From Colwellia sp. (GTDB taxonomy: Bacteria > Pseudomonadota > Gammaproteobacteria > Enterobacterales > Alteromonadaceae): 64,000 nt of DNA. The stretch lies in NCBI GenBank assembly GCA_013215295.1, contig JABSOZ010000003.1, positions 248,001-312,000 of the forward strand, read 5' to 3'. The translations under genes were made by a program, and so were the position numbers. Positions 1 to 64,000 of the stretch are shown here, one piece after another. The notes beneath the pieces were generated by a model, which searched no databases, was not told the DNA's origin, and saw only the letters and a program-made list of their open reading frames with translations. Every line of letters starts with the position of its first letter. The stretch's first letter is position 1.

Positions 1-827
1 ATTTAGACCGACATAAGACAATAGAAAACTATATTGCGATTAAACAGGGTATTTATAAGCAATGCCAAACTGCTGTTATTAATCGTGATGATGTAAATAC
101 TCATGTTAAAGAAACAAATAAGAATATTATATCTTTTGGGGTAGGTTTAGCCTCTGAAGGCCACTTTGGGCTGGAAGTTATTGCAGGTAAAACACAATTA
201 ATGTTCGGTTCCACATCTCTTATAGCGGTTGACGAATTGCCTATTGCGGGTTTGCATAATGCGCTGAACTGTTTAGCAGTATTGGCATTAGGGTACAGTG
301 CAGGTTGGCCTATTAAAGAAATGTTAGCACATATCGTTAAATTTGAAGGTTTAGCTCATCGCTGTCAACTTGTGTCGAAATATAAGAATGCACAATGGAT
401 TAACGACTCAAAAGCAACCAATGTCGGCGCAACACTTGCTGCGATAGAAGGATTAGCTGCAATTATGTCAGCAGATAATAATTTGTATGTTATTGCTGGA
501 GGGGAGGGGAAAGGTGCAGATTTCTCTCCATTGAAATCAGTCATATCTAAAAATGTTACTGAAGTTTACACCTTAGGTAAAGACGGTGATGAAATTGCTT
601 TACTCGCGAAGAAAGCACAAACAGCAAGTCGTAAAGTAAGTACTATTGATGAAGCGGTAAACGCACTTGGTCATATTGTTAAGTCGGGTGATATCGTTTT
701 ACTTTCACCTGCTTGTGCCAGTTTTGATATGTTTAAAAACTTTGCAGAACGTGGCAATGTATTTGTTAGCGCAGTCAATAAGCTTTCCCTAGATAATGAA
801 ACACAATCATCGAGGGAGGTGAACTAA
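1..827 (+). CDS. murD: UDP-N-acetylmuramoylalanine--D-glutamate ligase (MurD), 5' end outside window
   Basis: This is the C-terminal part of the cytoplasmic enzyme that adds D-glutamate to UDP-MurNAc-L-alanine in peptidoglycan precursor synthesis. The frame is open from base 3, before the first internal ATG at 201, and reads LDRHKTIENYIAIKQGIYKQ, which matches the central Mur ligase domain, so the true start lies upstream of the window. The visible 274 residues include the C-terminal ligase-domain motif NDSKATNVGAT (about residue 136 of the fragment) and the SPACASFDMF motif near the end, both typical of MurD. The stop codon overlaps the ftsW start (TAATG), showing translational coupling within the dcw operon. 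Confidence 0.95.
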   Translation, partial: LDRHKTIENYIAIKQGIYKQCQTAVINRDDVNTHVKETNKNIISFGVGLASEGHFGLEVIAGKTQLMFGSTSLIAVDELPIAGLHNALNCLAVLALGYSAGWPIKEMLAHIVKFEGLAHRCQLVSKYKNAQWINDSKATNVGATLAAIEGLAAIMSADNNLYVIAGGEGKGADFSPLKSVISKNVTEVYTLGKDGDEIALLAKKAQTASRKVSTIDEAVNALGHIVKSGDIVLLSPACASFDMFKNFAERGNVFVSAVNKLSLDNETQSSREVN

Positions 828-2122
828 TGACAACATCAGTATTATCGCACCTTGATAACATGAAAATGCCCAAATGGTTATCAGCAGATCAAAGTCAAAG
901 TAATGCAACGTTTGATCGTACCTATTTATTACTGGCTGTTAGCATGTATATGATTGGTCTTGTCATGGTGGCGAGTTCTTCAATGCCAGTTGCTGAACGA
1001 CTATTTAATGACCCATTTCACTTTGTAGAACGCCATTTTATTTATATTTGTTTAAGTATAGGGGTTGCCATTGTAACAATGAGCATACCAATGAGCCTTT
1101 GGCAAAAGCATAGTGGACATTTGTTACTGCTTGGTATCTTACTACTCATAGTGGTCCTCATCATCGGGCGCACGGTAAATGGTTCAACCCGTTGGATTGT
1201 TGTGGGTCCTATTACTATTCAAGCGGCAGAGCCGGCAAAATTATTCTTTTTTTGCTATTTATCCGCTTATTTAGTACGTCGTCGCGAAGAAGTGATGGAA
1301 AATGTCAAAGGGTTTGCTAAGCCCCTTGTTGTCTTTGGAATACTTGGCGCATTGCTGTTAATGCAACCTGATTTAGGCACTATTATTGTGATGTTTGTCA
1401 CCACCTTTGGTTTGTTATTTTTAGCTGGCGCAAAAATATGGCAATTTGCTTGTGTATCTGGGGTTGGCATTAGTTTATTATCCGCGCTTGCATATTTCTC
1501 TCCCTATCGTTGGGCGCGTGTCACAGGTTTTTTAGACCCGTGGCAAGACCCTTTTGGCAGTGGTTATCAATTAACTCAATCATTGATGGCGTATGGTCGT
1601 GGTGAAATATTTGGACAAGGCTTAGGAAATAGCATTCATAAACTAGAATATTTACCTGAAGCACACACCGATTTTGTTATGGCGGTTGTTGCAGAGGAGT
1701 TTGGTTTTGTCGGCGTTAGTGTGATCTTGTTACTGAGCATGTTTTTAGTCATAAAAGCGCTTCTGCTAGGGCGTGTCGCTTTACGGAAAGAGAAATATTT
1801 TGAAGGTTTTTTTGCATATGCTATTGGTATTTGGATGAGTTTTCAAGCAGCGGTTAATGTAGGCGCTAGCGCTGGTATTGTGCCAACCAAAGGCTTAACC
1901 ATGCCATTATTAAGTTATGGCGGCAGCTCAATGATAATCATGACGATGGCTGTGTTTATTTTAATGAGAATCGATCATGAAATTCGATTACAAAGCATTC
2001 AAGCTACAAGCAAGAAAAAATTGAAAAAAAGTAAAGTTAAAAAAAGTGATTTAGTCAGCAAAACATTAATTAAACCTGAAACTGAACAGCGTAAGGAGGG
2101 CGAACAATATGACTGGATTTGA
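827..2122 (+). CDS. ftsW: Lipid II polymerase / cell division protein FtsW
   Basis: This 431-residue SEDS-family membrane protein is the septal peptidoglycan glycosyltransferase that works with FtsI at the divisome. A cytoplasmic N-terminus (residues 1-28) is followed by about ten hydrophobic segments. SEDS signatures are visible: GRTVNGSTRWI, the EPAKLFFF stretch, MQPDLGT, LPEAHTDFVMAVVAEEFG and the C-terminal PLLSYGGSSM. The C-terminus is a strongly Lys-rich cytoplasmic tail (about residues 392-431). The ATG overlaps the murD stop and is preceded by a GAGGTG ribosome site. The gene overlaps murG by 14 bases, so it is translated as part of the dcw operon. Confidence 0.97.
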   Translation: MTTSVLSHLDNMKMPKWLSADQSQSNATFDRTYLLLAVSMYMIGLVMVASSSMPVAERLFNDPFHFVERHFIYICLSIGVAIVTMSIPMSLWQKHSGHLLLLGILLLIVVLIIGRTVNGSTRWIVVGPITIQAAEPAKLFFFCYLSAYLVRRREEVMENVKGFAKPLVVFGILGALLLMQPDLGTIIVMFVTTFGLLFLAGAKIWQFACVSGVGISLLSALAYFSPYRWARVTGFLDPWQDPFGSGYQLTQSLMAYGRGEIFGQGLGNSIHKLEYLPEAHTDFVMAVVAEEFGFVGVSVILLLSMFLVIKALLLGRVALRKEKYFEGFFAYAIGIWMSFQAAVNVGASAGIVPTKGLTMPLLSYGGSSMIIMTMAVFILMRIDHEIRLQSIQATSKKKLKKSKVKKSDLVSKTLIKPETEQRKEGEQYDWI

Positions 2123-3215
2123 AGACAAAACTAGTAAGAAGTCACCTACTTTATTAGTGATGGCAGGTGGTACTGGAGGGCACATTTTCCCTGGTATAGC
2201 AGTGGCAGAAATGCTTCAAGCGAAAGGATGGACTATACATTGGCTTGGCACTGAAAAACGCATGGAAGCGAAAATCGTACCTGAACACGGCTTTGAAATA
2301 TCATTTATTAATATTGCAGGTGTACGCAATAAAAGCTTGATTGAGCGTGTAAAAATACCTTTTAAATTATTGCAGTCAGTTATACAGTCAATCTCAATAT
2401 TACGTAAAGTAAAGCCTGATGTTGTCTTGGGTATGGGAGGTTATGCAAGTGCGCCCGGTGGTTTTGCTGCTTGGTTAATGCGTATACCTTTGGTGCTGCA
2501 TGAGCAAAATGCAGTAGCTGGGATGACTAATCGATATTTAGCTAAGATAGCCACAACAATTTTAAGTGCATTTCCTGAGGCATTTAGTCAGAGTGTTAAA
2601 TACCAAGTTGTTGGAAATCCATTACGTAAACAAATAACTGATTTAATCCCCGTTATACCTGAACACCCAACGAGTAGTAAAAAAGTACTCGTGATTGGCG
2701 GTAGTCTTGGGGCAAAAGTTTTAAACGATACTGTGCCACAAGCGCTAAAACAAATTCATTTGCAAAATATAGACGTTTGGCATCAAACGGGTCGTGATAA
2801 TCAAGTATCAGTACTAACAAGCTATCAACAATTTGGTATGGCTGAAGACAAAGTAAAAGTGACTGAATTTATTGAAGATATGGCCGCGGCTTATCAATGG
2901 GCTGACATAGTAATTTGCCGTGCAGGTGCATTAACTGTTTCTGAATTAGCGATGGCAGCTAAACCTGCTATTTTCGTGCCTTTACCGCATGCTGTTGATG
3001 ATCATCAAACAAAGAATGCGATGTATTTAGTTTCTCGTGGCGCTGCAAAATTATTACCACAGAAAGAATTTAACGGAACAACTTTAGCGCAAATGCTTAA
3101 CAGCCTCTTTATCTCCGACAGTGTCGTGCAATCTATGGTGAAAGCCGCACATGACGCTGCTCATGCTGATGCAACAAATCGTGTTGCAAGCACTTGCGCG
3201 GGGTTAGTTCACTAA
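2109..3215 (+). CDS. murG: MurG N-acetylglucosaminyltransferase (lipid II synthesis)
   Basis: MurG transfers GlcNAc from UDP-GlcNAc to lipid I at the inner face of the cytoplasmic membrane, giving lipid II. The 368-residue protein has the GT-B N-terminal glycine loop [17 protein letters not shown] (residues 18-34), the [11 protein letters not shown] loop, the HEQNAVAG segment and the C-terminal donor site [12 protein letters not shown] followed by [14 protein letters not shown]. Length is usual for the family. An AAGGAGGG ribosome site precedes the ATG. Its stop shares a base with the murC ATG. Confidence 0.97.
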
Positions 3216-4705
3216 TGAGTAAGATATTAACAGCAATGAAAAACAAAATTTCAAATAATACCGCCCCTATTAAAGTGCCTGAAATGCGTCGCGTTAAGTG
3301 TATTCATTTCGTGGGTATCGGTGGCGCAGGTATGGGGGGTATTGCTGAAGTATTACTCAATGAAGGTTATAAAATTACCGGTTCTGATATTGGTGAAAAT
3401 CAGGTGGTTAATCGTTTAACGACTTTAGGCGCAGAAATTACTATCGGACACGCAGCAGAAAATATTATTGGCGCTAGTGTGATTGTCGTGTCTACAGCAA
3501 TCAATGCCGATAATCCAGAATTATTAAACGCACAAAAATTACGTATTCCAGTGGTACGCCGTGCAGAAATGTTAGCTGAACTGATGCGTTTTCGTCATGG
3601 TGTTGCTATTGCGGGTACGCATGGCAAAACAACGACAACGAGTTTGATTTCAAGCATTTTTGCTGAAGGTGATTTAGACCCGACATTTGTTATAGGTGGA
3701 TTATTAAATAGTGCAGGGACGAATGCACGCCTTGGTACAAGCCGCTATTTAATTGCAGAAGCGGATGAAAGTGACGCTTCATTTTTACACCTCCAACCTA
3801 TGGTTTCAGTGATCACTAATATCGATGAAGATCACATGGAAACATACCAAGGTGATTTTGAAAAACTTAAAGACACATATATTGAATTTTTGCACAATTT
3901 GCCATTTTACGGTTTAGCCGTAGTTTGTATTGATAACGCAGTAGTACGTGAATTAATACCACGCATGAGTCGTCAAGTGATCACTTATGGTTTTAGTGAT
4001 GATGCTGATGTACGAGCAGTAAACTTCAAGCAAAATGGGGCTGTAAGCCATTTTACGGTACAGCGTGAAGGTTACGTTGATATCGAGATGTCAGTAAATC
4101 TCCCTGGCGAACATAATGTATTAAATGCATTAGCAAGTATTGCTGTTGCAACAGATGAAGGTGTAGCCGACGAAGCAATTGTGAGTGCATTAGAAAAGTT
4201 TGCTGGAATTGGTAGACGTTTCGAGCAACTCGCTAATTTATCTACAGAAAAGGGTGAAATGGTCCTGATTGATGACTATGGACATCATCCGTGTGAAGTA
4301 AAAGCAACCATTAAAGCCATGAGAAATGGTTGGCCTGAAAAGCGTTTAGTTATGATCTTTCAACCGCATCGTTATTCTAGAATGCGTGATTTATATGAAG
4401 ATTTTGTTGAAGTACTTTCTGAGGTTGACTGTTTATTTTTACTTGATGTTTACGCTGCAGGCGAAACACCTATTAGCAGTGCTGACAGTAAAAGTTTAGC
4501 GCGTAGTATTCGTCAACGTGGCCAAATTGAACCAATATATGTAAGCAACCCTGAAAAGTTAGCAGAATTATTACACGCACAATTACAAGATGGCGATATG
4601 GTGATCACTCAAGGTGCTGGAACCATAGGGGTAATTGCGCGTAAAATTATACAAAGCCCGTTATTAACAGTTAACACTAAAGGAGCTGAAAATGACGGCT
4701 CTTAA
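3215..4705 (+). CDS. murC: UDP-N-acetylmuramate--L-alanine ligase (MurC)
   Basis: This cytoplasmic enzyme adds L-alanine to UDP-MurNAc. I chose the ATG at 3215, which overlaps the murG stop (TAATG); an upstream TTG at 3194 is in frame but lies inside murG, and an ATG at 3236 is also possible. The predicted 496-residue protein shows the UDP-binding loop [15 protein letters not shown], the ATP P-loop [12 protein letters not shown], the [12 protein letters not shown] stretch, the central [13 protein letters not shown] motif and the C-terminal [13 protein letters not shown] and QPHRYSRM motifs. The order of genes around it is that of a standard dcw operon. Confidence 0.97.
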
Positions 4706-5630
4706 CGACCAGAAATTAGCTGTTTTATATGGTGGAGACTCAGCTGAGCGTGAGGTTTCTCTCCATTCTGGTAAAGCTGTTGCTGATGGATTACGTGAAG
4801 CTGGTTTTGAAGTTGAGTTAATTGATACAAAAGGTTTTTGTTTAACGGATTTAACAAAACGTAATATCGACCGTGTTTTTATCGCATTACATGGTCGAGG
4901 TGGTGAAGACGGTTGTGTGCAAGGTGCTTTGCAGTATATGGGGATCCCATACACAGGTTCTGATGTTTTAGGTTCCGCTTTATCAATGGACAAAATTCGC
5001 AGTAAACAAGTTTTCCAAGCGCAAGGTTTGCCAACGGCACCATACGCTATTGTTGACAAAAACGATTACCAAGCAACTCAAGCGACAAAAATACTTAATA
5101 AACTTGGCGATATGGTCATGGTAAAGCCTGCAAATGAAGGCTCAAGTATTGGTATGGCAAAAGCTCAAACCGCTAATGAGTTACATCAAGCATTAACGGC
5201 AGCATTTGAATACGATGATGAAATTTTAGTCGAAGCATGGATAAATGGCCCTGAATACACAGTGGCTATTTTAGGTAACGAAGCGTTACCTGCTATTCAT
5301 ATGGAAACGCCGCGTGAATTTTATGATTATGAAGCAAAGTATCAATCAACCACAACGCAATATCACTGTCCTTCAGGTTTGAGTGATGAAGATGAAAGTG
5401 CGTTAAAGGTATTAGCACTAAAAGCCTTTAAAGCTACCGGTGCAAAAGGTTGGGGACGTGTAGATGTTATGCGAAATAATGATAATCAATGGCAGTTACT
5501 TGAAGTAAATACAGTACCAGGTATGACTGAAACATCATTAGTCCCTAAATCAGCAAAAGTACATGGTATAAATTTTAGTGAATTGGTGACAAAAATAGTT
5601 GAAATTAGCACAGGACAACTGGCCAAATAA
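4692..5630 (+). CDS. ddlB: D-alanine--D-alanine ligase
   Basis: This ATP-grasp ligase makes the D-Ala-D-Ala dipeptide for the peptidoglycan stem. The 312 residues are a normal length for DdlB. Motifs seen are the N-terminal [16 protein letters not shown] (residues 12-27), [12 protein letters not shown] in the centre, the substrate loop [12 protein letters not shown] and the Mg/ATP-binding [16 protein letters not shown] near the C-terminus. The ATG is preceded by AAGGAG and overlaps the end of murC by 14 bases. The position between murC and ftsQ supports the DdlB assignment rather than DdlA. Confidence 0.96.
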
Positions 5631-5632
5631 TA

Positions 5633-6424
5633 ATGACAAAAAATAACAAAAAACAAACGTCATTGCGAACAGCAGTGACTGAGCAACAAGAAACAATACA
5701 CTGGTCGTTTTGGCTAGGAGTATCGTTTTTTGTGCTTGTGATTGTTACTATTTTTTCATTCGGTTGGTATTTAAATAATAAAATGTCGTCTGAAGAGTCG
5801 TCACCTGTAACCTCTATTGTTATTGGCGGCGAGATGCCATTTACCATACGAAAAGATATTGAAATCGCGATAGACAATATAAATTTAGGTAACTTTTTTA
5901 ATGTTGATGTAAATGAAGTACAAGAAAAAGTTGCCGAACTACCTTGGGTGTATTCAGTGTCTGTTCGAAAGAAGTGGCCAAATGAATTGAAAATTTATGT
6001 TGTTGACCAAACACCAATAGCCATATGGAATGGAGATTTTTTGATTAACCAATATGGTAAGGCATTTCAGGCAGATACAACACGCTTACAATCTGCCTTA
6101 CCCGCTTTTTATGGTCCTGAAGGTAGTGAAGATATCGCATTAGAAAATTTTGTTAACTTAAGCAAGTTATTAAAGTTTAGTGAATTATCAATTGATGAAT
6201 TATTGCTTACGGAACGACACTCGTGGCAGTTAACGCTTAATAACGGTGTAATGCTCAATTTAGGTCGAGAGAATAAAATTGAGCGAGTGCAACGATTTAT
6301 GGATGTATATCCACAAATAATAAAAACAAAAAAAGAAAATCAACAAGTCGATTATGTTGATTTACGTTATGACACCGGACTCGCTGTAGGTTGGAAAACC
6401 GCAGAGAAAAAACAAAGAGCTTAA
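5633..6424 (+). CDS. ftsQ: Cell division protein FtsQ
   Basis: FtsQ is the bitopic inner-membrane scaffold that recruits FtsL/FtsB to the divisome. The 263-residue product has a cytoplasmic N-terminal tail, one transmembrane helix (about residues 24-48, WSFWLGVSFFVLVIVTIFSF) and a periplasmic POTRA domain beginning around residue 62, with the typical LPWVYSVSVRKKWPNELKIYV strand region, followed by the FtsQ beta domain. It begins two bases after ddlB and lies directly ahead of ftsA, as in other Gammaproteobacteria. Confidence 0.95.
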   Translation: MTKNNKKQTSLRTAVTEQQETIHWSFWLGVSFFVLVIVTIFSFGWYLNNKMSSEESSPVTSIVIGGEMPFTIRKDIEIAIDNINLGNFFNVDVNEVQEKVAELPWVYSVSVRKKWPNELKIYVVDQTPIAIWNGDFLINQYGKAFQADTTRLQSALPAFYGPEGSEDIALENFVNLSKLLKFSELSIDELLLTERHSWQLTLNNGVMLNLGRENKIERVQRFMDVYPQIIKTKKENQQVDYVDLRYDTGLAVGWKTAEKKQRA

Positions 6425-6429
6425 CCTTA

Positions 6430-7665
6430 ATGTCAAAAGTAAACGAAAGAAATCTTATTGTAGGTTTAGATATCGGAACATCGAAAATATCTGTTGCTGT
6501 GGGTGAAATCACGCTAGACAATAAATTAAGTATTGTTGGTGTTGGTAATCAACCTGCACGTGGCATGGATAAAGGCGGCGTTAACGATTTGAATTTAGTT
6601 ATTCAATCAATTCAACGTGCCATAAATGAAGCTGAGTTAATGGCTGATTGCCAAATAAGTTCAGTATACTTAGGCATTTCAGGTAAACATATCAGTTGTC
6701 AAAATGAAAACGGTATGGTGCCAATTAATGACAAAGAAGTTATACAAGAAGATGTTGATAACGTAATACACACTGCACGTTCTGTGCCTATTTCGGCTGA
6801 ACGTCGTATGTTGCACGTTCTTCCACAAGAATTCAGTATTGACTGTCAAGATGGCATAAAAAGCCCTATAGGTATGTCAGGTGTCCGTATGGAGGCTAAA
6901 GTTCATATCGTTACTTGTGCAAATGATATGGCAAAAAATATCGTTAAATGTGTTGAGCGCTGTGAAGTAAAAGCAGACCAACTTATTTTTTCAGCGTTAG
7001 CATCTAGTTATGCAACCTTAACAGATGATGAAAAAGAGCTCGGTATTTGTGTCGTTGATATGGGCGCAGGCACCATGGATATAGCCGTATTCGCTGGTGG
7101 TGCATTACGTCATACTGCCGTTATTCCTGTTGCAGGTAATCAGGTCACAAGTGATATCGCAAAAATATTTAGAACACCGTTAAGCCACGCTGAAGACATT
7201 AAAGTGCAGTACGCTTGTGCACTTCGTCAAATGGTAAGTATGGAAGAGAATATTGAAGTTCCTAGCGTTGGCGGACGTCCTGCTCGTTCGATGTCTCGTC
7301 ACACATTAGCTGAAGTTGTAGAACCTCGTTACCATGAACTTTTCGAGCTTATTCAAGATGAGTTACGTGAAGCAGGATTAGAAGATCAAATTGCCGCAGG
7401 TTATGTATTAACAGGTGGTACGGCGAAAATGGAAGGTGTTGTTGAATTCGCTGAAGAAGTTTTTCAAATGCCAGTGCGTGTAGCTAAACCAAAAGAGTCT
7501 ATTGGTTTAAAAGAATATGTTGATGATTCAACTTATTCAACCGTTGTCGGTTTATTACATTACGGTATGCAAGCAAGTGAACAACAAAGTCTAGAAAGTA
7601 AGAGAAGTGAAGGTATTGCTAGTATTACTTCAAGAATATTGGCTTGGTTTAAAGGTGAGTTTTAA
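6430..7665 (+). CDS. ftsA: Cell division protein FtsA
   Basis: FtsA is the actin-like ATPase that tethers FtsZ to the membrane. I placed the start at the ATG at 6430 (MSKVNERNLIVGLDIGTSKI), not at the in-frame ATG at 6391, which lies inside ftsQ and adds 13 residues not expected in the family. The 411-residue protein has the phosphate-1 loop GLDIGTSKISV, the 1C domain (about residues 84-165), CVVDMGAGTMDIAVF (phosphate 2) and the adenosine motif LTGGTAKMEG. The C-terminus ITSRILAWFKGEF is the amphipathic membrane-targeting helix. Confidence 0.97.
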   Translation: MSKVNERNLIVGLDIGTSKISVAVGEITLDNKLSIVGVGNQPARGMDKGGVNDLNLVIQSIQRAINEAELMADCQISSVYLGISGKHISCQNENGMVPINDKEVIQEDVDNVIHTARSVPISAERRMLHVLPQEFSIDCQDGIKSPIGMSGVRMEAKVHIVTCANDMAKNIVKCVERCEVKADQLIFSALASSYATLTDDEKELGICVVDMGAGTMDIAVFAGGALRHTAVIPVAGNQVTSDIAKIFRTPLSHAEDIKVQYACALRQMVSMEENIEVPSVGGRPARSMSRHTLAEVVEPRYHELFELIQDELREAGLEDQIAAGYVLTGGTAKMEGVVEFAEEVFQMPVRVAKPKESIGLKEYVDDSTYSTVVGLLHYGMQASEQQSLESKRSEGIASITSRILAWFKGEF

Positions 7666-7792
7666 AGGCTCACTCATTTATAGTTAACAAAATATATTGA
7701 AGAAGTGTTTATAACCTGTTGCTGCAGGTAAGAAAAAAAAGATAAATCGAGTTTTGGTGGAACAAAACATAATAAAAATCGGAGAGAATAAA

Positions 7793-8950
7793 ATGTTTGA
7801 ACTAATGGAAGATCATAAAGAAGAAGCAATAATTAAAGTCATTGGTGTTGGCGGAGGCGGCGGAAACGCAGTTGAACACATGGTTTGTCAAACCATTGAA
7901 GGTGTAGAATTCATTACAGCAAATACTGACTCACAAGCATTACGTAATTCATCCGCTGATGTAACATTGCAATTAGGCGCTGACGTTACTAAAGGATTAG
8001 GTGCCGGGGCAAATCCTGAAATTGGACGTAGAAGTGCTGAAGAAGACAGAGAAACCATCAGAGATACCTTGCAAGGTGCTGATATGGTATTTATTGCCGC
8101 AGGTATGGGGGGTGGTACAGGAACTGGAGCCGCACCCGTTGTCGCAGAAATAGCTAAAGAAATGGGCATATTAACGGTTGCCGTTGTTACAAAACCGTTC
8201 CCATTCGAAGGCAAGAAGCGTATGAACTACGCAGACCAAGGTATCGAGTTTTTGTCGAAGAGTGTAGATTCTTTGATTACGATTCCAAATGAAAAGTTAT
8301 TAAAAGTATTAGGCCCAGGAACCTCACTGCTCGACGCATTTAAAGCAGCCAATAACGTCTTGTTAGGTGCAGTTCAAGGTATTGCTGAGCTAATTACGCG
8401 TCCTGGTTTAATCAACGTCGATTTTGCTGATGTTCGTACTGTAATGTCAGAAATGGGTACAGCTATGATGGGGTCTGGTATCGCATCGGGACCGGATCGT
8501 GCTGAAGAAGCTGCAGAAGCTGCAATTTCAAGTCCGTTATTAGAAGATGTTGATCTTGCGGGTGCTCGTGGTATTTTGGTTAATATTACCGCTGGCATGG
8601 ATATTAGTATTGATGAGTTTGAAACAGTTGGTAACGCAGTAAAAGCGTTTGCATCAGAAAATGCAACCGTTGTTGTTGGTGCGGTAATTGATCCAGAAAT
8701 GAGCAATGAATTACGAGTAACAGTTGTTGCAACTGGTATTGGCGCTGAACGTAAGCCTGATATCACCTTAGTAAACCCAGCACCGACTATTGCGCCAATT
8801 GCTGTAGGACAAGAGTTTATTGCCAGCCCACAAGCAGAAATAAATTCAGCACCTATAACAATGCAAGACAGTAATGCACAAGTACAAACTGCAACGGATA
8901 TAGAGAACTATTTAGATATACCTGCATTTTTACGAAAGCAGGCTGATTAA
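7793..8950 (+). CDS. ftsZ: Cell division GTPase FtsZ
   Basis: FtsZ is the tubulin homologue that forms the Z-ring. The ATG at 7793 follows a GGAGAG ribosome site by six bases and gives [20 protein letters not shown], colinear with enterobacterial FtsZ; a GTG at 7754 in the same frame has no such support. The 385-residue product shows [20 protein letters not shown], the tubulin signature [13 protein letters not shown] and the [12 protein letters not shown]7 region. The C-terminal peptide [14 protein letters not shown] is the FtsA/ZipA-binding tail. The 128-base gap after ftsA leaves room for its own promoter. Confidence 0.98.
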
Positions 8951-9077
8951 TAAGCTAAAAATAGTTGAATGATAATATTGAACTTTACGGTCTATTGTTA
9001 TTCTCACTTATTCGTCATTAGAACAGTACTGGTTGAACAGTTTTGTTTTTGATAAAGCGTAGCTAAAAGCTGATATT

Positions 9078-9106
9078 TTGATTTTGTTAAGTTTTTTTGC
9101 TATATT
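9078..9106 (+). promoter_or_regulatory. Probable sigma-70 promoter of lpxC
   Basis: A -35-like TTGATT at 9078-9083 is separated by 17 bases from TATATT at 9101-9106, and the base triplet just before the -10 box is TGC, as in extended -10 promoters. It lies 62 bases ahead of the lpxC ATG within the 218-base gap after ftsZ. The start of transcription would be near 9113. This is pattern recognition only. Confidence 0.55.
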
Positions 9107-9167
9107 GTGCCCCCGTCAAAAATCGACGGCGCATTTAAAAGTGAAATAAAAGCTTAATAAGGCATTT

Positions 9168-10085
9168 ATGATTAAACAACGTACATTAAAAGAAAGTGTA
9201 ACGGCCCTTGGGGTTGGGTTACATAAAGGTGAAAAGGTGCAATTGACTCTCCGTCCTGCACCCGCAAATACCGGTATTGTTTTTCGCCGTATCGACCTAG
9301 ATCCCGTTGTTGAAATTCCAGCAACACCTGAAGCTGTGGGCGAAACAACTTTATGTACGTGTTTAGTTAATGAACAAGGTGTGAAGATTTCCACCGTCGA
9401 GCACTTGTTATCTGCTGCCGCAGGTTTAGGAATTGACAACTTAATTGTTGAAATTGACTCTCCTGAGATCCCGATTATGGATGGTAGTGCATTACCATTT
9501 GTATATTTGATTCAATCGGTAGGTATCAAAACATTAGCTGCTGCAAAGCGCTTTATTCGCATTACAAAAACGGTTCGTGTTGAAGAAGGCGACAAATGGG
9601 CAGAATTAAAACCTCATCATGGTTTTAAAATTAACTTTGCTATTGAATTTGATCACCCTGTCATATCGAATACCTGCCAAACAATGAGTATGGATTTATC
9701 AAGCTGCTCATTTATAAAAGAAATTAGTCGAGCACGAACTTTTGGCTTTATGAGTGATATCGAGTTTCTCCGCTCGCACGATTTAGCTTTAGGTGGCAGT
9801 TTAGAAAACGCCATTGTGCTTGATGAATATCGTATGCTTAATAAAGACGAACTTCGATACGATGATGAATTTGTTAAACACAAAATATTAGACGCAATTG
9901 GCGATTTATATATGTGTGGTCATAGTATTTTAGGTGAGTTAAATGCCTTTAAATCAGGACATGGCTTAAATAATGTTCTATTAAGAGAAGTATTTAAACA
10001 AAAAGAAAGTTGGGAATGGGTGACTTACGAAGACGAAACACCATCTCCTATACAATACCAAGAAGTAGCTACTGCGGCTTTTTAG
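9168..10085 (+). CDS. lpxC: UDP-3-O-acyl-N-acetylglucosamine deacetylase LpxC
   Basis: LpxC is the zinc-dependent, committed-step deacetylase of lipid A synthesis in the cytoplasm. The 305-residue product has the usual length. Zinc ligands are visible as His79 in [12 protein letters not shown] and as the His and Asp of [18 protein letters not shown] near residue 237-242. The inserted motif [14 protein letters not shown] and the [15 protein letters not shown] stretch are also diagnostic. It has its own promoter-like sequence and a strong terminator, so it appears to be a single transcription unit after the dcw operon. Confidence 0.97.
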
Positions 10086-10106
10086 TCAAATCTTAAACTT
10101 AAAATA

Positions 10107-10137
10107 TAAAAAAACCAGTCAATTGACTGGTTTTTTA
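10107..10137. terminator. Bidirectional intrinsic terminator between lpxC and dciA
   Basis: The perfect 16-base palindrome CCAGTCAATTGACTGG (10115-10130) is flanked by a run of A on the left and TTTTTT on the right, so it can stop lpxC transcription on the plus strand and dciA on the minus strand. The two genes converge here. Confidence 0.9.
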
Positions 10138-10180
10138 ATTGAAGGGACACGGTTTAATTATATCAGAAGTTAACGACCCG

Positions 10181-10651
10181 TTATGTTTGATTCTTTTGGG
10201 CGTGTTTTGCCAATTTTTCTAATTTTTTCTTTAAGCTCTCAGGTGCGTTTTTAGCAATAGCCAATAATTGATCAGCGGTGTTTTGAGATATTTTCAAAGG
10301 TTCATGTACTTTTACTTCTGTTTGATAAGTAACTTTATTGCGATAAGGGGACACTTTAATTTCAATCTGATCGAAAGCGTTATCAGTGGCAATGGCGAGC
10401 TCACGACAAATATTCATTCGTTCAAACTGTAAACGTTGGCTCCAAACGGCAGAAGTCACTTCAATGACTAAAGATTTTTGCTTAAAATTGGCAATATGCC
10501 AGACATCTGCTGGCAGGTCAGGGCATGTTTGGCGTACAATGTCAGACAAAATAGTTAAAGAGTTGGTTTTTGCCGCTATTTGTGCCAAAGTGCCTTTCGA
10601 CGATTGAAAGAGCTCTGACATATCTGAAGGCTTTCTTGTTTTCCGTGCCAT
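10181..10651 (-). CDS. dciA: DciA-family (DUF721) replicative helicase loader
   Basis: The 156-residue protein matches the DUF721/DciA family, known to interact with DnaB and to replace DnaC-type loaders in most bacteria. The visible DUF721 core is about residues 13-105, with the typical stretch LPADVWHIANFKQKSLVIEV and SAVWSQRLQFER. The C-terminal tail (about 120-156) is Lys-rich and probably disordered or helical. The location between lpxC and secA on the opposite strand is characteristic of Alteromonadales and related groups. It is divergent from the M23 peptidase gene with 35 bases between them. Confidence 0.85.
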   Translation of the reverse strand: MARKTRKPSDMSELFQSSKGTLAQIAAKTNSLTILSDIVRQTCPDLPADVWHIANFKQKSLVIEVTSAVWSQRLQFERMNICRELAIATDNAFDQIEIKVSPYRNKVTYQTEVKVHEPLKISQNTADQLLAIAKNAPESLKKKLEKLAKHAQKNQT

Positions 10652-10686
10652 TAACCACTCTATTTTGGAAAAGTATTTAAGTAATT

Positions 10687-11583
10687 ATGAGTTTAACACT
10701 ACTATATCGCGGAAAGAACGTTAGATTTTCAATGACACTAAATAAGTTGCATTGGTTGTCTGCGATTACATGTTTTGCGCTCATTTCAGGCTTTGTTATC
10801 CATTTACTTTTTTCTGCGGATGAAGTTCCACAATCAATGCCATTTGCATTGAATGCCCCTGTTATTGACGGGAAAAGTGAACTTAATGAACATCAATTAA
10901 CAGCATTAACCATGAAACTTGCCGAACTTCAAAGCCAAGTATTACGGTTGAATGCGTTGGGTGACCGTTTAGCCGATGAAGCATCCATTCCAGAAAATGA
11001 ATTCAATTTTCAACAGTTACCACCAGCTGGAGGCCCTATGTTACAGAGCCAAACCAGTCATAAAAAATCATTAGCAGAGATGTTAATTGAAATATCGATA
11101 TTAGAAGAAAGTTTACGACATGAAGAAAATCAACTCACTACGCTTGAATCTGTGACTTTAGGTCACCATATAGAAAGTACGAGTTATTTATCTGGTCGAC
11201 CAATATCAAAAGGTTGGCTTTCTTCATACTACGGTGTGCGCAAGGACCCTTTTAGTGGGAAGCCAGCAGTACATAAAGGCTTGGACTTCGCTGGTAAAGA
11301 AGATGCCGCTATAATAGCAACAGCTTCAGGACTAGTTACCTGGGCAAGTGACCGTTACGGTTATGGACAACTTATCGAGATTAATCATGGTAAAGGATTA
11401 AAAACTCGATATGGTCACAATAAAAAATTATTAGTTAAAATAGGGGAAGTCGTTAGTAAAGGACAAATTATTGCGCGTATGGGAAGCACAGGTCGCTCAA
11501 CAGGACCACATGTTCATTACGAAATTTTACGTAATAATGCACAAATAGATCCAATTAAGTTCGTATATAGAAAAGCAAAATAA
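10687..11583 (+). CDS. M23-family metallopeptidase (LytM domain), membrane anchored
   Basis: This is a 298-residue envelope protein likely to act on, or regulate hydrolases of, peptidoglycan in the periplasm. It has one N-terminal membrane helix (about residues 20-42), a coiled-coil segment with Leu/Glu heptads (about 64-85 and 120-155), and a C-terminal M23/LytM domain from about 175. Catalytic-type motifs are intact: HKGLDFAGKEDAAI, and GPHVHYEIL, with RYGHN between them, so zinc binding is plausible. It occupies the position between lpxC and secA held by secM in enterobacteria. Confidence 0.88.
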   Translation: MSLTLLYRGKNVRFSMTLNKLHWLSAITCFALISGFVIHLLFSADEVPQSMPFALNAPVIDGKSELNEHQLTALTMKLAELQSQVLRLNALGDRLADEASIPENEFNFQQLPPAGGPMLQSQTSHKKSLAEMLIEISILEESLRHEENQLTTLESVTLGHHIESTSYLSGRPISKGWLSSYYGVRKDPFSGKPAVHKGLDFAGKEDAAIIATASGLVTWASDRYGYGQLIEINHGKGLKTRYGHNKKLLVKIGEVVSKGQIIARMGSTGRSTGPHVHYEILRNNAQIDPIKFVYRKAK

Positions 11584-11661
11584 AAACAGTTTATGTGATC
11601 ATTATAGGTCACGTTATTTTCAGCGGAAGATTTTCTTCTAATAGCAATATGGTTTAACAAG

Positions 11662-14361
11662 ATGTTTGTAAAGTTAATGACAAAAATGTTTGGTAGTCGT
11701 AATGACAGATTACTTAAACAAATGAATAAAGAAGTAATGAAAATAAACGCTCTAGAGCCTGTAATGGAGGCTCTTTCTGACGAAGAACTAAAAGCAAAAA
11801 CCGCAGAATTTAAAGAGCGTTTAGCAAAAGAAGAGTCTCTTTCAAGTATATTGCCAGAAGCTTTTGCTGTTGTTCGTGAAGCCAGCAAACGTGTGTTTGG
11901 CATGCGCCATTTCGACGTGCAAATGATTGGTGGCATGGTATTAAATGACGGCAAAATTGCTGAAATGCGTACGGGTGAAGGTAAAACATTAACCGCCACT
12001 CTCCCATCATATTTGAATGGTTTAACCGGTAAAGGCGTACACGTAATTACGGTAAATGATTATCTGGCTACGCGTGATGCTGATTGGTGTCGTCCTTTAT
12101 TCGTATTTTTGGATATGACCGTCGGTTGTAACATTGCTGGTTTATCCTCTGCTGAAAAGCAAGCCGCTTACAATGCAGATGTTACCTATGGTACTAATAA
12201 CGAGTTTGGTTTTGATTACTTACGCGACAATATGGCCTTTTCGCCTGAAGAACGCACTCAAAAACCTTTAAACTTTGCTGTTATTGATGAAGTAGATTCA
12301 ATTTTAATTGATGAAGCGAGAACCCCCTTAATCATATCTGGCCAAGCTGAAGATAGCTCTGAACTTTATCGTCAAATTAACATAGTTGTACCAACGTTAG
12401 TGCTCCAAAGCGAAGAAGATAAAGATAAAGATACCGGTCAATCAAAAGATTTTGTTGAAGGTGATTTCACCATTGATGAAAAATCTAAACAAATATATCT
12501 AACAGAACGTGGTCAAATACGCATTGAAGAAATCATGAATGAGAAAGATCTTATTCAAGATGGAGATTCATTATTTTCTGCGACCAATATTACGTTGTTA
12601 CATCATGTTATGGCTGCATTGCGCGCTCATAAGCTTTTTCTAAAAGATGTAGATTACATCGTTAAAGATGATGAAATTGTTATTGTTGATGAGCATACTG
12701 GTCGTACAATGGAAGGCCGTCGTTGGTCTGAAGGCTTACACCAAGCTATTGAAGCAAAAGAAGGTGTAAACATTCAAAATGAGAATCAAACGTTAGCCTC
12801 AATTACCTTCCAAAACTTCTTCCGTATCTACGAAAGACTCTCAGGTATGACAGGTACAGCCGATACTGAAGCATTTGAGTTTAATCATATTTATGGTTTA
12901 GAAACTGTCGTTATTCCAACTAATCAACCGATGATCCGTAATGACATGGCTGATTTAATCTATCTAACCGCTGACGAAAAATTTGAAGCCATTCTTGAAG
13001 ACATTAAAGATTGTGTTGAGCGCGGACAACCCGTGCTTGTGGGTACAATCAGTATAGAAACATCAGAGTTTTTATCTGACGTCTTAAAGAAAGAGAAAAT
13101 TAAGCATAAAGTATTGAATGCTAAGTTTCATCAGCAAGAAGCCGAAATTGTTGCTGATGCCGGTAAAGTTGGTGCAGTAACAATTGCGACGAACATGGCT
13201 GGTCGTGGTACTGATATCGTGTTAGGCGGAAACTTTGATGCAATCGTTGCTAAATTAAAAGATCAAAGCGAAGCGAATATTGCTAAGACGAAAGAAGAAT
13301 GGATAGTACAGCACAACAAAGTTTTAGAGCTAGGCGGCTTACATATCGTAGCAACTGAACGTCATGAGTCTCGTCGTATTGATAATCAATTACGTGGCCG
13401 TTCAGGACGTCAAGGTGATGCAGGTTCAACGCGCTTTTATTTATCAATGGAAGATGGTTTGATGCGAATTTTCGCCTCAGAACGAATTTCTAATATGATG
13501 CGTAAATTAGGTATGGAACATGGTGAAGCTATTGAACATCCATGGGTCACACGTAGTATTGAAAACGCACAACGAAAAGTTGAAGGTCGTAACTTTGATA
13601 TACGTAAGCAATTACTTGAATTCGATGACGTTTCAAATGATCAACGCCAAGTTATATACGAACAACGTAACGAGTTAATGGATGAAGATGACATTGAAGA
13701 TGTCATCAAAAACATTCGTATAGATGTTGTAACGGGTATTATAAATCAGCATATTCCTCAGCAATCTTTGGAAGAAATGTGGGATATAACTGGTTTAGAA
13801 GAACGTTTTAAAGGTGAGTTAGCTTTAGAGTTACCAATAGCACAGTGGCTTAAAGAAGACAGCAAATTACACGAAGAAACGTTGCGCGAAAAGTTATTAG
13901 CTGAAGTTGAAACTAACTATACGAATAAAGAAGAACAAGTAGGTGCTGATGTAATTCGTCAATTTGAAAAAGCCGTTATGTTACAAAGCTTAGATTCACA
14001 TTGGAAAGAGCATTTAGCGGCGATGGATCATTTACGCCAAGGCATACATTTACGAGGCTATGCACAGAAAAACCCTAAACAGGAATTTAAACGTGAATCT
14101 TTTGAGTTATTCGGTGAATTATTGGATAGTTTGAAATATGACGTTATTAGCATATTGAGTAAAGTTCAAATTCGTGCTGAATCTGATGTTGAAGCCGTTG
14201 AAGAGCAACACCGTAAAGCTGAAGATGTACCAAAAGAATATAAGCATGAATCAGTAAATAGTGTGGAAACAAAACCAGAGGTGCCAAGAGCAGGTCGTAA
14301 TGAGCCATGTCCTTGCGGTTCAGGTAAGAAATACAAGCAATGTCATGGTAAGCTAACCTAA
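11662..14361 (+). CDS. secA: Preprotein translocase ATPase SecA
   Basis: SecA drives post-translational protein export through SecYEG. The 899-residue length is typical. Walker A is seen as [19 protein letters not shown] near residue 102, the DEAD-type motif as [18 protein letters not shown], and nucleotide-binding domain 2 as [14 protein letters not shown] and [20 protein letters not shown]. The C-terminus ends with the zinc-binding SecB-contacting motif [13 protein letters not shown]. The first ATG (11662, [16 protein letters not shown]) is used; an ATG a few codons on is an alternative. Confidence 0.98.
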
Positions 14362-14382
14362 TAATTACTTATTGTGAAATAT

Positions 14383-14412
14383 AAAAACGCCAGTTAATCA
14401 CTGGCGTTTTTT
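14383..14412 (+). terminator. secA intrinsic terminator
   Basis: The stem CGCCAGT / ACTGGCG is extended on both sides by A/T pairs, with a TAATC loop (14383-14412), and the right arm ends in TTTTTT. It lies 22 bases after the secA stop. Confidence 0.9.
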
Positions 14413-14414
14413 AT

Positions 14415-14535
14415 GTTCAGGATGAACGGTATGTCGTGGTGCCATGGATGGCAATGAACGACGATGTTCAGGATGAACGGTATGTCGTGGTGCCATGGAT
14501 GGCAAAGAACGACGATGTTCAGTATGAACAGTCAT
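14415..14535. repeat. 51-bp intergenic tandem repeat, about 2.3 copies
   Basis: Copies begin at 14415, 14466 and 14517, an exact 51-base period. Each contains the inverted repeat GTTCAggaTGAAC and the palindrome GCCATGGATGGC, joined by GGTATGTCGTGGT and followed by GAACGACGAT. The first two copies differ at about one position; the third is cut short after GTTCAGTATGAACAG. The stretch lies between the secA terminator and mutT and encodes no protein. A second small inverted repeat CCTAC-6nt-GTAGG lies at 14564-14579. Confidence 0.85.
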
Positions 14536-14653
14536 GAATTTTATTCCAGACAAATCATAAGTACCTACATCCCTGTAGGCAATGTTAAGTTCTCATGTAT
14601 CTCAGAGAATGGCGATATAAGAAACTAACTTTAATAATTCTAGGATATATAAA

Positions 14654-15049
14654 ATGCAAAAAGTAGTACATGTGGCTGTTGGTGTTATTATTCGAGAGCA
14701 ACAATACTTTTTAACCAAACGTCTTGATAATGCCCACCAAGGTGGTAAATGGGAATTCCCTGGTGGCAAGGTAGAAAAAGAGGAAACAGTAGCTCAAGCG
14801 TTACATAGAGAGCTTCAGGAAGAGATTGCTATCGATATTTTATCTTGTTATCCACTCATTGAAATTAGTCATGACTACGGAGATAAGAAGGTACTCTTAG
14901 ATGTATATATCGTTGATAACTTTCAACAAGAGCCTATTGCTCAAGAAGGGCAAAAATCAGGCTGGTTTTCATTAGATGAATTAACAAACCTAGATTTTCC
15001 AACAGCAAATGCAGCAATTATTGAAAAGTTATTAGCGTTAAATTCATAA
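14654..15049 (+). CDS. mutT: Nudix hydrolase MutT (8-oxo-dGTP diphosphatase)
   Basis: MutT removes oxidised 8-oxo-dGTP from the nucleotide pool. The 131-residue protein has an intact Nudix box beginning GGKVEKEETVAQALHRELQE (about residues 38-57) continuing with E-I, and the family-typical WEFPGGK lead. Its size and position behind secA are the same as in E. coli and other Gammaproteobacteria. It converges with yacG. Confidence 0.93.
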   Translation: MQKVVHVAVGVIIREQQYFLTKRLDNAHQGGKWEFPGGKVEKEETVAQALHRELQEEIAIDILSCYPLIEISHDYGDKKVLLDVYIVDNFQQEPIAQEGQKSGWFSLDELTNLDFPTANAAIIEKLLALNS

Positions 15050-15077
15050 CCAATAACTCTTCTCGAGACGTTAATCG

Positions 15078-15314
15078 TTACTCAGGTTCGACAAAAAATT
15101 TATTATTTTGTAAAAACTCACCTTCAAGCGCGTCAAGCATCTCTTCAGTTAATTGTATATCACCTTGTAATGGCTGAGTAATTTTATGTCCCTCATCTGC
15201 CCACTCGCCGATATCAATTAACTGACAGCGTTTACAACAAAAAGGGCGAAATTCGCTTTGTGGCTGCCAAATAACTTCTTTCTGACATGTGGGGCAAGAT
15301 ACTTTTAGGGTCAT
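15078..15314 (-). CDS. yacG: DNA gyrase inhibitor YacG
   Basis: YacG is a small zinc-finger protein that binds GyrB and inhibits gyrase. The 78-residue product has the zinc site CPTCQKE at residues 8-14 and [17 protein letters not shown] in the middle, matching the family. The C-terminal part is acidic and probably flexible. It is the most downstream gene of the minus-strand block coaE-zapD-yacG, the usual order in this group. Confidence 0.93.
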
Positions 15315-15372
15315 AGCTGGGCTTGTATTATAAATTTAGTGGGGATATTATACGAAATTAATGAGCAAAATA

Positions 15373-16119
15373 CTAACAACGCGCTAATTCAAATGAGGTG
15401 GCATTATTTGAATATTTTCGGCCGGTACTGTCACAAGGCGACATAAAGCGAATTGAATAACGAAAACGATTACCACTCACTGTTGGATAATATGGCAATT
15501 TTTGATCAACCTTAATGCGTAACAGCAATACCCCTTCACCACTGTCTTGATAAAAGCCACTTTCAGTCTCAATATGCTTAAAGCTAACTCGTTGACGAAT
15601 AAACTTTAACACGAGATCTAATGAGCTTTTAATTTGTTCCAATAATGATAACCATCTTTGTACATCTTCAGCGAGTATCTCGTTATCTTGATGCAGCCAG
15701 AACTGTAATTGAGGTAAGTCAAAGCTTGAACTACCACCTTGTATAGCAAAGCGTTGCTTTAAAGTCGCTAGAAACTTGTCATGCTTAAGTTGGGCCCAAA
15801 GAGGAGTATTGCATTTTAATTGGCAAACGAGCTCTACAGTTTGTTGTAGGTTTTTAGCTAAAATACTGTCGTCAATTTCTGGAGCTTGCGACCAAATGAC
15901 TAAATTCTGCTCTAACTTTTCAAGATCTTTGATCAAATCACCACGCACATCGTTTCGTTCTAAAGTATCGATAATGGCAAATAAAGCGTTAAAAAAAACT
16001 TGATGACTTACAGACATTTTACGTTGCAAACAATCTTCTGCTTGAGTAAATAAATGCTCAAGTTTAAGGTAGTTGCGGATCCGTTCGTTAAGCGGATGTT
16101 CATATAAAATTTTGGTCAT
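15373..16119 (-). CDS. zapD: Cell division protein ZapD (DUF1342)
   Basis: ZapD cross-links FtsZ filaments and stabilises the Z-ring. The 248-residue length and sequence fit the family: the N-terminal YEHPLNERIRNYLKLEHLF (residues 6-24) is highly diagnostic, and the C-terminal beta region includes VSGNRFRYSIRFM and ends with a short variable tail. It lies between yacG and coaE as in E. coli. Confidence 0.95.
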   Translation of the reverse strand: MTKILYEHPLNERIRNYLKLEHLFTQAEDCLQRKMSVSHQVFFNALFAIIDTLERNDVRGDLIKDLEKLEQNLVIWSQAPEIDDSILAKNLQQTVELVCQLKCNTPLWAQLKHDKFLATLKQRFAIQGGSSSFDLPQLQFWLHQDNEILAEDVQRWLSLLEQIKSSLDLVLKFIRQRVSFKHIETESGFYQDSGEGVLLLRIKVDQKLPYYPTVSGNRFRYSIRFMSPCDSTGRKYSNNATSFELARC

Positions 16120-16237
16120 TTACTTATTGTCTTTAACTTTTAATGAGTAAAACTTTGTGATTATTTTTATATACTAACCACACCCATCTTAAATGGCGAA
16201 TTTTTTTACCAGAAACATTGAATATTGGACAAAATTC

Positions 16238-16852
16238 CTAATTTGAAGCCAGATTATGGTATTTTTGATCTAATTTTATTACGCTATCTTTAATAATGCT
16301 CAGATCACTTTTACTATTATCGATAATATCATCGGCATATTTCAAGCGTTGTTTTCTGGGTATTTGGCTAGCGATTATCCTTATTATTTCTTCCTTTGAG
16401 CTAGGGTCACGTAATACTGCACGTTTTATTTGCTCTACTTCACTAATATCAATAACCAAAATACGCTGTACTAAACTTTGCAGATTATTTTCTATCAATA
16501 GCGGGGCAACAAGCAAGCAATAAGGGGATTGGCTCTGTTGAATTTCATTGAGCATTGTTTGTCTTATCAGCGGATGTAATAAATTATTCAGCCATAGTTT
16601 ATCTGTATCATTGCTGAATATTCGACTGCGTAATAAAGGGCGGTTTAGTGTACCGTCCGCTTGAATAAACTGCGGGCCAAAATGTTGTGATATTCGACCT
16701 AGCGCACTGCTTTTGGGCTCTACTACTTTTCTTGCTGCGATATCTGCATCAATAATATCAATCCCTAAATCGGCAAAAAAATTGGCAATAGTCGTTTTAC
16801 CGCTACCTATGCCGCCAGTCAAACCAATTACAACCTTCTTGGTATTATTCAT
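16238..16852 (-). CDS. coaE: Dephospho-CoA kinase
   Basis: CoaE catalyses the last step of coenzyme A synthesis, phosphorylating the 3'-OH of dephospho-CoA. The 204-residue product has the P-loop GLTGGIGSGKTTIAN (residues 10-24), the DADIAARKVVEP motif that binds substrate, HPLIRQ, and PLLIENNLQSLVQRILVID. It sits directly after pilD on the same strand, 11 bases apart, so the pil genes and coaE-zapD are probably co-transcribed. Confidence 0.96.
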   Translation of the reverse strand: MNNTKKVVIGLTGGIGSGKTTIANFFADLGIDIIDADIAARKVVEPKSSALGRISQHFGPQFIQADGTLNRPLLRSRIFSNDTDKLWLNNLLHPLIRQTMLNEIQQSQSPYCLLVAPLLIENNLQSLVQRILVIDISEVEQIKRAVLRDPSSKEEIIRIIASQIPRKQRLKYADDIIDNSKSDLSIIKDSVIKLDQKYHNLASN

Positions 16853-16863
16853 AATTTATAACA

Positions 16864-17745
16864 TTATATTACTTGAGCTAAATACCAAGACCATATTAAA
16901 TCGCCCCATAAAAGAGTTATCCACCCAGCTATGGCGAGATATGGACCAAACGGGATTGCTTGACCTTTTTGGTGGTTTTTAAAAATCATTAAACTGATGC
17001 CGATAACGGCACCTACGACTGATGCCATCAAGATAAGTAACGGTAATAATTGCCAACCTATCCAAGCACCAAAAAGCGCAAATAATTTGAAATCACCAAA
17101 GCCCATGCCTTCCTTACCTGTTGCCAATTTGAACAACCAAAAAATGCTAAATAAGCTGGTGTACCCAGCAATTGCACCTATAACGGCATCTTCAATAGGC
17201 ACAAGTCCATTTGACAAATTAACCATTAATCCTAACCACAACAAAGGCAGTACAATCTGGTCGGGCAGTAACATATGGTCAAAGTCGATCATGGTTAATG
17301 CCACTAACCCCCAAGTAAGAATCAGGGCATAACAAGTAATAACGGTTACGCCAAAGTGCTGGGCAATAACCAAACTTAATAAAGCGGTAGATAGTTCAAC
17401 TAAAGGGTAACGAGCGGAAATTTTGTTTTTACACTGGCTACATTTACCTTTTAAAAATAACCAGCTAATAACCGGTATATTTTCGTAAAATCTTATACTG
17501 TGTTGGCAATGTGGACAGGTAGAGTCAGGTTTTGATAAAGTGAGTGGGGCATCCTCTTTTTTTGATGATTGTTTGAGTTCATCGGCAAGGAATTCTCGAC
17601 ATTCTTGGTACCAACCTTGTTCAAGCATTTTCGGAAAACGATAAATAACTACGTTTAAAAAGCTACCAATCATTAAAGATAAAATAAAAACGAAACCATA
17701 AAAAAATAGAGAATTATTCTCTAATAAGTAAATAAATTCAGACAA
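16864..17745 (-). CDS. pilD: Prepilin peptidase / N-methyltransferase PilD
   Basis: PilD cleaves the type IV prepilin leader and methylates the new N-terminal Phe. The 293-residue integral membrane protein has the N-terminal DiS domain with paired CxxC motifs CPHC and CSQC (about residues 76-105), and the two catalytic aspartates in the MIDFDHMLLPD and GMGFGDFKLFALFGAW motifs. About eight membrane segments are apparent. It belongs to the pilB-pilC-pilD unit transcribed toward coaE. Confidence 0.96.
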   Translation of the reverse strand: MSEFIYLLENNSLFFYGFVFILSLMIGSFLNVVIYRFPKMLEQGWYQECREFLADELKQSSKKEDAPLTLSKPDSTCPHCQHSIRFYENIPVISWLFLKGKCSQCKNKISARYPLVELSTALLSLVIAQHFGVTVITCYALILTWGLVALTMIDFDHMLLPDQIVLPLLWLGLMVNLSNGLVPIEDAVIGAIAGYTSLFSIFWLFKLATGKEGMGFGDFKLFALFGAWIGWQLLPLLILMASVVGAVIGISLMIFKNHQKGQAIPFGPYLAIAGWITLLWGDLIWSWYLAQVI

Positions 17746-17817
17746 GATAAAACCTTTTATTATTATTTTTTATAATGATGTTATACAAATATTTTAGAAT
17801 AACATGAGTAGAAAACA

Positions 17818-19068
17818 CTAAACTATTTTTCCAATTTCGAAAATTGGTAGGTACATTGCAATGATCAATCCACCAATTACTACACCTAGCACTGCCATGA
17901 TCATAGGTTCTAACAGGCTGGTTAAAGAATCAACGGCATCATCGACTTGTTGCTCAAAAATAGTGGCTACCTTTGCAAGCATATCATCAACGGCACCAGA
18001 CTCTTCACCAATGGCTACCATTTGTATTACCATATCAGGAAAAATATTACAGTTACGCATAGCTAAGTTCATTTGCATACCCGATGATACTTCGGCACGA
18101 ATTTCTAAAATAGCAATACGAAAAACAGCATTACCAGAAGCACCCGCTGCAGACTCAAGCGCATCAGGCAAAGGAACACCTGCAGCAAAGGTCGTGGAAA
18201 GCGTTCTAGCAAATCGGGCTACGGCGGCTTTTTCGAGTAACATACCAATAACGGGAATTTTTAATATCTTTCTATCAACACTATCTCTAAAACTTTGGCT
18301 ATTAAGGTGAGCTTTTTTGAACAAGAAACTAGCAAGGAACATACCTGCTAAACCTAAATACCAATAAGCTTGCATAAACTCAGAGATAGCAATAACTAAT
18401 AAAGTGAAAGCAGGCAGTTCTGCACCAAAACCAGCAAATATATCTTGGAATACCGGAACAACAAAAATCAATAATATCGAAGTTACAACGAACGCTATCA
18501 CGAGTACAGATATAGGATAAGTCATCGCTTTTTTAATTTTAGATTTTAACGCTTCAGCTTTTTCTTGGTAGGTAGCAATACGATCATAAATTGTTTCAAG
18601 TGCACCTGATTGTTCGCCAGAGCTGACTAAATCACAATATAAATCGTCGAAAAACTTTGGATGCTCACGCAAGCATTCAGATAAAGGAATACCTGACTCT
18701 AATTTATTACAGATGTCTCCGAGCAACCTTTGCATATTACCGTTGCTATGACCTTTTCCAATCATTTCAATAGTTTGAACTAAAGGTACACCCGCGCCGA
18801 GCATCGTTGCTATTTGTCGTGTCACTATAGCCATATCTGCCGGTATTAATTTTTTATCTTTAGAACCACCAAAAAGTGCTTTGGCTTTCTTTTTAACTTT
18901 ACCTGGAGTAATACCTTGTTTGCGTAACTGAGATTTTACTTCAAGTAAACTTTTTGCAGATAGTTCACCATTTATCTTTTTCCCTTTACGGTTTACGCCT
19001 TGCCATACAAAAATATCAAGAGCTTTAACTGGCGGGACTTTTCGTTGTTTAACTCTTGATTGAACCAT
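17818..19068 (-). CDS. pilC: Type IV pilus inner-membrane platform protein PilC
   Basis: PilC is the polytopic platform protein linking the PilB motor to pilin polymerisation. The 416-residue protein has two repeated GspF domains (about residues 80-205 and 285-405), each with the pattern of a helical bundle then membrane helix: GVPLVQTIEMIGKG and SGEQSGALETIYDRIA in the first, GVPLPDALESAAGASGN and GEESGAVDDMLAKVA in the second. Three hydrophobic segments are visible. It lies between pilB and pilD. Confidence 0.96.
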   Translation of the reverse strand: MVQSRVKQRKVPPVKALDIFVWQGVNRKGKKINGELSAKSLLEVKSQLRKQGITPGKVKKKAKALFGGSKDKKLIPADMAIVTRQIATMLGAGVPLVQTIEMIGKGHSNGNMQRLLGDICNKLESGIPLSECLREHPKFFDDLYCDLVSSGEQSGALETIYDRIATYQEKAEALKSKIKKAMTYPISVLVIAFVVTSILLIFVVPVFQDIFAGFGAELPAFTLLVIAISEFMQAYWYLGLAGMFLASFLFKKAHLNSQSFRDSVDRKILKIPVIGMLLEKAAVARFARTLSTTFAAGVPLPDALESAAGASGNAVFRIAILEIRAEVSSGMQMNLAMRNCNIFPDMVIQMVAIGEESGAVDDMLAKVATIFEQQVDDAVDSLTSLLEPMIMAVLGVVIGGLIIAMYLPIFEIGKIV

Positions 19069-19153
19069 ATGATATTTTACCTATAAAAATAAAATTGCTT
19101 ATTATTGTTAATATTAGTCAATGTATAACAAAATAGTAATACGCTGGAATATC

Positions 19154-20857
19154 TTATGAAGAAGTGACTCGGTTTATCTCAGTTAGACTTGTTACCCCTT
19201 GGTGAGCCTTTTGTAAACCTGATTGACGTAAATTATTGTAGCCTTCTTTCTGGCATTGTTTAGCAATATCCATAGAATTTCCACCTTCCATAATGATCGA
19301 AGACATTTTTTCACTGATCTTAATTACTTCATAAATACCAACACGACCTTTGTAACCACCAGTACAATGATCGCAACCAACAGGTTTGAATAATTGAATA
19401 TCGCTAAGTTGCTCAGGTGTAAAGCCTTGCTTCTCAAGTTCAGGTTTAGGAATTATGTCTTCGACTTTACAATGGTTACATAAACGTCTCGCTAAACGCT
19501 GTGCAATAATAATGCTTACCGAACTTGCAACGTTATATGAAGGAACACCCATATTTAGTAGTCGAGTGAGTGTTTCTGCAGCTGAATTTGTATGTAAAGT
19601 AGATAAAACTAAGTGACCTGTTTGCGCTGCTTTAATGGCTATTTCTGCGGTTTCAAGATCGCGAATTTCACCAACCATCACAATATCAGGGTCTTGACGA
19701 AGAAATGATCTCAGCGCAGTTGGAAAGGTTAAGCCCGCACGAACATTTATCTGTACTTGGTTAATACCTTCTAAATTTATTTCTACAGGGTCTTCTGCCG
19801 TTGATATATTACGTTCTTCGGTATTAAGAATATTCAAGCCAGTGTAAAGAGAAACGGTTTTACCCGAGCCAGTAGGACCTGTTACGAGTATCATGCCTTG
19901 GGGTTGTTCTAACGCCTCCATGTAGATAGCTTTTTGTGCTGGTTCATAGCCGAGCATTTCAATGCCTAACATCGCACTGGAAGAATCAAGTATACGCATT
20001 ACTATTTTTTCACCCCACATGGTGGGTAGCGTAGATACACGAAAATCGATAGATTTTTTCTTGGACAAGGCTAATTTGATTCGGCCATCTTGCGGTACTC
20101 GCCTTTCCGCTATATCAAGCTTTGACATGACTTTTAAGCGTGCTGCCATACGAGAGGCAAGTGATATCGGTGGCTTTGCCATTTCAGTTAAAATGCCATC
20201 TACGCGAAATCGGATACGATAAGATTTCTCGTAAGGTTCAAAGTGTAAATCTGAAGCGCCTTTTCGAATTGCATCAAGTAATATTTTATTGATATACACC
20301 ACAATTGGAGCATCTTCTTTACCGCCCGTGGCAACATCATCTTCTTTACGTTCTTCTTGAACGTCTATACCTGCGAGCTCTTCGGCATCAATGTCAGAAA
20401 TATCGAGAGCATCACCTTCTTCTTCAAGAATTTTATCAATAAATATTTGTAAATTATTGTCATTAGTCAACACTAATTCAGTAGGAAAGCCGGTATTGAA
20501 CTGAATATCTTCTAATGCATCTAAATTAGTGGGATCAGACATTGCAACGAATAACACTTTACCCCTTAAAAACAAAGGCAGTGCATTGTGTTTGCGGATC
20601 AATTTCTCGTTGCGGATACCATCAGGGATCATAGCCGTGTCAAAAGCGTTTAAATCTATAAGAGGGTAACCAAAACTGCGAGACAATATTTTGGCAATAT
20701 TTTCTGCGTCTAATTTTTTATCTTCAATAAGAAAACGAATGAAAGGTTTTGATTGTTTAAGGAAGTCAGCACTGATGATGTCAACCTTGTTCTCGGCGAC
20801 AATATCATGTTTTAAAAGTGTAGATAACACACTTAATTGTCTGTGATGTCCTTTCAT
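19154..20857 (-). CDS. pilB: Type IV pilus assembly ATPase PilB
   Basis: PilB is the hexameric ATPase that powers pilus extension. The 567-residue product has an N-terminal MshEN-like domain (about residues 25-150), Walker [16 protein letters not shown], the Asp box [12 protein letters not shown], the His box [12 protein letters not shown] and a tetracysteine zinc site formed by CNHC and CDHC. The start MKGHHRQL is preceded by AAAAAAGG. A 158-base gap separates it from pilA, which is terminated separately. Confidence 0.96.
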
Positions 20858-20969
20858 GGCAACCTTTTTTGGGTAAGGAAAGTATTATGTATACATTGTT
20901 AATATTAGCGCTAACTCTATGTTAACGCGTTTTAAGTTGAGTAAAAAGCAGTGTTGATAAAATGTAGAT

Positions 20970-20999
20970 AAAAAAAAAGCTCCAGAGGAGCTTTTTTTC
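20970..20999 (-). terminator. pilA intrinsic terminator
   Basis: The hairpin AGCTCC-AGA-GGAGCT is bracketed by A-runs and T-runs; read on the minus strand it follows the pilA stop by about 20 bases and ends in a run of T, so it should end pilA transcripts before pilB. Confidence 0.88.
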
Positions 21000-21015
21000 T
21001 AACGATGTTTAATGA

Positions 21016-21459
21016 CTAACAAACACCTGAAGCGATACATGTACCAGTTTGTGCCCATGTTAATGATGCACCTGAAACTGTTGGCGTTAATATGTATGTT
21101 GATGCAGCATCATCACTACCTGTGCCAGTAACAGCAGCCGTTGCAACTGTTATTGTCATAGCAGTAACTTCGCCACCTGTAATCGCATTAGCTGCGGTCA
21201 TACCAACTTCTGCAAAAGTATCACAGTTGGCTAAAGTAAAATCCCCTCTCGTTTGAAAACAAACGTCAATAGCGTCTTTTACTGATTTAGCGCCAAGGGT
21301 AACTTCAGAATATCGCGCTTTTTCTGTATATGTTTGATAAGCAGGTAATGCGACTGCAGCTAAAATACCAATAATCGCTACAACAATCATTAATTCAATA
21401 AGGGTAAAACCCTTCGCTTTGTTTAACGATTTATTTCTTAAAGATTTAACATTTTTCAT
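21016..21459 (-). CDS. pilA: Type IV major pilin PilA
   Basis: This is the pilus structural subunit. I prefer the ATG at 21459 ([17 protein letters not shown]) over the one at 21474, which adds MEIDI and has no ribosome site. The basic leader ends at KAKG, with PilD cleavage before [20 protein letters not shown], the class III signal and polymerisation helix with Glu5. The mature globular part has two cysteine pairs, C-x11-C in the middle and CIASGVC at the extreme C-terminus. The latter would form a very short terminal disulfide loop. Much of the rest is Thr/Ala/Val rich. Confidence 0.94.
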
Positions 21460-21619
21460 AATATCTATTTCCATACATAATTACGGGGGCTGAATTCATC
21501 TTGCGACAAAAATTGGAAAATGTAAAATTTTGTGACACTTTTTTTACGTTTTTTTTGTTTTTAGTTAAAAAGTAGTTAATAACTAACAACTTTTTAACTG
21601 TTTTTTGCTAAAAAAATGA

Positions 21620-22507
21620 CTAAACGAATCGCATTGATAAGTCGATAGCACGAACATGTTTAGTCAATGCACCAACAGATATAAAATCTACACCTGCTTT
21701 TGCATAGCTTTTAAGTGTTTCAATAGTCATATTGCCAGACACTTCTAATTTCGTTTTACCTTGAGATATTTTAGCCGTTGCTTCAACCGCTTGTTCAATC
21801 ATTTCATGGTTGAAATTATCAAGCATAATTATATCGCTTCCCGCATTTAGCGCTTGATTGAGTTCTTCTATACTCTCTACTTCAACCTCAACGGTTTTAT
21901 TTGGGTGGTTTTTGCGTGCAGTTAAAATCGATTTTTCAATGCCACCACAAGCGGCTATGTGATTTTCTTTAATTAAAAAGGCATCGAACAAGCCAATACG
22001 ATGGTTAACACCACCGCCACACTTTACTGCATATTTTTGTGCACTACGTAAACCCGGAATTGTTTTACGGGTATCCAGTAATTTCGTGTTAGTTTCAGAT
22101 AACTCTTTTACATAAGTACTGGTGAGTGTTGCAGTACCAGAGAGTGATTGTAAAAAATTTAAAGCACTGCGTTCACCTGTTAGCAGAATTCGTGCATTCC
22201 CAGACAACTCAAATAACGTACTATTCGCTTTAACACTTTCGCCGTCGTTAACAAACCAAGTGATATTAGTTTGCGTGTTATAAATAGCATCGAGCTGCGT
22301 AAATACCTCATTCACCCATGCAACACCACAAATAATACAAGCTTCACGGGTAATAATATTAGCAACGGCTATGTTTTCAGCGGGAATTAACTCAGCGGTA
22401 ATATCTTGACTATTCTTTAAGGCCTCGGCGTTATCAACACCTAAATCTTCACATAATGCCCAAGTTACTGTTTTTTTGATATCGTGTTGTAATTGCACAG
22501 AAAGCAT
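21620..22507 (-). CDS. nadC: Nicotinate-nucleotide pyrophosphorylase (quinolinate phosphoribosyltransferase)
   Basis: NadC converts quinolinate and PRPP to nicotinic acid mononucleotide in NAD synthesis, working downstream of NadB, which is also in this window (56963-58561). The 295-residue product shows GERSALNFLQSLSGTAT, the TRKTIPGLR motif, KYAVKCGGGVNHRIGLFDAFLIKENHI, EVEVESIEE and the C-terminal SVGALTKH phosphate site. It is transcribed away from ampD with one gene between. Confidence 0.97.
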   Translation of the reverse strand: MLSVQLQHDIKKTVTWALCEDLGVDNAEALKNSQDITAELIPAENIAVANIITREACIICGVAWVNEVFTQLDAIYNTQTNITWFVNDGESVKANSTLFELSGNARILLTGERSALNFLQSLSGTATLTSTYVKELSETNTKLLDTRKTIPGLRSAQKYAVKCGGGVNHRIGLFDAFLIKENHIAACGGIEKSILTARKNHPNKTVEVEVESIEELNQALNAGSDIIMLDNFNHEMIEQAVEATAKISQGKTKLEVSGNMTIETLKSYAKAGVDFISVGALTKHVRAIDLSMRFV

Positions 22508-22587
22508 TGAATTTTGTTCTCTTGTTTGTAAATAATGAATAATGTTTTTAGTTAGTCGCTTAACGCATGTAAATCAAAGCAGGTAGA

Positions 22588-23106
22588 TCATTGCTCACGT
22601 AAAATAAGTTGCTTACCTACTTGACTGAATTCTACCCTTTTTAATGCGCTCATGCCCAATAGAATTTGATTTGATTGCATACTCGGGTTGATGTGAGCAC
22701 TGACATCATACAAATAAATATTACCGATACTGAGTTGTTGTAATGTGGTCTGATAAACAGTAGTGGTGCCATTTGCCGTGTTTACTCGAGACGCTCTAGT
22801 ACCGGTTAACTGTAATTCCTCTGCTATATGAGCTGGAATTGACACTTGAGTTGCTCCAGTATCAAGTAAAAAAACAACAGGCATTTCATTGATTTCACCA
22901 TGTACAACATAATGACCTTGGCGATTCTGTTGTAATATAACTTCTGCTTTACCTTGCGAACTCAAACTCATTTGCGGGTCTTTATTAGGATCCCATTGTT
23001 TATCAAGAACATCTTGGAAGAAAAACACGAGTAATGCCAACGCAAATATCCACGCTAACCAAATAAATATTTTTCCCATTTTGTTTGTCGAATCAATTTC
23101 AGTCAT
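22588..23106 (-). CDS. Membrane-anchored retropepsin-like aspartic protease
   Basis: The 172-residue protein has a single N-terminal membrane helix (about residues 12-30, IFIWLAWIFALALLVFFF) and a clan AA aspartic protease domain with the active-site triad motif FLLDTGATQVSIP (around residue 92), followed by the second-strand pattern of this family and the ILLGMSALKRVEF motif. One active-site motif is present, so a homodimer is expected as in other retropepsin-like proteins. The domain should face the periplasm. Substrate is unknown. It lies 80 bases upstream of nadC on the same strand. Confidence 0.85.
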   Translation of the reverse strand: MTEIDSTNKMGKIFIWLAWIFALALLVFFFQDVLDKQWDPNKDPQMSLSSQGKAEVILQQNRQGHYVVHGEINEMPVVFLLDTGATQVSIPAHIAEELQLTGTRASRVNTANGTTTVYQTTLQQLSIGNIYLYDVSAHINPSMQSNQILLGMSALKRVEFSQVGKQLILREQ

Positions 23107-23149
23107 ACTCTACACATAGAACCGCAAAATTTAATATTAACGCTATTGT

Positions 23150-23743
23150 ATGACGAAAGACTTTAAAAATAAATTATCAGCTAAACAAAACAGTGATATG
23201 CCCATTATTAATGGTTGGCTTGTTAAAGAAGAGCAACAAAAATCGCCACATTTTAGCTTACGTGATAAAAGTGCCAAGGTTTATTTATTAGTTGTACATA
23301 ATATATCTTTGCCCCCGAAGCAGTTTGGAGGAGGATATATTACTGACTTCTTCTTAGGGAACTTAGATCGAAACGCTGACCCTTATTTCGAAGAAATTGC
23401 GCATTTGAAAGTTTCTTCCCATTGCTTGATCACGAGGGAAGGGCAGCTTATTCAATATGTTTCATTCGATGACAAAGCTTGGCATGCGGGTGTATCGTCA
23501 TATCAATCGATAGAAAATTGTAATGATTTTTCTATCGGTATCGAATTGGAAGGTGCAGATGATATCCCTTACACTCAAGAACAATACCTTGCCTTGGCAC
23601 AATTAACTAAAACGCTACAGCTAACTTACCCCGAAATAAAAGATAATATCGCGGGTCACAGCGATATAGCGCCTGGGAGAAAAACAGACCCAGGTAATGC
23701 ATTTAACTGGGAACATTTTAATCATTGTTTAAAGTCTAGTTAA
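23150..23743 (+). CDS. ampD: 1,6-anhydro-N-acetylmuramyl-L-alanine amidase AmpD
   Basis: AmpD cleaves the peptide from anhydromuropeptides in the cytoplasm during cell-wall recycling and so damps AmpR-dependent beta-lactamase induction. The 197-residue amidase_2 protein has the zinc ligands in LLVVHNISLPP and in GHSDIAPGRKTDPG near the C-terminus, and the catalytic GIELEGADDIPYT region. There is no signal peptide, consistent with a cytoplasmic enzyme. ampE follows after 59 bases. Confidence 0.96.
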   Translation: MTKDFKNKLSAKQNSDMPIINGWLVKEEQQKSPHFSLRDKSAKVYLLVVHNISLPPKQFGGGYITDFFLGNLDRNADPYFEEIAHLKVSSHCLITREGQLIQYVSFDDKAWHAGVSSYQSIENCNDFSIGIELEGADDIPYTQEQYLALAQLTKTLQLTYPEIKDNIAGHSDIAPGRKTDPGNAFNWEHFNHCLKSS

Positions 23744-23802
23744 TTCAATGGCAAAGGGTATATAATAATTTCAAAAGAGTATTAAAAAATTAGGAAAACT
23801 TT

Positions 23803-24762
23803 ATGAGCCTTATTAGCCTACTTATTGCATTGGTCGCAGAGCGTTATTTATCGACATCGTTGTGGCAGTTTAGAACTTACTTCGATGCTTATGTTAGCTT
23901 ATTTAGAAGCTCGAAATTAATGCACTTAGCCAAGCAGTCTATAGTCTCGCAACTAATATTTATTGCCATACCGGTAGTGATTTGCGATTTACTCATCGAA
24001 CTTGTCGATGATGGCTTACTTTATTTAGTTTTCTCAACAATGATACTCATTGTTTGTTTCGGTTGTGTAAAAACACGTCAGTGCTACAAAGACTATTTAA
24101 TGTCTGCTTTTCGTGGTGAACAGAGCTCATGTCAATTACACCATGACCAATTACAGCAAGAGACTTGCAGCACACCAATGAGTTTTGGACAGCTTTTAGT
24201 CTGGTTAAATTACCGATACTTTATTGCGATTATGATTTTCTTTGTTGTTTTTGGACCTGCTGGTGCCTTATTTTACCGTTTATTGGTCACCATGAATGAA
24301 ACGCCTGAAGCGCTAGAAAAAGAGTGTACCAAAGATGAAATAAAAGCTAACACACACAGTGATACTGCTGATGTTAATACTGAAAGTAGTGATGAACCTG
24401 AACCGAGTGCTGAAGTTAAAGCTGAGACTCATGCAACAAGTTCAACTGAAAAAGTTGAGACTCCTATATTAGAAGACATTCTATTTTGGGTAGATTGGTT
24501 GCCGGTACGTATTGTTGCTTTTGGTTACATGTTGGTTGGACACTTTTCAAAAGCAATGCCCGTCTGGTTAGAAAATTTATTTGATATAAACAAACAACCT
24601 AATCAAATACTTATTAGTGTTGCGCAAAAATCTGAAGATTTTATGATTGACCCAGAAGATTGTACCGCAGAGCCATGTTTATTAGTAAAGTTAGCAAAAC
24701 GCACATTACTGTTATGTTTAGCAGCAATCGCAATACTCATTTTAACGGGCATTCTTAATTAG
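23803..24762 (+). CDS. ampE: Regulatory signalling protein AmpE
   Basis: AmpE is an inner-membrane protein of the ampDE operon. The 319-residue product opens with the family signature SLISLLIALVAERYLS and RTYFDAYVSLF, and has about four hydrophobic segments (near residues 45-90, 140-165 and 295-318). A Glu/Thr/Ser-rich, low-complexity insertion at about 183-222 is probably a flexible loop. A strong terminator follows. Confidence 0.93.
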   Translation: MSLISLLIALVAERYLSTSLWQFRTYFDAYVSLFRSSKLMHLAKQSIVSQLIFIAIPVVICDLLIELVDDGLLYLVFSTMILIVCFGCVKTRQCYKDYLMSAFRGEQSSCQLHHDQLQQETCSTPMSFGQLLVWLNYRYFIAIMIFFVVFGPAGALFYRLLVTMNETPEALEKECTKDEIKANTHSDTADVNTESSDEPEPSAEVKAETHATSSTEKVETPILEDILFWVDWLPVRIVAFGYMLVGHFSKAMPVWLENLFDINKQPNQILISVAQKSEDFMIDPEDCTAEPCLLVKLAKRTLLLCLAAIAILILTGILN

Positions 24763-24793
24763 TATTAATTGCTCGGTTGATATGTTTTAAAGG

Positions 24794-24819
24794 AAGCCTC
24801 ATTTTAATGAGGCTTTTTT
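24794..24819 (+). terminator. ampE intrinsic terminator
   Basis: A 10-bp perfect stem AAGCCTCATT / AATGAGGCTT with a TT centre, the right arm running into TTTTTT, lies 31 bases after the ampE stop and closes the core-genome block. Confidence 0.92.
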
Positions 24820-24889
24820 ATTAAAATGGCTCCGCAGAACTGTTTAACCACACGCTAAGAAATATGCCGGAATTGAGGCGTTTCTAAAT

Positions 24890-25339
24890 ATGAAAACGTT
24901 AATATTTGCAATGGCCTTGGTCTTCTTGTCGGGCTGTACATATGTAAATCAAAAACCAAAAGCGATTGGATATTTGATAGTTGAAGTGGTAATGGATTCT
25001 GAAAATGTATTAGGCGAACTTGAATCTATCGCATTGAAATTTAACTATACAATTTCTAGTTCACAAGATATAGCTCTTGGTAAACCCGATGTTGTTTTAA
25101 AACGTCGCCAGTATGAAAGTGAAAATTCCTCTTTTACCTTTTTCTTTGATAGCCTTTCTGGTCTTAGGTGTATAAAAATCGGAATTTACAGTGATTTGCC
25201 TGAAAAATTGGCGAGCGAAGAATTAGAACGATTTAGGACTGTAATATTGGACGCAAAACCATCATTGATATCTACTACAGAAAATTGTGTTGGGATGGAA
25301 AATAACCCTTCAATCTTCGATATACACAGTGGTGCTTAG
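24890..25339 (+). CDS. Hypothetical lipoprotein
   Basis: The 149-residue product has a lipoprotein signal: a basic start, a hydrophobic stretch and lipobox LSGC (cleavage before Cys16). I do not recognise the mature domain, which has an alternating charged/hydrophobic pattern, two further cysteines and a C-terminal NPSIFDIHSGA. Localisation to the inner face of the outer membrane is inferred from the lipobox. It begins 71 bases after the ampE terminator and stands alone at the border of the rearranged island. Confidence 0.7.
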   Translation: MKTLIFAMALVFLSGCTYVNQKPKAIGYLIVEVVMDSENVLGELESIALKFNYTISSSQDIALGKPDVVLKRRQYESENSSFTFFFDSLSGLRCIKIGIYSDLPEKLASEELERFRTVILDAKPSLISTTENCVGMENNPSIFDIHSGA

Positions 25340-25358
25340 TATTTATAGATAATAAATA

Positions 25359-25406
25359 AAAGGGGTCGGTGACACTTGGTAACATTTATCATTGGCCTTT
25401 TTTTTT
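25359..25406. repeat. REP-like repeat, copy 1
   Basis: The core GGGGTCGGTGACACTT (25362-25377) is followed by ATCATTGGCC and a T-run. Two further copies lie at 26101 and 27912. It marks the left edge of the decayed transposase/topB duplicate. Confidence 0.75.
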
Positions 25407-25426
25407 AAGTCCGTCAACCCCAAATG

Positions 25427-25590
25427 TTATCTCCTTTTGTGGGGGAACCCCGTAAGAATATGCGAAAGGTTTACCTTTTGACTTACCTGATTATATCTAG
25501 CTCGTTGAGTTAACTGGGCGCTGAATCCGTGAAGACAAACGGGGGTTAGAGAAAATAACTTACCCGATATTTTACAGCGGCGTAGGTTCA
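25427..25590 (+). pseudogene. Remnant of the 3' end of the Y1/RAYT transposase
   Basis: This stretch is recognisably the same DNA as the transposase at 30558-31532 from about base 31214 onward: CTCCTTTTGTGGG, the AAAGGTTTACCTTTTGACTT stretch and GATATTTTACAGCG are shared. It carries point changes and small indels that break the frame, and about 150 bases of the original (roughly 31371-31524) are missing before the shared tail GGCGTA. No start codon or catalytic part remains, so it cannot encode a transposase. Confidence 0.85.
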
Positions 25591-25597
25591 TCTATTT

Positions 25598-26095
25598 TCA
25601 GGCTTTTGCTTTGTTAGTACTTCTTCTTCTTCTTCTTTTGGTTAATTTCCTTGGAGTATTCGTTTGAGGTAAACCTGTAAAGCTAATCTCTTTAACCTCA
25701 GTAATCAGCTGTTGTAAGTTTTGTTCAACACCTCCAATAAAAGATTGATAATTTAGTGTTTGAGTACTAATAGACTCAAGTTGAGACTCCCATAACGCGG
25801 TCATATCAGCTTGAGAAATTTGCGTAGGTAAAGACGTTATTAGCTTTTTTTCAACCTCGGTTGCTCTTGTTTTTTTCCTTTTTTCAATAAATACAAACGT
25901 TTAAATAATAGCTCTATAATGCCAGCTCTCGTCGCTTCAGTGCCTAAACCGTCGGTATCTCTTAATGATTTTTTTATTTCACTATTGGTAACATAACGAG
26001 ATATACCCGTAAGGGCGCCTAGTATTGTTGCATCAGTAAAATGTTTAGGGGGGGCTGGTGTTTTTTTCTATTAATTCACCCTGTAATGAATGTAC
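25598..26095 (-). pseudogene. Remnant of the 3' end of topB
   Basis: This is a decayed copy of the last roughly 165 codons of the intact topB at 31539-33479. The C-terminal 68 residues stay open (MTALWESQLESIS to the end), with five Arg in a row where the intact copy has three, an expansion of a TTC triplet run. Further upstream a one-base deletion near 25870 and a one-base insertion in a G-run near 26048 shift the frame. Similarity stops at about 26095, immediately before a REP-like repeat. Confidence 0.88.
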
Positions 26096-26100
26096 TAATA

Positions 26101-26140
26101 AAATGGGTCGGTGACACTTCAGAACAATTCTCATTGGCCT
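26101..26140. repeat. REP-like repeat, copy 2
   Basis: The core GGGTCGGTGACACTT (26105-26119) is followed by the shared TCTCATTGGCCTT. It abuts the broken end of the topB remnant and precedes the hipBA operators. Confidence 0.75.
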
Positions 26141-26229
26141 TGAGCAATAAATGCCTATTTGGTGAAGGTGTATGTGATGAACCAACAAGTTGAAGAACAT
26201 AAATTGGTTTAACTCACACTAATCAAGTT

Positions 26230-26301
26230 TATAGTAAATACCCTATAAACTTGATTTATAGCAAATACCCTATAAACTAATTTTATAGTAAATATCCTAT
26301 A
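26230..26301 (+). promoter_or_regulatory. Three tandem hipBA operators, 27-bp spacing
   Basis: Three inverted repeats of the form TATAG-N8-CTATA lie at 26230-26247, 26257-26274 and 26284-26301, starting exactly 27 bases apart. The spacers are TAAATACC, CAAATACC and TAAATATC. The layout (5-base arms, 8-base spacer) is the same as the E. coli HipB operator TATCC-N8-GGATA. The third site ends 11 bases before the hipB ATG, so bound antitoxin would cover the start region. The -10 element probably lies within these AT-rich sites. Confidence 0.8.
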
Positions 26302-26312
26302 GAGTGTTAAAT

Positions 26313-26558
26313 ATGTATATCAATACGCCAAAAGATTTAGGCAAACTTATCACCAAAGGCCGAAAAGACAAAGGTTGGAATCAAAGCCAGCTTGCGAAGC
26401 ATATTGGTATACATCAACCAGAAATTTCAAAGCTCGAGAATGACCCCTCCAAGTTTGATTTAATTATTATCATGAAAATCTTAGCATTAATTGGTGCAGA
26501 TTTAATCGTTGAGCCTCGAAGTAAAAATGAACCTGAAGATTCAGGGTTAGGCTTCTAA
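26313..26558 (+). CDS. hipB: HipB-type antitoxin (XRE family HTH)
   Basis: This 81-residue Cro/C1-type DNA-binding protein is expected to bind HipA and repress the operon. The helix-turn-helix spans about residues 10-60, with GWNQSQLAKHIGIHQPEISKLEN as its recognition part (two pieces: GWNQSQLAKHIG, HQPEISKLEN). The C-terminal GADLIVEPR strand resembles the HipB dimerisation strand. The ATG at 26313 is chosen; a GTG at 26304 in frame would add three residues. It overlaps hipA by one base (TAATG), typical toxin-antitoxin coupling. Confidence 0.88.
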   Translation: MYINTPKDLGKLITKGRKDKGWNQSQLAKHIGIHQPEISKLENDPSKFDLIIIMKILALIGADLIVEPRSKNEPEDSGLGF

Positions 26559-27871
26559 TGGGCAGAAAATCTCACACACAAACATTGTATTGCTCAATGA
26601 ATGGCATTCTTGTTGGTGCACTTTATTATCGTCGAGGTGCATTATCGTTTGAATATGATACAAGCTGGATTGAACGTAAAGGAAGTCGCGCATTATCACA
26701 AAGCCTGCCGATGGGGGCATCACTCGACAATCACGCCGTTGAAGCTTATTTTGATAACCTTTTGCCTGACAACATGAATATTAGGCGAAATATTGTTTCT
26801 CGCTTAGGGGCAAGAAGTACATCAATCTTTGATTTACTCGAAACTATTGGCCGAGACTGTGTTGGCGCAATTGCATTAAGCCAAGAGCTTCCTGAAGGAC
26901 ATCTACCCGTTTTAGATATTCAACCTTGTAATGAGCATGATATTGCTGCGCAAATAAGAAATACTCGCACATCAAATACTTTAGGTATGCAAGGTGATGA
27001 AGATTTCCGTATTAGTCTTGCCGGTGCGCAGGAAAAAACGGCATTAACATGGTGGGAAAAACAGTGGTATAAGCCGTTAGGAAAAACACCCACAACGCAT
27101 ATTTTGAAACCGCCTATCCATAATCATGAAACCATGAATGTTGATTTTAGCAGTAGTGTTGATAATGAATGGTTTTGCTTACATTTTTTAAAAGAATTAG
27201 GCATGCCTGTCGCTAATGCTGAAATTCAGAAGTTTGATGAAGAAAAGGTATTAATCGTTGAACGTTTTGACCGAAAAATTACAGATGAATCTATTATTCG
27301 ATTACCTCAAGAAGACTTCTGTCAGGCATTAGGGAGACTCAGTGATAATAAATATGAAGAGCATGGTGGTCCTAGCGCACACGAAATAATGGAGCTACTT
27401 TCATTAAGTTTAGATCCCATTCACGACAGAGCCTTATTCATGAAGTCACAAGTGGTATTTTGGTTGTTAGCGGGTAACGATGGGCATGCAAAAAATTTCA
27501 GTATATTTTTGCAAGAAAAAGGTTTTTGTTTAACACCATTTTACGACGTGATAAGTGCGTATCCATATTTTGGGATAGGCAATATGCACCCTAGAAGAAT
27601 TAAAATGGCAATGAAAGTTCACAGTCAAAACAATCATTATCAGTGGTATAAAATTCAAGCAAGGCATTGGATTAGTCATGCTAAATATCTAGGTTTTCCT
27701 GAATCAGAAATGAGAGCAATATTAGAAGATTTATGTGCGACAGTGCCCGATGCATTGATAAGAGCCAGTAAGTCGGCAACACCTTTATTTAATAAAGAAA
27801 TAGGTGAAGCGATTACGAATGGCGCAATGGAATGTCTTGATAAAATGCAGCGCCAGTTAGCTGCATTATAA
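26558..27871 (+). CDS. hipA: HipA-type serine/threonine kinase toxin
   Basis: HipA kinases halt growth by phosphorylating a translation factor (glutamyl-tRNA synthetase for E. coli HipA). The 437-residue length matches the full-size family. The autophosphorylation loop is intact with Ser153 in RISLAGAQEKTAL, corresponding to Ser150 of E. coli. The catalytic loop GNDGHAKNFS places Asp308, and the metal-binding Asp330 is in FYDVISAYP. The N-terminal HipA_N domain spans about 10-110. All key residues are present, so it looks active. The target in this organism is not shown by the sequence. Confidence 0.93.
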   Translation: MGRKSHTQTLYCSMNGILVGALYYRRGALSFEYDTSWIERKGSRALSQSLPMGASLDNHAVEAYFDNLLPDNMNIRRNIVSRLGARSTSIFDLLETIGRDCVGAIALSQELPEGHLPVLDIQPCNEHDIAAQIRNTRTSNTLGMQGDEDFRISLAGAQEKTALTWWEKQWYKPLGKTPTTHILKPPIHNHETMNVDFSSSVDNEWFCLHFLKELGMPVANAEIQKFDEEKVLIVERFDRKITDESIIRLPQEDFCQALGRLSDNKYEEHGGPSAHEIMELLSLSLDPIHDRALFMKSQVVFWLLAGNDGHAKNFSIFLQEKGFCLTPFYDVISAYPYFGIGNMHPRRIKMAMKVHSQNNHYQWYKIQARHWISHAKYLGFPESEMRAILEDLCATVPDALIRASKSATPLFNKEIGEAITNGAMECLDKMQRQLAAL

Positions 27872-27905
27872 ATAAAAAATAAAAAATAAAAAATAAAAAA
27901 TAAAA
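27871..27905. repeat. 7-bp microsatellite (TAAAAAA)n
   Basis: About five copies of a TAAAAAA heptamer directly follow the hipA stop and lead into the third REP-like repeat. Slippage-prone and noncoding. Confidence 0.8.
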
Positions 27906-27911
27906 TGGCTC

Positions 27912-27956
27912 AAAGGGGTCGGTGACACTTGAGAGCAATGCTCATTGGCCTTTTTT
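27912..27956. repeat. REP-like repeat, copy 3
   Basis: The core GGGGTCGGTGACACTT is followed by GAGAGCAATGCTCATTGGCC and a T-run; it contains the short inverted repeat GAGCA-a-TGCTC. It closes the hipBA segment on the right, as copy 2 does on the left. Confidence 0.75.
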
Positions 27957-28045
27957 AAAAAGAAACTATAATTACTGGGTATATACTATCGAAAGGAGTC
28001 GATAACACCCCGTAAACCCCGTCATTTTTTAGCTAAGAAAATAGA

Positions 28046-28062
28046 AAACACCCACCCAAATG
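28046..28062 (+). repeat. Fragment of the transposase left flank
   Basis: The string ACACCCACCCAAATG here recurs at 30480-30494, just upstream of the intact transposase. It probably marks another lost copy of that element's left end. Confidence 0.5.
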
Positions 28063-28311
28063 ATTACCAATGGCTTTGGTTTAGCAATAAACATTGACTA
28101 TAAACCGCTAACCGACACAAGTGTTTATACACACGGTGAAGGGGCTGAATTGTTAAGGCAAGGCAGTTGCCACCCTATTGAGGGTAACCCAAGTTGTGGA
28201 ATGACAACAATTATTACTCATTGGGGCTACATTAAAGACAGTGATAACTTTGAGCACTGGCAAGCTAGCTACATTTGTAATAATCCTGAGGAAATCACTT
28301 CTTTTCTATAA
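28060..28311 (+). CDS. Hypothetical protein, possibly a gene remnant
   Basis: An 83-residue reading frame with no recognised domain. It has an aromatic, Gly/Thr-rich composition (THGEGAELLRQG, NPSCGMTTIITHWGY) and two cysteine-containing stretches, and it lacks a signal peptide. Its ATG lies inside the ACACCCACCCAAATG transposase-flank repeat and has no ribosome site, so the real start may have been lost to an insertion. It lies between hipBA and the chemoreceptor in the rearranged island. Confidence 0.4.
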   Translation: MITNGFGLAINIDYKPLTDTSVYTHGEGAELLRQGSCHPIEGNPSCGMTTIITHWGYIKDSDNFEHWQASYICNNPEEITSFL

Positions 28312-28422
28312 AGCGGAACACACTATTAACAATTTTAGTTTACCAAGGTTTTTAATTAGCCTTGGTTAAATGAACAACCTCAGTTATATTGTTATTTTAT
28401 AAGCTAAATAATGTAGTTTGAT

Positions 28423-30381
28423 ATGAATATTCGCTCTAAACTGACTCTAAGCTTTGCGACAACAGTTATTTTCCCTCTACTTGTCATTGCAATAATTAGC
28501 ATTTCAATGACCATTTCTCGTTCATCCACTAATTTTGTCGAGCGTACTCAAGCCGAACTACATCAAGTTGATAATGGTTTTCAGTTGTTCTTTCAGCAAC
28601 TCAAAAACAATGTAATTTATCTCGCAAGCCACAAGTTCACAAAAAACTTACCTGATAATACTCATAATTACATTAATGCTAGTCATATGATGACACCTGA
28701 CAGTGACTCTATTGCTGAGAATAATTTATATCATTTTTATCATGACTTTGGTCAGTCTCATGACGATCTTTTATACATATATACAGGAACCGAGTTTGGA
28801 GGGTTTGTTCAATACCCTTTAGAGGAATTAGGAGAGTATGATCCGAGACAACGTCCTTGGTATAAACAAGCACTAGCAAACCCAAACAAAGCCATAATTA
28901 CAGAGGCCTATCAAGATGTGATAGGAAAACCAGTCGTTACCGCCGCCATGACCATTAAAAATAGTGCCGATAGAATCATTGGAGTACAAGGTGTTGATGT
29001 TACCCTAGCAACTTTAACCACGATTATCAGTAATACAAAACTTGGTATTACTGGCTACCTAATTTTAATAGATGAATTTGGTACTATACTCGCGGATGCT
29101 AAAACCCCCTCGAATAACTTTAAAAACATTAAAGACCTAAAATCGCCTTTATTTCAGTCCTTAAATGATCAATCAAAACAAAAACATTTTAAAACAAGAC
29201 ATTTAGACGAAGATATTAACGTTGCTACCTATTATTCCCCGTCACTGAAATGGCGTTTTGTTGGCGTGATAAATAGTGATGAAATATTAGCTCCAGCCTA
29301 TAATATGAGTACAACCGTTATTGTCATTGCGTTGTTTATGGTGGCGGTATTTGTTGGCTTAGGTGTATGGTTAGCAAATAGAATAGTACAGCCAATTAAT
29401 CATGTGGCAAGAGGCTTAAAAGATATAGCTGAAGGAAAAGGTGATCTTACCAAACGCTTAGATATAATTGGTAAAGATGAAGTCAGCGAATTAGCTCAAT
29501 GGTTTAACCAATTTCTTGATTCCATTCATCAACTGGTTGTAGATATAAAGGCCTGTGCTGTTACTTTGAATGGCACAGCTAACCGTTCAAGTATTCAAAT
29601 TTCTGATATTAAAACATCAAGTCATCAACAAGAAGGCTCTATTGAAAATGCCAATGCACAAATAGAACACATGGTTTCGACGGCTCATCAAATATCAAAT
29701 GATTGTCAAGAAAGTTCAGCGACCATTAATAAAACTGAGGAAATTTCGTTAAAAGGGAAAAATTTGATTTCATTGACAGTAGATGAAGTAAGCACATTAA
29801 ACCAATCATTAAGCGACTCTTCACGTTCAATGAAGTTACTTGAAGAAGAAAGTGACAATATTACCAAAATTTTAGAGGTGATCAGAAGCATTGCCGAGCA
29901 AACGAACCTATTAGCGTTAAATGCGGCGATTGAAGCAGCCAGAGCCGGTGAACAAGGCAGAGGCTTTGCCGTTGTAGCCGACGAAGTAAGAACATTAGCA
30001 CAACGTTCAAGAGGGGCAACAGAAGAAATAGACTCGGTATTAAAGAACTTATTAGAGCAAACACGTATTGTTTCTGAACAAATGAGTGACAGTGTTCAAC
30101 AATCAACTGAGACCATTATTAAAATAGAGCAAGCAAGTCACTCATTTAATGAAATAAGTACACTTGTTATCCAAATGAAAGATCATATCGCGCGGATCAC
30201 ATCGTCAACTGATACCCAATGTAATTCTTCAGACATAATAAACCGAGATATTAGTGGTATAAACCAATCAGCAAAAGGCATCGCTACACATGCAGATACC
30301 TTAGCTGAAGGTTCAAATGATTTGCTAAAATTGTCAAAAGGTTTAACCGACCTTGTCGATCGCTTTAAAATAAGCAGCTAA
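28423..30381 (+). CDS. Methyl-accepting chemotaxis protein with dCache sensor
   Basis: This 652-residue inner-membrane chemoreceptor should sense a small periplasmic ligand and signal to CheA/CheW. Membrane helix 1 is at about residues 9-30 and helix 2 at about 292-316; between them is a double Cache domain with the [20 protein letters not shown] and PWYKQAL motifs common in dCache_1. A HAMP domain (about 317-370, [20 protein letters not shown]) leads to the cytoplasmic signalling helices, whose hairpin tip [20 protein letters not shown] and [18 protein letters not shown] is intact (about 492-530). No other chemotaxis genes are nearby. Ligand unknown. Confidence 0.94.
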
Positions 30382-30402
30382 ATTACTCATAAGAATAAAT
30401 GC

Positions 30403-30442
30403 ACAATTAATTTTAATTTACGCACAAATTAAAATTAATTGT
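30403..30442. repeat. Perfect 17-bp inverted repeat with 6-base loop
   Basis: Left arm ACAATTAATTTTAATTT (30403-30419), loop ACGCAC, right arm AAATTAAAATTAATTGT (30426-30442), with no mismatch. It sits 22 bases after the chemoreceptor stop. There is no following T-run, so it may be an inverted repeat of a mobile element or a weak terminator. Confidence 0.8.
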
Positions 30443-30557
30443 TCCGGTAGAAGAAAAAAATAGAAGAAAAAAAATAGAAGACACCCACCCAAATGGAAAT
30501 AGTTAAAAAGTTTAACTACGCTTTAATTATCTTTTTATTTTGAGTGGGTTATCCCTC

Positions 30558-31532
30558 ATGGCTACTGCACGAAAAAAGCAAATCAGTTTAGTTGATACCC
30601 CTTATTACCATTGCATTTCGCGCTGTGTGCGGCGTGCTTTTTTGTGTGGCCAAGATAAAGTCACAGGAACGAGCTTTGAACATCGGCGTGGCTGGGTTGA
30701 AGATAAATTGTTAGCGCTTGGGCAAGTTTTCGCTATCGATATTTGTGCGTATGCGGTAATGAGTAACCATACCCATATGGTTTTACATGTTGATGTCGAG
30801 CGAGCTAACTTGTGGACAACTGATGAGGTTATTAACCGTTGGCATCAGTTATTTAAAGGCACATTAATTACTCAGCAATATGTAAGCGGGGTAAAGCAGA
30901 GTAAACCAATGCAGAATATGCTTAAAGATACGATTGCAGTCTATAGACAGCGTTTGACGGATATCAGTTGGTTTATGCGCATACTCAATGAAGATATCGC
31001 TAGAAAGGCGAATGTTGAAGACAACTGCACAGGCCGTTTCTGGGAAGGGCGCTTTAAATCTCAAGCCTTGTTAGACGAAGCCGCTCTTGCTGCTTGTATG
31101 GCTTATGTTGATTTAAACCCCGTTCGAGCGAAAATGGCAGCAACCCCTGAAACTTCTGAGCATACCAGCATTGCGCTTCGTATTAAGGAAGCCAGAAAAG
31201 CACGTCAGCCCAAAGAGCTTTCTCCTTTTGTGGGTAACCCTCGTAAGAATATGCCGAAAGGTTTACCTTTTGACTTACCCGATTACATACAACTTGTTGA
31301 GTTAACTGGGCGTTGTATCCGTGAAGACAAACGAGGCTATATAGAAAACAATCTTCCTGATATTTTACAGCGCTTAGGTATATGCCCCGAAAATTGGTTA
31401 ATACTCACCACACAATTTAGAAAGGTGTTTCATGGTGCTGTAGGCAATAGCCAAGCACTGGCTGATTTTTGTCAGCATCAGCACCTTAAAAAACGCGCAA
31501 CCGTGTCTATTTGTAAAAAGCTATTGGCGTAA
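30558..31532 (+). CDS. Y1-type (REP-associated) transposase
   Basis: This is a tyrosine, HUH-superfamily transposase related to IS200 TnpA and the RAYT family. The 324-residue protein starts at ATG 30558 (MATARKKQISLVD); an upstream TTG at 30540 adds six residues. The opening YHCISRCVRRAFLCG and the HUH motif in MSNHTHMVLHVD (about residue 75) are diagnostic. GRFWEGRFKSQALLDE and AYVDLNPVRAKMA are conserved in this family. A second, decayed 3' end of the same gene lies at 25427. It converges with topB, the two stop codons being six bases apart. Confidence 0.9.
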   Translation: MATARKKQISLVDTPYYHCISRCVRRAFLCGQDKVTGTSFEHRRGWVEDKLLALGQVFAIDICAYAVMSNHTHMVLHVDVERANLWTTDEVINRWHQLFKGTLITQQYVSGVKQSKPMQNMLKDTIAVYRQRLTDISWFMRILNEDIARKANVEDNCTGRFWEGRFKSQALLDEAALAACMAYVDLNPVRAKMAATPETSEHTSIALRIKEARKARQPKELSPFVGNPRKNMPKGLPFDLPDYIQLVELTGRCIREDKRGYIENNLPDILQRLGICPENWLILTTQFRKVFHGAVGNSQALADFCQHQHLKKRATVSICKKLLA

Positions 31533-31538
31533 GTTCAA

Positions 31539-33479
31539 CTATTTTGAGGCTTTTGCTTTGTTAGTACTTCTTCTTCTTTTGGTGAATTTCCTTGGAGTAC
31601 TCGTTTGGGGTAAACCCGTAAAACTAATCTCTTTAACCTCAGTAATCAGCTGCTGTAAGTTTTGCTCAACACCGCCAATAAAAGATTGATAATTTAATGT
31701 TTGACTACTAATAGACTCAAGTTGAGACTCCCATAACGCGGTCATATCAGGTTGCGAAATTTGCGCAGGTAAAGACGTGATTAGCTTTTTTCCAACCTCG
31801 GTTGCTCTTATTTCTTTTCCTTTTCTCACTAAATACAAACGTTTAAATAATAGCTCTATAATGCCAGCTCTCGTCGCTTCGGTGCCTAAACCGTCGGTAT
31901 CTCTTAATAATTTTTTTATTTCACTATTGGTAACATAACGAGATATACCCGTAAGGGCGCCGAGTATTGTTGCATCAGTAAAATGTTTAGGAGGGCTGGT
32001 GTTTTTTTCTATTAATTCACCCTGTAATGAATGTACGGGATCACCCGTTTTAACATCGGGTAATGTTATCGCTGAAAATTCTGACGGTTCGTTGCGCTTA
32101 TTTGATGTGGGAAATAAATCTTTCCAGCCGTTGTTAATAATATCTTTTTGCTTACTAACAAATAAGCCACCATCAATAATCGTGTGTATTTGCTTGTCCA
32201 TATATTCAAAGTTTGGATAAAATTGAGCAATATATTGCCGAGCAATGATTTCATAAATTTTAGCCTCATCATTTGATAATATGCCCGTAGGGCGATTTTT
32301 AGCGGTTGGAATTATCGCATGGTGAGCACTTACCTTTTTATTATTCCACGCTCTGCTTTTTTTAGTTAAATCTGCCTTTTTAAGCATACCCGCTAGTTTG
32401 TCAGATATGTTACCAATAGCGCTCGTTACCGTAGCTACGTCATTTAAATGTTCAGTGGGTAAATATTGGCAATCAGATCTGGGGTAAGTAATTAATTTAT
32501 GTTTTTCATAAAGTTGCTGGCATATATCTAACACTTGTTTTGCACTCATGCCAAAAGCTTTAGCGGCTGCTATTTGTAAACCCGATAAGCTAAAAGGTAA
32601 GGGGGCAACTTGCTGTTTTTTATCTTGGGTAACTTTTTCAACTTTTGCTGGTTGGTCAGTGATGCGTTTTACTACATTTTCAGCCAGTTGTTTGGATAAT
32701 ATGCGTTTTTCTTCGTCCATATAAGGTTCACACGCTTTACTGGGTTGCCATTTTCCTTGGTATTTTTCACCGTTTGCTGTAGTCATATGGGCAAGGACTT
32801 CATAAAACGGTTTTGATACAAAGTTTTCTATTTCAATGTCGCGATTTACCACTAAACCCAATATCGGTGTTTGTACGCGACCAATGGATAATACGCCTTT
32901 ATAGCCCGACTTCTGTCCTTGTAAAGTACATAGTCGCGTCATATTTAGCCCATAAAGCCAATCAGCCCTCGCTCTTGATAATGCTGAAACAGCAAGAGGT
33001 ATGTAATCTTTATTAGGTTTTAAGTTATTAACGGCTTTTTTAACGGCGGCAAAATTCATATCGGTGATCAGACACCTTAAGGCATTATCAATTTTGAATT
33101 TAGAAGCGCCACTAAAACTAATTGCTTCATCAACTAATATTTGGCCTTCACGATCAACATCGCCAGAATTTACAATGACATCAGCCTGTTTAATGAGTTT
33201 TTTTATAACGGTAAGTTGTTTTCGTGTTTTTGGTTTTGGCTTTAATTTCCATTGCTTAGGAATAATGGGTAAGTGTTCAACCAACCATTTTTTATACTTT
33301 ATATCGTAATCTTCAGGTGGAGCTTGCTCTAACAAATGCCCGATACACCAAGTTACCACATCACCATTACTGGCTTCGATATACCCATCACTTTTTTTAT
33401 GAGGTTTAGGCAGTACCTCAACAATTGCTCTTGCTAAACTGGGTTTTTCGGCAATATAGAGTTTCAATAGCGTTTCCAA
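31539..33479 (-). CDS. topB: DNA topoisomerase III (TopB)
   Basis: This type IA topoisomerase relaxes and decatenates DNA. The 646-residue product has the Toprim domain with Glu11 (LYIAEKPSLA) and SGDVDREGQ (Asp107, Asp109, Glu111), and the active-site Tyr332 in LITYPRSDCQYLP. LSIGRVQTPILGLVV is also typical. The C-terminus after about residue 625 is a short basic tail (KRRRSTNKAKASK) without zinc fingers, as in other TopB. Its last third is duplicated as a pseudogene at 25598. Chromosomal Alteromonadales often carry a topB, so it may be native or island-borne. Confidence 0.95.
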   Translation of the reverse strand: METLLKLYIAEKPSLARAIVEVLPKPHKKSDGYIEASNGDVVTWCIGHLLEQAPPEDYDIKYKKWLVEHLPIIPKQWKLKPKPKTRKQLTVIKKLIKQADVIVNSGDVDREGQILVDEAISFSGASKFKIDNALRCLITDMNFAAVKKAVNNLKPNKDYIPLAVSALSRARADWLYGLNMTRLCTLQGQKSGYKGVLSIGRVQTPILGLVVNRDIEIENFVSKPFYEVLAHMTTANGEKYQGKWQPSKACEPYMDEEKRILSKQLAENVVKRITDQPAKVEKVTQDKKQQVAPLPFSLSGLQIAAAKAFGMSAKQVLDICQQLYEKHKLITYPRSDCQYLPTEHLNDVATVTSAIGNISDKLAGMLKKADLTKKSRAWNNKKVSAHHAIIPTAKNRPTGILSNDEAKIYEIIARQYIAQFYPNFEYMDKQIHTIIDGGLFVSKQKDIINNGWKDLFPTSNKRNEPSEFSAITLPDVKTGDPVHSLQGELIEKNTSPPKHFTDATILGALTGISRYVTNSEIKKLLRDTDGLGTEATRAGIIELLFKRLYLVRKGKEIRATEVGKKLITSLPAQISQPDMTALWESQLESISSQTLNYQSFIGGVEQNLQQLITEVKEISFTGLPQTSTPRKFTKRRRSTNKAKASK

Positions 33480-33642
33480 AGGGTGAGATCATCCATTAAC
33501 ATAAGTTTAGCACGGTAACTGATGTTATATACAGTGTTTGTTTTTGCTCTATGATAGCGTATCCTTTAAATAAGCGTAATATTTCGCTTGAATATTGTTT
33601 CTCGTTTTATTAATTCATTTTATTTCGGTACTTATTACTGTC

Positions 33643-34053
33643 ATGTTTACCCATCGTTTTAAAAGCATATTTGTTTTTTTGTTGTTCTTTGCCTTCGTCG
33701 GGCAAGTAACGGCAAGCAAAACGATGTCTTGTGAAATGCCAAAAACAGCCGTACAACAAAATGTAATGTCTGATGTAAACGTAGAACATAATATGCATGT
33801 TTCACAAACGTTAGCCTCTAATATGACCAATAGTGATATGAATCATGATTGTTGTGACGACGACACTAATAGCTCTGGCGATCAATGCGGTGGAAATTGC
33901 CAATGTTTATTTGGCGGTTGTAGTTTTGTTTATCTCGCGCCTATTAGCGTTGACAATGATGCGGTTATGCCAATATCACAAGTTTCATCCTTATTTACTG
34001 CTTCACCTCGACAAGAGTTTTTATCTTTCCTTTTTAAACCACCTATCGTTTAG
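33643..34053 (+). CDS. Small exported Cys/His/Met-rich protein ahead of copper efflux genes
   Basis: From the ATG at 33643 the product is 136 residues with a signal peptide (about 1-24, hydrophobic IFVFLLFFAFVG). The mature part is Met/His/Asp-rich (MNHDCCDDDTNSSGDQ) with a cluster of cysteines, CGGNCQCLFGGC. This suggests a periplasmic metal-binding protein, resembling the CopL-like or similar small leaders in front of copper-resistance operons, but I do not assign a family. A longer frame from 33595 would add 16 hydrophobic residues. It precedes the efflux operon by 141 bases on the same strand. Confidence 0.6.
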   Translation: MFTHRFKSIFVFLLFFAFVGQVTASKTMSCEMPKTAVQQNVMSDVNVEHNMHVSQTLASNMTNSDMNHDCCDDDTNSSGDQCGGNCQCLFGGCSFVYLAPISVDNDAVMPISQVSSLFTASPRQEFLSFLFKPPIV

Positions 34054-34194
34054 TTTCATAGGATCAGTGCATCCTAATTTTGAGCTCTACGCTCATTAAT
34101 GAGTTATGTCTTTGTTTTATCACTTTTTGTTATGACAAGAAATTGAACCAACAAAGATCTTAATTATTTAACTTTCTCAATTGAAAAAAATACT

Positions 34195-35643
34195 ATGAAA
34201 AAAACGAACAAAAAATCACACGGTATTCGTGTGCTTTTAAAACAAAAGTTCTCTGAGAACATGATGATTTCGATGGCGTTAGTCATGACCCTTTCATCAA
34301 ATAATATCGTGACAGCGAGTGAATTGAATAATTCTCCCTTAGGCTTTCATAAAGCGGTTAAACGTGCGCAAAAAAATGATCCGTGGTTAATGGGTAATAA
34401 GCATAAACAATCGGCAACTGAAGCTAGAAGCATTTATGCCAGTACTTTGGCTGATCCTAAAATAGCGATTGGTTTTGCCAATATTGCTAGCGATTCTTTT
34501 GAATTTAACCAAGAGCCGATGAGTCAATTTAAAATCGGCATTACACAAATGTTTCCCAGAGGAGACAGTCGAAACATTAAAAAGCGTCAGCTTAAAATTG
34601 AAAGTGAAGCTTTTCCATTTCAACGCCAAGACCGCCAAGCAAAAGTTGCAGTAACTGTTGGTACGTTGTGGCTAGATTTATATCGTATTCAGCAAAGTGT
34701 GGCGTTGATAGAAAAAAATCGCAGCTTGTTTGAACACCTCGTTGATATTACTCAAGCCAGTTATTCATCCTCGCAAGGAAACACTCGCCAACAAGATATT
34801 GTGCGTGCGCAATTAGAGGTGAGTCGCATCGAAGACAAGTTAGTACAACTTCGGCAAAAACAGGCACAATATCGTGGACAGTTAAGTGCATGGTTAGCGA
34901 CAGATGAAATCAATAATCGTGTTGGGTTTCAGGTTGATACCGTAGAAAATAAATTGCCTGACATTTCACTTCAGCAAGTAAAATCTGGTCATGCGTATAA
35001 CTCTCAACAGATTGATAGTCTGAATCTTTTATCGGCTGTTTTTGCGCAACATCCTGCTTTAATCGCTGTCGATAAAAAAATAAAATCTACCGCAGTGGCT
35101 ATTGAATTAGCGAAACAAAAATATCAACCCGAATGGGGCGTAACTGCCAGTTATGCGCTACGCGATAATGATCCATTAGGTAATGACCGTGCCGATTTAT
35201 TTTCATTGGGTGTTGTTTTTGAATTACCTTTGTTTACCACGAACCGTCAAGACCAAGAGGTCAATGCGACGATTTCACAAACCGAAGCGATAAAAACCGA
35301 TAAGCAATTGTTATTAAGAGAATTCTACTCTTCTTATGTCAGTAACCGTGGTCGTTTACAGCAATTACTAAAACGTAAAGCGCTGTTCGATGAAAAACTG
35401 ATGCCGCAATTTCGTCAACAGGCTGAAATAACACTCAATGCTTATACCCATGACAGTGGTGATTTTAGTGAAGTTGTACGTGCAAAAATTGACGAACTTA
35501 ACGCAGAGATTGATTATTTAGCGATTAATGTCGAGCAACAAAAAACACAGTTAACGATTAATTATTTATTGATGAAAGCTGTCATGAAATTCACAGGCTT
35601 TCAGCTAAAAAAACAACAAGTGGGACTTGATAATGAGTACTGA
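34195..35643 (+). CDS. TolC-family outer membrane factor of a heavy-metal RND pump (CusC-like)
   Basis: This 482-residue protein should form the outer-membrane exit duct of the tripartite pump. A long N-terminal region with a hydrophobic segment (about 22-42) acts as signal. The mature part has the duplicated OEP pattern of long amphipathic helices (about 95-215 and 290-465) and beta strands such as KIGITQMFPRGDSR and LFSLGVVFELPLF. There is no lipobox, unlike E. coli CusC. It overlaps the adaptor gene by 11 bases. Confidence 0.85.
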   Translation: MKKTNKKSHGIRVLLKQKFSENMMISMALVMTLSSNNIVTASELNNSPLGFHKAVKRAQKNDPWLMGNKHKQSATEARSIYASTLADPKIAIGFANIASDSFEFNQEPMSQFKIGITQMFPRGDSRNIKKRQLKIESEAFPFQRQDRQAKVAVTVGTLWLDLYRIQQSVALIEKNRSLFEHLVDITQASYSSSQGNTRQQDIVRAQLEVSRIEDKLVQLRQKQAQYRGQLSAWLATDEINNRVGFQVDTVENKLPDISLQQVKSGHAYNSQQIDSLNLLSAVFAQHPALIAVDKKIKSTAVAIELAKQKYQPEWGVTASYALRDNDPLGNDRADLFSLGVVFELPLFTTNRQDQEVNATISQTEAIKTDKQLLLREFYSSYVSNRGRLQQLLKRKALFDEKLMPQFRQQAEITLNAYTHDSGDFSEVVRAKIDELNAEIDYLAINVEQQKTQLTINYLLMKAVMKFTGFQLKKQQVGLDNEY

Positions 35644-37159
35644 AATAAAACTTAAAAAAACATTCCTCGTTTTACTTATTGCTGTCGCGGTAATTTTAGG
35701 GGGCATTGCTGGTCATTTTTTGGATAACCAAAGCCCAATGAATATGGCTAACGCTGATAATGAAAGTGAGAGCCTTCCTATGTATTGGGTTGCGCCTATG
35801 GATGCAAATTATCGACGTGACCAACCAGGTTTGTCTCCCATGGGCATGGATCTAGTGCCTGTTTATGCTGAAAGTAAAACGCTTGCAGTAGGCACGGTAA
35901 AAATCTCTCCAGCCGTTGAAAATAATATTGCCGTACGTACCGCAAAAGTAAAGTTTGGCATGCTCGAGAGTCAAATTAAAACCATTGGTTATGTTGGATA
36001 TGATCAAGGGAAACTTGTGCATATTCATCCACGTGTTGAAGGTTGGATAGAAGTACTTGCCGTGAAGTCTGTCGGTGACCCTGTGCAAAAAGGCCAAGTA
36101 ATTTATGAATTGTATTCTCCTGAGTTGGTCAATGCCCAAGAAGAATATATTTTAGCGTTATCACGAAAAAATGATCGTTTAATTATTGCGGCAGAAAACC
36201 GGTTAATGGCATTACATTTACCGAAATCAGCTATTACACAGTTAAAAGCAACGCGTCAGGTGGAACAAAACATTAAGTTTTATGCGCCGCAATCTGGCGT
36301 GGTTGAAAACTTGGCTATCCGAGAAGGCTTTTTTGTGAAACCAGGTGCGACATTATTTTCAATTGGAGATTTATCTGAGGTTTGGGTTGAAGCTGAAATA
36401 TTTGAACGTCAAGCCAGTTTTGTCAGTGAAGGAAACACAGTCACCATGACCCTTGATTATTTAGCGGGGAAAGTTTGGCATGGCAAGGTTGATTATATCT
36501 ATCCAACCCTTGATGCGAAAACGCGTACTATGCGTGTGCGTTTACGTTTTGATAACCCTAATTTAGCGTTAAAACCTAATATGTTTGCTCAAGTTATTAT
36601 TCAAGGTGATGTCACTAATAAGTCTTTGCTGGTTAATAAAGAAGCTGTTATCCGCACAGGTAATCAAGACCGAGTCGTACTGGCATTAGGTCAAGGAAAA
36701 TTCAAGTCAGTTGAAGTTAAGTTAGGTCGAAGTGATCAAAAATATTTTGAAATTATTGAAGGGCTTAACGACGAAGATAACATTGTCGTTTCGGCGCAAT
36801 TTTTATTAGATTCTGAATCCAGTAGAACTTCTGATTTTAAACGTATGTCAGTATATGAAGATTCACTTACCTACATGGACACCTCAGTAAATGTAAACGA
36901 CGAGATGAACATGGCAACAGAATCATTGCCCAGTGCGCGTGTTAAAGGTCGAATCAATAGCATTGATGTCGAAAATCGCTTATTGAACATCTCGCGCGAA
37001 GCGATAGAAAAGTGGCAACGACCAGCGGCAACAGTAGATTTTGCTTTAGACGCCAGTATTAACATTGATACATTAATGCCAGAGAGCGACATTGATTTTA
37101 CTTTTGACATTAATAACGGTGAATTTATTGTGACTCACCTTCACCATGAAGGAATGTAA
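35633..37159 (+). CDS. cusB: RND periplasmic adaptor with N-terminal metal-binding domain and CusF-like tail (CusB-like)
   Basis: This membrane-fusion protein links pump and duct and is expected to bind Cu(I)/Ag(I). The ATG at 35633 overlaps cusC (TTG at 35627 is an alternative). A signal anchor (about residues 9-26) is followed by a heavy-metal-binding motif MYWVAPMDANYRRDQP and SPMGMDLVPVY (about 45-77). The barrel-sandwich and beta-barrel domains span about 115-390. A C-terminal segment from about 440, VKGRINSIDVENRLLNISRE then a predicted beta barrel ending in HLHHEG, looks like a fused CusF metallochaperone domain. Confidence 0.88.
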   Translation: MSTEIKLKKTFLVLLIAVAVILGGIAGHFLDNQSPMNMANADNESESLPMYWVAPMDANYRRDQPGLSPMGMDLVPVYAESKTLAVGTVKISPAVENNIAVRTAKVKFGMLESQIKTIGYVGYDQGKLVHIHPRVEGWIEVLAVKSVGDPVQKGQVIYELYSPELVNAQEEYILALSRKNDRLIIAAENRLMALHLPKSAITQLKATRQVEQNIKFYAPQSGVVENLAIREGFFVKPGATLFSIGDLSEVWVEAEIFERQASFVSEGNTVTMTLDYLAGKVWHGKVDYIYPTLDAKTRTMRVRLRFDNPNLALKPNMFAQVIIQGDVTNKSLLVNKEAVIRTGNQDRVVLALGQGKFKSVEVKLGRSDQKYFEIIEGLNDEDNIVVSAQFLLDSESSRTSDFKRMSVYEDSLTYMDTSVNVNDEMNMATESLPSARVKGRINSIDVENRLLNISREAIEKWQRPAATVDFALDASINIDTLMPESDIDFTFDINNGEFIVTHLHHEGM

Positions 37160-37161
37160 TC

Positions 37162-40100
37162 ATGATTAAACGCATCATTCACTGGTCGGTATTCAACCGT
37201 TTTTTTGTCATGTTAGTCACAGGTTGTATCATAGGTTTGGGTATTTTTGCTTTGAAAAATACGCCTATCGATGCATTACCTGACTTATCTGACGTGCAAG
37301 TCATTATAAAAACCAGTTACCCAGGTCAGGCTCCACAGGTGGTGGAAGATCAAGTGACTTATCCTTTAACGACGGCGATGTTGTCAGTGCCCGGCGCGAA
37401 AACGGTACGTGGTTATTCCTTTTTTGGTGATTCTTATGTTTATGTGATTTTCGATGACGATACCGATCTTTATTGGGCGAGAAGTCGCGTTTTAGAATAC
37501 TTGTCGCAAGTTGCCCCTAATTTGCCAAGTAATGCGAAACCTCAATTAGGACCTGATGCTACAGGTGTTGGCTGGGTGTATTTATATGCGCTGATTGATA
37601 AAACAGGTAAACACGATATTAGCCAACTACGATCGCTGCAAGACTGGTTCTTAAAGTTTGAATTACAAACCGTTGAAGGTGTGTCTGAAGTCGCAGCTAT
37701 TGGCGGCATGGTCAAGCAATACCAAGTAACAGTGAATCCTGATAAATTACGTGCTTACGGCATACCGTTAAGTTTAATTCAAACGGCAATCAAAAAAGGT
37801 AATCAAGAAGTTGGTGCGTCTGTCATTGAAATGGCAGAAGCGGAGTATATGGTTACCACTTCAGGTTATATTCAAAATGTAGATGATTTAGCCGCTATTC
37901 CGCTGGGTTTAAATGACAAAGGCGTTGCGTTGCAATTGAAAGATGTTGCTGATATCAATTTAGGACCACAAATGCGCCGTGGTATTGCCGAACTTAACGG
38001 CGAAGGTGAAACTGTCGGCGGTGTTGTGATCATGCGTTTTGGAGAAAATGCGCAGAAAACAATTGAAGGGGTCAAAGAAAAATTAGCACAATTACAACAA
38101 GGTTTACCCGATGGGGTTGAAGTTGTTACCGTATACGATCGTTCAGGTTTGATAGAGCGGTCGATAGAAAATTTATGGTCAAAATTAGCAGAAGAATTGG
38201 CCATTGTTGCTCTTGTTTGTGTGGTTTTCTTGTTTCATGTGCGTTCGTCAATTGTCGCTGTTATTAGTTTACCTATTGGTATTTTGGTCTCATTTATCAT
38301 CATGCATTTTCAGGGGATTAACGCAAATATTATGTCGCTCGGGGGTATTGCGATTGCGATTGGTGCCATGTCGGACGGCGCAATAGTGATGATAGAAAAT
38401 ATGCATAAGCATATGGAGAAAACACCGTTAACCGACGAAAATCGTTGGGAAATTGTGGCTAAATCAGCCTCTGAAGTAGGGCCTGCATTATTTTTTAGCT
38501 TACTCATTATTACGGTAAGTTTTATGCCTGTGTTTATATTAGAAGCGCAAGAAGGTCGAATGTTTAGCCCGTTGGCCTATACCAAAACATACGCAATGGC
38601 AGCCTCAGCTGGCTTGGCTATCACCCTTATTCCTGTACTCATGGGGTATTTCATTCGGGGTAAAGTAGTTTCAGAAAGAAAAAACCCGGTAAATCGTGCA
38701 CTCATCGCTGTTTATTTGCCGGTGTTAAAAACGGTTTTACGTTTCCCTAAAAGTACCTTGATTGCGGCGTGTGCGATAACGTGGTTGGGTTTCACTCCTC
38801 TTGATAAAATAGGCAGTGAGTTCATTCCCCCTCTTGATGAAGGCGATTTGATGTATATGCCGATCACCTACCCGAGTATTTCAATTGGCAAAGCGCGAGA
38901 AATTCTTCAGCAAACAGACAAATTAATCCGTACCATACCAGAAGTAAAAACAGTTTTTGGTAAAGTAGGGCGTGCAGAAACAGCGACGGATCCTGCGCCG
39001 CTCACCATGATCGAAACCTTTATTCAATTCAAACCTAAAGACCAATGGCGTAAAGGCGTTACCAGTGAAAGTTTAAAGGCTGAATTAGACCAAGTGGTGA
39101 AACTGCCAGGATTAACTAATACTTGGGTTATGCCCATTAAAACCCGTATTGATATGCTGGCAACAGGTATTAAAACGCCTGTAGGTATAAAAATAGCCGG
39201 TAGTGATATTCATGTCATTCAATCGGTAGGTTTAGAGATAGAAAAAATTCTCGAGAACTTCAACGGCACGGCTTCAATATATTCAGAGCGCGTTGCCGGA
39301 GGCCGTTACATTAAGGTTGATATTAACCGAAACAAAGCGGCAAGATATGGATTAAATATTGCCGATGTTCAGCAAGTGGTTGCAACAGCCATCGGTGGTA
39401 TGAATGTTACGCAAACTGTAGAAGGCTTGGAACGTTATCCGGTTAATTTACGTTATTCACAAGATTATCGTGATTCGCCAGAACAGTTGAAATTATTACC
39501 TATTGTTACACCTAATGGCCAGCATATTTCATTAGCCGATGTCGCTAATATATATATTGAAGATGGCCCTCCGGGCATAAAAAGTGAAAATGCACGTATT
39601 AACGGCTGGGTATATATTGATATTGAAAATATAGATGTCGGCAGTTATGTTGAAAAAGCTAAAATTGAATTGGAAAAAAAGCTTAATTTACCAACGGGTT
39701 ATTCAATTGCGTGGGCAGGGCAATACGAATATATGGAGCGAGCTAAAGCGAAGCTTATTTTTGTATTACCGTTAACGCTGGCGATTATTATTATTTTGCT
39801 TTATTTAAATTTTAGAAATTTTACGGAAGTTCTTATCATTATGGGCACTTTACCTTTAGCGATGATTGGTGGTATTTGGTTACTGTATTTAGAAGGTTTC
39901 AATTTTTCTGTTGCCGTTGGTGTTGGCTTTATCGCATTGGCTGGTGTCGCTGTCGAAATTGGCGTTATCATGCTGGTTTATTTGAACCAAGCTTATAATG
40001 AAACGCTAGAGCAATATCAAACGTCTAAAAAAACCTTCTCTACTGACGCATTGATTGAGTCAATTATACAGGGAGCTGGCATGAGAGTTCGACCTGTAAT

Positions 40101-40281
40101 GATGACGGTGGCAACCGTTATTATTGGCTTATTACCCGTTTTATACGGTAAAGGTACGGGCTCAGAAGTGATGAGTAGAATTGCGGCGCCTATGGTTGGC
40201 GGTATGGTAAGCGCTACAGTGTTAACGCTACTGGTACTTCCTGTCGTGTACTTTCTGTGGCGTAAACAGCAGTTATCTTAA
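37162..40281 (+). CDS. cusA: CusA-type heavy-metal efflux RND pump
   Basis: This 1039-residue inner-membrane proton antiporter exports Cu(I)/Ag(I) from the periplasm or cytoplasm. It has the HME-RND start IIHWSVFNRFFVMLVTGCII and the family motif NTPIDALPDLSDVQVIIKT. Twelve membrane helices in two repeats of six are evident. Helix 4 carries GAMSDGAIVMIENMHKHME and the second half AGVAVEIGVIMLVYLNQA, both closest to the monovalent-metal (CusA) type. Methionines in the porter domain (VMPIKTRIDMLATG) fit Met-based Cu/Ag transport. It follows cusB by two bases. Confidence 0.93.
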   Translation: MIKRIIHWSVFNRFFVMLVTGCIIGLGIFALKNTPIDALPDLSDVQVIIKTSYPGQAPQVVEDQVTYPLTTAMLSVPGAKTVRGYSFFGDSYVYVIFDDDTDLYWARSRVLEYLSQVAPNLPSNAKPQLGPDATGVGWVYLYALIDKTGKHDISQLRSLQDWFLKFELQTVEGVSEVAAIGGMVKQYQVTVNPDKLRAYGIPLSLIQTAIKKGNQEVGASVIEMAEAEYMVTTSGYIQNVDDLAAIPLGLNDKGVALQLKDVADINLGPQMRRGIAELNGEGETVGGVVIMRFGENAQKTIEGVKEKLAQLQQGLPDGVEVVTVYDRSGLIERSIENLWSKLAEELAIVALVCVVFLFHVRSSIVAVISLPIGILVSFIIMHFQGINANIMSLGGIAIAIGAMSDGAIVMIENMHKHMEKTPLTDENRWEIVAKSASEVGPALFFSLLIITVSFMPVFILEAQEGRMFSPLAYTKTYAMAASAGLAITLIPVLMGYFIRGKVVSERKNPVNRALIAVYLPVLKTVLRFPKSTLIAACAITWLGFTPLDKIGSEFIPPLDEGDLMYMPITYPSISIGKAREILQQTDKLIRTIPEVKTVFGKVGRAETATDPAPLTMIETFIQFKPKDQWRKGVTSESLKAELDQVVKLPGLTNTWVMPIKTRIDMLATGIKTPVGIKIAGSDIHVIQSVGLEIEKILENFNGTASIYSERVAGGRYIKVDINRNKAARYGLNIADVQQVVATAIGGMNVTQTVEGLERYPVNLRYSQDYRDSPEQLKLLPIVTPNGQHISLADVANIYIEDGPPGIKSENARINGWVYIDIENIDVGSYVEKAKIELEKKLNLPTGYSIAWAGQYEYMERAKAKLIFVLPLTLAIIIILLYLNFRNFTEVLIIMGTLPLAMIGGIWLLYLEGFNFSVAVGVGFIALAGVAVEIGVIMLVYLNQAYNETLEQYQTSKKTFSTDALIESIIQGAGMRVRPVMMTVATVIIGLLPVLYGKGTGSEVMSRIAAPMVGGMVSATVLTLLVLPVVYFLWRKQQLS

Positions 40282-40342
40282 TATTACGGAATATATTTAT
40301 TTGATAAAAAACGAATAAAAGCTGATAAAACTGGTTATCGCT

Positions 40343-40373
40343 CAACTTAGTCGATAAATGTTCGACTAAGTTG
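40343..40373 (+). terminator. Probable terminator of the efflux operon
   Basis: A 12-bp stem CAACTTAGTCGA / TCGACTAAGTTG with a 7-base loop TAAATGT lies 61 bases after the cusA stop. The following sequence (GCTTTGC) has only a short T-run, so efficiency is uncertain. The 335-base gap from 40282 to 40615 otherwise holds only the 22-bp repeat noted separately and no gene. Confidence 0.6.
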
Positions 40374-40551
40374 GCTTTGCATACAAGTAATTAGCCTTGT
40401 ATTTAATTTTAGTGGTCTTATTAATACCCTTTGATGAATTAACTTAATTTACCTCTGTGAGCGTTTTTTTATTGCTAGCTCCTGTAAACTCTCAATGACA
40501 GCATTCAAATAACTCGTGCTTTACTCTCAACATTGAACAATGTATTAACTC

Positions 40552-40615
40552 TTATAATGGCACGTTGAGTAAATAATAATGGCATATTGAACAAATAATA
40601 ATGGGAAATTGAATA
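40552..40615 (+). repeat. 22-bp direct repeats ahead of the glutaredoxin-like gene
   Basis: Three units of the type ATAATGG-N2-A-N2-TTGA-N2-AAATA start 22 bases apart: TAATGG ends at 40560, 40582 and 40604. The last unit merges with the start codon of the next gene. The spacing of about two helical turns suggests a regulator could bind the array, but no known operator is recognised. Confidence 0.6.
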
Positions 40616-40843
40616 ATGAAGAAAATTGTTTTATACAGCATGAGTAACTGTCCGCATTGTGATACAGCGAAAGCGTACCTTGAAAAAAACAATATATCTT
40701 ACCGATTGTGTAATGTAAAAACGGCCGCGGGACAGAAAGAATTCCGCCGAGCAAATTTTAGATCGGTACCGGTAATAAAAATTGGAAATGAATACCTTCA
40801 AGGCTTTAAAGTCGCTGCTTTTACTAAACTCTATAATGACTAA
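40616..40843 (+). CDS. Glutaredoxin-like protein
   Basis: A 75-residue thioredoxin-fold protein with the dithiol active site CPHC at residues 12-15 (MSNCPHCDTAKAYLEKNNIS). The cis-proline motif is present as RSVPVIKIGNEYLQGF, as in NrdH/glutaredoxin proteins. It may reduce disulfides or glutathionylated substrates in the cytoplasm. It is 127 bases ahead of the TPR-GGDEF gene and the ovothiol genes, so a role in thiol redox metabolism linked to ovothiol is conceivable; that link is inference. Confidence 0.85.
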   Translation: MKKIVLYSMSNCPHCDTAKAYLEKNNISYRLCNVKTAAGQKEFRRANFRSVPVIKIGNEYLQGFKVAAFTKLYND

Positions 40844-40970
40844 TTTATTGAGATATTGAGTAAGATTGGGGTAACGTACTATTTTAATGCTTTGACTCGT
40901 TTTAAAAAAATGGCTATGTTAAAGTTAAAGTGTTGAATAAATTAACAGAGTCATTGGTTACGGATGTCTA

Positions 40971-42866
40971 ATGAAGTTTGATTTTTGTAGATTTTTTTCG
41001 TTTGTTGTTATTTTGTCTGTTTTAGTCTGTCCTCAGTCACAGGCAAACAATAGTGCGCAATCAGAAGTTGAGCAAGTCGATGTGTCTGTAAGACTATTGG
41101 ACATGGATGACGAAATACATCAACAACCCTTACGTTCATATCAACAACTATTAACCCTCGAAAATACTTTTATCGACATGCCTAAACTGCAGCAGCTTTG
41201 GTGGTTGTTACGTAAAGCTCAAGCAGAAAATCTCCTCTACTTCTATTCTAATTTTAATAAAACAGTTGCTCAAGCAGTAGCGCTTATAGATACCGATACG
41301 CCTGCAAAAATTAAAAGTAACCTTTATATTTTTCAAGGGCTGACCCTTCGACGTGATGCAGAGTATGCTAAGGCTGCGCTTATTTTTCGTAAGTCGATGA
41401 CTATCGCTAAAGCTGAAAAATTAACGTATCTTTTTATTATCGCCAAACAAGAGCTTGCTTATACCAAAAGTTTAACGGAACTGTTTGAGTTGTCATTAAA
41501 TGAAATGCAAGAAGCTTACTTAGAAGCCTATGCCTTAAAAGAAGACTTTCTCATTGCGATTATCAATGAAACATATGGTGCTATTTATGGTTATATGAAA
41601 GATTATGAGCAATCGATTGAGTATTATCAAAAAGCGTTGAATACCTATGAACGTTTAAATTATCCCGCCCATGTTTCAGAAGCTATTTATGGCATTGCTG
41701 CAACCTATCGTTATTGGCAAAAATATGAGTTGTCGATTCGATATTTTGAACTTTATCAAGAAAAATTAACTTTTACCCCTAACACCGATATTTCATTTTT
41801 TTCTGCCTATGGATTGGGCATGACACTCGCAGAAAAAGGCGATTGTTTAAAGGCCATAGATGTTATTAATCATGCATTAACGTTAAACGGATTAATTGAT
41901 TATAACGCTGAACTATACAAGCAACAGGTTCACTGTTTTATTATAATGGGTGAGTTAGACCAAGCTCAAACATCTTTGACGAAAGCAGAAAATATATTTA
42001 TCTCTCTGCCTGAATTGGTTGGAACTGAATGGCAACTTGAAGTGATAAAACTCGCAGCAGAGCTTGCACATGCAAGAAATAATGACCGTGTAGCTTTTCA
42101 ATTGTCTAGACAGTATTACGAAAAATACAATAAGTTACAGGTAGAAAACTCTAGTATACGGTTAACCAGTGCCCGTGCGGCTATGGAAAATGAGCGAAAA
42201 CACATTGAACAAGCGCTGACTCTGCAACGAGCAAAAGTTAATGCATTAGAAAAAGAGTCAATGAACCAACAAGAATTACAGAATATTTATTTATGGATCT
42301 TTATTCTCTGTAGCGGCGTAATTGTTATTACAGTAATAACGATTCAGCATATAAATAACAAGAAGATGTACGCAGTATCGATTAAAGACCCATTATCAAA
42401 TTTATTTAATCGACGCTATATTTTTGAGTATTTATCGGACTACCTCAAAGACACGTTAATAGAAAAAACGGAACTGTCCGTTATTTTACTAGATATTGAT
42501 GATTTTAAAGCAATCAATGACGAGTTTGGTCACCCTTTTGGTGATGTTGTTATTAAAAAAATAGCGGATATTTGTCATGAGGTTTTTCGTAATGAAGATG
42601 TTATAGGTCGTATTGGCGGGGAAGAGTTTTTATGTATTTTACCCCGTACCAACGAAAAACAATGCAAAGTCATTGCTGAGCGTCTTTTGAAAAAAATTAG
42701 TAAGCAAACTTATCTAAAAAAACCGGGGTTACAAATCACCGTAAGCATCGGTATTGCCACCTTTTCTGAAGTTAGCTCTTCGAGTGAAACGTTATATCTA
42801 CATGCTGATGCAGCCCTTTATCAAGCAAAGCGTAATGGTAAAAATAATGTGGTCATTTATCAATAG
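40971..42866 (+). CDS. Diguanylate cyclase with periplasmic TPR sensor domain
   Basis: This 631-residue protein should make c-di-GMP. It has a signal peptide (about 1-25), an all-helical TPR region outside the membrane (about 85-400, including ETYGAIYGYMKDYEQSIEYY), a coiled coil (about 405-435), a membrane helix (about 437-460) and a cytoplasmic GGDEF domain (about 468-630). The active site GGEEF is residues 549-553 and the product-inhibition I-site RNED is residues 540-543, exactly five residues ahead, so it looks catalytically competent and feedback-controlled. The next gene starts 17 bases downstream, implying co-transcription with the ovothiol genes. Confidence 0.92.
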   Translation: MKFDFCRFFSFVVILSVLVCPQSQANNSAQSEVEQVDVSVRLLDMDDEIHQQPLRSYQQLLTLENTFIDMPKLQQLWWLLRKAQAENLLYFYSNFNKTVAQAVALIDTDTPAKIKSNLYIFQGLTLRRDAEYAKAALIFRKSMTIAKAEKLTYLFIIAKQELAYTKSLTELFELSLNEMQEAYLEAYALKEDFLIAIINETYGAIYGYMKDYEQSIEYYQKALNTYERLNYPAHVSEAIYGIAATYRYWQKYELSIRYFELYQEKLTFTPNTDISFFSAYGLGMTLAEKGDCLKAIDVINHALTLNGLIDYNAELYKQQVHCFIIMGELDQAQTSLTKAENIFISLPELVGTEWQLEVIKLAAELAHARNNDRVAFQLSRQYYEKYNKLQVENSSIRLTSARAAMENERKHIEQALTLQRAKVNALEKESMNQQELQNIYLWIFILCSGVIVITVITIQHINNKKMYAVSIKDPLSNLFNRRYIFEYLSDYLKDTLIEKTELSVILLDIDDFKAINDEFGHPFGDVVIKKIADICHEVFRNEDVIGRIGGEEFLCILPRTNEKQCKVIAERLLKKISKQTYLKKPGLQITVSIGIATFSEVSSSSETLYLHADAALYQAKRNGKNNVVIYQ

Positions 42867-42883
42867 AAAATTTATTACCTTAT

Positions 42884-44035
42884 ATGAAAAATACAACCTC
42901 CTTATCTGCTCAAGCTATTATATTATTGCAAAATCATATAAAAAAACTTGGCTTTACCCCCGTAATTCACTTCGAATTAGAGGGCTGTTATCAACTTGAT
43001 GTGAGAATAAAAAAATTCTCATTGAATTACCCACGAATTAATCGTCAATTGGCCAATGCAGGCATCGACGGAGAACTTGTTCCAGAATATTGGCGGAATC
43101 AGTGGGAGTATGTTTCTCTATTTAATGGTCAGTCACCTTTAAAAGAAGCTGATAACTTAAGTCAAGCGTTGAAAATTTTGCCGCGCTTATTTGCAGAACA
43201 AGGTATTTATAAAACGTTAATTAAACCTGTTGTATGGGCGGGTGATAAAGGTAAATTAGCCAACGGCAGTGGTGATATATTTACCACGGAAACACGCGCT
43301 GTTCATATTCCTAATGCCGTGCAGATGAATATTAGCGCTATTGATGGTGAAGGTAATAACATTATAATCGATGGCGGTTTTGGTGAATATTTACAACAAT
43401 GTTTTCTAGATACTAGCTTAAATTGCAGCTTGATTTATTTACCGGAAGAAGAAGCCTTTGAACGTTTAGCGTTAAAAAGTAAGTATGGTTTGGCTGCTGA
43501 ATTGTGTTCTCCTATCGATATTTCCGGCGGGCATCAAGGCAGTATTGCCTTATATAAAGAAGTGGGTAAACATAATCAAGCCATGGGCGAAGAGCCGTTA
43601 CTGTACGACCACAATAATAACGTATTGGTGAGTCAGCAAAATTGGCAAAAAACCGCTCGGATCGAACATAGACTTGGTGCATCAAGCACACAATATAATG
43701 CTTATTTCAATATTATTTATGCATTATTGAACTTAATTGATGCACTTGAAGTATATAAAGGTGATAACTGTCGTAGATTGCTTCGTAAAGACGTTCATCA
43801 GCAAGACTTGCCATTGTCTTTGTATGATAATAATTTGACAACGGGTGTAGGTGCAATATCATTATTTGAAAATGATAACTGGTTCAGTGAAAGTTTAAAT
43901 AAGCTGTCCGGTCAATCTTTAGGTTGTGAACAAATGATCAGTCAGTCGAATTTAGGTGACAAAATAAAGCAAATGATTTTAGCGCCATACCAACAGAAAC
44001 TTATTCTCAAACAATCATTCATTCGTTATAAATAG
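42884..44035 (+). CDS. Divergent glutamine-synthetase-like protein in the ovothiol operon
   Basis: I do not recognise a named family, but the 383-residue sequence follows the glutamine synthetase catalytic pattern: paired acids FELEGC (residues 30-35), QWE (73-75), an ADN helix then KPV (114-116) and QMNIS (147-151), and at 259-266 RIEHRLGA followed by a helix, matching the GS RIEHRL signature. It lacks the N-terminal beta-grasp half of full-length GS. If it is a ligase, it could join an amine to a gamma-carboxyl of glutamate or of an ovothiol intermediate. It lies 17 bases after the GGDEF gene and 15 bases before ovoA. Confidence 0.5.
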   Translation: MKNTTSLSAQAIILLQNHIKKLGFTPVIHFELEGCYQLDVRIKKFSLNYPRINRQLANAGIDGELVPEYWRNQWEYVSLFNGQSPLKEADNLSQALKILPRLFAEQGIYKTLIKPVVWAGDKGKLANGSGDIFTTETRAVHIPNAVQMNISAIDGEGNNIIIDGGFGEYLQQCFLDTSLNCSLIYLPEEEAFERLALKSKYGLAAELCSPIDISGGHQGSIALYKEVGKHNQAMGEEPLLYDHNNNVLVSQQNWQKTARIEHRLGASSTQYNAYFNIIYALLNLIDALEVYKGDNCRRLLRKDVHQQDLPLSLYDNNLTTGVGAISLFENDNWFSESLNKLSGQSLGCEQMISQSNLGDKIKQMILAPYQQKLILKQSFIRYK

Positions 44036-44050
44036 CTAAAAATATAAAAT

Positions 44051-46183
44051 ATGAATTTTATCAATAATCAAAATATTACCCCACAGCTTAATGGTTTATC
44101 AGTGGATGATAAACGGGCAGAGCTGAAAAATTACTTTCATAATACTTGGACAACTTACGAATCGTTATTTGCGTTAATTAATAACGATGAAGCATATTAT
44201 TTGCGACCAGAATCCTTACGTCATCCACTTATCTTTTATTTTGGCCATACGGCTACATTCTTCATTAATAAACTGATTCTGGGTAAATATATTAACAAAC
44301 GGGTAAATACAAAATTAGAGGCGGTTTGCGCGGTTGGCGTTGATGAAATGAGTTGGGATGATCTCAACAGTGAACATTACGACTGGCCCAATGTTGATGA
44401 AGTGAGAGAATATCGAGAGCTGGTTTTTGGCTTAGTCAATCGGCTTATCGATACCATGGAATTAACCTTGCCTATCAAACAAGACACATTAGCTTGGGTG
44501 ATATTAATGGGCTGTGAACATGAGCGTATACATCTGGAAACGTCGTCAGTGATCATGCGTATGTTGCCGTTAGCTCATTTAACGAACCAAACAGAAGAAC
44601 ATGGCCGATGGAGAGACTGTACTCAATTTTCTGCTGCGCCAACAAATGAATTATTACCCGTTGCTGAAAACTCAATCGTGTTAGGTAAAAAATCAAGTGA
44701 TGAAACCTATGGTTGGGATAATGAGTATGGCCAATTATCCGTTACTGTAGCGCCATTCTCAGCGGCCAAGTATTTAGTTTCTAATCAAGAGTTTTTAGCT
44801 TTCATTCAAGCTGATGGTTATAAAAATCCACATTACTGGACTGAAGAAGGTCAACAATGGCTGAATTTTACCAAAACTGAAATGCCACGTTTTTGGCAGA
44901 AAAATGGTGATGAGTACCTACAACGTAATTTACTTAACGAAATACTTTTACCACTGAACTGGCCAGCAGAAGTTAACTACTTAGAAGCGAAGGCTTTTTG
45001 TCAGTGGAAAAGCGAAAAAACCAATAAACACATAGCAATGCCAACAGAAGCACAGTGGCATTGCTTACGAGAAAATGTCACTGAAGACAAACCTGATTAC
45101 CTTAACACGTCGGCAAATATCAACTTAGCGCATTATGCTTCTTCATGTCCGGTTGACGAGTTTTCTGCGGGGCAATTCTATGATGTTATTGGTAATGTTT
45201 GGCAATGGAATGAGTCCGCAATAGATGGTTATGAGGGCTTTAAAGTTCACCCTCTATACGACGACTTTTCTACGCCAACCTTTGATGGCCAGCATAATTT
45301 GATTAAAGGTGGTTCATGGATATCAACGGGTAATGAAACCATTGCTTCGTCTCGTTATGCTTTTCGCCGCCATTTTACTCAACATGCAGGTTTTCGTTAT
45401 GTAGAAAACCTTGATGGGAAAATTCCATTAACACCGGTAAATTGTTATGAAACGGATGTTGAAGTCTGCGAGCAACTGGAAAGCCATTATGGTGATAAAC
45501 ATTTAAATATTGATAATTATTCACAACAAGTCAGTGGCTTATTGCTTGATAAAGTTAAAGAATATGGTGTTAGTACCAGCAAGTTATTGAATGTAGGCTG
45601 TAGTGTAGGTCGAACGGCTTTTGAGTTGTCTGAGTATTTTCAACATATTGATGCAGTTGATTTTTCTGCACGTTACATACAATACGGTGTTCAACTTCAA
45701 CAACAAAAAACACTCCGTTACACCGCTGTTATTTCAGGTGACATACAGAGTTTTCACGAAGTATCCCTTAAAAATTTATCATTGAGTGAATCGGTTGACC
45801 ATATTGTTTTCAGTCAGGGTGATGCGAGTAATTTAAAAACTATGTTTAATGGCTATGACGCTATTTTAGTTGAGCATGCGTTAGAAAAAAGTTACCAGCC
45901 TAAACAGTTGTTAGCTACATTATCGCAAAGGCTCAACAAGCAAGGATACCTTTTCGTATTAACGGATCATCAATACTCAACGCAACATACTGAAAAAGAA
46001 AATTGGTTAGGTGGTCTTAAAGTAAACGGTGAAAATCTCAGTGGTTTCGATGGTTTAAGCGAAAAGTTACAAGATGACTTTTGCTTTTTAGCCGCGCATC
46101 CATTATCGCGAGTGATTAAAAAAAATCATTGCACCTTCACTGTAACAACAACAGAAATGTCGATCTGGCAACGGAAAACGTAG
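44051..46183 (+). CDS. ovoA: OvoA, 5-histidylcysteine sulfoxide synthase with methyltransferase domain
   Basis: OvoA is the iron enzyme that couples cysteine and histidine through O2 to 5-histidylcysteine sulfoxide, the first step of ovothiol A synthesis, and its C-terminal domain later N-methylates 5-thiohistidine. The 710 residues fit: a DinB_2 domain (about 25-180) with iron ligands His66 and the H-x3-H-x-E motif His157-His161-Glu163 (HERIHLE), an FGE-sulfatase domain (about 215-450; GNVWQWNES and IKGGSWIS) and a SAM methyltransferase domain (about 490-710; LLNVGCSVGRTAFEL). All motifs are intact. Confidence 0.93.
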   Translation: MNFINNQNITPQLNGLSVDDKRAELKNYFHNTWTTYESLFALINNDEAYYLRPESLRHPLIFYFGHTATFFINKLILGKYINKRVNTKLEAVCAVGVDEMSWDDLNSEHYDWPNVDEVREYRELVFGLVNRLIDTMELTLPIKQDTLAWVILMGCEHERIHLETSSVIMRMLPLAHLTNQTEEHGRWRDCTQFSAAPTNELLPVAENSIVLGKKSSDETYGWDNEYGQLSVTVAPFSAAKYLVSNQEFLAFIQADGYKNPHYWTEEGQQWLNFTKTEMPRFWQKNGDEYLQRNLLNEILLPLNWPAEVNYLEAKAFCQWKSEKTNKHIAMPTEAQWHCLRENVTEDKPDYLNTSANINLAHYASSCPVDEFSAGQFYDVIGNVWQWNESAIDGYEGFKVHPLYDDFSTPTFDGQHNLIKGGSWISTGNETIASSRYAFRRHFTQHAGFRYVENLDGKIPLTPVNCYETDVEVCEQLESHYGDKHLNIDNYSQQVSGLLLDKVKEYGVSTSKLLNVGCSVGRTAFELSEYFQHIDAVDFSARYIQYGVQLQQQKTLRYTAVISGDIQSFHEVSLKNLSLSESVDHIVFSQGDASNLKTMFNGYDAILVEHALEKSYQPKQLLATLSQRLNKQGYLFVLTDHQYSTQHTEKENWLGGLKVNGENLSGFDGLSEKLQDDFCFLAAHPLSRVIKKNHCTFTVTTTEMSIWQRKT

Positions 46184-46189
46184 CAAACA

Positions 46190-47392
46190 ATGAGAAAAAC
46201 TTTACCTGCACATATTGCTTTTGGTCAGCAACTTGCGGCAAATGAAAACGTGACTATTCATTATAATTTGAGTAACTCTTGTGGGCAAAGTTTGTCAGTG
46301 GCGCAGTTATGCGCTATAGGAGGCGTTAGCCTTGATGATTTACTGGCTGAGCAAGAGTTATCATATTCATCAATAAGTGGCAGTTATCGGTTACGTTCAT
46401 TGATTGCTCGTTTTCATCAAGACTATAATAACCATGAGTATAAGTTGTCTGCGGATAATGTATTAACATTTTGTGGTGCTCAAGAAGCACTGTCAGCCAT
46501 TTATCAAAGCGTATTTTTTAATGATGACCTTGACAATAAAAAGGATGGCGATAAACATTGTGAAATGGAAATTGTTGTTGTCACGCCATGTTATCCCACT
46601 TTGGTGAAAATGGCAGAGCAATTGGGTATAAAGGTAAGGTGTTTAGCGGTTAACTTTGAAGAAAATTGGCAAACTAATGAACAAGCGCTTTTAGCTTTAG
46701 TCAACGAAAACACCCGATTAATTGTACTTAATTCACCTCATAATCCGAGTGGAAGTATCATAAATAGTGAGTTTTCAAATCGAATACTTACCATAGCGAA
46801 AAAATTTAATTGTTACCTTTTATCTGATGACGTATCCCAAGCAAGCAACTATAACAATATTGCGTTAGCACATGCCTATTTAGATTATGATCGTACTATT
46901 GTGGTATCCGTATTATCAAAAAGTTTTGGTTTGGGAGGTGTGCGCATTGGTTGGGCAGTGACTAAGAATAAGTCGCTGTTAAAAAAACTATTAGCGATAA
47001 AAGCACAAGCATCAATTTGCACCTCAGTTGTTGATGAAAAGCTGGCAGAGCTTGCATTAGAAAATCATGAGAAAATCATCAACAGTAATAACGCTATTAT
47101 CAAAAGTAACATAACGATATTTCAGCAATTCATCGACACCCATCATCAGTATTTTAGTTGGCATGCTCCTCAAGCAGGCTTACTCACTTTAGTTAAATGT
47201 CATACTCAAATACCCATGCTTAAATGGGCTGAGCAACTTGCCGAACAAACAGGGATATTTATTTATCCCGCCTGTTTGTTTGGTCTTGAAGGTTCATATT
47301 TTCGTTTAGGATTAGGAGGAAAGAATCTTTCTGTGATAGTAGAATTACTGCAAACATTTGTTAAAAACCATCAACAGTTGAATGATAAATAA
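46190..47392 (+). CDS. ovoB: OvoB-like PLP-dependent sulfoxide lyase (aminotransferase fold)
   Basis: OvoB cleaves the C-S bond of 5-histidylcysteine sulfoxide to give 5-thiohistidine. This 400-residue fold-type I enzyme has the PLP lysine Lys244 in VLSKSFGLGGVRIGW, the Asn and Pro of NSPHNPSG (181-188) and the cofactor-binding Asp213/Asp214. Fold-type I enzymes of this class cannot be told from aminotransferases by sequence alone; the six-base distance to ovoA supports the OvoB role. Confidence 0.82.
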   Translation: MRKTLPAHIAFGQQLAANENVTIHYNLSNSCGQSLSVAQLCAIGGVSLDDLLAEQELSYSSISGSYRLRSLIARFHQDYNNHEYKLSADNVLTFCGAQEALSAIYQSVFFNDDLDNKKDGDKHCEMEIVVVTPCYPTLVKMAEQLGIKVRCLAVNFEENWQTNEQALLALVNENTRLIVLNSPHNPSGSIINSEFSNRILTIAKKFNCYLLSDDVSQASNYNNIALAHAYLDYDRTIVVSVLSKSFGLGGVRIGWAVTKNKSLLKKLLAIKAQASICTSVVDEKLAELALENHEKIINSNNAIIKSNITIFQQFIDTHHQYFSWHAPQAGLLTLVKCHTQIPMLKWAEQLAEQTGIFIYPACLFGLEGSYFRLGLGGKNLSVIVELLQTFVKNHQQLNDK

Positions 47393-47529
47393 AAAAATAA
47401 TTTGTTCGTTATTTTATTGATTTTGTTGTCTTTTGTTAGAGGTGACACAGACGGTTACATTTACACATAAACTTTTTGAACTTTAACTACGACAATAGGT
47501 GTAATAAAATGTAATTGTGAGCAACTTAG

Positions 47530-49836
47530 ATGTTTGACCAAAACAATAATAATATCAACCTAAAGACAGAAGACAATGCGACGCCTAGTGTTTCACTCTT
47601 CAAAAAATGCCTTATTACTACCTTAACGCTGCTAAGTGTTAATTTTTCACTTCAAGCGGCAGAATCCATAAAGCAAAGTTATGCATTAACTCACTTTGAA
47701 GACAAAATAGTCGTTGATGGTGTTATGGATGAACCTGTGTGGAAAAGTGCCACCAAAATGTTACTTAAGTATGAAAATAATCCAGGAGAAGGTATTCCAG
47801 CAACAGCAAAAACTGAAATATTTTTCTATGAAAATGGTGAAACCTTTAACGTTGCTATTATTGCCTATGATCCAGAACCTGAACTTATTCGCGCCTCATT
47901 ACGTGACCGAGATGCGTTATGGAATGATGATAATGTTGGTATTATTATCGACACTTTTAACGATCAACGAAGTGCTTATGAATTCTTTGTAAATCCTCTT
48001 GGTGCTCAAGCCGATATGCGTATGGATGATACAAATGGCTGGCATGAAGATGCATCTTGGGATGCTATTTGGAATAGTGCAGGGAAAATAACTGATATTG
48101 GCTACGTCGTTGAAATGAGTATTCCTTTTACTGCATTACGTTTTCCTCAAGTTGATGGGAAATTAACTTGGAATGTTGCGGGCTGGAGAAATTATCCTCG
48201 CGATGTTCGACGTCAGATGGCAACGTACAAGCGTGATCGTAATATTAAATGTAACTTATGCCAGTTTGATCAAATGGTTGGCTTTAATAGCATCAAACCC
48301 AGTAATAATTTTCAGTTAACACCAACACTCACGGTATCTCGCCAAGATAAAAAATCAGATGTCCCTGGAGCTTGGGAAAGTGGTGATACAGAAACAGACC
48401 CTAGTTTGGATATTCGTTGGGGCATTACCCAAGATATGGTATTAAACGCGACCATCAATCCAGATTTTTCACAAGTAGAAGCAGATGCTGGCCAGCTTGA
48501 TGTTAATAGTACTGATTCATTATTTTTTCCTGAAAAGCGGCCATTCTTTTTAGATGGCGCCTCGTATTTTGATACCAGTAACTTCAACTTTGTTCATACC
48601 CGTAATATTGCTGAGCCTGATGTTGGTGTGAAATTAACAGGGAAAACAAATGAACATAGTTATGGCTTGATGGTAGCAAATGACAGTAATACACGCTTTT
48701 TAATGCCGGGAAATTCAGGCTCAGATATTGCTGTATTAAATGATGAGTCAGAAGTTGTTGTGGCTCGCTATAAAATGGATGTTGGTGAGCATAACGATGT
48801 GGGTGTGTTGGTTACAAACAGAAAAGCAACCGATTATAAAAATACCTTGGTTTCTATCGATGGAAATTATTGGATCAGTCAAACAGACAGTTTACGTTAT
48901 CAAATAGCCCGTTCAGAATCAGACAATCCAGAAAAAGTGACAACAGAATTTGGTGTAGCAAAGGAGCAACAAGGTAATGCCTATAGCTTGGCATATTCAC
49001 ATCAAACACGCGATTATAGTCTTAAAGCAATGTACACGAATGTTGAAGAAGACTTTCGTGCTGATTTAGGTTTTCAGTCGCGAGCAAATTATGAAAAAGT
49101 TGTCTTAGGTGGTAATCAAACGTGGTATGGCACCGAAGAAGATACGCTCACTCAATGGGGATATTTTGGTGATTGGGATAAAACCTACGACCAAGACGGC
49201 AAAATGCTTGAGCAAGAGTATGAATTATTTGGCGAAATTGAAGGACCAATGCAAATGTACAGTAATTTTGGTTTTACTCATAGAGAGCGATACTTCGACG
49301 GTGAATACTTTTATGAAAATCAAGCGAGAAGTTATTTACAGTTTACGCCAACTTCTGGATTGAAGTTACAGTTCTTTACTCGGTTGGGTAAACAAATTGA
49401 TTACGCGAATACCCGCTTAGGTGACGTATTTAATTTTGAAACAACCGTCACTTGGGATGCCAATAAGCATATTAATATAGATTTCACCCACAACTACAGC
49501 CAACTAGATATTAAAGGTAAACGTTTATTTACCGCTAATCAGTATGACGTTAGGTTTGGTTATCAGTTTAATATGCGCAGCATTTTGAAATTTGTTGTTC
49601 AATATACCGATATAGAAAGAGATGCTGATATGTATAACTATGATGATATTGATGATCGTCCTCATCAAATCAGTAAACATTTTTCAACACAGCTTATTTA
49701 TTCTTATAAAATTAATCCACAAACACTGTTTTTTGTTGGTTATTCTGATGGCGGTTATCAAGACGACGATTTAGACTCACTTGAACGAAACAAGAGAACG
49801 ATTTTTACCAAGTTTAGTTACGCTTGGCAGTTATAA
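47530..49836 (+). CDS. CBM9-like / DUF5916 outer-membrane protein
   Basis: A 768-residue exported protein: signal peptide (hydrophobic part about residues 27-43, cleaved after SLQAA), an N-terminal carbohydrate-binding family 9-like domain (about 50-230; DGVMDEPVWKSA and NDDNVGIIIDTFND) and a DUF5916 region that looks like an outer-membrane beta-barrel, ending in a C-terminal aromatic strand KFSYAWQL. RPFFLDGASYF is a conserved DUF5916 motif. Function unknown; a role in binding or taking up a glycan or peptide is possible. It has its own upstream region of 137 bases and need not belong to the ovo operon. Confidence 0.82.
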   Translation: MFDQNNNNINLKTEDNATPSVSLFKKCLITTLTLLSVNFSLQAAESIKQSYALTHFEDKIVVDGVMDEPVWKSATKMLLKYENNPGEGIPATAKTEIFFYENGETFNVAIIAYDPEPELIRASLRDRDALWNDDNVGIIIDTFNDQRSAYEFFVNPLGAQADMRMDDTNGWHEDASWDAIWNSAGKITDIGYVVEMSIPFTALRFPQVDGKLTWNVAGWRNYPRDVRRQMATYKRDRNIKCNLCQFDQMVGFNSIKPSNNFQLTPTLTVSRQDKKSDVPGAWESGDTETDPSLDIRWGITQDMVLNATINPDFSQVEADAGQLDVNSTDSLFFPEKRPFFLDGASYFDTSNFNFVHTRNIAEPDVGVKLTGKTNEHSYGLMVANDSNTRFLMPGNSGSDIAVLNDESEVVVARYKMDVGEHNDVGVLVTNRKATDYKNTLVSIDGNYWISQTDSLRYQIARSESDNPEKVTTEFGVAKEQQGNAYSLAYSHQTRDYSLKAMYTNVEEDFRADLGFQSRANYEKVVLGGNQTWYGTEEDTLTQWGYFGDWDKTYDQDGKMLEQEYELFGEIEGPMQMYSNFGFTHRERYFDGEYFYENQARSYLQFTPTSGLKLQFFTRLGKQIDYANTRLGDVFNFETTVTWDANKHINIDFTHNYSQLDIKGKRLFTANQYDVRFGYQFNMRSILKFVVQYTDIERDADMYNYDDIDDRPHQISKHFSTQLIYSYKINPQTLFFVGYSDGGYQDDDLDSLERNKRTIFTKFSYAWQL

Positions 49837-49856
49837 ATAACAGGAGATAAGTTGAA

Positions 49857-49886
49857 CCTAACGACAGGCAGCTTCCTGTCGTTAGG
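49857..49886. terminator. Hairpin between convergent genes
   Basis: A perfect 12-bp stem CCTAACGACAGG / CCTGTCGTTAGG with loop CAGCTT lies between the DUF5916 gene and hlyIII. There is no clean T-run on either side, so it may be a terminator of both or a degradation-blocking hairpin. Confidence 0.65.
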
Positions 49887-49905
49887 GATATATTTACATA
49901 GGGTT

Positions 49906-50541
49906 TCACAAGTATAAATAAATCATAAAAAAGTGGCTAATTGCTCCACCTAAGACAAATAAATGCCAAATAGCATGATTAAAAATAATACGTTTATTCA
50001 CGTAGAAAATAACCCCTAAACAATAAATAGCGCCACCTAAAGCAAGTAAGGTTAATCCCTGGCTTGAGAGCTTCTGCTGCAATTGATCGATAATCGTTAT
50101 CGAGATCAATCCCATCCCTAAATAAGTGGCCAGAGATGTTTTTTTGAAACGATGGCCAAACTTCAATTTGAAAAAAATGCCTAATATCGCTAAAGCCCAA
50201 ATGATACAAAGCATGATCATGCCAAGTTGATCATCTAAAGCAATCAACATCAGTGGCGTATAAGTACCCGCTATTAATAAATAGATGGCGCAGTGGTCGA
50301 GCAATTTGAAAAGCTTTTTTTTATCACTGTCTTGAACAGCATGATAAAGCGTTGATGCAGTGAATAACAAGAGTAAACTTGCACTGTAAACAGAATAACC
50401 TATTGTTTTTACTATACTACTTTCAGAAAAAGCCGCATTTAATAACAAGTAACAGGCAACCACAGACAAGATGGCACCAAGAGCATGCGTTAAGGTATTG
50501 GCTATTTCTTCATTCGTACTGTAGCTCGCTTGGCTTGTCAT
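49906..50541 (-). CDS. Hemolysin III / PAQR-family membrane protein (TrhA)
   Basis: A 211-residue protein with seven membrane helices and the PAQR metal-site motifs: STLYHA (Ser-x3-His), DHCAIYLLIAGTYTP, and the C-terminal NHAIWHLFVLGGAISHFF. Bacterial members are involved in membrane energetics/fluidity; the old haemolysin name does not mean it is a toxin. The promoter region contains a perfect 30-base palindrome noted separately. Confidence 0.92.
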   Translation of the reverse strand: MTSQASYSTNEEIANTLTHALGAILSVVACYLLLNAAFSESSIVKTIGYSVYSASLLLLFTASTLYHAVQDSDKKKLFKLLDHCAIYLLIAGTYTPLMLIALDDQLGMIMLCIIWALAILGIFFKLKFGHRFKKTSLATYLGMGLISITIIDQLQQKLSSQGLTLLALGGAIYCLGVIFYVNKRIIFNHAIWHLFVLGGAISHFFMIYLYL

Positions 50542-50568
50542 TTATTGTCCTGCTATTTTTGATGAAAA

Positions 50569-50598
50569 TATTTGAGTGTACACGTGTACACTCAAATA
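50569..50598. promoter_or_regulatory. 30-bp perfect palindrome, candidate operator of the TrhA gene
   Basis: The 15-base half TATTTGAGTGTACAC (50569-50583) is followed directly by its exact reverse complement GTGTACACTCAAATA (50584-50598) with no spacer. It lies 28-57 bases upstream of the minus-strand ATG, where an operator or promoter would be. The style resembles TetR-family operators, which is a guess. Confidence 0.75.
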
Positions 50599-50655
50599 AT
50601 AACAGAAAATACATTTGAAACAAGAGGTCAGACCATAGGAATTTAGATATAAAAA

Positions 50656-50682
50656 AAGAGCTTTGTTAAGCTCTTGATTAGA
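50656..50682 (-). terminator. Terminator of the EF-hand gene
   Basis: On the minus strand the stem AAGAGCTT / AAGCTCTT with a 4-base loop (50656-50675) is followed by a run of seven T. It lies 72 bases beyond the EF-hand gene stop. Confidence 0.8.
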
Positions 50683-50747
50683 TGAAAAATAATAATTTCG
50701 TTATATAGAAGAAATTTTAATACATCTTAAAGTATGAAACTGAGATA

Positions 50748-50966
50748 TTACAAAGCTAACTCAATTACCATAGCTTTGAGTTCGTCTTTAGAGATAGAGT
50801 TACTATGATTGACATCAAATTTATTAAAAATGGTCTCACACATACGGATACCTTTATCTTGTAAAAGGCAGTCAATTAATTCAACAAACTCGCTACGACT
50901 AATAACGCCGTCTTTATCAACATCGAAAACTTCAAATAATTCGTCAACCCACTGATTAATGTTCAT
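50748..50966 (-). CDS. EF-hand calcium-binding protein
   Basis: A 72-residue cytoplasmic protein with two EF-hand loops: DVDKDGVISRSE (residues 14-25) and DVNHSNSISKDE (50-61). The first has all canonical Ca ligands (D, D, D, V carbonyl, E-12). In the second, positions 1, 3, 5 are D, N, S with E12, a weaker but plausible site. No signal peptide, unlike most bacterial EF-hand proteins. It is terminated separately and reads away from ridA. Confidence 0.85.
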   Translation of the reverse strand: MNINQWVDELFEVFDVDKDGVISRSEFVELIDCLLQDKGIRMCETIFNKFDVNHSNSISKDELKAMVIELAL

Positions 50967-51168
50967 CAGTATTCCTTTTGTAAGTGTTCATCTAATAAAT
51001 ACTTTATCGTTAATTACCCTGTTTGTGAATGTTTAATTGCAAGAATTAACGAATAATAATTATTTTTACTTTCATTGGTCAAAGTTTATTCACGGTATCA
51101 GTATTCAAATTACATTCTTCAACAGCTAAAGTATATACTTTAGAAAAATCAATAATTACTGAACAAAG

Positions 51169-51522
51169 ATGACGATTATAAGACAAGAAACAAAAACAAG
51201 AATGAGCCGCATTGTTAAACATAACGGTGTTATCTATTTATGTGGGCAGGTTTGTAAGGATGCAAGTCAAGGCATTGCAGAACAAACAAGCTCAATGTTA
51301 GCTAAAGTGGATGAATTACTTGAGCAAGCAGGTAGTGATAAAGAGCATGTTTTATCTGCGACGATTTATATAAAAGATATGACAGATTTTTCAAAAATGA
51401 ATGAAGTTTGGGATAACTGGGTTCCTGAAGGATTTGCTCCCGCGAGAGCCTGCGTTGAAGCATCAATGGCACGTGATGTTCTACTGGTTGAGATATCGGT
51501 AATAGCTGCTGAAAAACAATAA
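51169..51522 (+). CDS. RidA family (enamine/imine deaminase) protein
   Basis: A 117-residue YjgF/YER057c/UK114 protein. RidA hydrolyses reactive 2-aminoacrylate and related enamines to keto acids. Motifs include [32 protein letters not shown] and the C-terminal [19 protein letters not shown], where the catalytic Arg (R of PARACVEA) is conserved. Subgroup specificity cannot be judged, so I avoid naming it RidA itself. A strong terminator follows. Confidence 0.9.
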
Positions 51523-51581
51523 ATATCATCGCTAACTTTCAATAAAGTACACTGAGATGTTTGTTTACAATGATAAAATCA

Positions 51582-51618
51582 AAATAGTACTGTATTAATT
51601 TACAGTGCTATTTTTTTT
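51582..51618 (+). terminator. Terminator of the RidA-family gene
   Basis: A 13-bp stem AAATAGTACTGTA / TACAGTGCTATTT (one G-U pair) with loop TTAATT is followed by eight T; it lies 60 bases after the stop codon. Confidence 0.9.
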
Positions 51619-51666
51619 GTGTATTCTATTGCCATAAAGTTAATTAATAGAATTTAAGGATGAACA

Positions 51667-52368
51667 ATGATAAAGCTCTATGGTTTTGGCAAGGCATTTG
51701 GCGTAGTTGATGCTAGCCCATTTGTTGTTAAAGTGGATTTGTTTTTAAAAATGGCACAAATTGATTGTGAATATATGAGTGATTTTAATCAGTTAAAAAA
51801 ATCACCTAAACATAAATTTCCTTTCATTGATGATAATGGCACCAAAGTAGGAGACTCTGCTTTTATTCTCAAGCACCTTACGGAAAAATATGACATTAAA
51901 CTTGATGTTCATTTAGACGCAACTCAAAAAGCACAAGCATCACTTTATACTAAAGCGTTAGATGAAAGCTTGTATTGGTGTTTGGTTTATTCTCGTTGGG
52001 TGAAGGATGATACATGGCCATTGCTCAAAGATGCTTTTTTTAGTGAAATCCCCATTCCTTTTAAATGGATCATGCCAAACATCATTCGCAAGGATGTAAA
52101 AAACACGCTAAGAAGACAAGGATATGGTCGCCATAGTGAAACTGAGTTATTAACAATAGCCGATGAACATTTTTCAGCTTTATCAACCTTGTTAGGCGAA
52201 AGTGACTATTTCTTTGGAGATAAAATTAGCTCATTCGATGCAATCGCATATGCTGCCTTGTGTGAATTCATCAGTGTTGATTTTTTCAATAGCTTTAATC
52301 AACAAGCAAGAAAATATGATAATTTAATTCGATATTGTCAGCGTATAGAATCACAGTATTATTCATAG
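51667..52368 (+). CDS. Glutathione S-transferase family protein (Fax/metaxin-like)
   Basis: A 233-residue protein with an N-terminal thioredoxin-like half (about 1-75; the cis-Pro stretch HKFPFIDDNGTKVGDSAFIL) and an all-helical C-terminal half. The pattern resembles the Fax/metaxin-like GST subgroup, including ESLYWCLVYSRWVKDDTW. No conserved catalytic Ser/Tyr/Cys is obvious at the N-terminal site, so glutathione use is uncertain. A monocistronic gene. Confidence 0.8.
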   Translation: MIKLYGFGKAFGVVDASPFVVKVDLFLKMAQIDCEYMSDFNQLKKSPKHKFPFIDDNGTKVGDSAFILKHLTEKYDIKLDVHLDATQKAQASLYTKALDESLYWCLVYSRWVKDDTWPLLKDAFFSEIPIPFKWIMPNIIRKDVKNTLRRQGYGRHSETELLTIADEHFSALSTLLGESDYFFGDKISSFDAIAYAALCEFISVDFFNSFNQQARKYDNLIRYCQRIESQYYS

Positions 52369-52593
52369 GTATTTCAACCTTCTCTCATAAAAAGGCGATA
52401 AAATGTTTGTCGCTTTTCTATTTTTAAAAAGCTATGAATAAGGATATTTTGTGTTGCTATGAAATATGATGATTTATTGTAATATATTGCAGGAGAAAAG
52501 GTGTTACGACAAAAAATTAGCGTATCATTAATCTTTCTTGCTGAACGTATGATTTAGCCTTACTCATTCGTTAAAATTTCCCTAAGGGTTGTC

Positions 52594-54549
52594 ATGAATA
52601 ATTCATCAAACTTACCATTAAAGTCTACCTTAAAACAAACATTTGGCTTTGATGAATTTCGTCACGGTCAAGAGCAAACCATTACACAACTGTTAAATAA
52701 TCAATCATCATTAGCCATTTTCCCTACTGGTTCTGGAAAGTCACTTTGTTATCAATTGGCTGCCATACATCTTCCACATTTAACGATTGTTGTTTCTCCT
52801 TTGCTGGCGCTGATGAAAGATCAATTAGCATTTTTATCGAGTAAAGGAATTACTGCGGCAAGTATTGATTCAACATTAACACCCCAGCAAAATCAACAAG
52901 TGATGGCGGATACTCGCTCTGGAAAAATCAAAATTCTCATGGTGTCGGTAGAGCGCTTTAAGAATGAACGATTTAGACAATTTATTGATGCAGTGAGTGT
53001 TTCAATGTTAGTGGTTGATGAGGCTCATTGTATTTCTGAATGGGGGCACAATTTTCGTCCTGATTATTTGAAATTACCAAATTATCGACAAGCATTAAAT
53101 ATCCCTCTTGTGCTTTTATTGACAGCAACCGCGACAAAAAAAGTAAAGAAAGATATGGCGGCGAAATTCTCCATTCTGCCAGAACATATAGTTCAAACAG
53201 GGTTTTATCGACAAAACTTAGATCTATCGATATTAGCCGTTGCAACAAAAGATAAAAATCAGCAACTTCTCGCGAGTATTAATGAACAATCAGGTTGTGG
53301 CATTGTTTATGTGACCTTACAGCAAAGTGCCGAATACGTGGCGAATTTCTTGTCACAACAAGGGTTGAATGCTCAGCCATATCACGCGGGGTTTATTAGT
53401 GAAAAACGACAGAAGATCCAAGAAGACTTTATGTCGGGTCATGTACAAATTATTGTTGCGACAATTGCCTTTGGTATGGGTATAGATAAAGCTGATATCC
53501 GTTTTGTTATTCATTATGATTTACCAAAATCTATTGAAAATTATAGTCAGGAAATTGGCCGAGCAGGGCGGGACGGTTTAGCGTCTAATTGTATGACATT
53601 GGCGAATTTAGATGGTTTAAATACCGTTGAAAACTTCGTATTTGGCGATACGCCTGAATTGAGTGGTATTGATCTGGTTATAAAAAATATCCAGCAGGAA
53701 TGTTTAAACGAACGATGGGAGTTACAAGGATTATCCTTGTCTAATGCGAGTAATATTCGTCAATTACCCATGAGAACATTACTCGTTCAATTGGAATTAC
53801 AAGGTGTTATTAAACCCTTGTTTTCATACTTTGCAGATTTTAAATATAAATTCACAACGACTAAAGATGAAGTGTTAAATACTTTTGAAGGTGAACGAAA
53901 AGAATTTTTGGCCACTATTTTCAAATACAGTGGTTTTAAAAAGGTCTGGGGAGAGCCAGACTTTGATGCATTGTTTCAACACTATGGCTGCGATCGCGGT
54001 AGGGTAATTGTGGCTTTAGAATACCTGCAAGAAAAACAGTTGATTACCTTGGAAACCAAAAAAATTACTGAAGTCTATAGCGTTAATAAGACTTTATTGT
54101 CTTCTCCTACATTAGTTAGCACCTTGCATGAATACTTCGTAGACAAAGAAGAAAAGGAAATAAAGCGTATTGCTACACTTGTGAGGTTCTTCGAATTAGA
54201 CACTTGTTTAAGTCATAATTTATCAAAGTACTTCGATGATCAAAATGCCCCGGTAAATTGTGGTCATTGTTCTGTTTGTCGTGGCAAGGTGGTTAAGTTA
54301 AGTTATTCTCAGCAAGTTGTTTGGCCTGATGACAGTCGTATATTCGAAGTGTTAACGTCGCTCATTGAACATATGTCGACGAAAAATAAAAGTGTCATAT
54401 CGTTGGAAACAATGTGCCGATTTTTAACCGGATTAACCGTACCTCTTTTTAGCAGAAACAAAGTTAAACAATTATCGGGATTTGGCTGTTGTGAAAATAT
54501 TCGTTACCAAGAAGTTCGCGAAAAAGTTATCGGTATTATGAACCTTTAA
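52594..54549 (+). CDS. RecQ-family ATP-dependent DNA helicase
   Basis: A 651-residue superfamily 2 helicase with motif I FPTGSGKSLCYQLAA, the DEAH-type motif VVDEAHCISEWGHNFRPDYL, motif III TATATKKV and motifs V/VI TIAFGMGIDKADIRFVIHYD and QEIGRAGRDG. A zinc-binding four-Cys set with CGHCSVC near residue 566 follows. The expected RQC winged helix is divergent, and no HRDC domain is recognisable at the C-terminus, so it is probably a paralogue of, not the housekeeping, RecQ. Confidence 0.9.
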   Translation: MNNSSNLPLKSTLKQTFGFDEFRHGQEQTITQLLNNQSSLAIFPTGSGKSLCYQLAAIHLPHLTIVVSPLLALMKDQLAFLSSKGITAASIDSTLTPQQNQQVMADTRSGKIKILMVSVERFKNERFRQFIDAVSVSMLVVDEAHCISEWGHNFRPDYLKLPNYRQALNIPLVLLLTATATKKVKKDMAAKFSILPEHIVQTGFYRQNLDLSILAVATKDKNQQLLASINEQSGCGIVYVTLQQSAEYVANFLSQQGLNAQPYHAGFISEKRQKIQEDFMSGHVQIIVATIAFGMGIDKADIRFVIHYDLPKSIENYSQEIGRAGRDGLASNCMTLANLDGLNTVENFVFGDTPELSGIDLVIKNIQQECLNERWELQGLSLSNASNIRQLPMRTLLVQLELQGVIKPLFSYFADFKYKFTTTKDEVLNTFEGERKEFLATIFKYSGFKKVWGEPDFDALFQHYGCDRGRVIVALEYLQEKQLITLETKKITEVYSVNKTLLSSPTLVSTLHEYFVDKEEKEIKRIATLVRFFELDTCLSHNLSKYFDDQNAPVNCGHCSVCRGKVVKLSYSQQVVWPDDSRIFEVLTSLIEHMSTKNKSVISLETMCRFLTGLTVPLFSRNKVKQLSGFGCCENIRYQEVREKVIGIMNL

Positions 54550-54571
54550 TAACGAGTAAATAACAAAACAA

Positions 54572-54607
54572 AAAAGCCAAATATAATGTCTCTTATATTT
54601 CGCTTTT
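54572..54607. terminator. Bidirectional terminator between the RecQ-like gene and slyD
   Basis: The arms AAAAGCCAAATATAA and TTATATTTCGCTTTT pair except for one C-C mismatch; the loop is TGTCTC. The flanking A- and T-runs let it act on both strands. A 13-base palindrome ACCTACTGTAGGT follows at 54628-54640. Confidence 0.75.
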
Positions 54608-54655
54608 AGATATAACCTATAGTAAGTACCTACTGTAGGTGTTTAGTGTATGTTT

Positions 54656-55147
54656 TTAGTCGTGAGAATGGCCACAGCCACCTTCACCATGCACATGACC
54701 ATGCTGTAATTCATCTTCTGTTGCATCACGAACTTCTAAAATATCAACATCAAATTTTAAATCCATACCCGCTAAAGGGTGATTTCCGTCTACGGTAATC
54801 TCATCATCAGTAACATCAATGACAATAACGGTTTGTTCACCATCGTCTGTTGTCGCACGTAATTGCGAACCAACGGCTAAATCTTCAACACTTTCAAACA
54901 TGCTTTTTGGCACAGTTTGTACAAACTCATCATGACGATCACCGTAAGCATTTTCAGCACTTACTTCTACTTCAAACTTATCACCAACAACATGATCAGT
55001 TAACGCACTTTCTAACCCTGGAATTAAATAACCCGTACCTTGAATTATTGATAAGGGGCTGTGATCATATGAGCTATCAATAAGTGTGTCGTCGTTGTCG
55101 GATACGGCATAATGCAATACGACAACTTTGTTTTCTGAAATTTTCAT
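54656..55147 (-). CDS. slyD: FKBP-type peptidyl-prolyl isomerase SlyD
   Basis: A 163-residue cytoplasmic prolyl isomerase and chaperone. The FKBP domain with an inserted flap is present (VVLHYAVSDNDDTLIDSS, GTGYLIPGLESALTDHVVGD and the IF domain about 70-130). The C-terminus HGHVHGEGGCGHSHD is a His/Cys-rich metal-binding tail like that used by SlyD to give nickel to hydrogenase maturation, though shorter than in E. coli. It is 51 bases downstream of ygfZ. Confidence 0.94.
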   Translation of the reverse strand: MKISENKVVVLHYAVSDNDDTLIDSSYDHSPLSIIQGTGYLIPGLESALTDHVVGDKFEVEVSAENAYGDRHDEFVQTVPKSMFESVEDLAVGSQLRATTDDGEQTVIVIDVTDDEITVDGNHPLAGMDLKFDVDILEVRDATEDELQHGHVHGEGGCGHSHD

Positions 55148-55197
55148 TATTTGTCCTGAATTTGAAATAAATATATATAAGTATTCGTTCTAACAAG

Positions 55198-56187
55198 TTA
55201 TTTTTCAGCTAGATTATAAGGTAACTCAACCATGCTTAGTGAAGATTGCTCGTGATGTTTAATGCGTAAATTTGTGGTGTTTTCTATATCACTCGCTAGA
55301 ATCGCTTGCAGATAATAAGTACCATCATCGCTGATATAACTCGCTAAAATATCACCAGCTTTCCGCCAGTTCTCACCTAATTGTTGTTCAATAATATCAC
55401 CTGCGTGCATTGTTATTGCATCATTATTTGCAGATTTACTTTTCAATGAAAACAAAGCGCGCTTGTTCTTCCCTAAATATTGCATACGAGCAACGGTTTC
55501 TTGCCCTAAATAACAGCCTTTAGTAAAACTTATGGCGTGAATCGCTTGCAAGTTCAACATTTGGGGAACATAGGAAGAAATCGTTTCTGGTGCTAATAAT
55601 GGAAACCCTTCGTTAATCTCAATTAAATTCCAAAGCGCTTGCGAATATATTGCCAATGAAAAGTCATTGATGATTTTTTCTGCGACTGCTGCTTCATCAA
55701 TAATGAGATAACGTTTCAATTTTCCAGCTAAGTAAACAATGGTAGTACTACCAACTTGTAAAACAGGCGTTAGGCTATTAGGTAACTCAACAAACTGCTG
55801 ATGTAGCACCTCGGTAGCGTTTTTTCCAGCAATGGCATAAAACGCTAAACCTGTCGTTTGTTCAATAGTAACTTTGGCAAATACGCCAAATTTTTTCAAT
55901 TCTGCTGATGATGAACTAATACTTGCGGAAGGTTGCAACATTAAATGTTTTTGATGACGATTAATTAATCGAAAAACTGAAAAGACTTTGCCTTTTGCAT
56001 CACAATGAGCGCCCAGTAATAAGTTGTTATCTTCAAGGGTATTTACATCACAAGTTACTTGCCCTTGTAAATATTTACTTTGCTCTTCACCATGCAAAGC
56101 AATTGCGCCATATTCAGCTAAACTAATGACAAAAGCATCAGGCAGGTTATCGTAACTAGGTAAGGTATTTTCAACAGAGATTGTCAT
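55198..56187 (-). CDS. ygfZ: tRNA-modifying / Fe-S cluster repair protein YgfZ
   Basis: YgfZ is a folate-binding protein of the GcvT fold that supports assembly of certain Fe-S enzymes such as MiaB. The 329-residue product carries the diagnostic K-G-C-Y motif as TKGCYLGQETVARMQYLG. It is divergent from sdhE, the usual arrangement (ygfZ-sdhE) in Gammaproteobacteria, with 171 bases between. Confidence 0.95.
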   Translation of the reverse strand: MTISVENTLPSYDNLPDAFVISLAEYGAIALHGEEQSKYLQGQVTCDVNTLEDNNLLLGAHCDAKGKVFSVFRLINRHQKHLMLQPSASISSSSAELKKFGVFAKVTIEQTTGLAFYAIAGKNATEVLHQQFVELPNSLTPVLQVGSTTIVYLAGKLKRYLIIDEAAVAEKIINDFSLAIYSQALWNLIEINEGFPLLAPETISSYVPQMLNLQAIHAISFTKGCYLGQETVARMQYLGKNKRALFSLKSKSANNDAITMHAGDIIEQQLGENWRKAGDILASYISDDGTYYLQAILASDIENTTNLRIKHHEQSSLSMVELPYNLAEK

Positions 56188-56358
56188 AATTAAATTAGCA
56201 TTATTGTTTTATCGTTAGGGTCAATAATGAGGACTTTCTTGAAAAATTCAAGGTGTTCATTAGATTCGTTACTTTATTTTTCTGGATTTGATAAACAATA
56301 TTGTAATGGCAAATGACTTTGTTAGAATAAGCGCAGATTTTATTTTACCTGGTGTTAT

Positions 56359-56610
56359 ATGTCACTAACCGATAATAAACCACGTTTAAGATGGGCTTGC
56401 CGCCGTGGTATGCTCGAATTAGATGTACTTTTTATGCCTTTCGTAGAAGATGCTTATGATTTGCTTTCATTAAAAGATAAGCAAGTTTTTGAACGTTTAT
56501 TGGAAGAAGAAGATCCGGAATTGTTTGCTTGGTTTATGGGACATGAAATTTGTGAAGACGAAGAGCTTAACGCCATGGTGCAATTTATCCTCAAGCGAGT
56601 TAAAGTTTAA
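56359..56610 (+). CDS. sdhE: FAD assembly factor SdhE
   Basis: SdhE promotes covalent flavinylation of succinate dehydrogenase. The 83-residue protein has the conserved RWACRRGMLELDVLF motif (residues 11-25; the RGMxE core binds the flavoprotein) and the LLEEEDPELFAWF stretch. The position between ygfZ and nadB is typical. Confidence 0.95.
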   Translation: MSLTDNKPRLRWACRRGMLELDVLFMPFVEDAYDLLSLKDKQVFERLLEEEDPELFAWFMGHEICEDEELNAMVQFILKRVKV

Positions 56611-56647
56611 TATAGACGTAGATCATACGCATAATAAATATAACTTT

Positions 56648-56950
56648 ATGCGTCTGATCTATACTCAACCCGACAGTTTTACTATTAATACCTTAGGGGA
56701 GTGTCAATTTTCAGCTGATGACAAACGTCAATTAAGCGTTTCAAGCCGAATTGGCTTTTGGGGCTGTTGGTTGGTATTTGAAAGGCATTCATCTGGAAGT
56801 GCGGCGTTAATTAAAAATAATCTCTTGAAAAGGTTACGAGTAAAACTCACTTCACCCAGCTATTTCATCTTCAAAACGAGTTTGTCACCCCAGCAATACT
56901 CCAGATTATGTCGTATTATTTTGAAATTAAATAATACGACGCACGACTAG
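56648..56950 (+). CDS. Hypothetical protein in the ygfX position
   Basis: From ATG 56648 the frame encodes about 100 residues (MRLIYTQPDSFTINTLGECQ at the start). A longer frame from 56489 lies inside sdhE and is unlikely. In E. coli the neighbour of sdhE is ygfX (cptA), a small membrane protein; this one shares the strand pattern GECQFSADDKRQLSVSSRIGFWGCWLVFE and its position but lacks the two N-terminal membrane helices. It is either a truncated YgfX or a distinct protein. It converges with nadB, 12 bases apart. Confidence 0.55.
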   Translation: MRLIYTQPDSFTINTLGECQFSADDKRQLSVSSRIGFWGCWLVFERHSSGSAALIKNNLLKRLRVKLTSPSYFIFKTSLSPQQYSRLCRIILKLNNTTHD

Positions 56951-56962
56951 AAAATCTCAATA

Positions 56963-58561
56963 TTATGGTGTTAAAATAGTTGAGACTGCTGTCTCATTTA
57001 GCGCTGGATAGTCAAGCGTGTAGTGTAAACCTCGGCTTTCTTTACGTTCCATAGCACATCTAATAATCAATTCAGCAACTTGTACTAAATTCCTCAGTTC
57101 TAACAAGTTATTACTCACGCGAAAGTTTTGATAATAATCGTCCATTTCTTGTTGTAATAATTCAACGCGACGTAAAGCGCGTTCTAAACGTTTTGTTGTC
57201 CGAACTATGCCAACATAGTCCCACATAAATAATCGGAGTTCATGCCAGTTATGTTGAATAACAACCTCTTCGTCAGAGTTTGTTACCCGACTTTCATCCC
57301 AATCAGGTAGTTCTACTATGCTTTGTTCTGGATCAATTTTATGCTCTATATCTAAGGCGGCAGCGCGAGCAAATACCAAGCATTCTAATAGCGAATTACT
57401 TGCCATGCGATTCGCACCGTGCAAACCGGTATAAGCGACTTCGCCAATAGCATATAGGTTATTTATATCCGTTTTACCTTGTTTGTTGATCATTACACCA
57501 CCACAAGTGTAATGAGCGGCGGGTACAACGGGCATAGGTTGCTTAGTAATATCAATGCCTAACGACTTAGTTTTTTCATAAATATTAGGAAAATGCTGTT
57601 TTATAAACTCAACTGATTTGTGGCTGATATCTAAATACATGCAATCAGCCCCTAGACGCTTCATTTCAAAATCGATGGCTCGGGCGACAATGTCACGTGG
57701 CGCAAGTTCAGCTCGTTCATCAAAACTTGGCATAAATCGGCTACCGTCAGGACGTCGTAAAATAGCCCCTTCGCCACGTAATGCTTCAGTTAATAAGAAA
57801 TTACCGGCTTCGGGGTGAAATAAACAGGTAGGATGAAACTGATTAAATTCCATATTTGCAACGCGGCAACCAGCGCGCCATGCCATCGCTATACCATCGC
57901 CACTTGCTACATCAGGGTTTGAAGTATATTGATAAACCTTACTTGCCCCACCCGTGGCTAAAATCGTCTTTTTAGCAAATATACGCTCAACGCATTCGAT
58001 ATTTCGGTTCCAGATATAAGCACCGATACATTTTTTTTGTTGATTGTTAGCTTCAGTTGGTTGTTCGCAAACTAAATCAACGGCATTATATCGCTCAAAA
58101 ATACGTATGCGTTTATGACGTTTCACTCGATCAACTAAAGTGGTTTGAATCGCTTGGCCGGTAGCGTCAGCGGAATGAAGGATCCGGCGATGACTATGAC
58201 CACCTTCACGGGTCAGGTGATAACGTAATTCACCTTGTTCATCTTCTTCTTGATCAAAATCGACACCTTGGTCAATTAACCACTCTAAACATGTTCGCGC
58301 ATTTTCCGCAGTGTATTGCACTATTTCTTCATCACATAAGCCAGCCCCTGCAACTAATGTGTCTTCAACATGAGAAGCAACGCTATCATTTTCATCAAAA
58401 ACAGCGGCAATACCACCTTGCGCGTAAAAAGTAGAACCAGCATTCACCAAAGCTTTGCTGAGTACCACGACATCGGCGTCTTTTGCTAAATGTAGCGCAA
58501 GGGATAAACCTGCAGCACCGCTACCAATAATTAATACGTCGCAGTTGTGTTGTTTGTTCAT
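56963..58561 (-). CDS. nadB: L-aspartate oxidase NadB
   Basis: NadB oxidises L-aspartate to iminoaspartate, the first step of de novo NAD synthesis. The 532-residue flavoprotein has the FAD-binding [14 protein letters not shown] near the N-terminus, the [16 protein letters not shown] loop, FEYNAVDL-type linker, [13 protein letters not shown]-like [14 protein letters not shown], the [10 protein letters not shown] catalytic stretch and [19 protein letters not shown]. It is transcribed divergently from rpoE, as in E. coli. The quinolinate partner NadC lies at 21620. Confidence 0.97.
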
Positions 58562-58698
58562 AAAGTTTTGATTTTGATGTATTCTATATATATCAGGAAT
58601 CTTAACGGTTATTAACGTTTGTGGACAGATAAAACAGGCTGAATTTAGATAAAAACATTCAATTCTTTTAGTTTTTATTAATTATTTGCATTTATATC

Positions 58699-58725
58699 GA
58701 ACTTTATCAAATATGTGCAGTCCTA
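58699..58725 (+). promoter_or_regulatory. Candidate sigma-E promoter of rpoE
   Basis: GAACTT (58699-58704) is followed after exactly 16 bases by TCCTA (58721-58725), close to the sigma-E pattern GAACTT-N16-TCTGA. It lies 76 bases ahead of the rpoE ATG, where autoregulation is known in other Gammaproteobacteria. The -10 match is imperfect. Confidence 0.5.
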
Positions 58726-58800
58726 CTTTGTGTGTTTGCCATGAGCCAAATGTTGAACCGAATTTTATAAGTTAAGTAATATTTAGGAGTATTGGCTCAA

Positions 58801-59379
58801 ATGAGCGAAATAAACGTTGACCAAGAATTGGTTGAACGAGTACAGCGCGGCGATAAAAATGCTTTTAACCTTTTGGTGACAAAGTATCAGCATAAAGTAG
58901 CAAATTTAGTGTCGCGTTATGTAAAGAATCAAAGTGATGTACCGGATATAGTTCAGGAAGCATTTATCAAAGCTTATAGAGCTTTAGCAAATTTTAGAGG
59001 AGATAGTGCTTTTTACACATGGCTTTATCGAATAGCCGTTAATTGCGCAAAGAACCATACGGTTGCTAGTAATCGCAAACCACCAGGTTCTGATATAGAC
59101 GTTGAAGATGCAGAGATTTATGATTCAGGCGAAGCGCTAAGAGAAAATGCTTCACCTGAAAAGTTGTTACTAACCAATGAAATCAAAAAAGTTATTTTTG
59201 ATACCATTGAGCAGTTACCAGAAGATTTACGAACGGCAATAAATTTACGAGAGCTTGAAGGGCTAAGTTACGAAGAAATAGCTCATATCATGGATTGTCC
59301 CGTTGGTACTGTGCGTTCGAGGATTTTTAGAGCTCGAGACGCTGTAGATAGAAAAATTAGGCCATTATTACAAAGCTAG
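58801..59379 (+). CDS. rpoE: Extracytoplasmic stress sigma factor RpoE (sigma-E)
   Basis: This ECF sigma factor activates envelope-stress genes and is held inactive by RseA. The ATG at 58801 follows AGGAG by eleven bases and gives MSEINVDQELVERVQRGDKN, colinear with E. coli RpoE; a TTG at 58792 is only two bases from the AGGAG. Of 192 residues, region 2 includes NLLVTKYQHKVANLVSRYV and FRGDSAFYTWLYRIA, and region 4 has LRELEGLSYEEIAHIMDCPV and GTVRSRIFRARDAVD. It opens the rse operon. Confidence 0.97.
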   Translation: MSEINVDQELVERVQRGDKNAFNLLVTKYQHKVANLVSRYVKNQSDVPDIVQEAFIKAYRALANFRGDSAFYTWLYRIAVNCAKNHTVASNRKPPGSDIDVEDAEIYDSGEALRENASPEKLLLTNEIKKVIFDTIEQLPEDLRTAINLRELEGLSYEEIAHIMDCPVGTVRSRIFRARDAVDRKIRPLLQS

Positions 59380-59461
59380 TTTTTCATATCAGCTTTGTAG
59401 TATTAAAGATAAAATTAATTTAATTCACACGAATGTAGTGTTAATTTTTAAGGTGTATAGT

Positions 59462-60085
59462 ATGAGTGAAAGTAAGTTTGAGACAATGTCGTCTTGTGTT
59501 GATAATTTTCAACATAATGAAAACGCGTTTGATGAAATCATCAACGATGAGCATTTGTCCACTACTTGGGAACGTTATCATTTAATTGGAGATGTTTTAC
59601 GTAATGACATTCCTGATGTTTTGCAACTCGATTTATCAAGCGAGATAGCTAACGCTCTTGCTAATGAACCGACAATTTTAGCACCTAAAACTAATAATGT
59701 TTTTGTGTTAAAATTTAAAGCCAAAGTTGCAGAGTTCGCTAAACCTTTCGGTCAATTAGCGATAGCCGCTTCGGCAGCTGGTTTGATGGTTTTAGGCGTG
59801 CAAAGTAATGTTGCACAAAACCACGAAACTATTTTACCTAACCAAATAGTAAAAACTATTCCTATGGCAGGTATAGCTGAACCTGTAAGCTTGAATTTCC
59901 AACAGCCAGATCTTGCTTCACAAAAACAAGCTTTTATTGAACAACAGCGTCGTTTTCATGCTTTACTTTCTGATCATAAACAACAAATAAAATTAGGTTC
60001 ACTTGTTGTTTATGCGAATGAAATCGATGATCAAAGTAAAATAAACAGTCTTAGCACTAAAAAGGTAAATGAAAGTAATAAATGA
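59462..60085 (+). CDS. rseA: Anti-sigma-E factor RseA
   Basis: RseA is an inner-membrane protein whose cytoplasmic N-terminus binds RpoE and whose cleavage by DegS/RseP releases it. The ATG at 59462 has an AAGGTG site six bases upstream; a GTG at 59438 in frame adds eight residues. The 207-residue product has the cytoplasmic domain (about 1-95; ERYHLIGDVLRNDIPDVL), one membrane helix (about 97-116, GQLAIAASAAGLMVLGV) and a periplasmic domain that binds RseB. It overlaps rseB by four bases. Confidence 0.93.
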   Translation: MSESKFETMSSCVDNFQHNENAFDEIINDEHLSTTWERYHLIGDVLRNDIPDVLQLDLSSEIANALANEPTILAPKTNNVFVLKFKAKVAEFAKPFGQLAIAASAAGLMVLGVQSNVAQNHETILPNQIVKTIPMAGIAEPVSLNFQQPDLASQKQAFIEQQRRFHALLSDHKQQIKLGSLVVYANEIDDQSKINSLSTKKVNESNK

Positions 60086-61044
60086 AATTATTAAGCTATG
60101 TTGTACTGCTGTTAAGTATTAGTCTTTCAGCAGTTGCTGAAGAAAGTGAGCCAGCAAAGGTTTGGCTTGAACGTTTATCTAACTCATTAAATAAACTCAA
60201 TTTTAGTACCTCTTTTGTGGTCGTTAAAAATAATCAAGCTCAACCATATCACTGGTTCCATGGTGTAGATGAAAATGGTGAAGAGCTCGAAATACTTTCA
60301 TTACTCAATGGCCCACGACGCGATATTTTACGTAAAGGCAATGTCGTCAGTTATATTGAACCAGAACTTCCTCCTTACTCGGTATCTTCTCAAAAAATTA
60401 GCGGTCCTATACCCGCTATCTTCGCGGGGGATATTTCACAGTTAGAAAGCATTTATGATTTTATTTCTGTTGGTCGCAGCCGGATTTTAGGCCGCCCAGC
60501 ACAATTGATCAGAATTGAAGCGAAAAATGCTCACCGTCATGCTTATTGGCTTTGGTTAGATCAACAATCTAGTATGTTATTGAAGTTGTCTATTGTTACA
60601 AAGCAAGGTCAACCATTGGAGCATATTCAATTCACCCATTTAGATATCACAGATAAACCATCAGAAAGTGTGTTACAGCTTCATGAAACTGAGCTTCCTG
60701 TGTTAGTTGACATTCCCGTGGATTATCAAAAACAGCAACTGCAATGGGATGTTAAATGGTTGCCAGAAGGTTTCAAACAAATTAATTCTAATCGACATAA
60801 AATTTCGATGACAAAACAACCCGTCGAATTTATGCTATTTAGTGACGGTCTCGTAGATATTTCAATTTATGTTAATGCCAGTAAAGAAAAACAACGTAAT
60901 TCTGATTTTGCAATGGATGGAGCAACCTTAGTATTAAACCAAGTAAATGAAGGTATTGAAGTGAGTGTAGTAGGAAAAATCCCTTCTAACACAGCTAAAA
61001 AAATTGCTGACTCGATTACTATAAAACCACCCAAAGTTCCATGA
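60082..61044 (+). CDS. rseB: Periplasmic sigma-E regulator RseB
   Basis: RseB binds the periplasmic part of RseA and shields it from DegS. The 320-residue product has a signal peptide (about 1-18, ending AVAEE) and the two-lobed MucB/RseB fold: a lipid-binding N-terminal lobe (about 25-185; NKLNFSTSFVVVKNNQAQPY) and a C-terminal lobe (about 210-318; WDVKWLPEGFKQINSN). It is translationally coupled to rseA and rseC (overlaps of four bases at each end). Confidence 0.95.
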   Translation: MKLLSYVVLLLSISLSAVAEESEPAKVWLERLSNSLNKLNFSTSFVVVKNNQAQPYHWFHGVDENGEELEILSLLNGPRRDILRKGNVVSYIEPELPPYSVSSQKISGPIPAIFAGDISQLESIYDFISVGRSRILGRPAQLIRIEAKNAHRHAYWLWLDQQSSMLLKLSIVTKQGQPLEHIQFTHLDITDKPSESVLQLHETELPVLVDIPVDYQKQQLQWDVKWLPEGFKQINSNRHKISMTKQPVEFMLFSDGLVDISIYVNASKEKQRNSDFAMDGATLVLNQVNEGIEVSVVGKIPSNTAKKIADSITIKPPKVP

Positions 61045-61550
61045 TAGAAGAAAACGCGACCGTTATTTCTATTCACTTAGCTGCAAATAATACAGCTGAT
61101 GATATTGTTGGCAATAAAATAACAGTAGAAAGTGAAATAAAATCAAGCTGCAGTGGGTGTAAGCAAGTTGACAATTGTGGCAGTGGGCAAGTAGCTAAAG
61201 CTTTTCCACAAGCTAAACTAAGTTTAGATTTATATACAGATTTACCGGTGAAAATTGGTGATACAGTTGTTATAGGATTATCAGATAAACATTTATTATT
61301 GTCTGCTTGGCAGGTTTATTTATGGCCATTGCTAGGTTTAGCTATTGCTTCTGTTCTCGGACAATGGTTTGTTGAAAATGAAATATTTAGTCATGAATTA
61401 ATTGCAATAGCTTTTGGCATTTTGGGTGGTTACTTAGGTTTTTGCCTTGCTAGGCATCAGCAAAAACGTGGTAAATATTGTGATTTGTTAATCCCACGTA
61501 TTCTCCGTATAACCTCCTCTTCAATAAATATCGTTGAAATCGCCGAATAA
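61041..61550 (+). CDS. rseC: RseC/MucC-family protein
   Basis: RseC is an inner-membrane protein that modulates sigma-E signalling and is linked to SoxR reduction in E. coli. The 169-residue product has the Cys-rich N-terminal motif SSCSGCKQVDNCGSG (about residues 34-48) and two membrane helices (about 88-108 and 115-138). It closes the rse operon, 108 bases before lepA. Confidence 0.93.
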   Translation: MIEENATVISIHLAANNTADDIVGNKITVESEIKSSCSGCKQVDNCGSGQVAKAFPQAKLSLDLYTDLPVKIGDTVVIGLSDKHLLLSAWQVYLWPLLGLAIASVLGQWFVENEIFSHELIAIAFGILGGYLGFCLARHQQKRGKYCDLLIPRILRITSSSINIVEIAE

Positions 61551-61658
61551 AACCCGCTATACACAAGTTAACACAACATAAAGATAGCCCCAGCGCGCTA
61601 AATTCGCTAAAATCTCGCCACTATTGAATTAACCACAGTATTATTTGAACTTCCATTT

Positions 61659-63449
61659 ATGAAAAATATACGTAACTTCTCAATTATTGCCCATATCGAT
61701 CACGGCAAATCTACACTTTCTGACCGTTTGATCCAACATTGTGGTGGCTTACAAGAACGTGAAATGGAAGCTCAAGTCCTTGACTCTATGGACATTGAGC
61801 GCGAACGTGGCATAACCATTAAAGCGCAAAGTGTTACTTTAGACTATAAAGCCAAAAACGGTGAAATTTATCAACTCAATTTTATCGATACACCAGGGCA
61901 TGTTGATTTTTCCTATGAAGTATCACGATCACTTGCTTCGTGTGAAGGTGCTTTATTGGTTGTTGATGCTGGACAAGGGGTTGAAGCACAAACAGTAGCA
62001 AACTGTTACACCGCCCTTGAAATGGATTTAGAAGTTCTGCCTATTTTGAATAAAATCGATTTACCGCAAGCGGATCCTGATCGTGTTAGCGAAGAAATTG
62101 AAGATATTATTGGTATTGATGCAACAGGTGCTGTGCAGTGTTCAGCAAAAACCGGTGTCGGTATTGTAGATGTTTTAGAAACGATTGTTGAGAATATCCC
62201 TGGACCTGAAGGTGACCCTAAAGGCAGTTTACAAGCCTTGATCATTGATTCATGGTTTGATAATTACCAGGGCGTTGTTTCATTAGTTCGTGTTATGAAC
62301 GGTGAAGTGAAGAAAGGCGATAAAATGGTGGTCATGTCGACAGGACAAGTACACCAAATTGATAAAGTCGGTATCTTTACGCCTAAGCAAGTCGAAACAG
62401 GTATTTTAAGAACCGGTGAAGTAGGTTTTATTATCGCTGGCATTAAAGAAATTCATGGTGCGCCAGTGGGTGACACCATCACCATCAGTAAGAAAGAAGC
62501 GACCACAGCCCTTGCTGGTTTCAAAAAAGTTCAGCCGCAAGTTTATGCAGGTATCTTTCCGATAAGTTCTGAGGATTTCGAAAATTTCCGTGATGCATTG
62601 AACAAATTAAGCTTAAATGATGCTTCATTATTTTTTGAACCAGAAAATTCATCGGCACTCGGTTTTGGTTTTAGAATTGGTTTCCTTGGTATGTTGCACA
62701 TGGAAATCGTTCAAGAGCGCTTAGCGCGTGAATATGATCTTGATTTAATTACTACTGCGCCTACGGTTAACTATGAAATTGTTTGTACTAACGGTGAAAT
62801 TTTATCTATAGATAACCCTGGTGATTTACCCGCAGTTAATAATATCGATGAAATTCGTGAACCTATTGTTCAAGCTAATATTTTAGTACCACAAGAACAT
62901 TTAGGTAATGTTATTACCCTCTGTATTGAAAAGCGTGGTGTACAAAAAGATATTATTTATCACGGTAATCAAGTTGCCGTAACCTATGAGTTGCCTATGG
63001 CAGAAGTGGTCATGGATTTCTTTGATAAATTGAAATCAACCAGCCGTGGCTATGCCTCACTTGATTATAACTTTGTGCGCTTTGAGCCTGCAGACATGGT
63101 ACGAGTTGATGTAATGATTAATGGCGACCGTGTTGATGCACTTGCCATGATCACCCATAGAGGTCATTCAGTTGCTCGTGGCCGGATGTTGGTTGACAAA
63201 TTGAAAGAGCTTATTCACCGTCAAATGTTTGATATTGCGATTCAAGCCGCGATTGGTAGTAACGTAATTGCTCGTACAACCGTTAAACAATTACGAAAGA
63301 ATGTTACCGCAAAATGTTATGGTGGCGATATCTCTCGTAAGAAAAAATTATTACAAAAACAGAAAGATGGTAAGAAGCGTATGAAGCAAGTGGGTAATGT
63401 TGAAGTGCCTCAAGAAGCGTTTTTAGCTGTTCTTAAATTAGATAGTTAG
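61659..63449 (+). CDS. lepA: Translation elongation factor 4 (LepA)
   Basis: EF4 is a ribosome-bound GTPase that can back-translocate stalled ribosomes. The 596-residue protein has the G1 motif [14 protein letters not shown], switch-2 DTPGHVDF and NKIDLP, and the unique C-terminal domain ending [19 protein letters not shown] and [19 protein letters not shown]. It overlaps no gene but precedes lepB by ten bases. Confidence 0.98.
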
Positions 63450-63459
63450 TAGGGAAGTC

Positions 63460-64000
63460 ATGGCTGTATATTTTTCAATATTCCTCGTTATTCTTACCGG
63501 TATTACGGGTGTTGTATGGTTAGCGGATAAGCTTTATCTTGCCCCTAAACGTAAATTAACATTGGTAGACGCTCAAGCACAATGCCAAGAAACGTTACCA
63601 GATGATGTTATAACTAAATTATCAGAACCTTCAGTAGTTGTTGATACTTCTGTACAAATATTTCCGGTTATTGCGTTTGTTTTGATTTTACGATCTTTTT
63701 TATGGGAACCCTTCCAAATTCCATCGGGTTCTATGATGCCGACATTACTTGATGGAGATTTTATCCTAGTTAACAAGTTTAACTATGGCTTACGAGATCC
63801 AGTAGTACGTAATAAATTTTTTGAAGTCGGGTTACCTGAACGTGGCGATGTTGTCGTTTTTAAGTATCCAAGAGATCCAAAAATTGATTATATTAAACGG
63901 GTAATTGGTTTACCTGGCGATAGAATAATTTATCGTAATAAATCGATTTATATCAAACCTGCTTGTCTGGAAAGTGATGCTAAATGTCCTGAGTTTGAAC
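63460..64000 (+). CDS. lepB: Signal peptidase I (LepB), 3' end outside window
   Basis: LepB removes signal peptides at the outer face of the inner membrane. The gene is not complete: about 180 codons are visible. Translation from the ATG at 63460 gives two membrane segments (about residues 2-22 and 66-81), the catalytic Ser91 in IPSGSMMPTLLDGDF and the general-base Lys146 in YIKRVIGLPGD. The AGGGAAG ribosome site lies seven bases ahead of the ATG and ten bases separate it from the lepA stop. Confidence 0.95.
   Translation, partial: MAVYFSIFLVILTGITGVVWLADKLYLAPKRKLTLVDAQAQCQETLPDDVITKLSEPSVVVDTSVQIFPVIAFVLILRSFLWEPFQIPSGSMMPTLLDGDFILVNKFNYGLRDPVVRNKFFEVGLPERGDVVVFKYPRDPKIDYIKRVIGLPGDRIIYRNKSIYIKPACLESDAKCPEFE

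Follow-up and report, generated by a model that had tools for sequence, protein, structure and literature searches.

What might a short protein resembling glutamine synthetase (GS) be doing directly upstream of ovoA, the gene from which ovothiol synthesis starts? The question is raised by a 64,000-nucleotide stretch of a Colwellia genome (here termed 'the window'), in which a row of co-directional genes encodes a glutaredoxin-like protein, a TPR-GGDEF protein, the GS-like protein, OvoA and a PLP-dependent protein, separated by gaps of 127, 17, 15 and 6 bp, respectively.

A GS-fold protein within an ovothiol gene row

The GS-like frame (42,884 to 44,035, plus strand, ATG to TAG) was described in the initial annotation as intact, with a set of GS-type motifs and with 17 bp separating it from the GGDEF frame and 15 bp from ovoA. 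Re-reading of the sequence bears out each of these points: the frame encodes 383 residues, and the motifs are found at residues 30-35 (FELEGC), 73-75 (QWE), 89-91 (ADN), 114-116 (KPV), 147-151 (QMNIS) and 259-266 (RIEHRLGA). Numerous stop codons interrupt the matching reverse-strand frame. A chance open reading frame is excluded, because 36 relatives with 49-84% identity were found in the genome_contigs collection and because the gene displays dN/dS values of 0.05-0.15 (compared with 0.03-0.14 for ovoA; nine pairs each), a mark of purifying selection. Cultivated species that carry it are Colwellia hornerae, with a protein 84% identical, and C. demingiae. Scans for promoters (37 in the cluster versus a mean of 29.2 in shuffled sequence) and terminators (8 versus 4.5) were not used as evidence.

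The gene downstream (44,051 to 46,183, plus strand) is, judged by its sequence matches, certain to encode OvoA, the 5-histidylcysteine sulfoxide synthase with a C-terminal N-methyltransferase domain: its matches to TIGR04344 (E 4.3e-194) and TIGR04345 (E 1.8e-73) both lie above cut-off, and it matches the solved structure 8khq with E 6.1e-216. Six bp further on, in the place of the C-S lyase gene ovoB, lies a gene for a protein of the PLP-dependent aminotransferase fold (46,190 to 47,392, plus strand; PF00155, E 7.2e-34), which reaches no curated NCBIfam cut-off among the best 25 matches listed and which, from its position alone, would be OvoB. Upstream, the TPR-GGDEF protein (40,971 to 42,866, plus strand; PF00990, E 1.5e-42) is a putative diguanylate cyclase with an intact GGEEF motif, and may tie ovothiol metabolism to c-di-GMP; the 75-residue glutaredoxin-like protein (40,616 to 40,843, plus strand; PF00462, E 2.7e-12), with its CPHC motif, might act on the thiol product as its redox partner. 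The row is flanked by two upstream frames (35,627-40,281) that presumably form, by eye, a CusB/CusA-type heavy-metal RND efflux pair, and by a downstream gene (47,530-49,836) for a 768-residue protein with CBM9-like and DUF5916 regions, which belongs to a group of eight members from six distinct genomes.

The GS fold suspected from the motifs, for which the initial annotation had suggested structure prediction as a check, was found when a predicted model was searched against the PDB with Foldseek. The best 50 matches of the PDB fold searches are all of GS type, and glutamate-cysteine ligases (GCLs) do not appear among the matches listed, which is not evidence of their absence. The lack of the usual N-terminal half, also proposed earlier, is likewise confirmed structurally: in the best match residue 1 of the model falls on GS residue 104, and the alignments of the other matches mostly begin close to GS residue 100 or at about residues 65-75. 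What is absent is the N-terminal beta-grasp domain of GS, which completes the active site of that enzyme and carries Asp50 of the ammonium site; Asp50 is accordingly absent too, and there is little room for such a domain upstream of the frame, as only 17 bp separate it from the GGDEF gene. The loss of this domain counts against reading the protein as a ligase, as do the TM-scores of only 0.50-0.59 by query length (among the matches listed) and a model pLDDT below 50 over residues 120-139, directly before the active-site candidate Gln147.

At the level of sequence, this kinship is barely visible. The protein matches no Pfam family at E values up to 1, and when 37 members of the ligase family were compared with Pfam at E values up to 10, the eight families that came up did not include the GS family PF00120; nor do the Pfam GCL families (PF03074, PF04262 and PF04107) occur among the matches of the protein or of those members. 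Searches of Pfam, NCBIfam, PHROGs and PDB sequences with the protein or its profile returned nothing usable, and a viral library gave weak matches only, several of them named amidoligase (best E 0.0012). The best HMMER link to GS has an E value of 2.2e-4 among 42 sequences, and of 0.4 for the window protein itself. Weak matches to MAAL_C (6 of the 37 members, best E 0.00086) and to beta-methylaspartase (E 0.2) were discounted in view of the GS fold over the whole length. A search for PF03074 in bacteria, over 150 genomes, was silent, and equally so in the control genomes, so that it carries no weight. The protein belongs to a family of putative GS-superfamily ligases that is tied to ovothiol synthesis and has no entry in the sequence libraries searched.

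Metal-ligand positions

The initial annotation had left the catalytic status of the protein to an alignment of its metal-binding residues. A global comparison with hhalign produced no useful alignment; against 32 GS sequences, three weak but collinear stretches were obtained, in which residues 9-33 lie on GlnA 106-132 (E 0.06), residues 148-174 on GlnA 271-296 (E 0.12) and residues 256-289 on GlnA 353-384 (E 0.0015, probability 17%, over 32 columns). These profile links are weak and, so far as sequence can tell, weigh against the ligase reading. When used to place the residues that we take to be the metal ligands of GS (Glu129, Glu131, Glu212, Glu220, His269 and Glu357), they indicate that five of the six are kept, and that the sixth, His269, is replaced by glutamine. 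Glu31 and Glu33 of the sequence E-L-E (codons 42,974 to 42,982) match Glu129 and Glu131 in the first weak stretch; Glu68 and Glu75 (codons of the segment 43,085 to 43,108) would correspond to Glu212 and Glu220 by our own reading of the motif; Gln147 (codon 43,322 to 43,324) stands at the position of His269 in the hhalign register; and Glu261 and Arg263 of the sequence E-H-R (codons 43,664 to 43,672) match Glu357 and Arg359 by hhalign. All of these codons lie on the plus strand, and none of the residues varies among the 42 distinct orthologues, the glutamine included, at whose position 32 of 32 GS sequences have histidine. That replacement counts against activity as a ligase. The arginines Arg321, Arg339 and Arg344 of GS, presumably responsible for binding glutamate and phosphate, could not be placed, since the weak alignments and the spacing disagree; the candidates are the invariant residues Arg194, Lys198 and Lys229. 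In the case of Arg321, spacing from Pro187 suggests Arg194, whereas the weak alignment puts it opposite a residue at about 202.

The same positions invite comparison with the GCLs, which also have no beta-grasp domain. The window protein and yeast GCL (3ig5; Gln268) share the pattern E-x-E, E-x6-E, Gln, E-x-R, and the spacing of the second glutamate pair is seven in both (68-75 and 96-103), versus eight in GlnA. E. coli GshA has Asp60 and His150 at two of those places, so that the more general GCL pattern (E-x-E, acidic-x6-E, Gln or His, E-x-R) is matched by Glu31/Glu33, Glu68/Glu75, Gln147 and Glu261/Arg263 of the window protein; the yeast and E. coli residues are assumed here to be metal ligands. 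The likeness has its bounds: the protein has no Pfam GCL match, E. coli GshA itself has no HMMER match to the ligase profile and carries histidine where the ligase has glutamine, and the genomes that bear the ligase gene encode GshA besides. From type I GS (GlnA) and from the GS-like ligases GmaS (9qur/7cqn), 4hpp and PuuA, the protein differs in lacking the N-terminal beta-grasp domain and a PF00120 match; from GlnA and its GS-like relatives it differs further in the glutamine that replaces His269 and, by our own reading of the letters, in an insert of about 22 residues before it.

Pairing with one lineage of ovoA

The distribution of the gene was followed in two sets of genomes. With the window protein as the sole query, a scan that detects close relatives only was made of genome_contigs, in which 84,980 species are represented by one genome each. 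It returned 36 loci, of which 34 are named as Colwelliaceae (genera or family), one as Endozoicomonas and one as Alteromonadaceae; the OvoA of the Endozoicomonas locus is identical to that of a genome placed in the window's family. In all 36, ovoA directly follows the ligase gene. Among 394 whole genomes sampled from the order, one of them the window's own, the ligase was detected in nine and OvoA in 69. The ligase occurs in 9 of the 69 ovoA-bearing genomes versus 0 of 325 ovoA-free ones, and in all nine the two genes are adjacent and on the same strand (the chance of nine out of nine is 1e-7 if genomes are independent, a figure that is only a guide since genomes are related). Together the sets contribute 45 loci (36 and 9), with three strains present in both, leaving 42 distinct ligase proteins. 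Co-occurrence with ovoA, on which the initial annotation had staked its link to ovothiol, is complete: in 45 of 45 loci the two genes share a strand, with the ligase first and ovoA directly downstream. Of the 40 loci in which the gap between them was measured, 39 have -4 to 77 bp, the exception being L032, where ovoA lies in two frames. Just upstream of the intact gene, a decayed and incomplete second copy was seen in two genomes that belong to a single genus (L120, about 10,873-11,066, minus strand; L121, about 6,697-7,091, plus strand).

Outside this group the gene is rare. Of 369 genomes sampled across the class, two matched the ligase profile, the window's genome and one other of the same family, and no match was obtained in 72,556 plasmid records. 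OvoA was found in 18 of 319 genomes of a phylum sample. Seventy-four ovoA loci were profiled for the ligase and for GS (30 from the order sample, 31 longer ones and 13 from the phylum sample, several from the same genome, with the order-sample and phylum-sample loci reaching only about 1.5 kb from the match), and the ligase was matched in only three of them, all known bearers (G000, G006 and G134). An ordinary GS some genes after ovoA in L138 was taken as a coincidence.

The other genes of the row are less faithful. Homologues of the window's genes, counted at set thresholds within the sequence stretches taken, were found in 24 (ovoB-like), 31 (GGDEF) and 28 (glutaredoxin) of the 45 ligase loci, and each in none of 31 ligase-free ovoA loci; the ligase is thus a more constant neighbour of ovoA (45/45) than the ovoB-like gene (24/45). 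In whole genomes, the window's ovoB homologue is missing from three of nine bearers at an E value of 1e-20. No gene by which a glutamylated product would be used was seen as a constant neighbour, which counts against the ligase reading. Among the ligase-free loci, nine have another PLP-type protein adjoining ovoA (L125, L127-L131, L143, L146 and L148; cluster 18, named by eye); some of these are from Colwelliaceae, with a different OvoA lineage. In ten ligase loci of one Colwellia clade, genes for P-II and an ammonium transporter follow ovoA, and the ovoB-like gene was not found there; the families of this pair were tested only for L012, where it spans 11,604-13,233.

A tree of OvoA was built by quick search, with no bootstrap, from 76 rows (73 distinct proteins), 45 with the ligase and 31 without, the latter drawn from the order sample, in which 60 genomes with OvoA lack the ligase. 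All bearers fall on one side of a single branch (SH-aLRT 96), requiring one change of label compared with 24.2 in shuffles; the pairing is therefore one historical event rather than many, which counts against the ligase reading. Other Colwelliaceae genera have a different OvoA lineage and lack the ligase. The ligase tree repeats, by eye, the main well-supported OvoA groups, with several weak deep forks and with some long rows, L032 and L033 among them, placed differently. Taken together, the two trees fit a single gain, and no loss of the ligase was seen in them (76 OvoA rows). Only 3 of 710 columns separate the 45 OvoA sequences with the ligase from 30 without it, and one of the three is substantial (Met171, versus Gln in 27 of the 30 ligase-free sequences). 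The idea that the ligase exists because OvoA has changed its substrate was rejected, three such columns being too few. Nor do the OvoA sequences hint at a changed product, a further point against the ligase reading.

Proposed function and its alternatives

GS-fold ligases form amides by way of an acyl phosphate: an amine is joined to a carboxylate, which in most known cases is the gamma-carboxylate of glutamate. The reading that we tentatively put forward, at somewhat less than even confidence, is that the window protein is an ATP-dependent glutamate-amine ligase, lacking the beta-grasp domain, that conjugates 5-thiohistidine or ovothiol and so serves the product of the adjacent OvoA. The fold, the missing domain, the unvarying metal-ligand positions, the purifying selection and, in the genomes searched, the exclusive pairing with one OvoA lineage are observed; catalysis, glutamate as the donor and a thiol-histidine as the acceptor are inferred. 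Catalysis is favoured by the metal site. The window genome encodes two regular PF00120 proteins and ordinary GshA is encoded in 9 of 9 bearer genomes searched, so that neither glutamine nor gamma-glutamylcysteine would need this enzyme; with OvoA as the sole constant partner, the amine is most likely that of 5-thiohistidine or ovothiol A. The scarcity of separating columns in OvoA suggests that the first step is probably unchanged and that the ligase acts after it, and, with the OvoA methyltransferase region filled to at least 98% at every one of the 45 ligase loci, the ligase seems to add to methylation and not to compete with it. In the proposed sequence of events, OvoA would join histidine and cysteine; a C-S lyase (OvoB or another) would release 5-thiohistidine; the OvoA methyltransferase domain would convert it to ovothiol A; and the ligase would phosphorylate the gamma-carboxylate of glutamate and join it to 5-thiohistidine or ovothiol A at the alpha-amine, yielding a gamma-glutamyl thiol-histidine. 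Of the two roles suggested initially, gamma-glutamylation of a thiol-histidine is thus rated most likely and recycling of by-products less likely. A more specific proposal is possible but doubtful: a dedicated thiol-histidine ligase would produce gamma-glutamyl-ovothiol (or gamma-glutamyl-5-thiohistidine), a hitherto undescribed thiol of low molecular weight that resembles glutathione, and the cluster's glutaredoxin-like protein would be its redox partner.

Several other explanations would account for part of the same evidence. The absence of the window's ovoB homologue from three of nine bearer genomes that keep both ligase and OvoA, together with a glutamate pocket that is not fully traceable, could mean that the enzyme has the OvoA sulfoxide as its substrate, or draws on a different acyl donor or amine, and makes a conjugate other than gamma-glutamyl-ovothiol; this is unlikely, given that OvoB may be replaced by other C-S lyases and that the solved GS-fold ligases ranking highest among the structural matches use glutamate. 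The altered His269 and the presence of GGDEF and glutaredoxin genes nearby would suit a GS-fold protein that has no catalytic activity and regulates OvoA by binding to it or to a metabolite. A pseudo-enzyme, however, has no need of five metal-ligand glutamates and an Arg359 equivalent that are invariant in 42 of 42 proteins, and yeast GCL, an active enzyme, presumably manages with glutamine at the His269 position, which makes a regulatory role distinctly unlikely. A single origin of all bearers within one OvoA lineage is also what would be expected if the gene merely travels with that lineage and does no work in the pathway; its retention in every one of the 45 loci, where the ovoB, GGDEF and glutaredoxin genes are less constant, and its tight spacing to ovoA render such a passenger highly improbable.

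Two further alternatives assign the protein a known chemistry. In ergothioneine synthesis, EgtA supplies gamma-glutamyl-cysteine to EgtB, and the missing beta-grasp domain, the seven-residue glutamate spacing and the glutamine in place of the GS histidine, all as in yeast GCL, would allow the window protein to supply OvoA in the same manner. This is very unlikely: every bearer genome searched already has an ordinary GshA, OvoA of the bearer lineage has hardly any columns of its own, and the OvoA enzymes assayed in other work are reported to have a strong preference for cysteine over gamma-glutamylcysteine (PMC9103826). The least probable of these explanations is a GS-like scavenger that fixes ammonia released by the C-S lyase, in keeping with the fold and with the P-II and ammonium-transporter genes of the ten-locus Colwellia clade. 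Against it, the protein lacks the domain that carries Asp50 of the ammonium site, two regular PF00120 proteins are encoded in the window genome, and the P-II/transporter pair, seen at none of the remaining 35 ligase loci, starts about 250 bp after ovoA in L012 and so may be a separate operon.

A 2025 study in which ovoA neighbourhoods were inspected led to the acetyltransferase 5THNAT, besides which, according to that paper, only OvoA is known to recognize a 5-thiohistidine (PMC12631010); the PDB additionally names OvoM and OvsM (9bxl and 9bxh). Like the proposed ligase, 5THNAT is an accessory enzyme found beside ovoA that modifies the amine of 5-thiohistidine; unlike it, 5THNAT is of the GNAT type, uses acetyl-CoA, occurs in Bacteroidota and competes with methylation, some of its OvoA partners being without the methyltransferase domain that is filled in 45 of 45 loci here (PMC12631010). 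OvoM and OvsM, stand-alone N-methyltransferases of 5-thiohistidine and 5-selenohistidine, resemble the ligase in being separately encoded thiol-histidine enzymes, and differ in being methyltransferases related to the C-terminal domain of OvoA. A link between ovothiol and a GS-like ligase was not found in the literature at the level of titles and the beginnings of abstracts, a scope that mostly leaves aside subscription papers.

The discovery of further enzymes of this kind is, according to the 2025 study, a critical prerequisite to understanding the roles of 5-thiohistidines (PMC12631010). In Colwellia and related marine bacteria, a gene of the GS fold precedes one lineage of ovoA at every locus examined, and its product may attach glutamate to an ovothiol-type molecule. 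The gene stands for a GS-fold family that goes unrecognized by the sequence libraries searched. Kept with that lineage wherever it has been seen, and a more constant neighbour than the ovoB-like gene, it is a strong candidate for a further 5-thiohistidine enzyme; if its product does prove to be a gamma-glutamyl thiol-histidine, a new small thiol parallel to glutathione would have been found.
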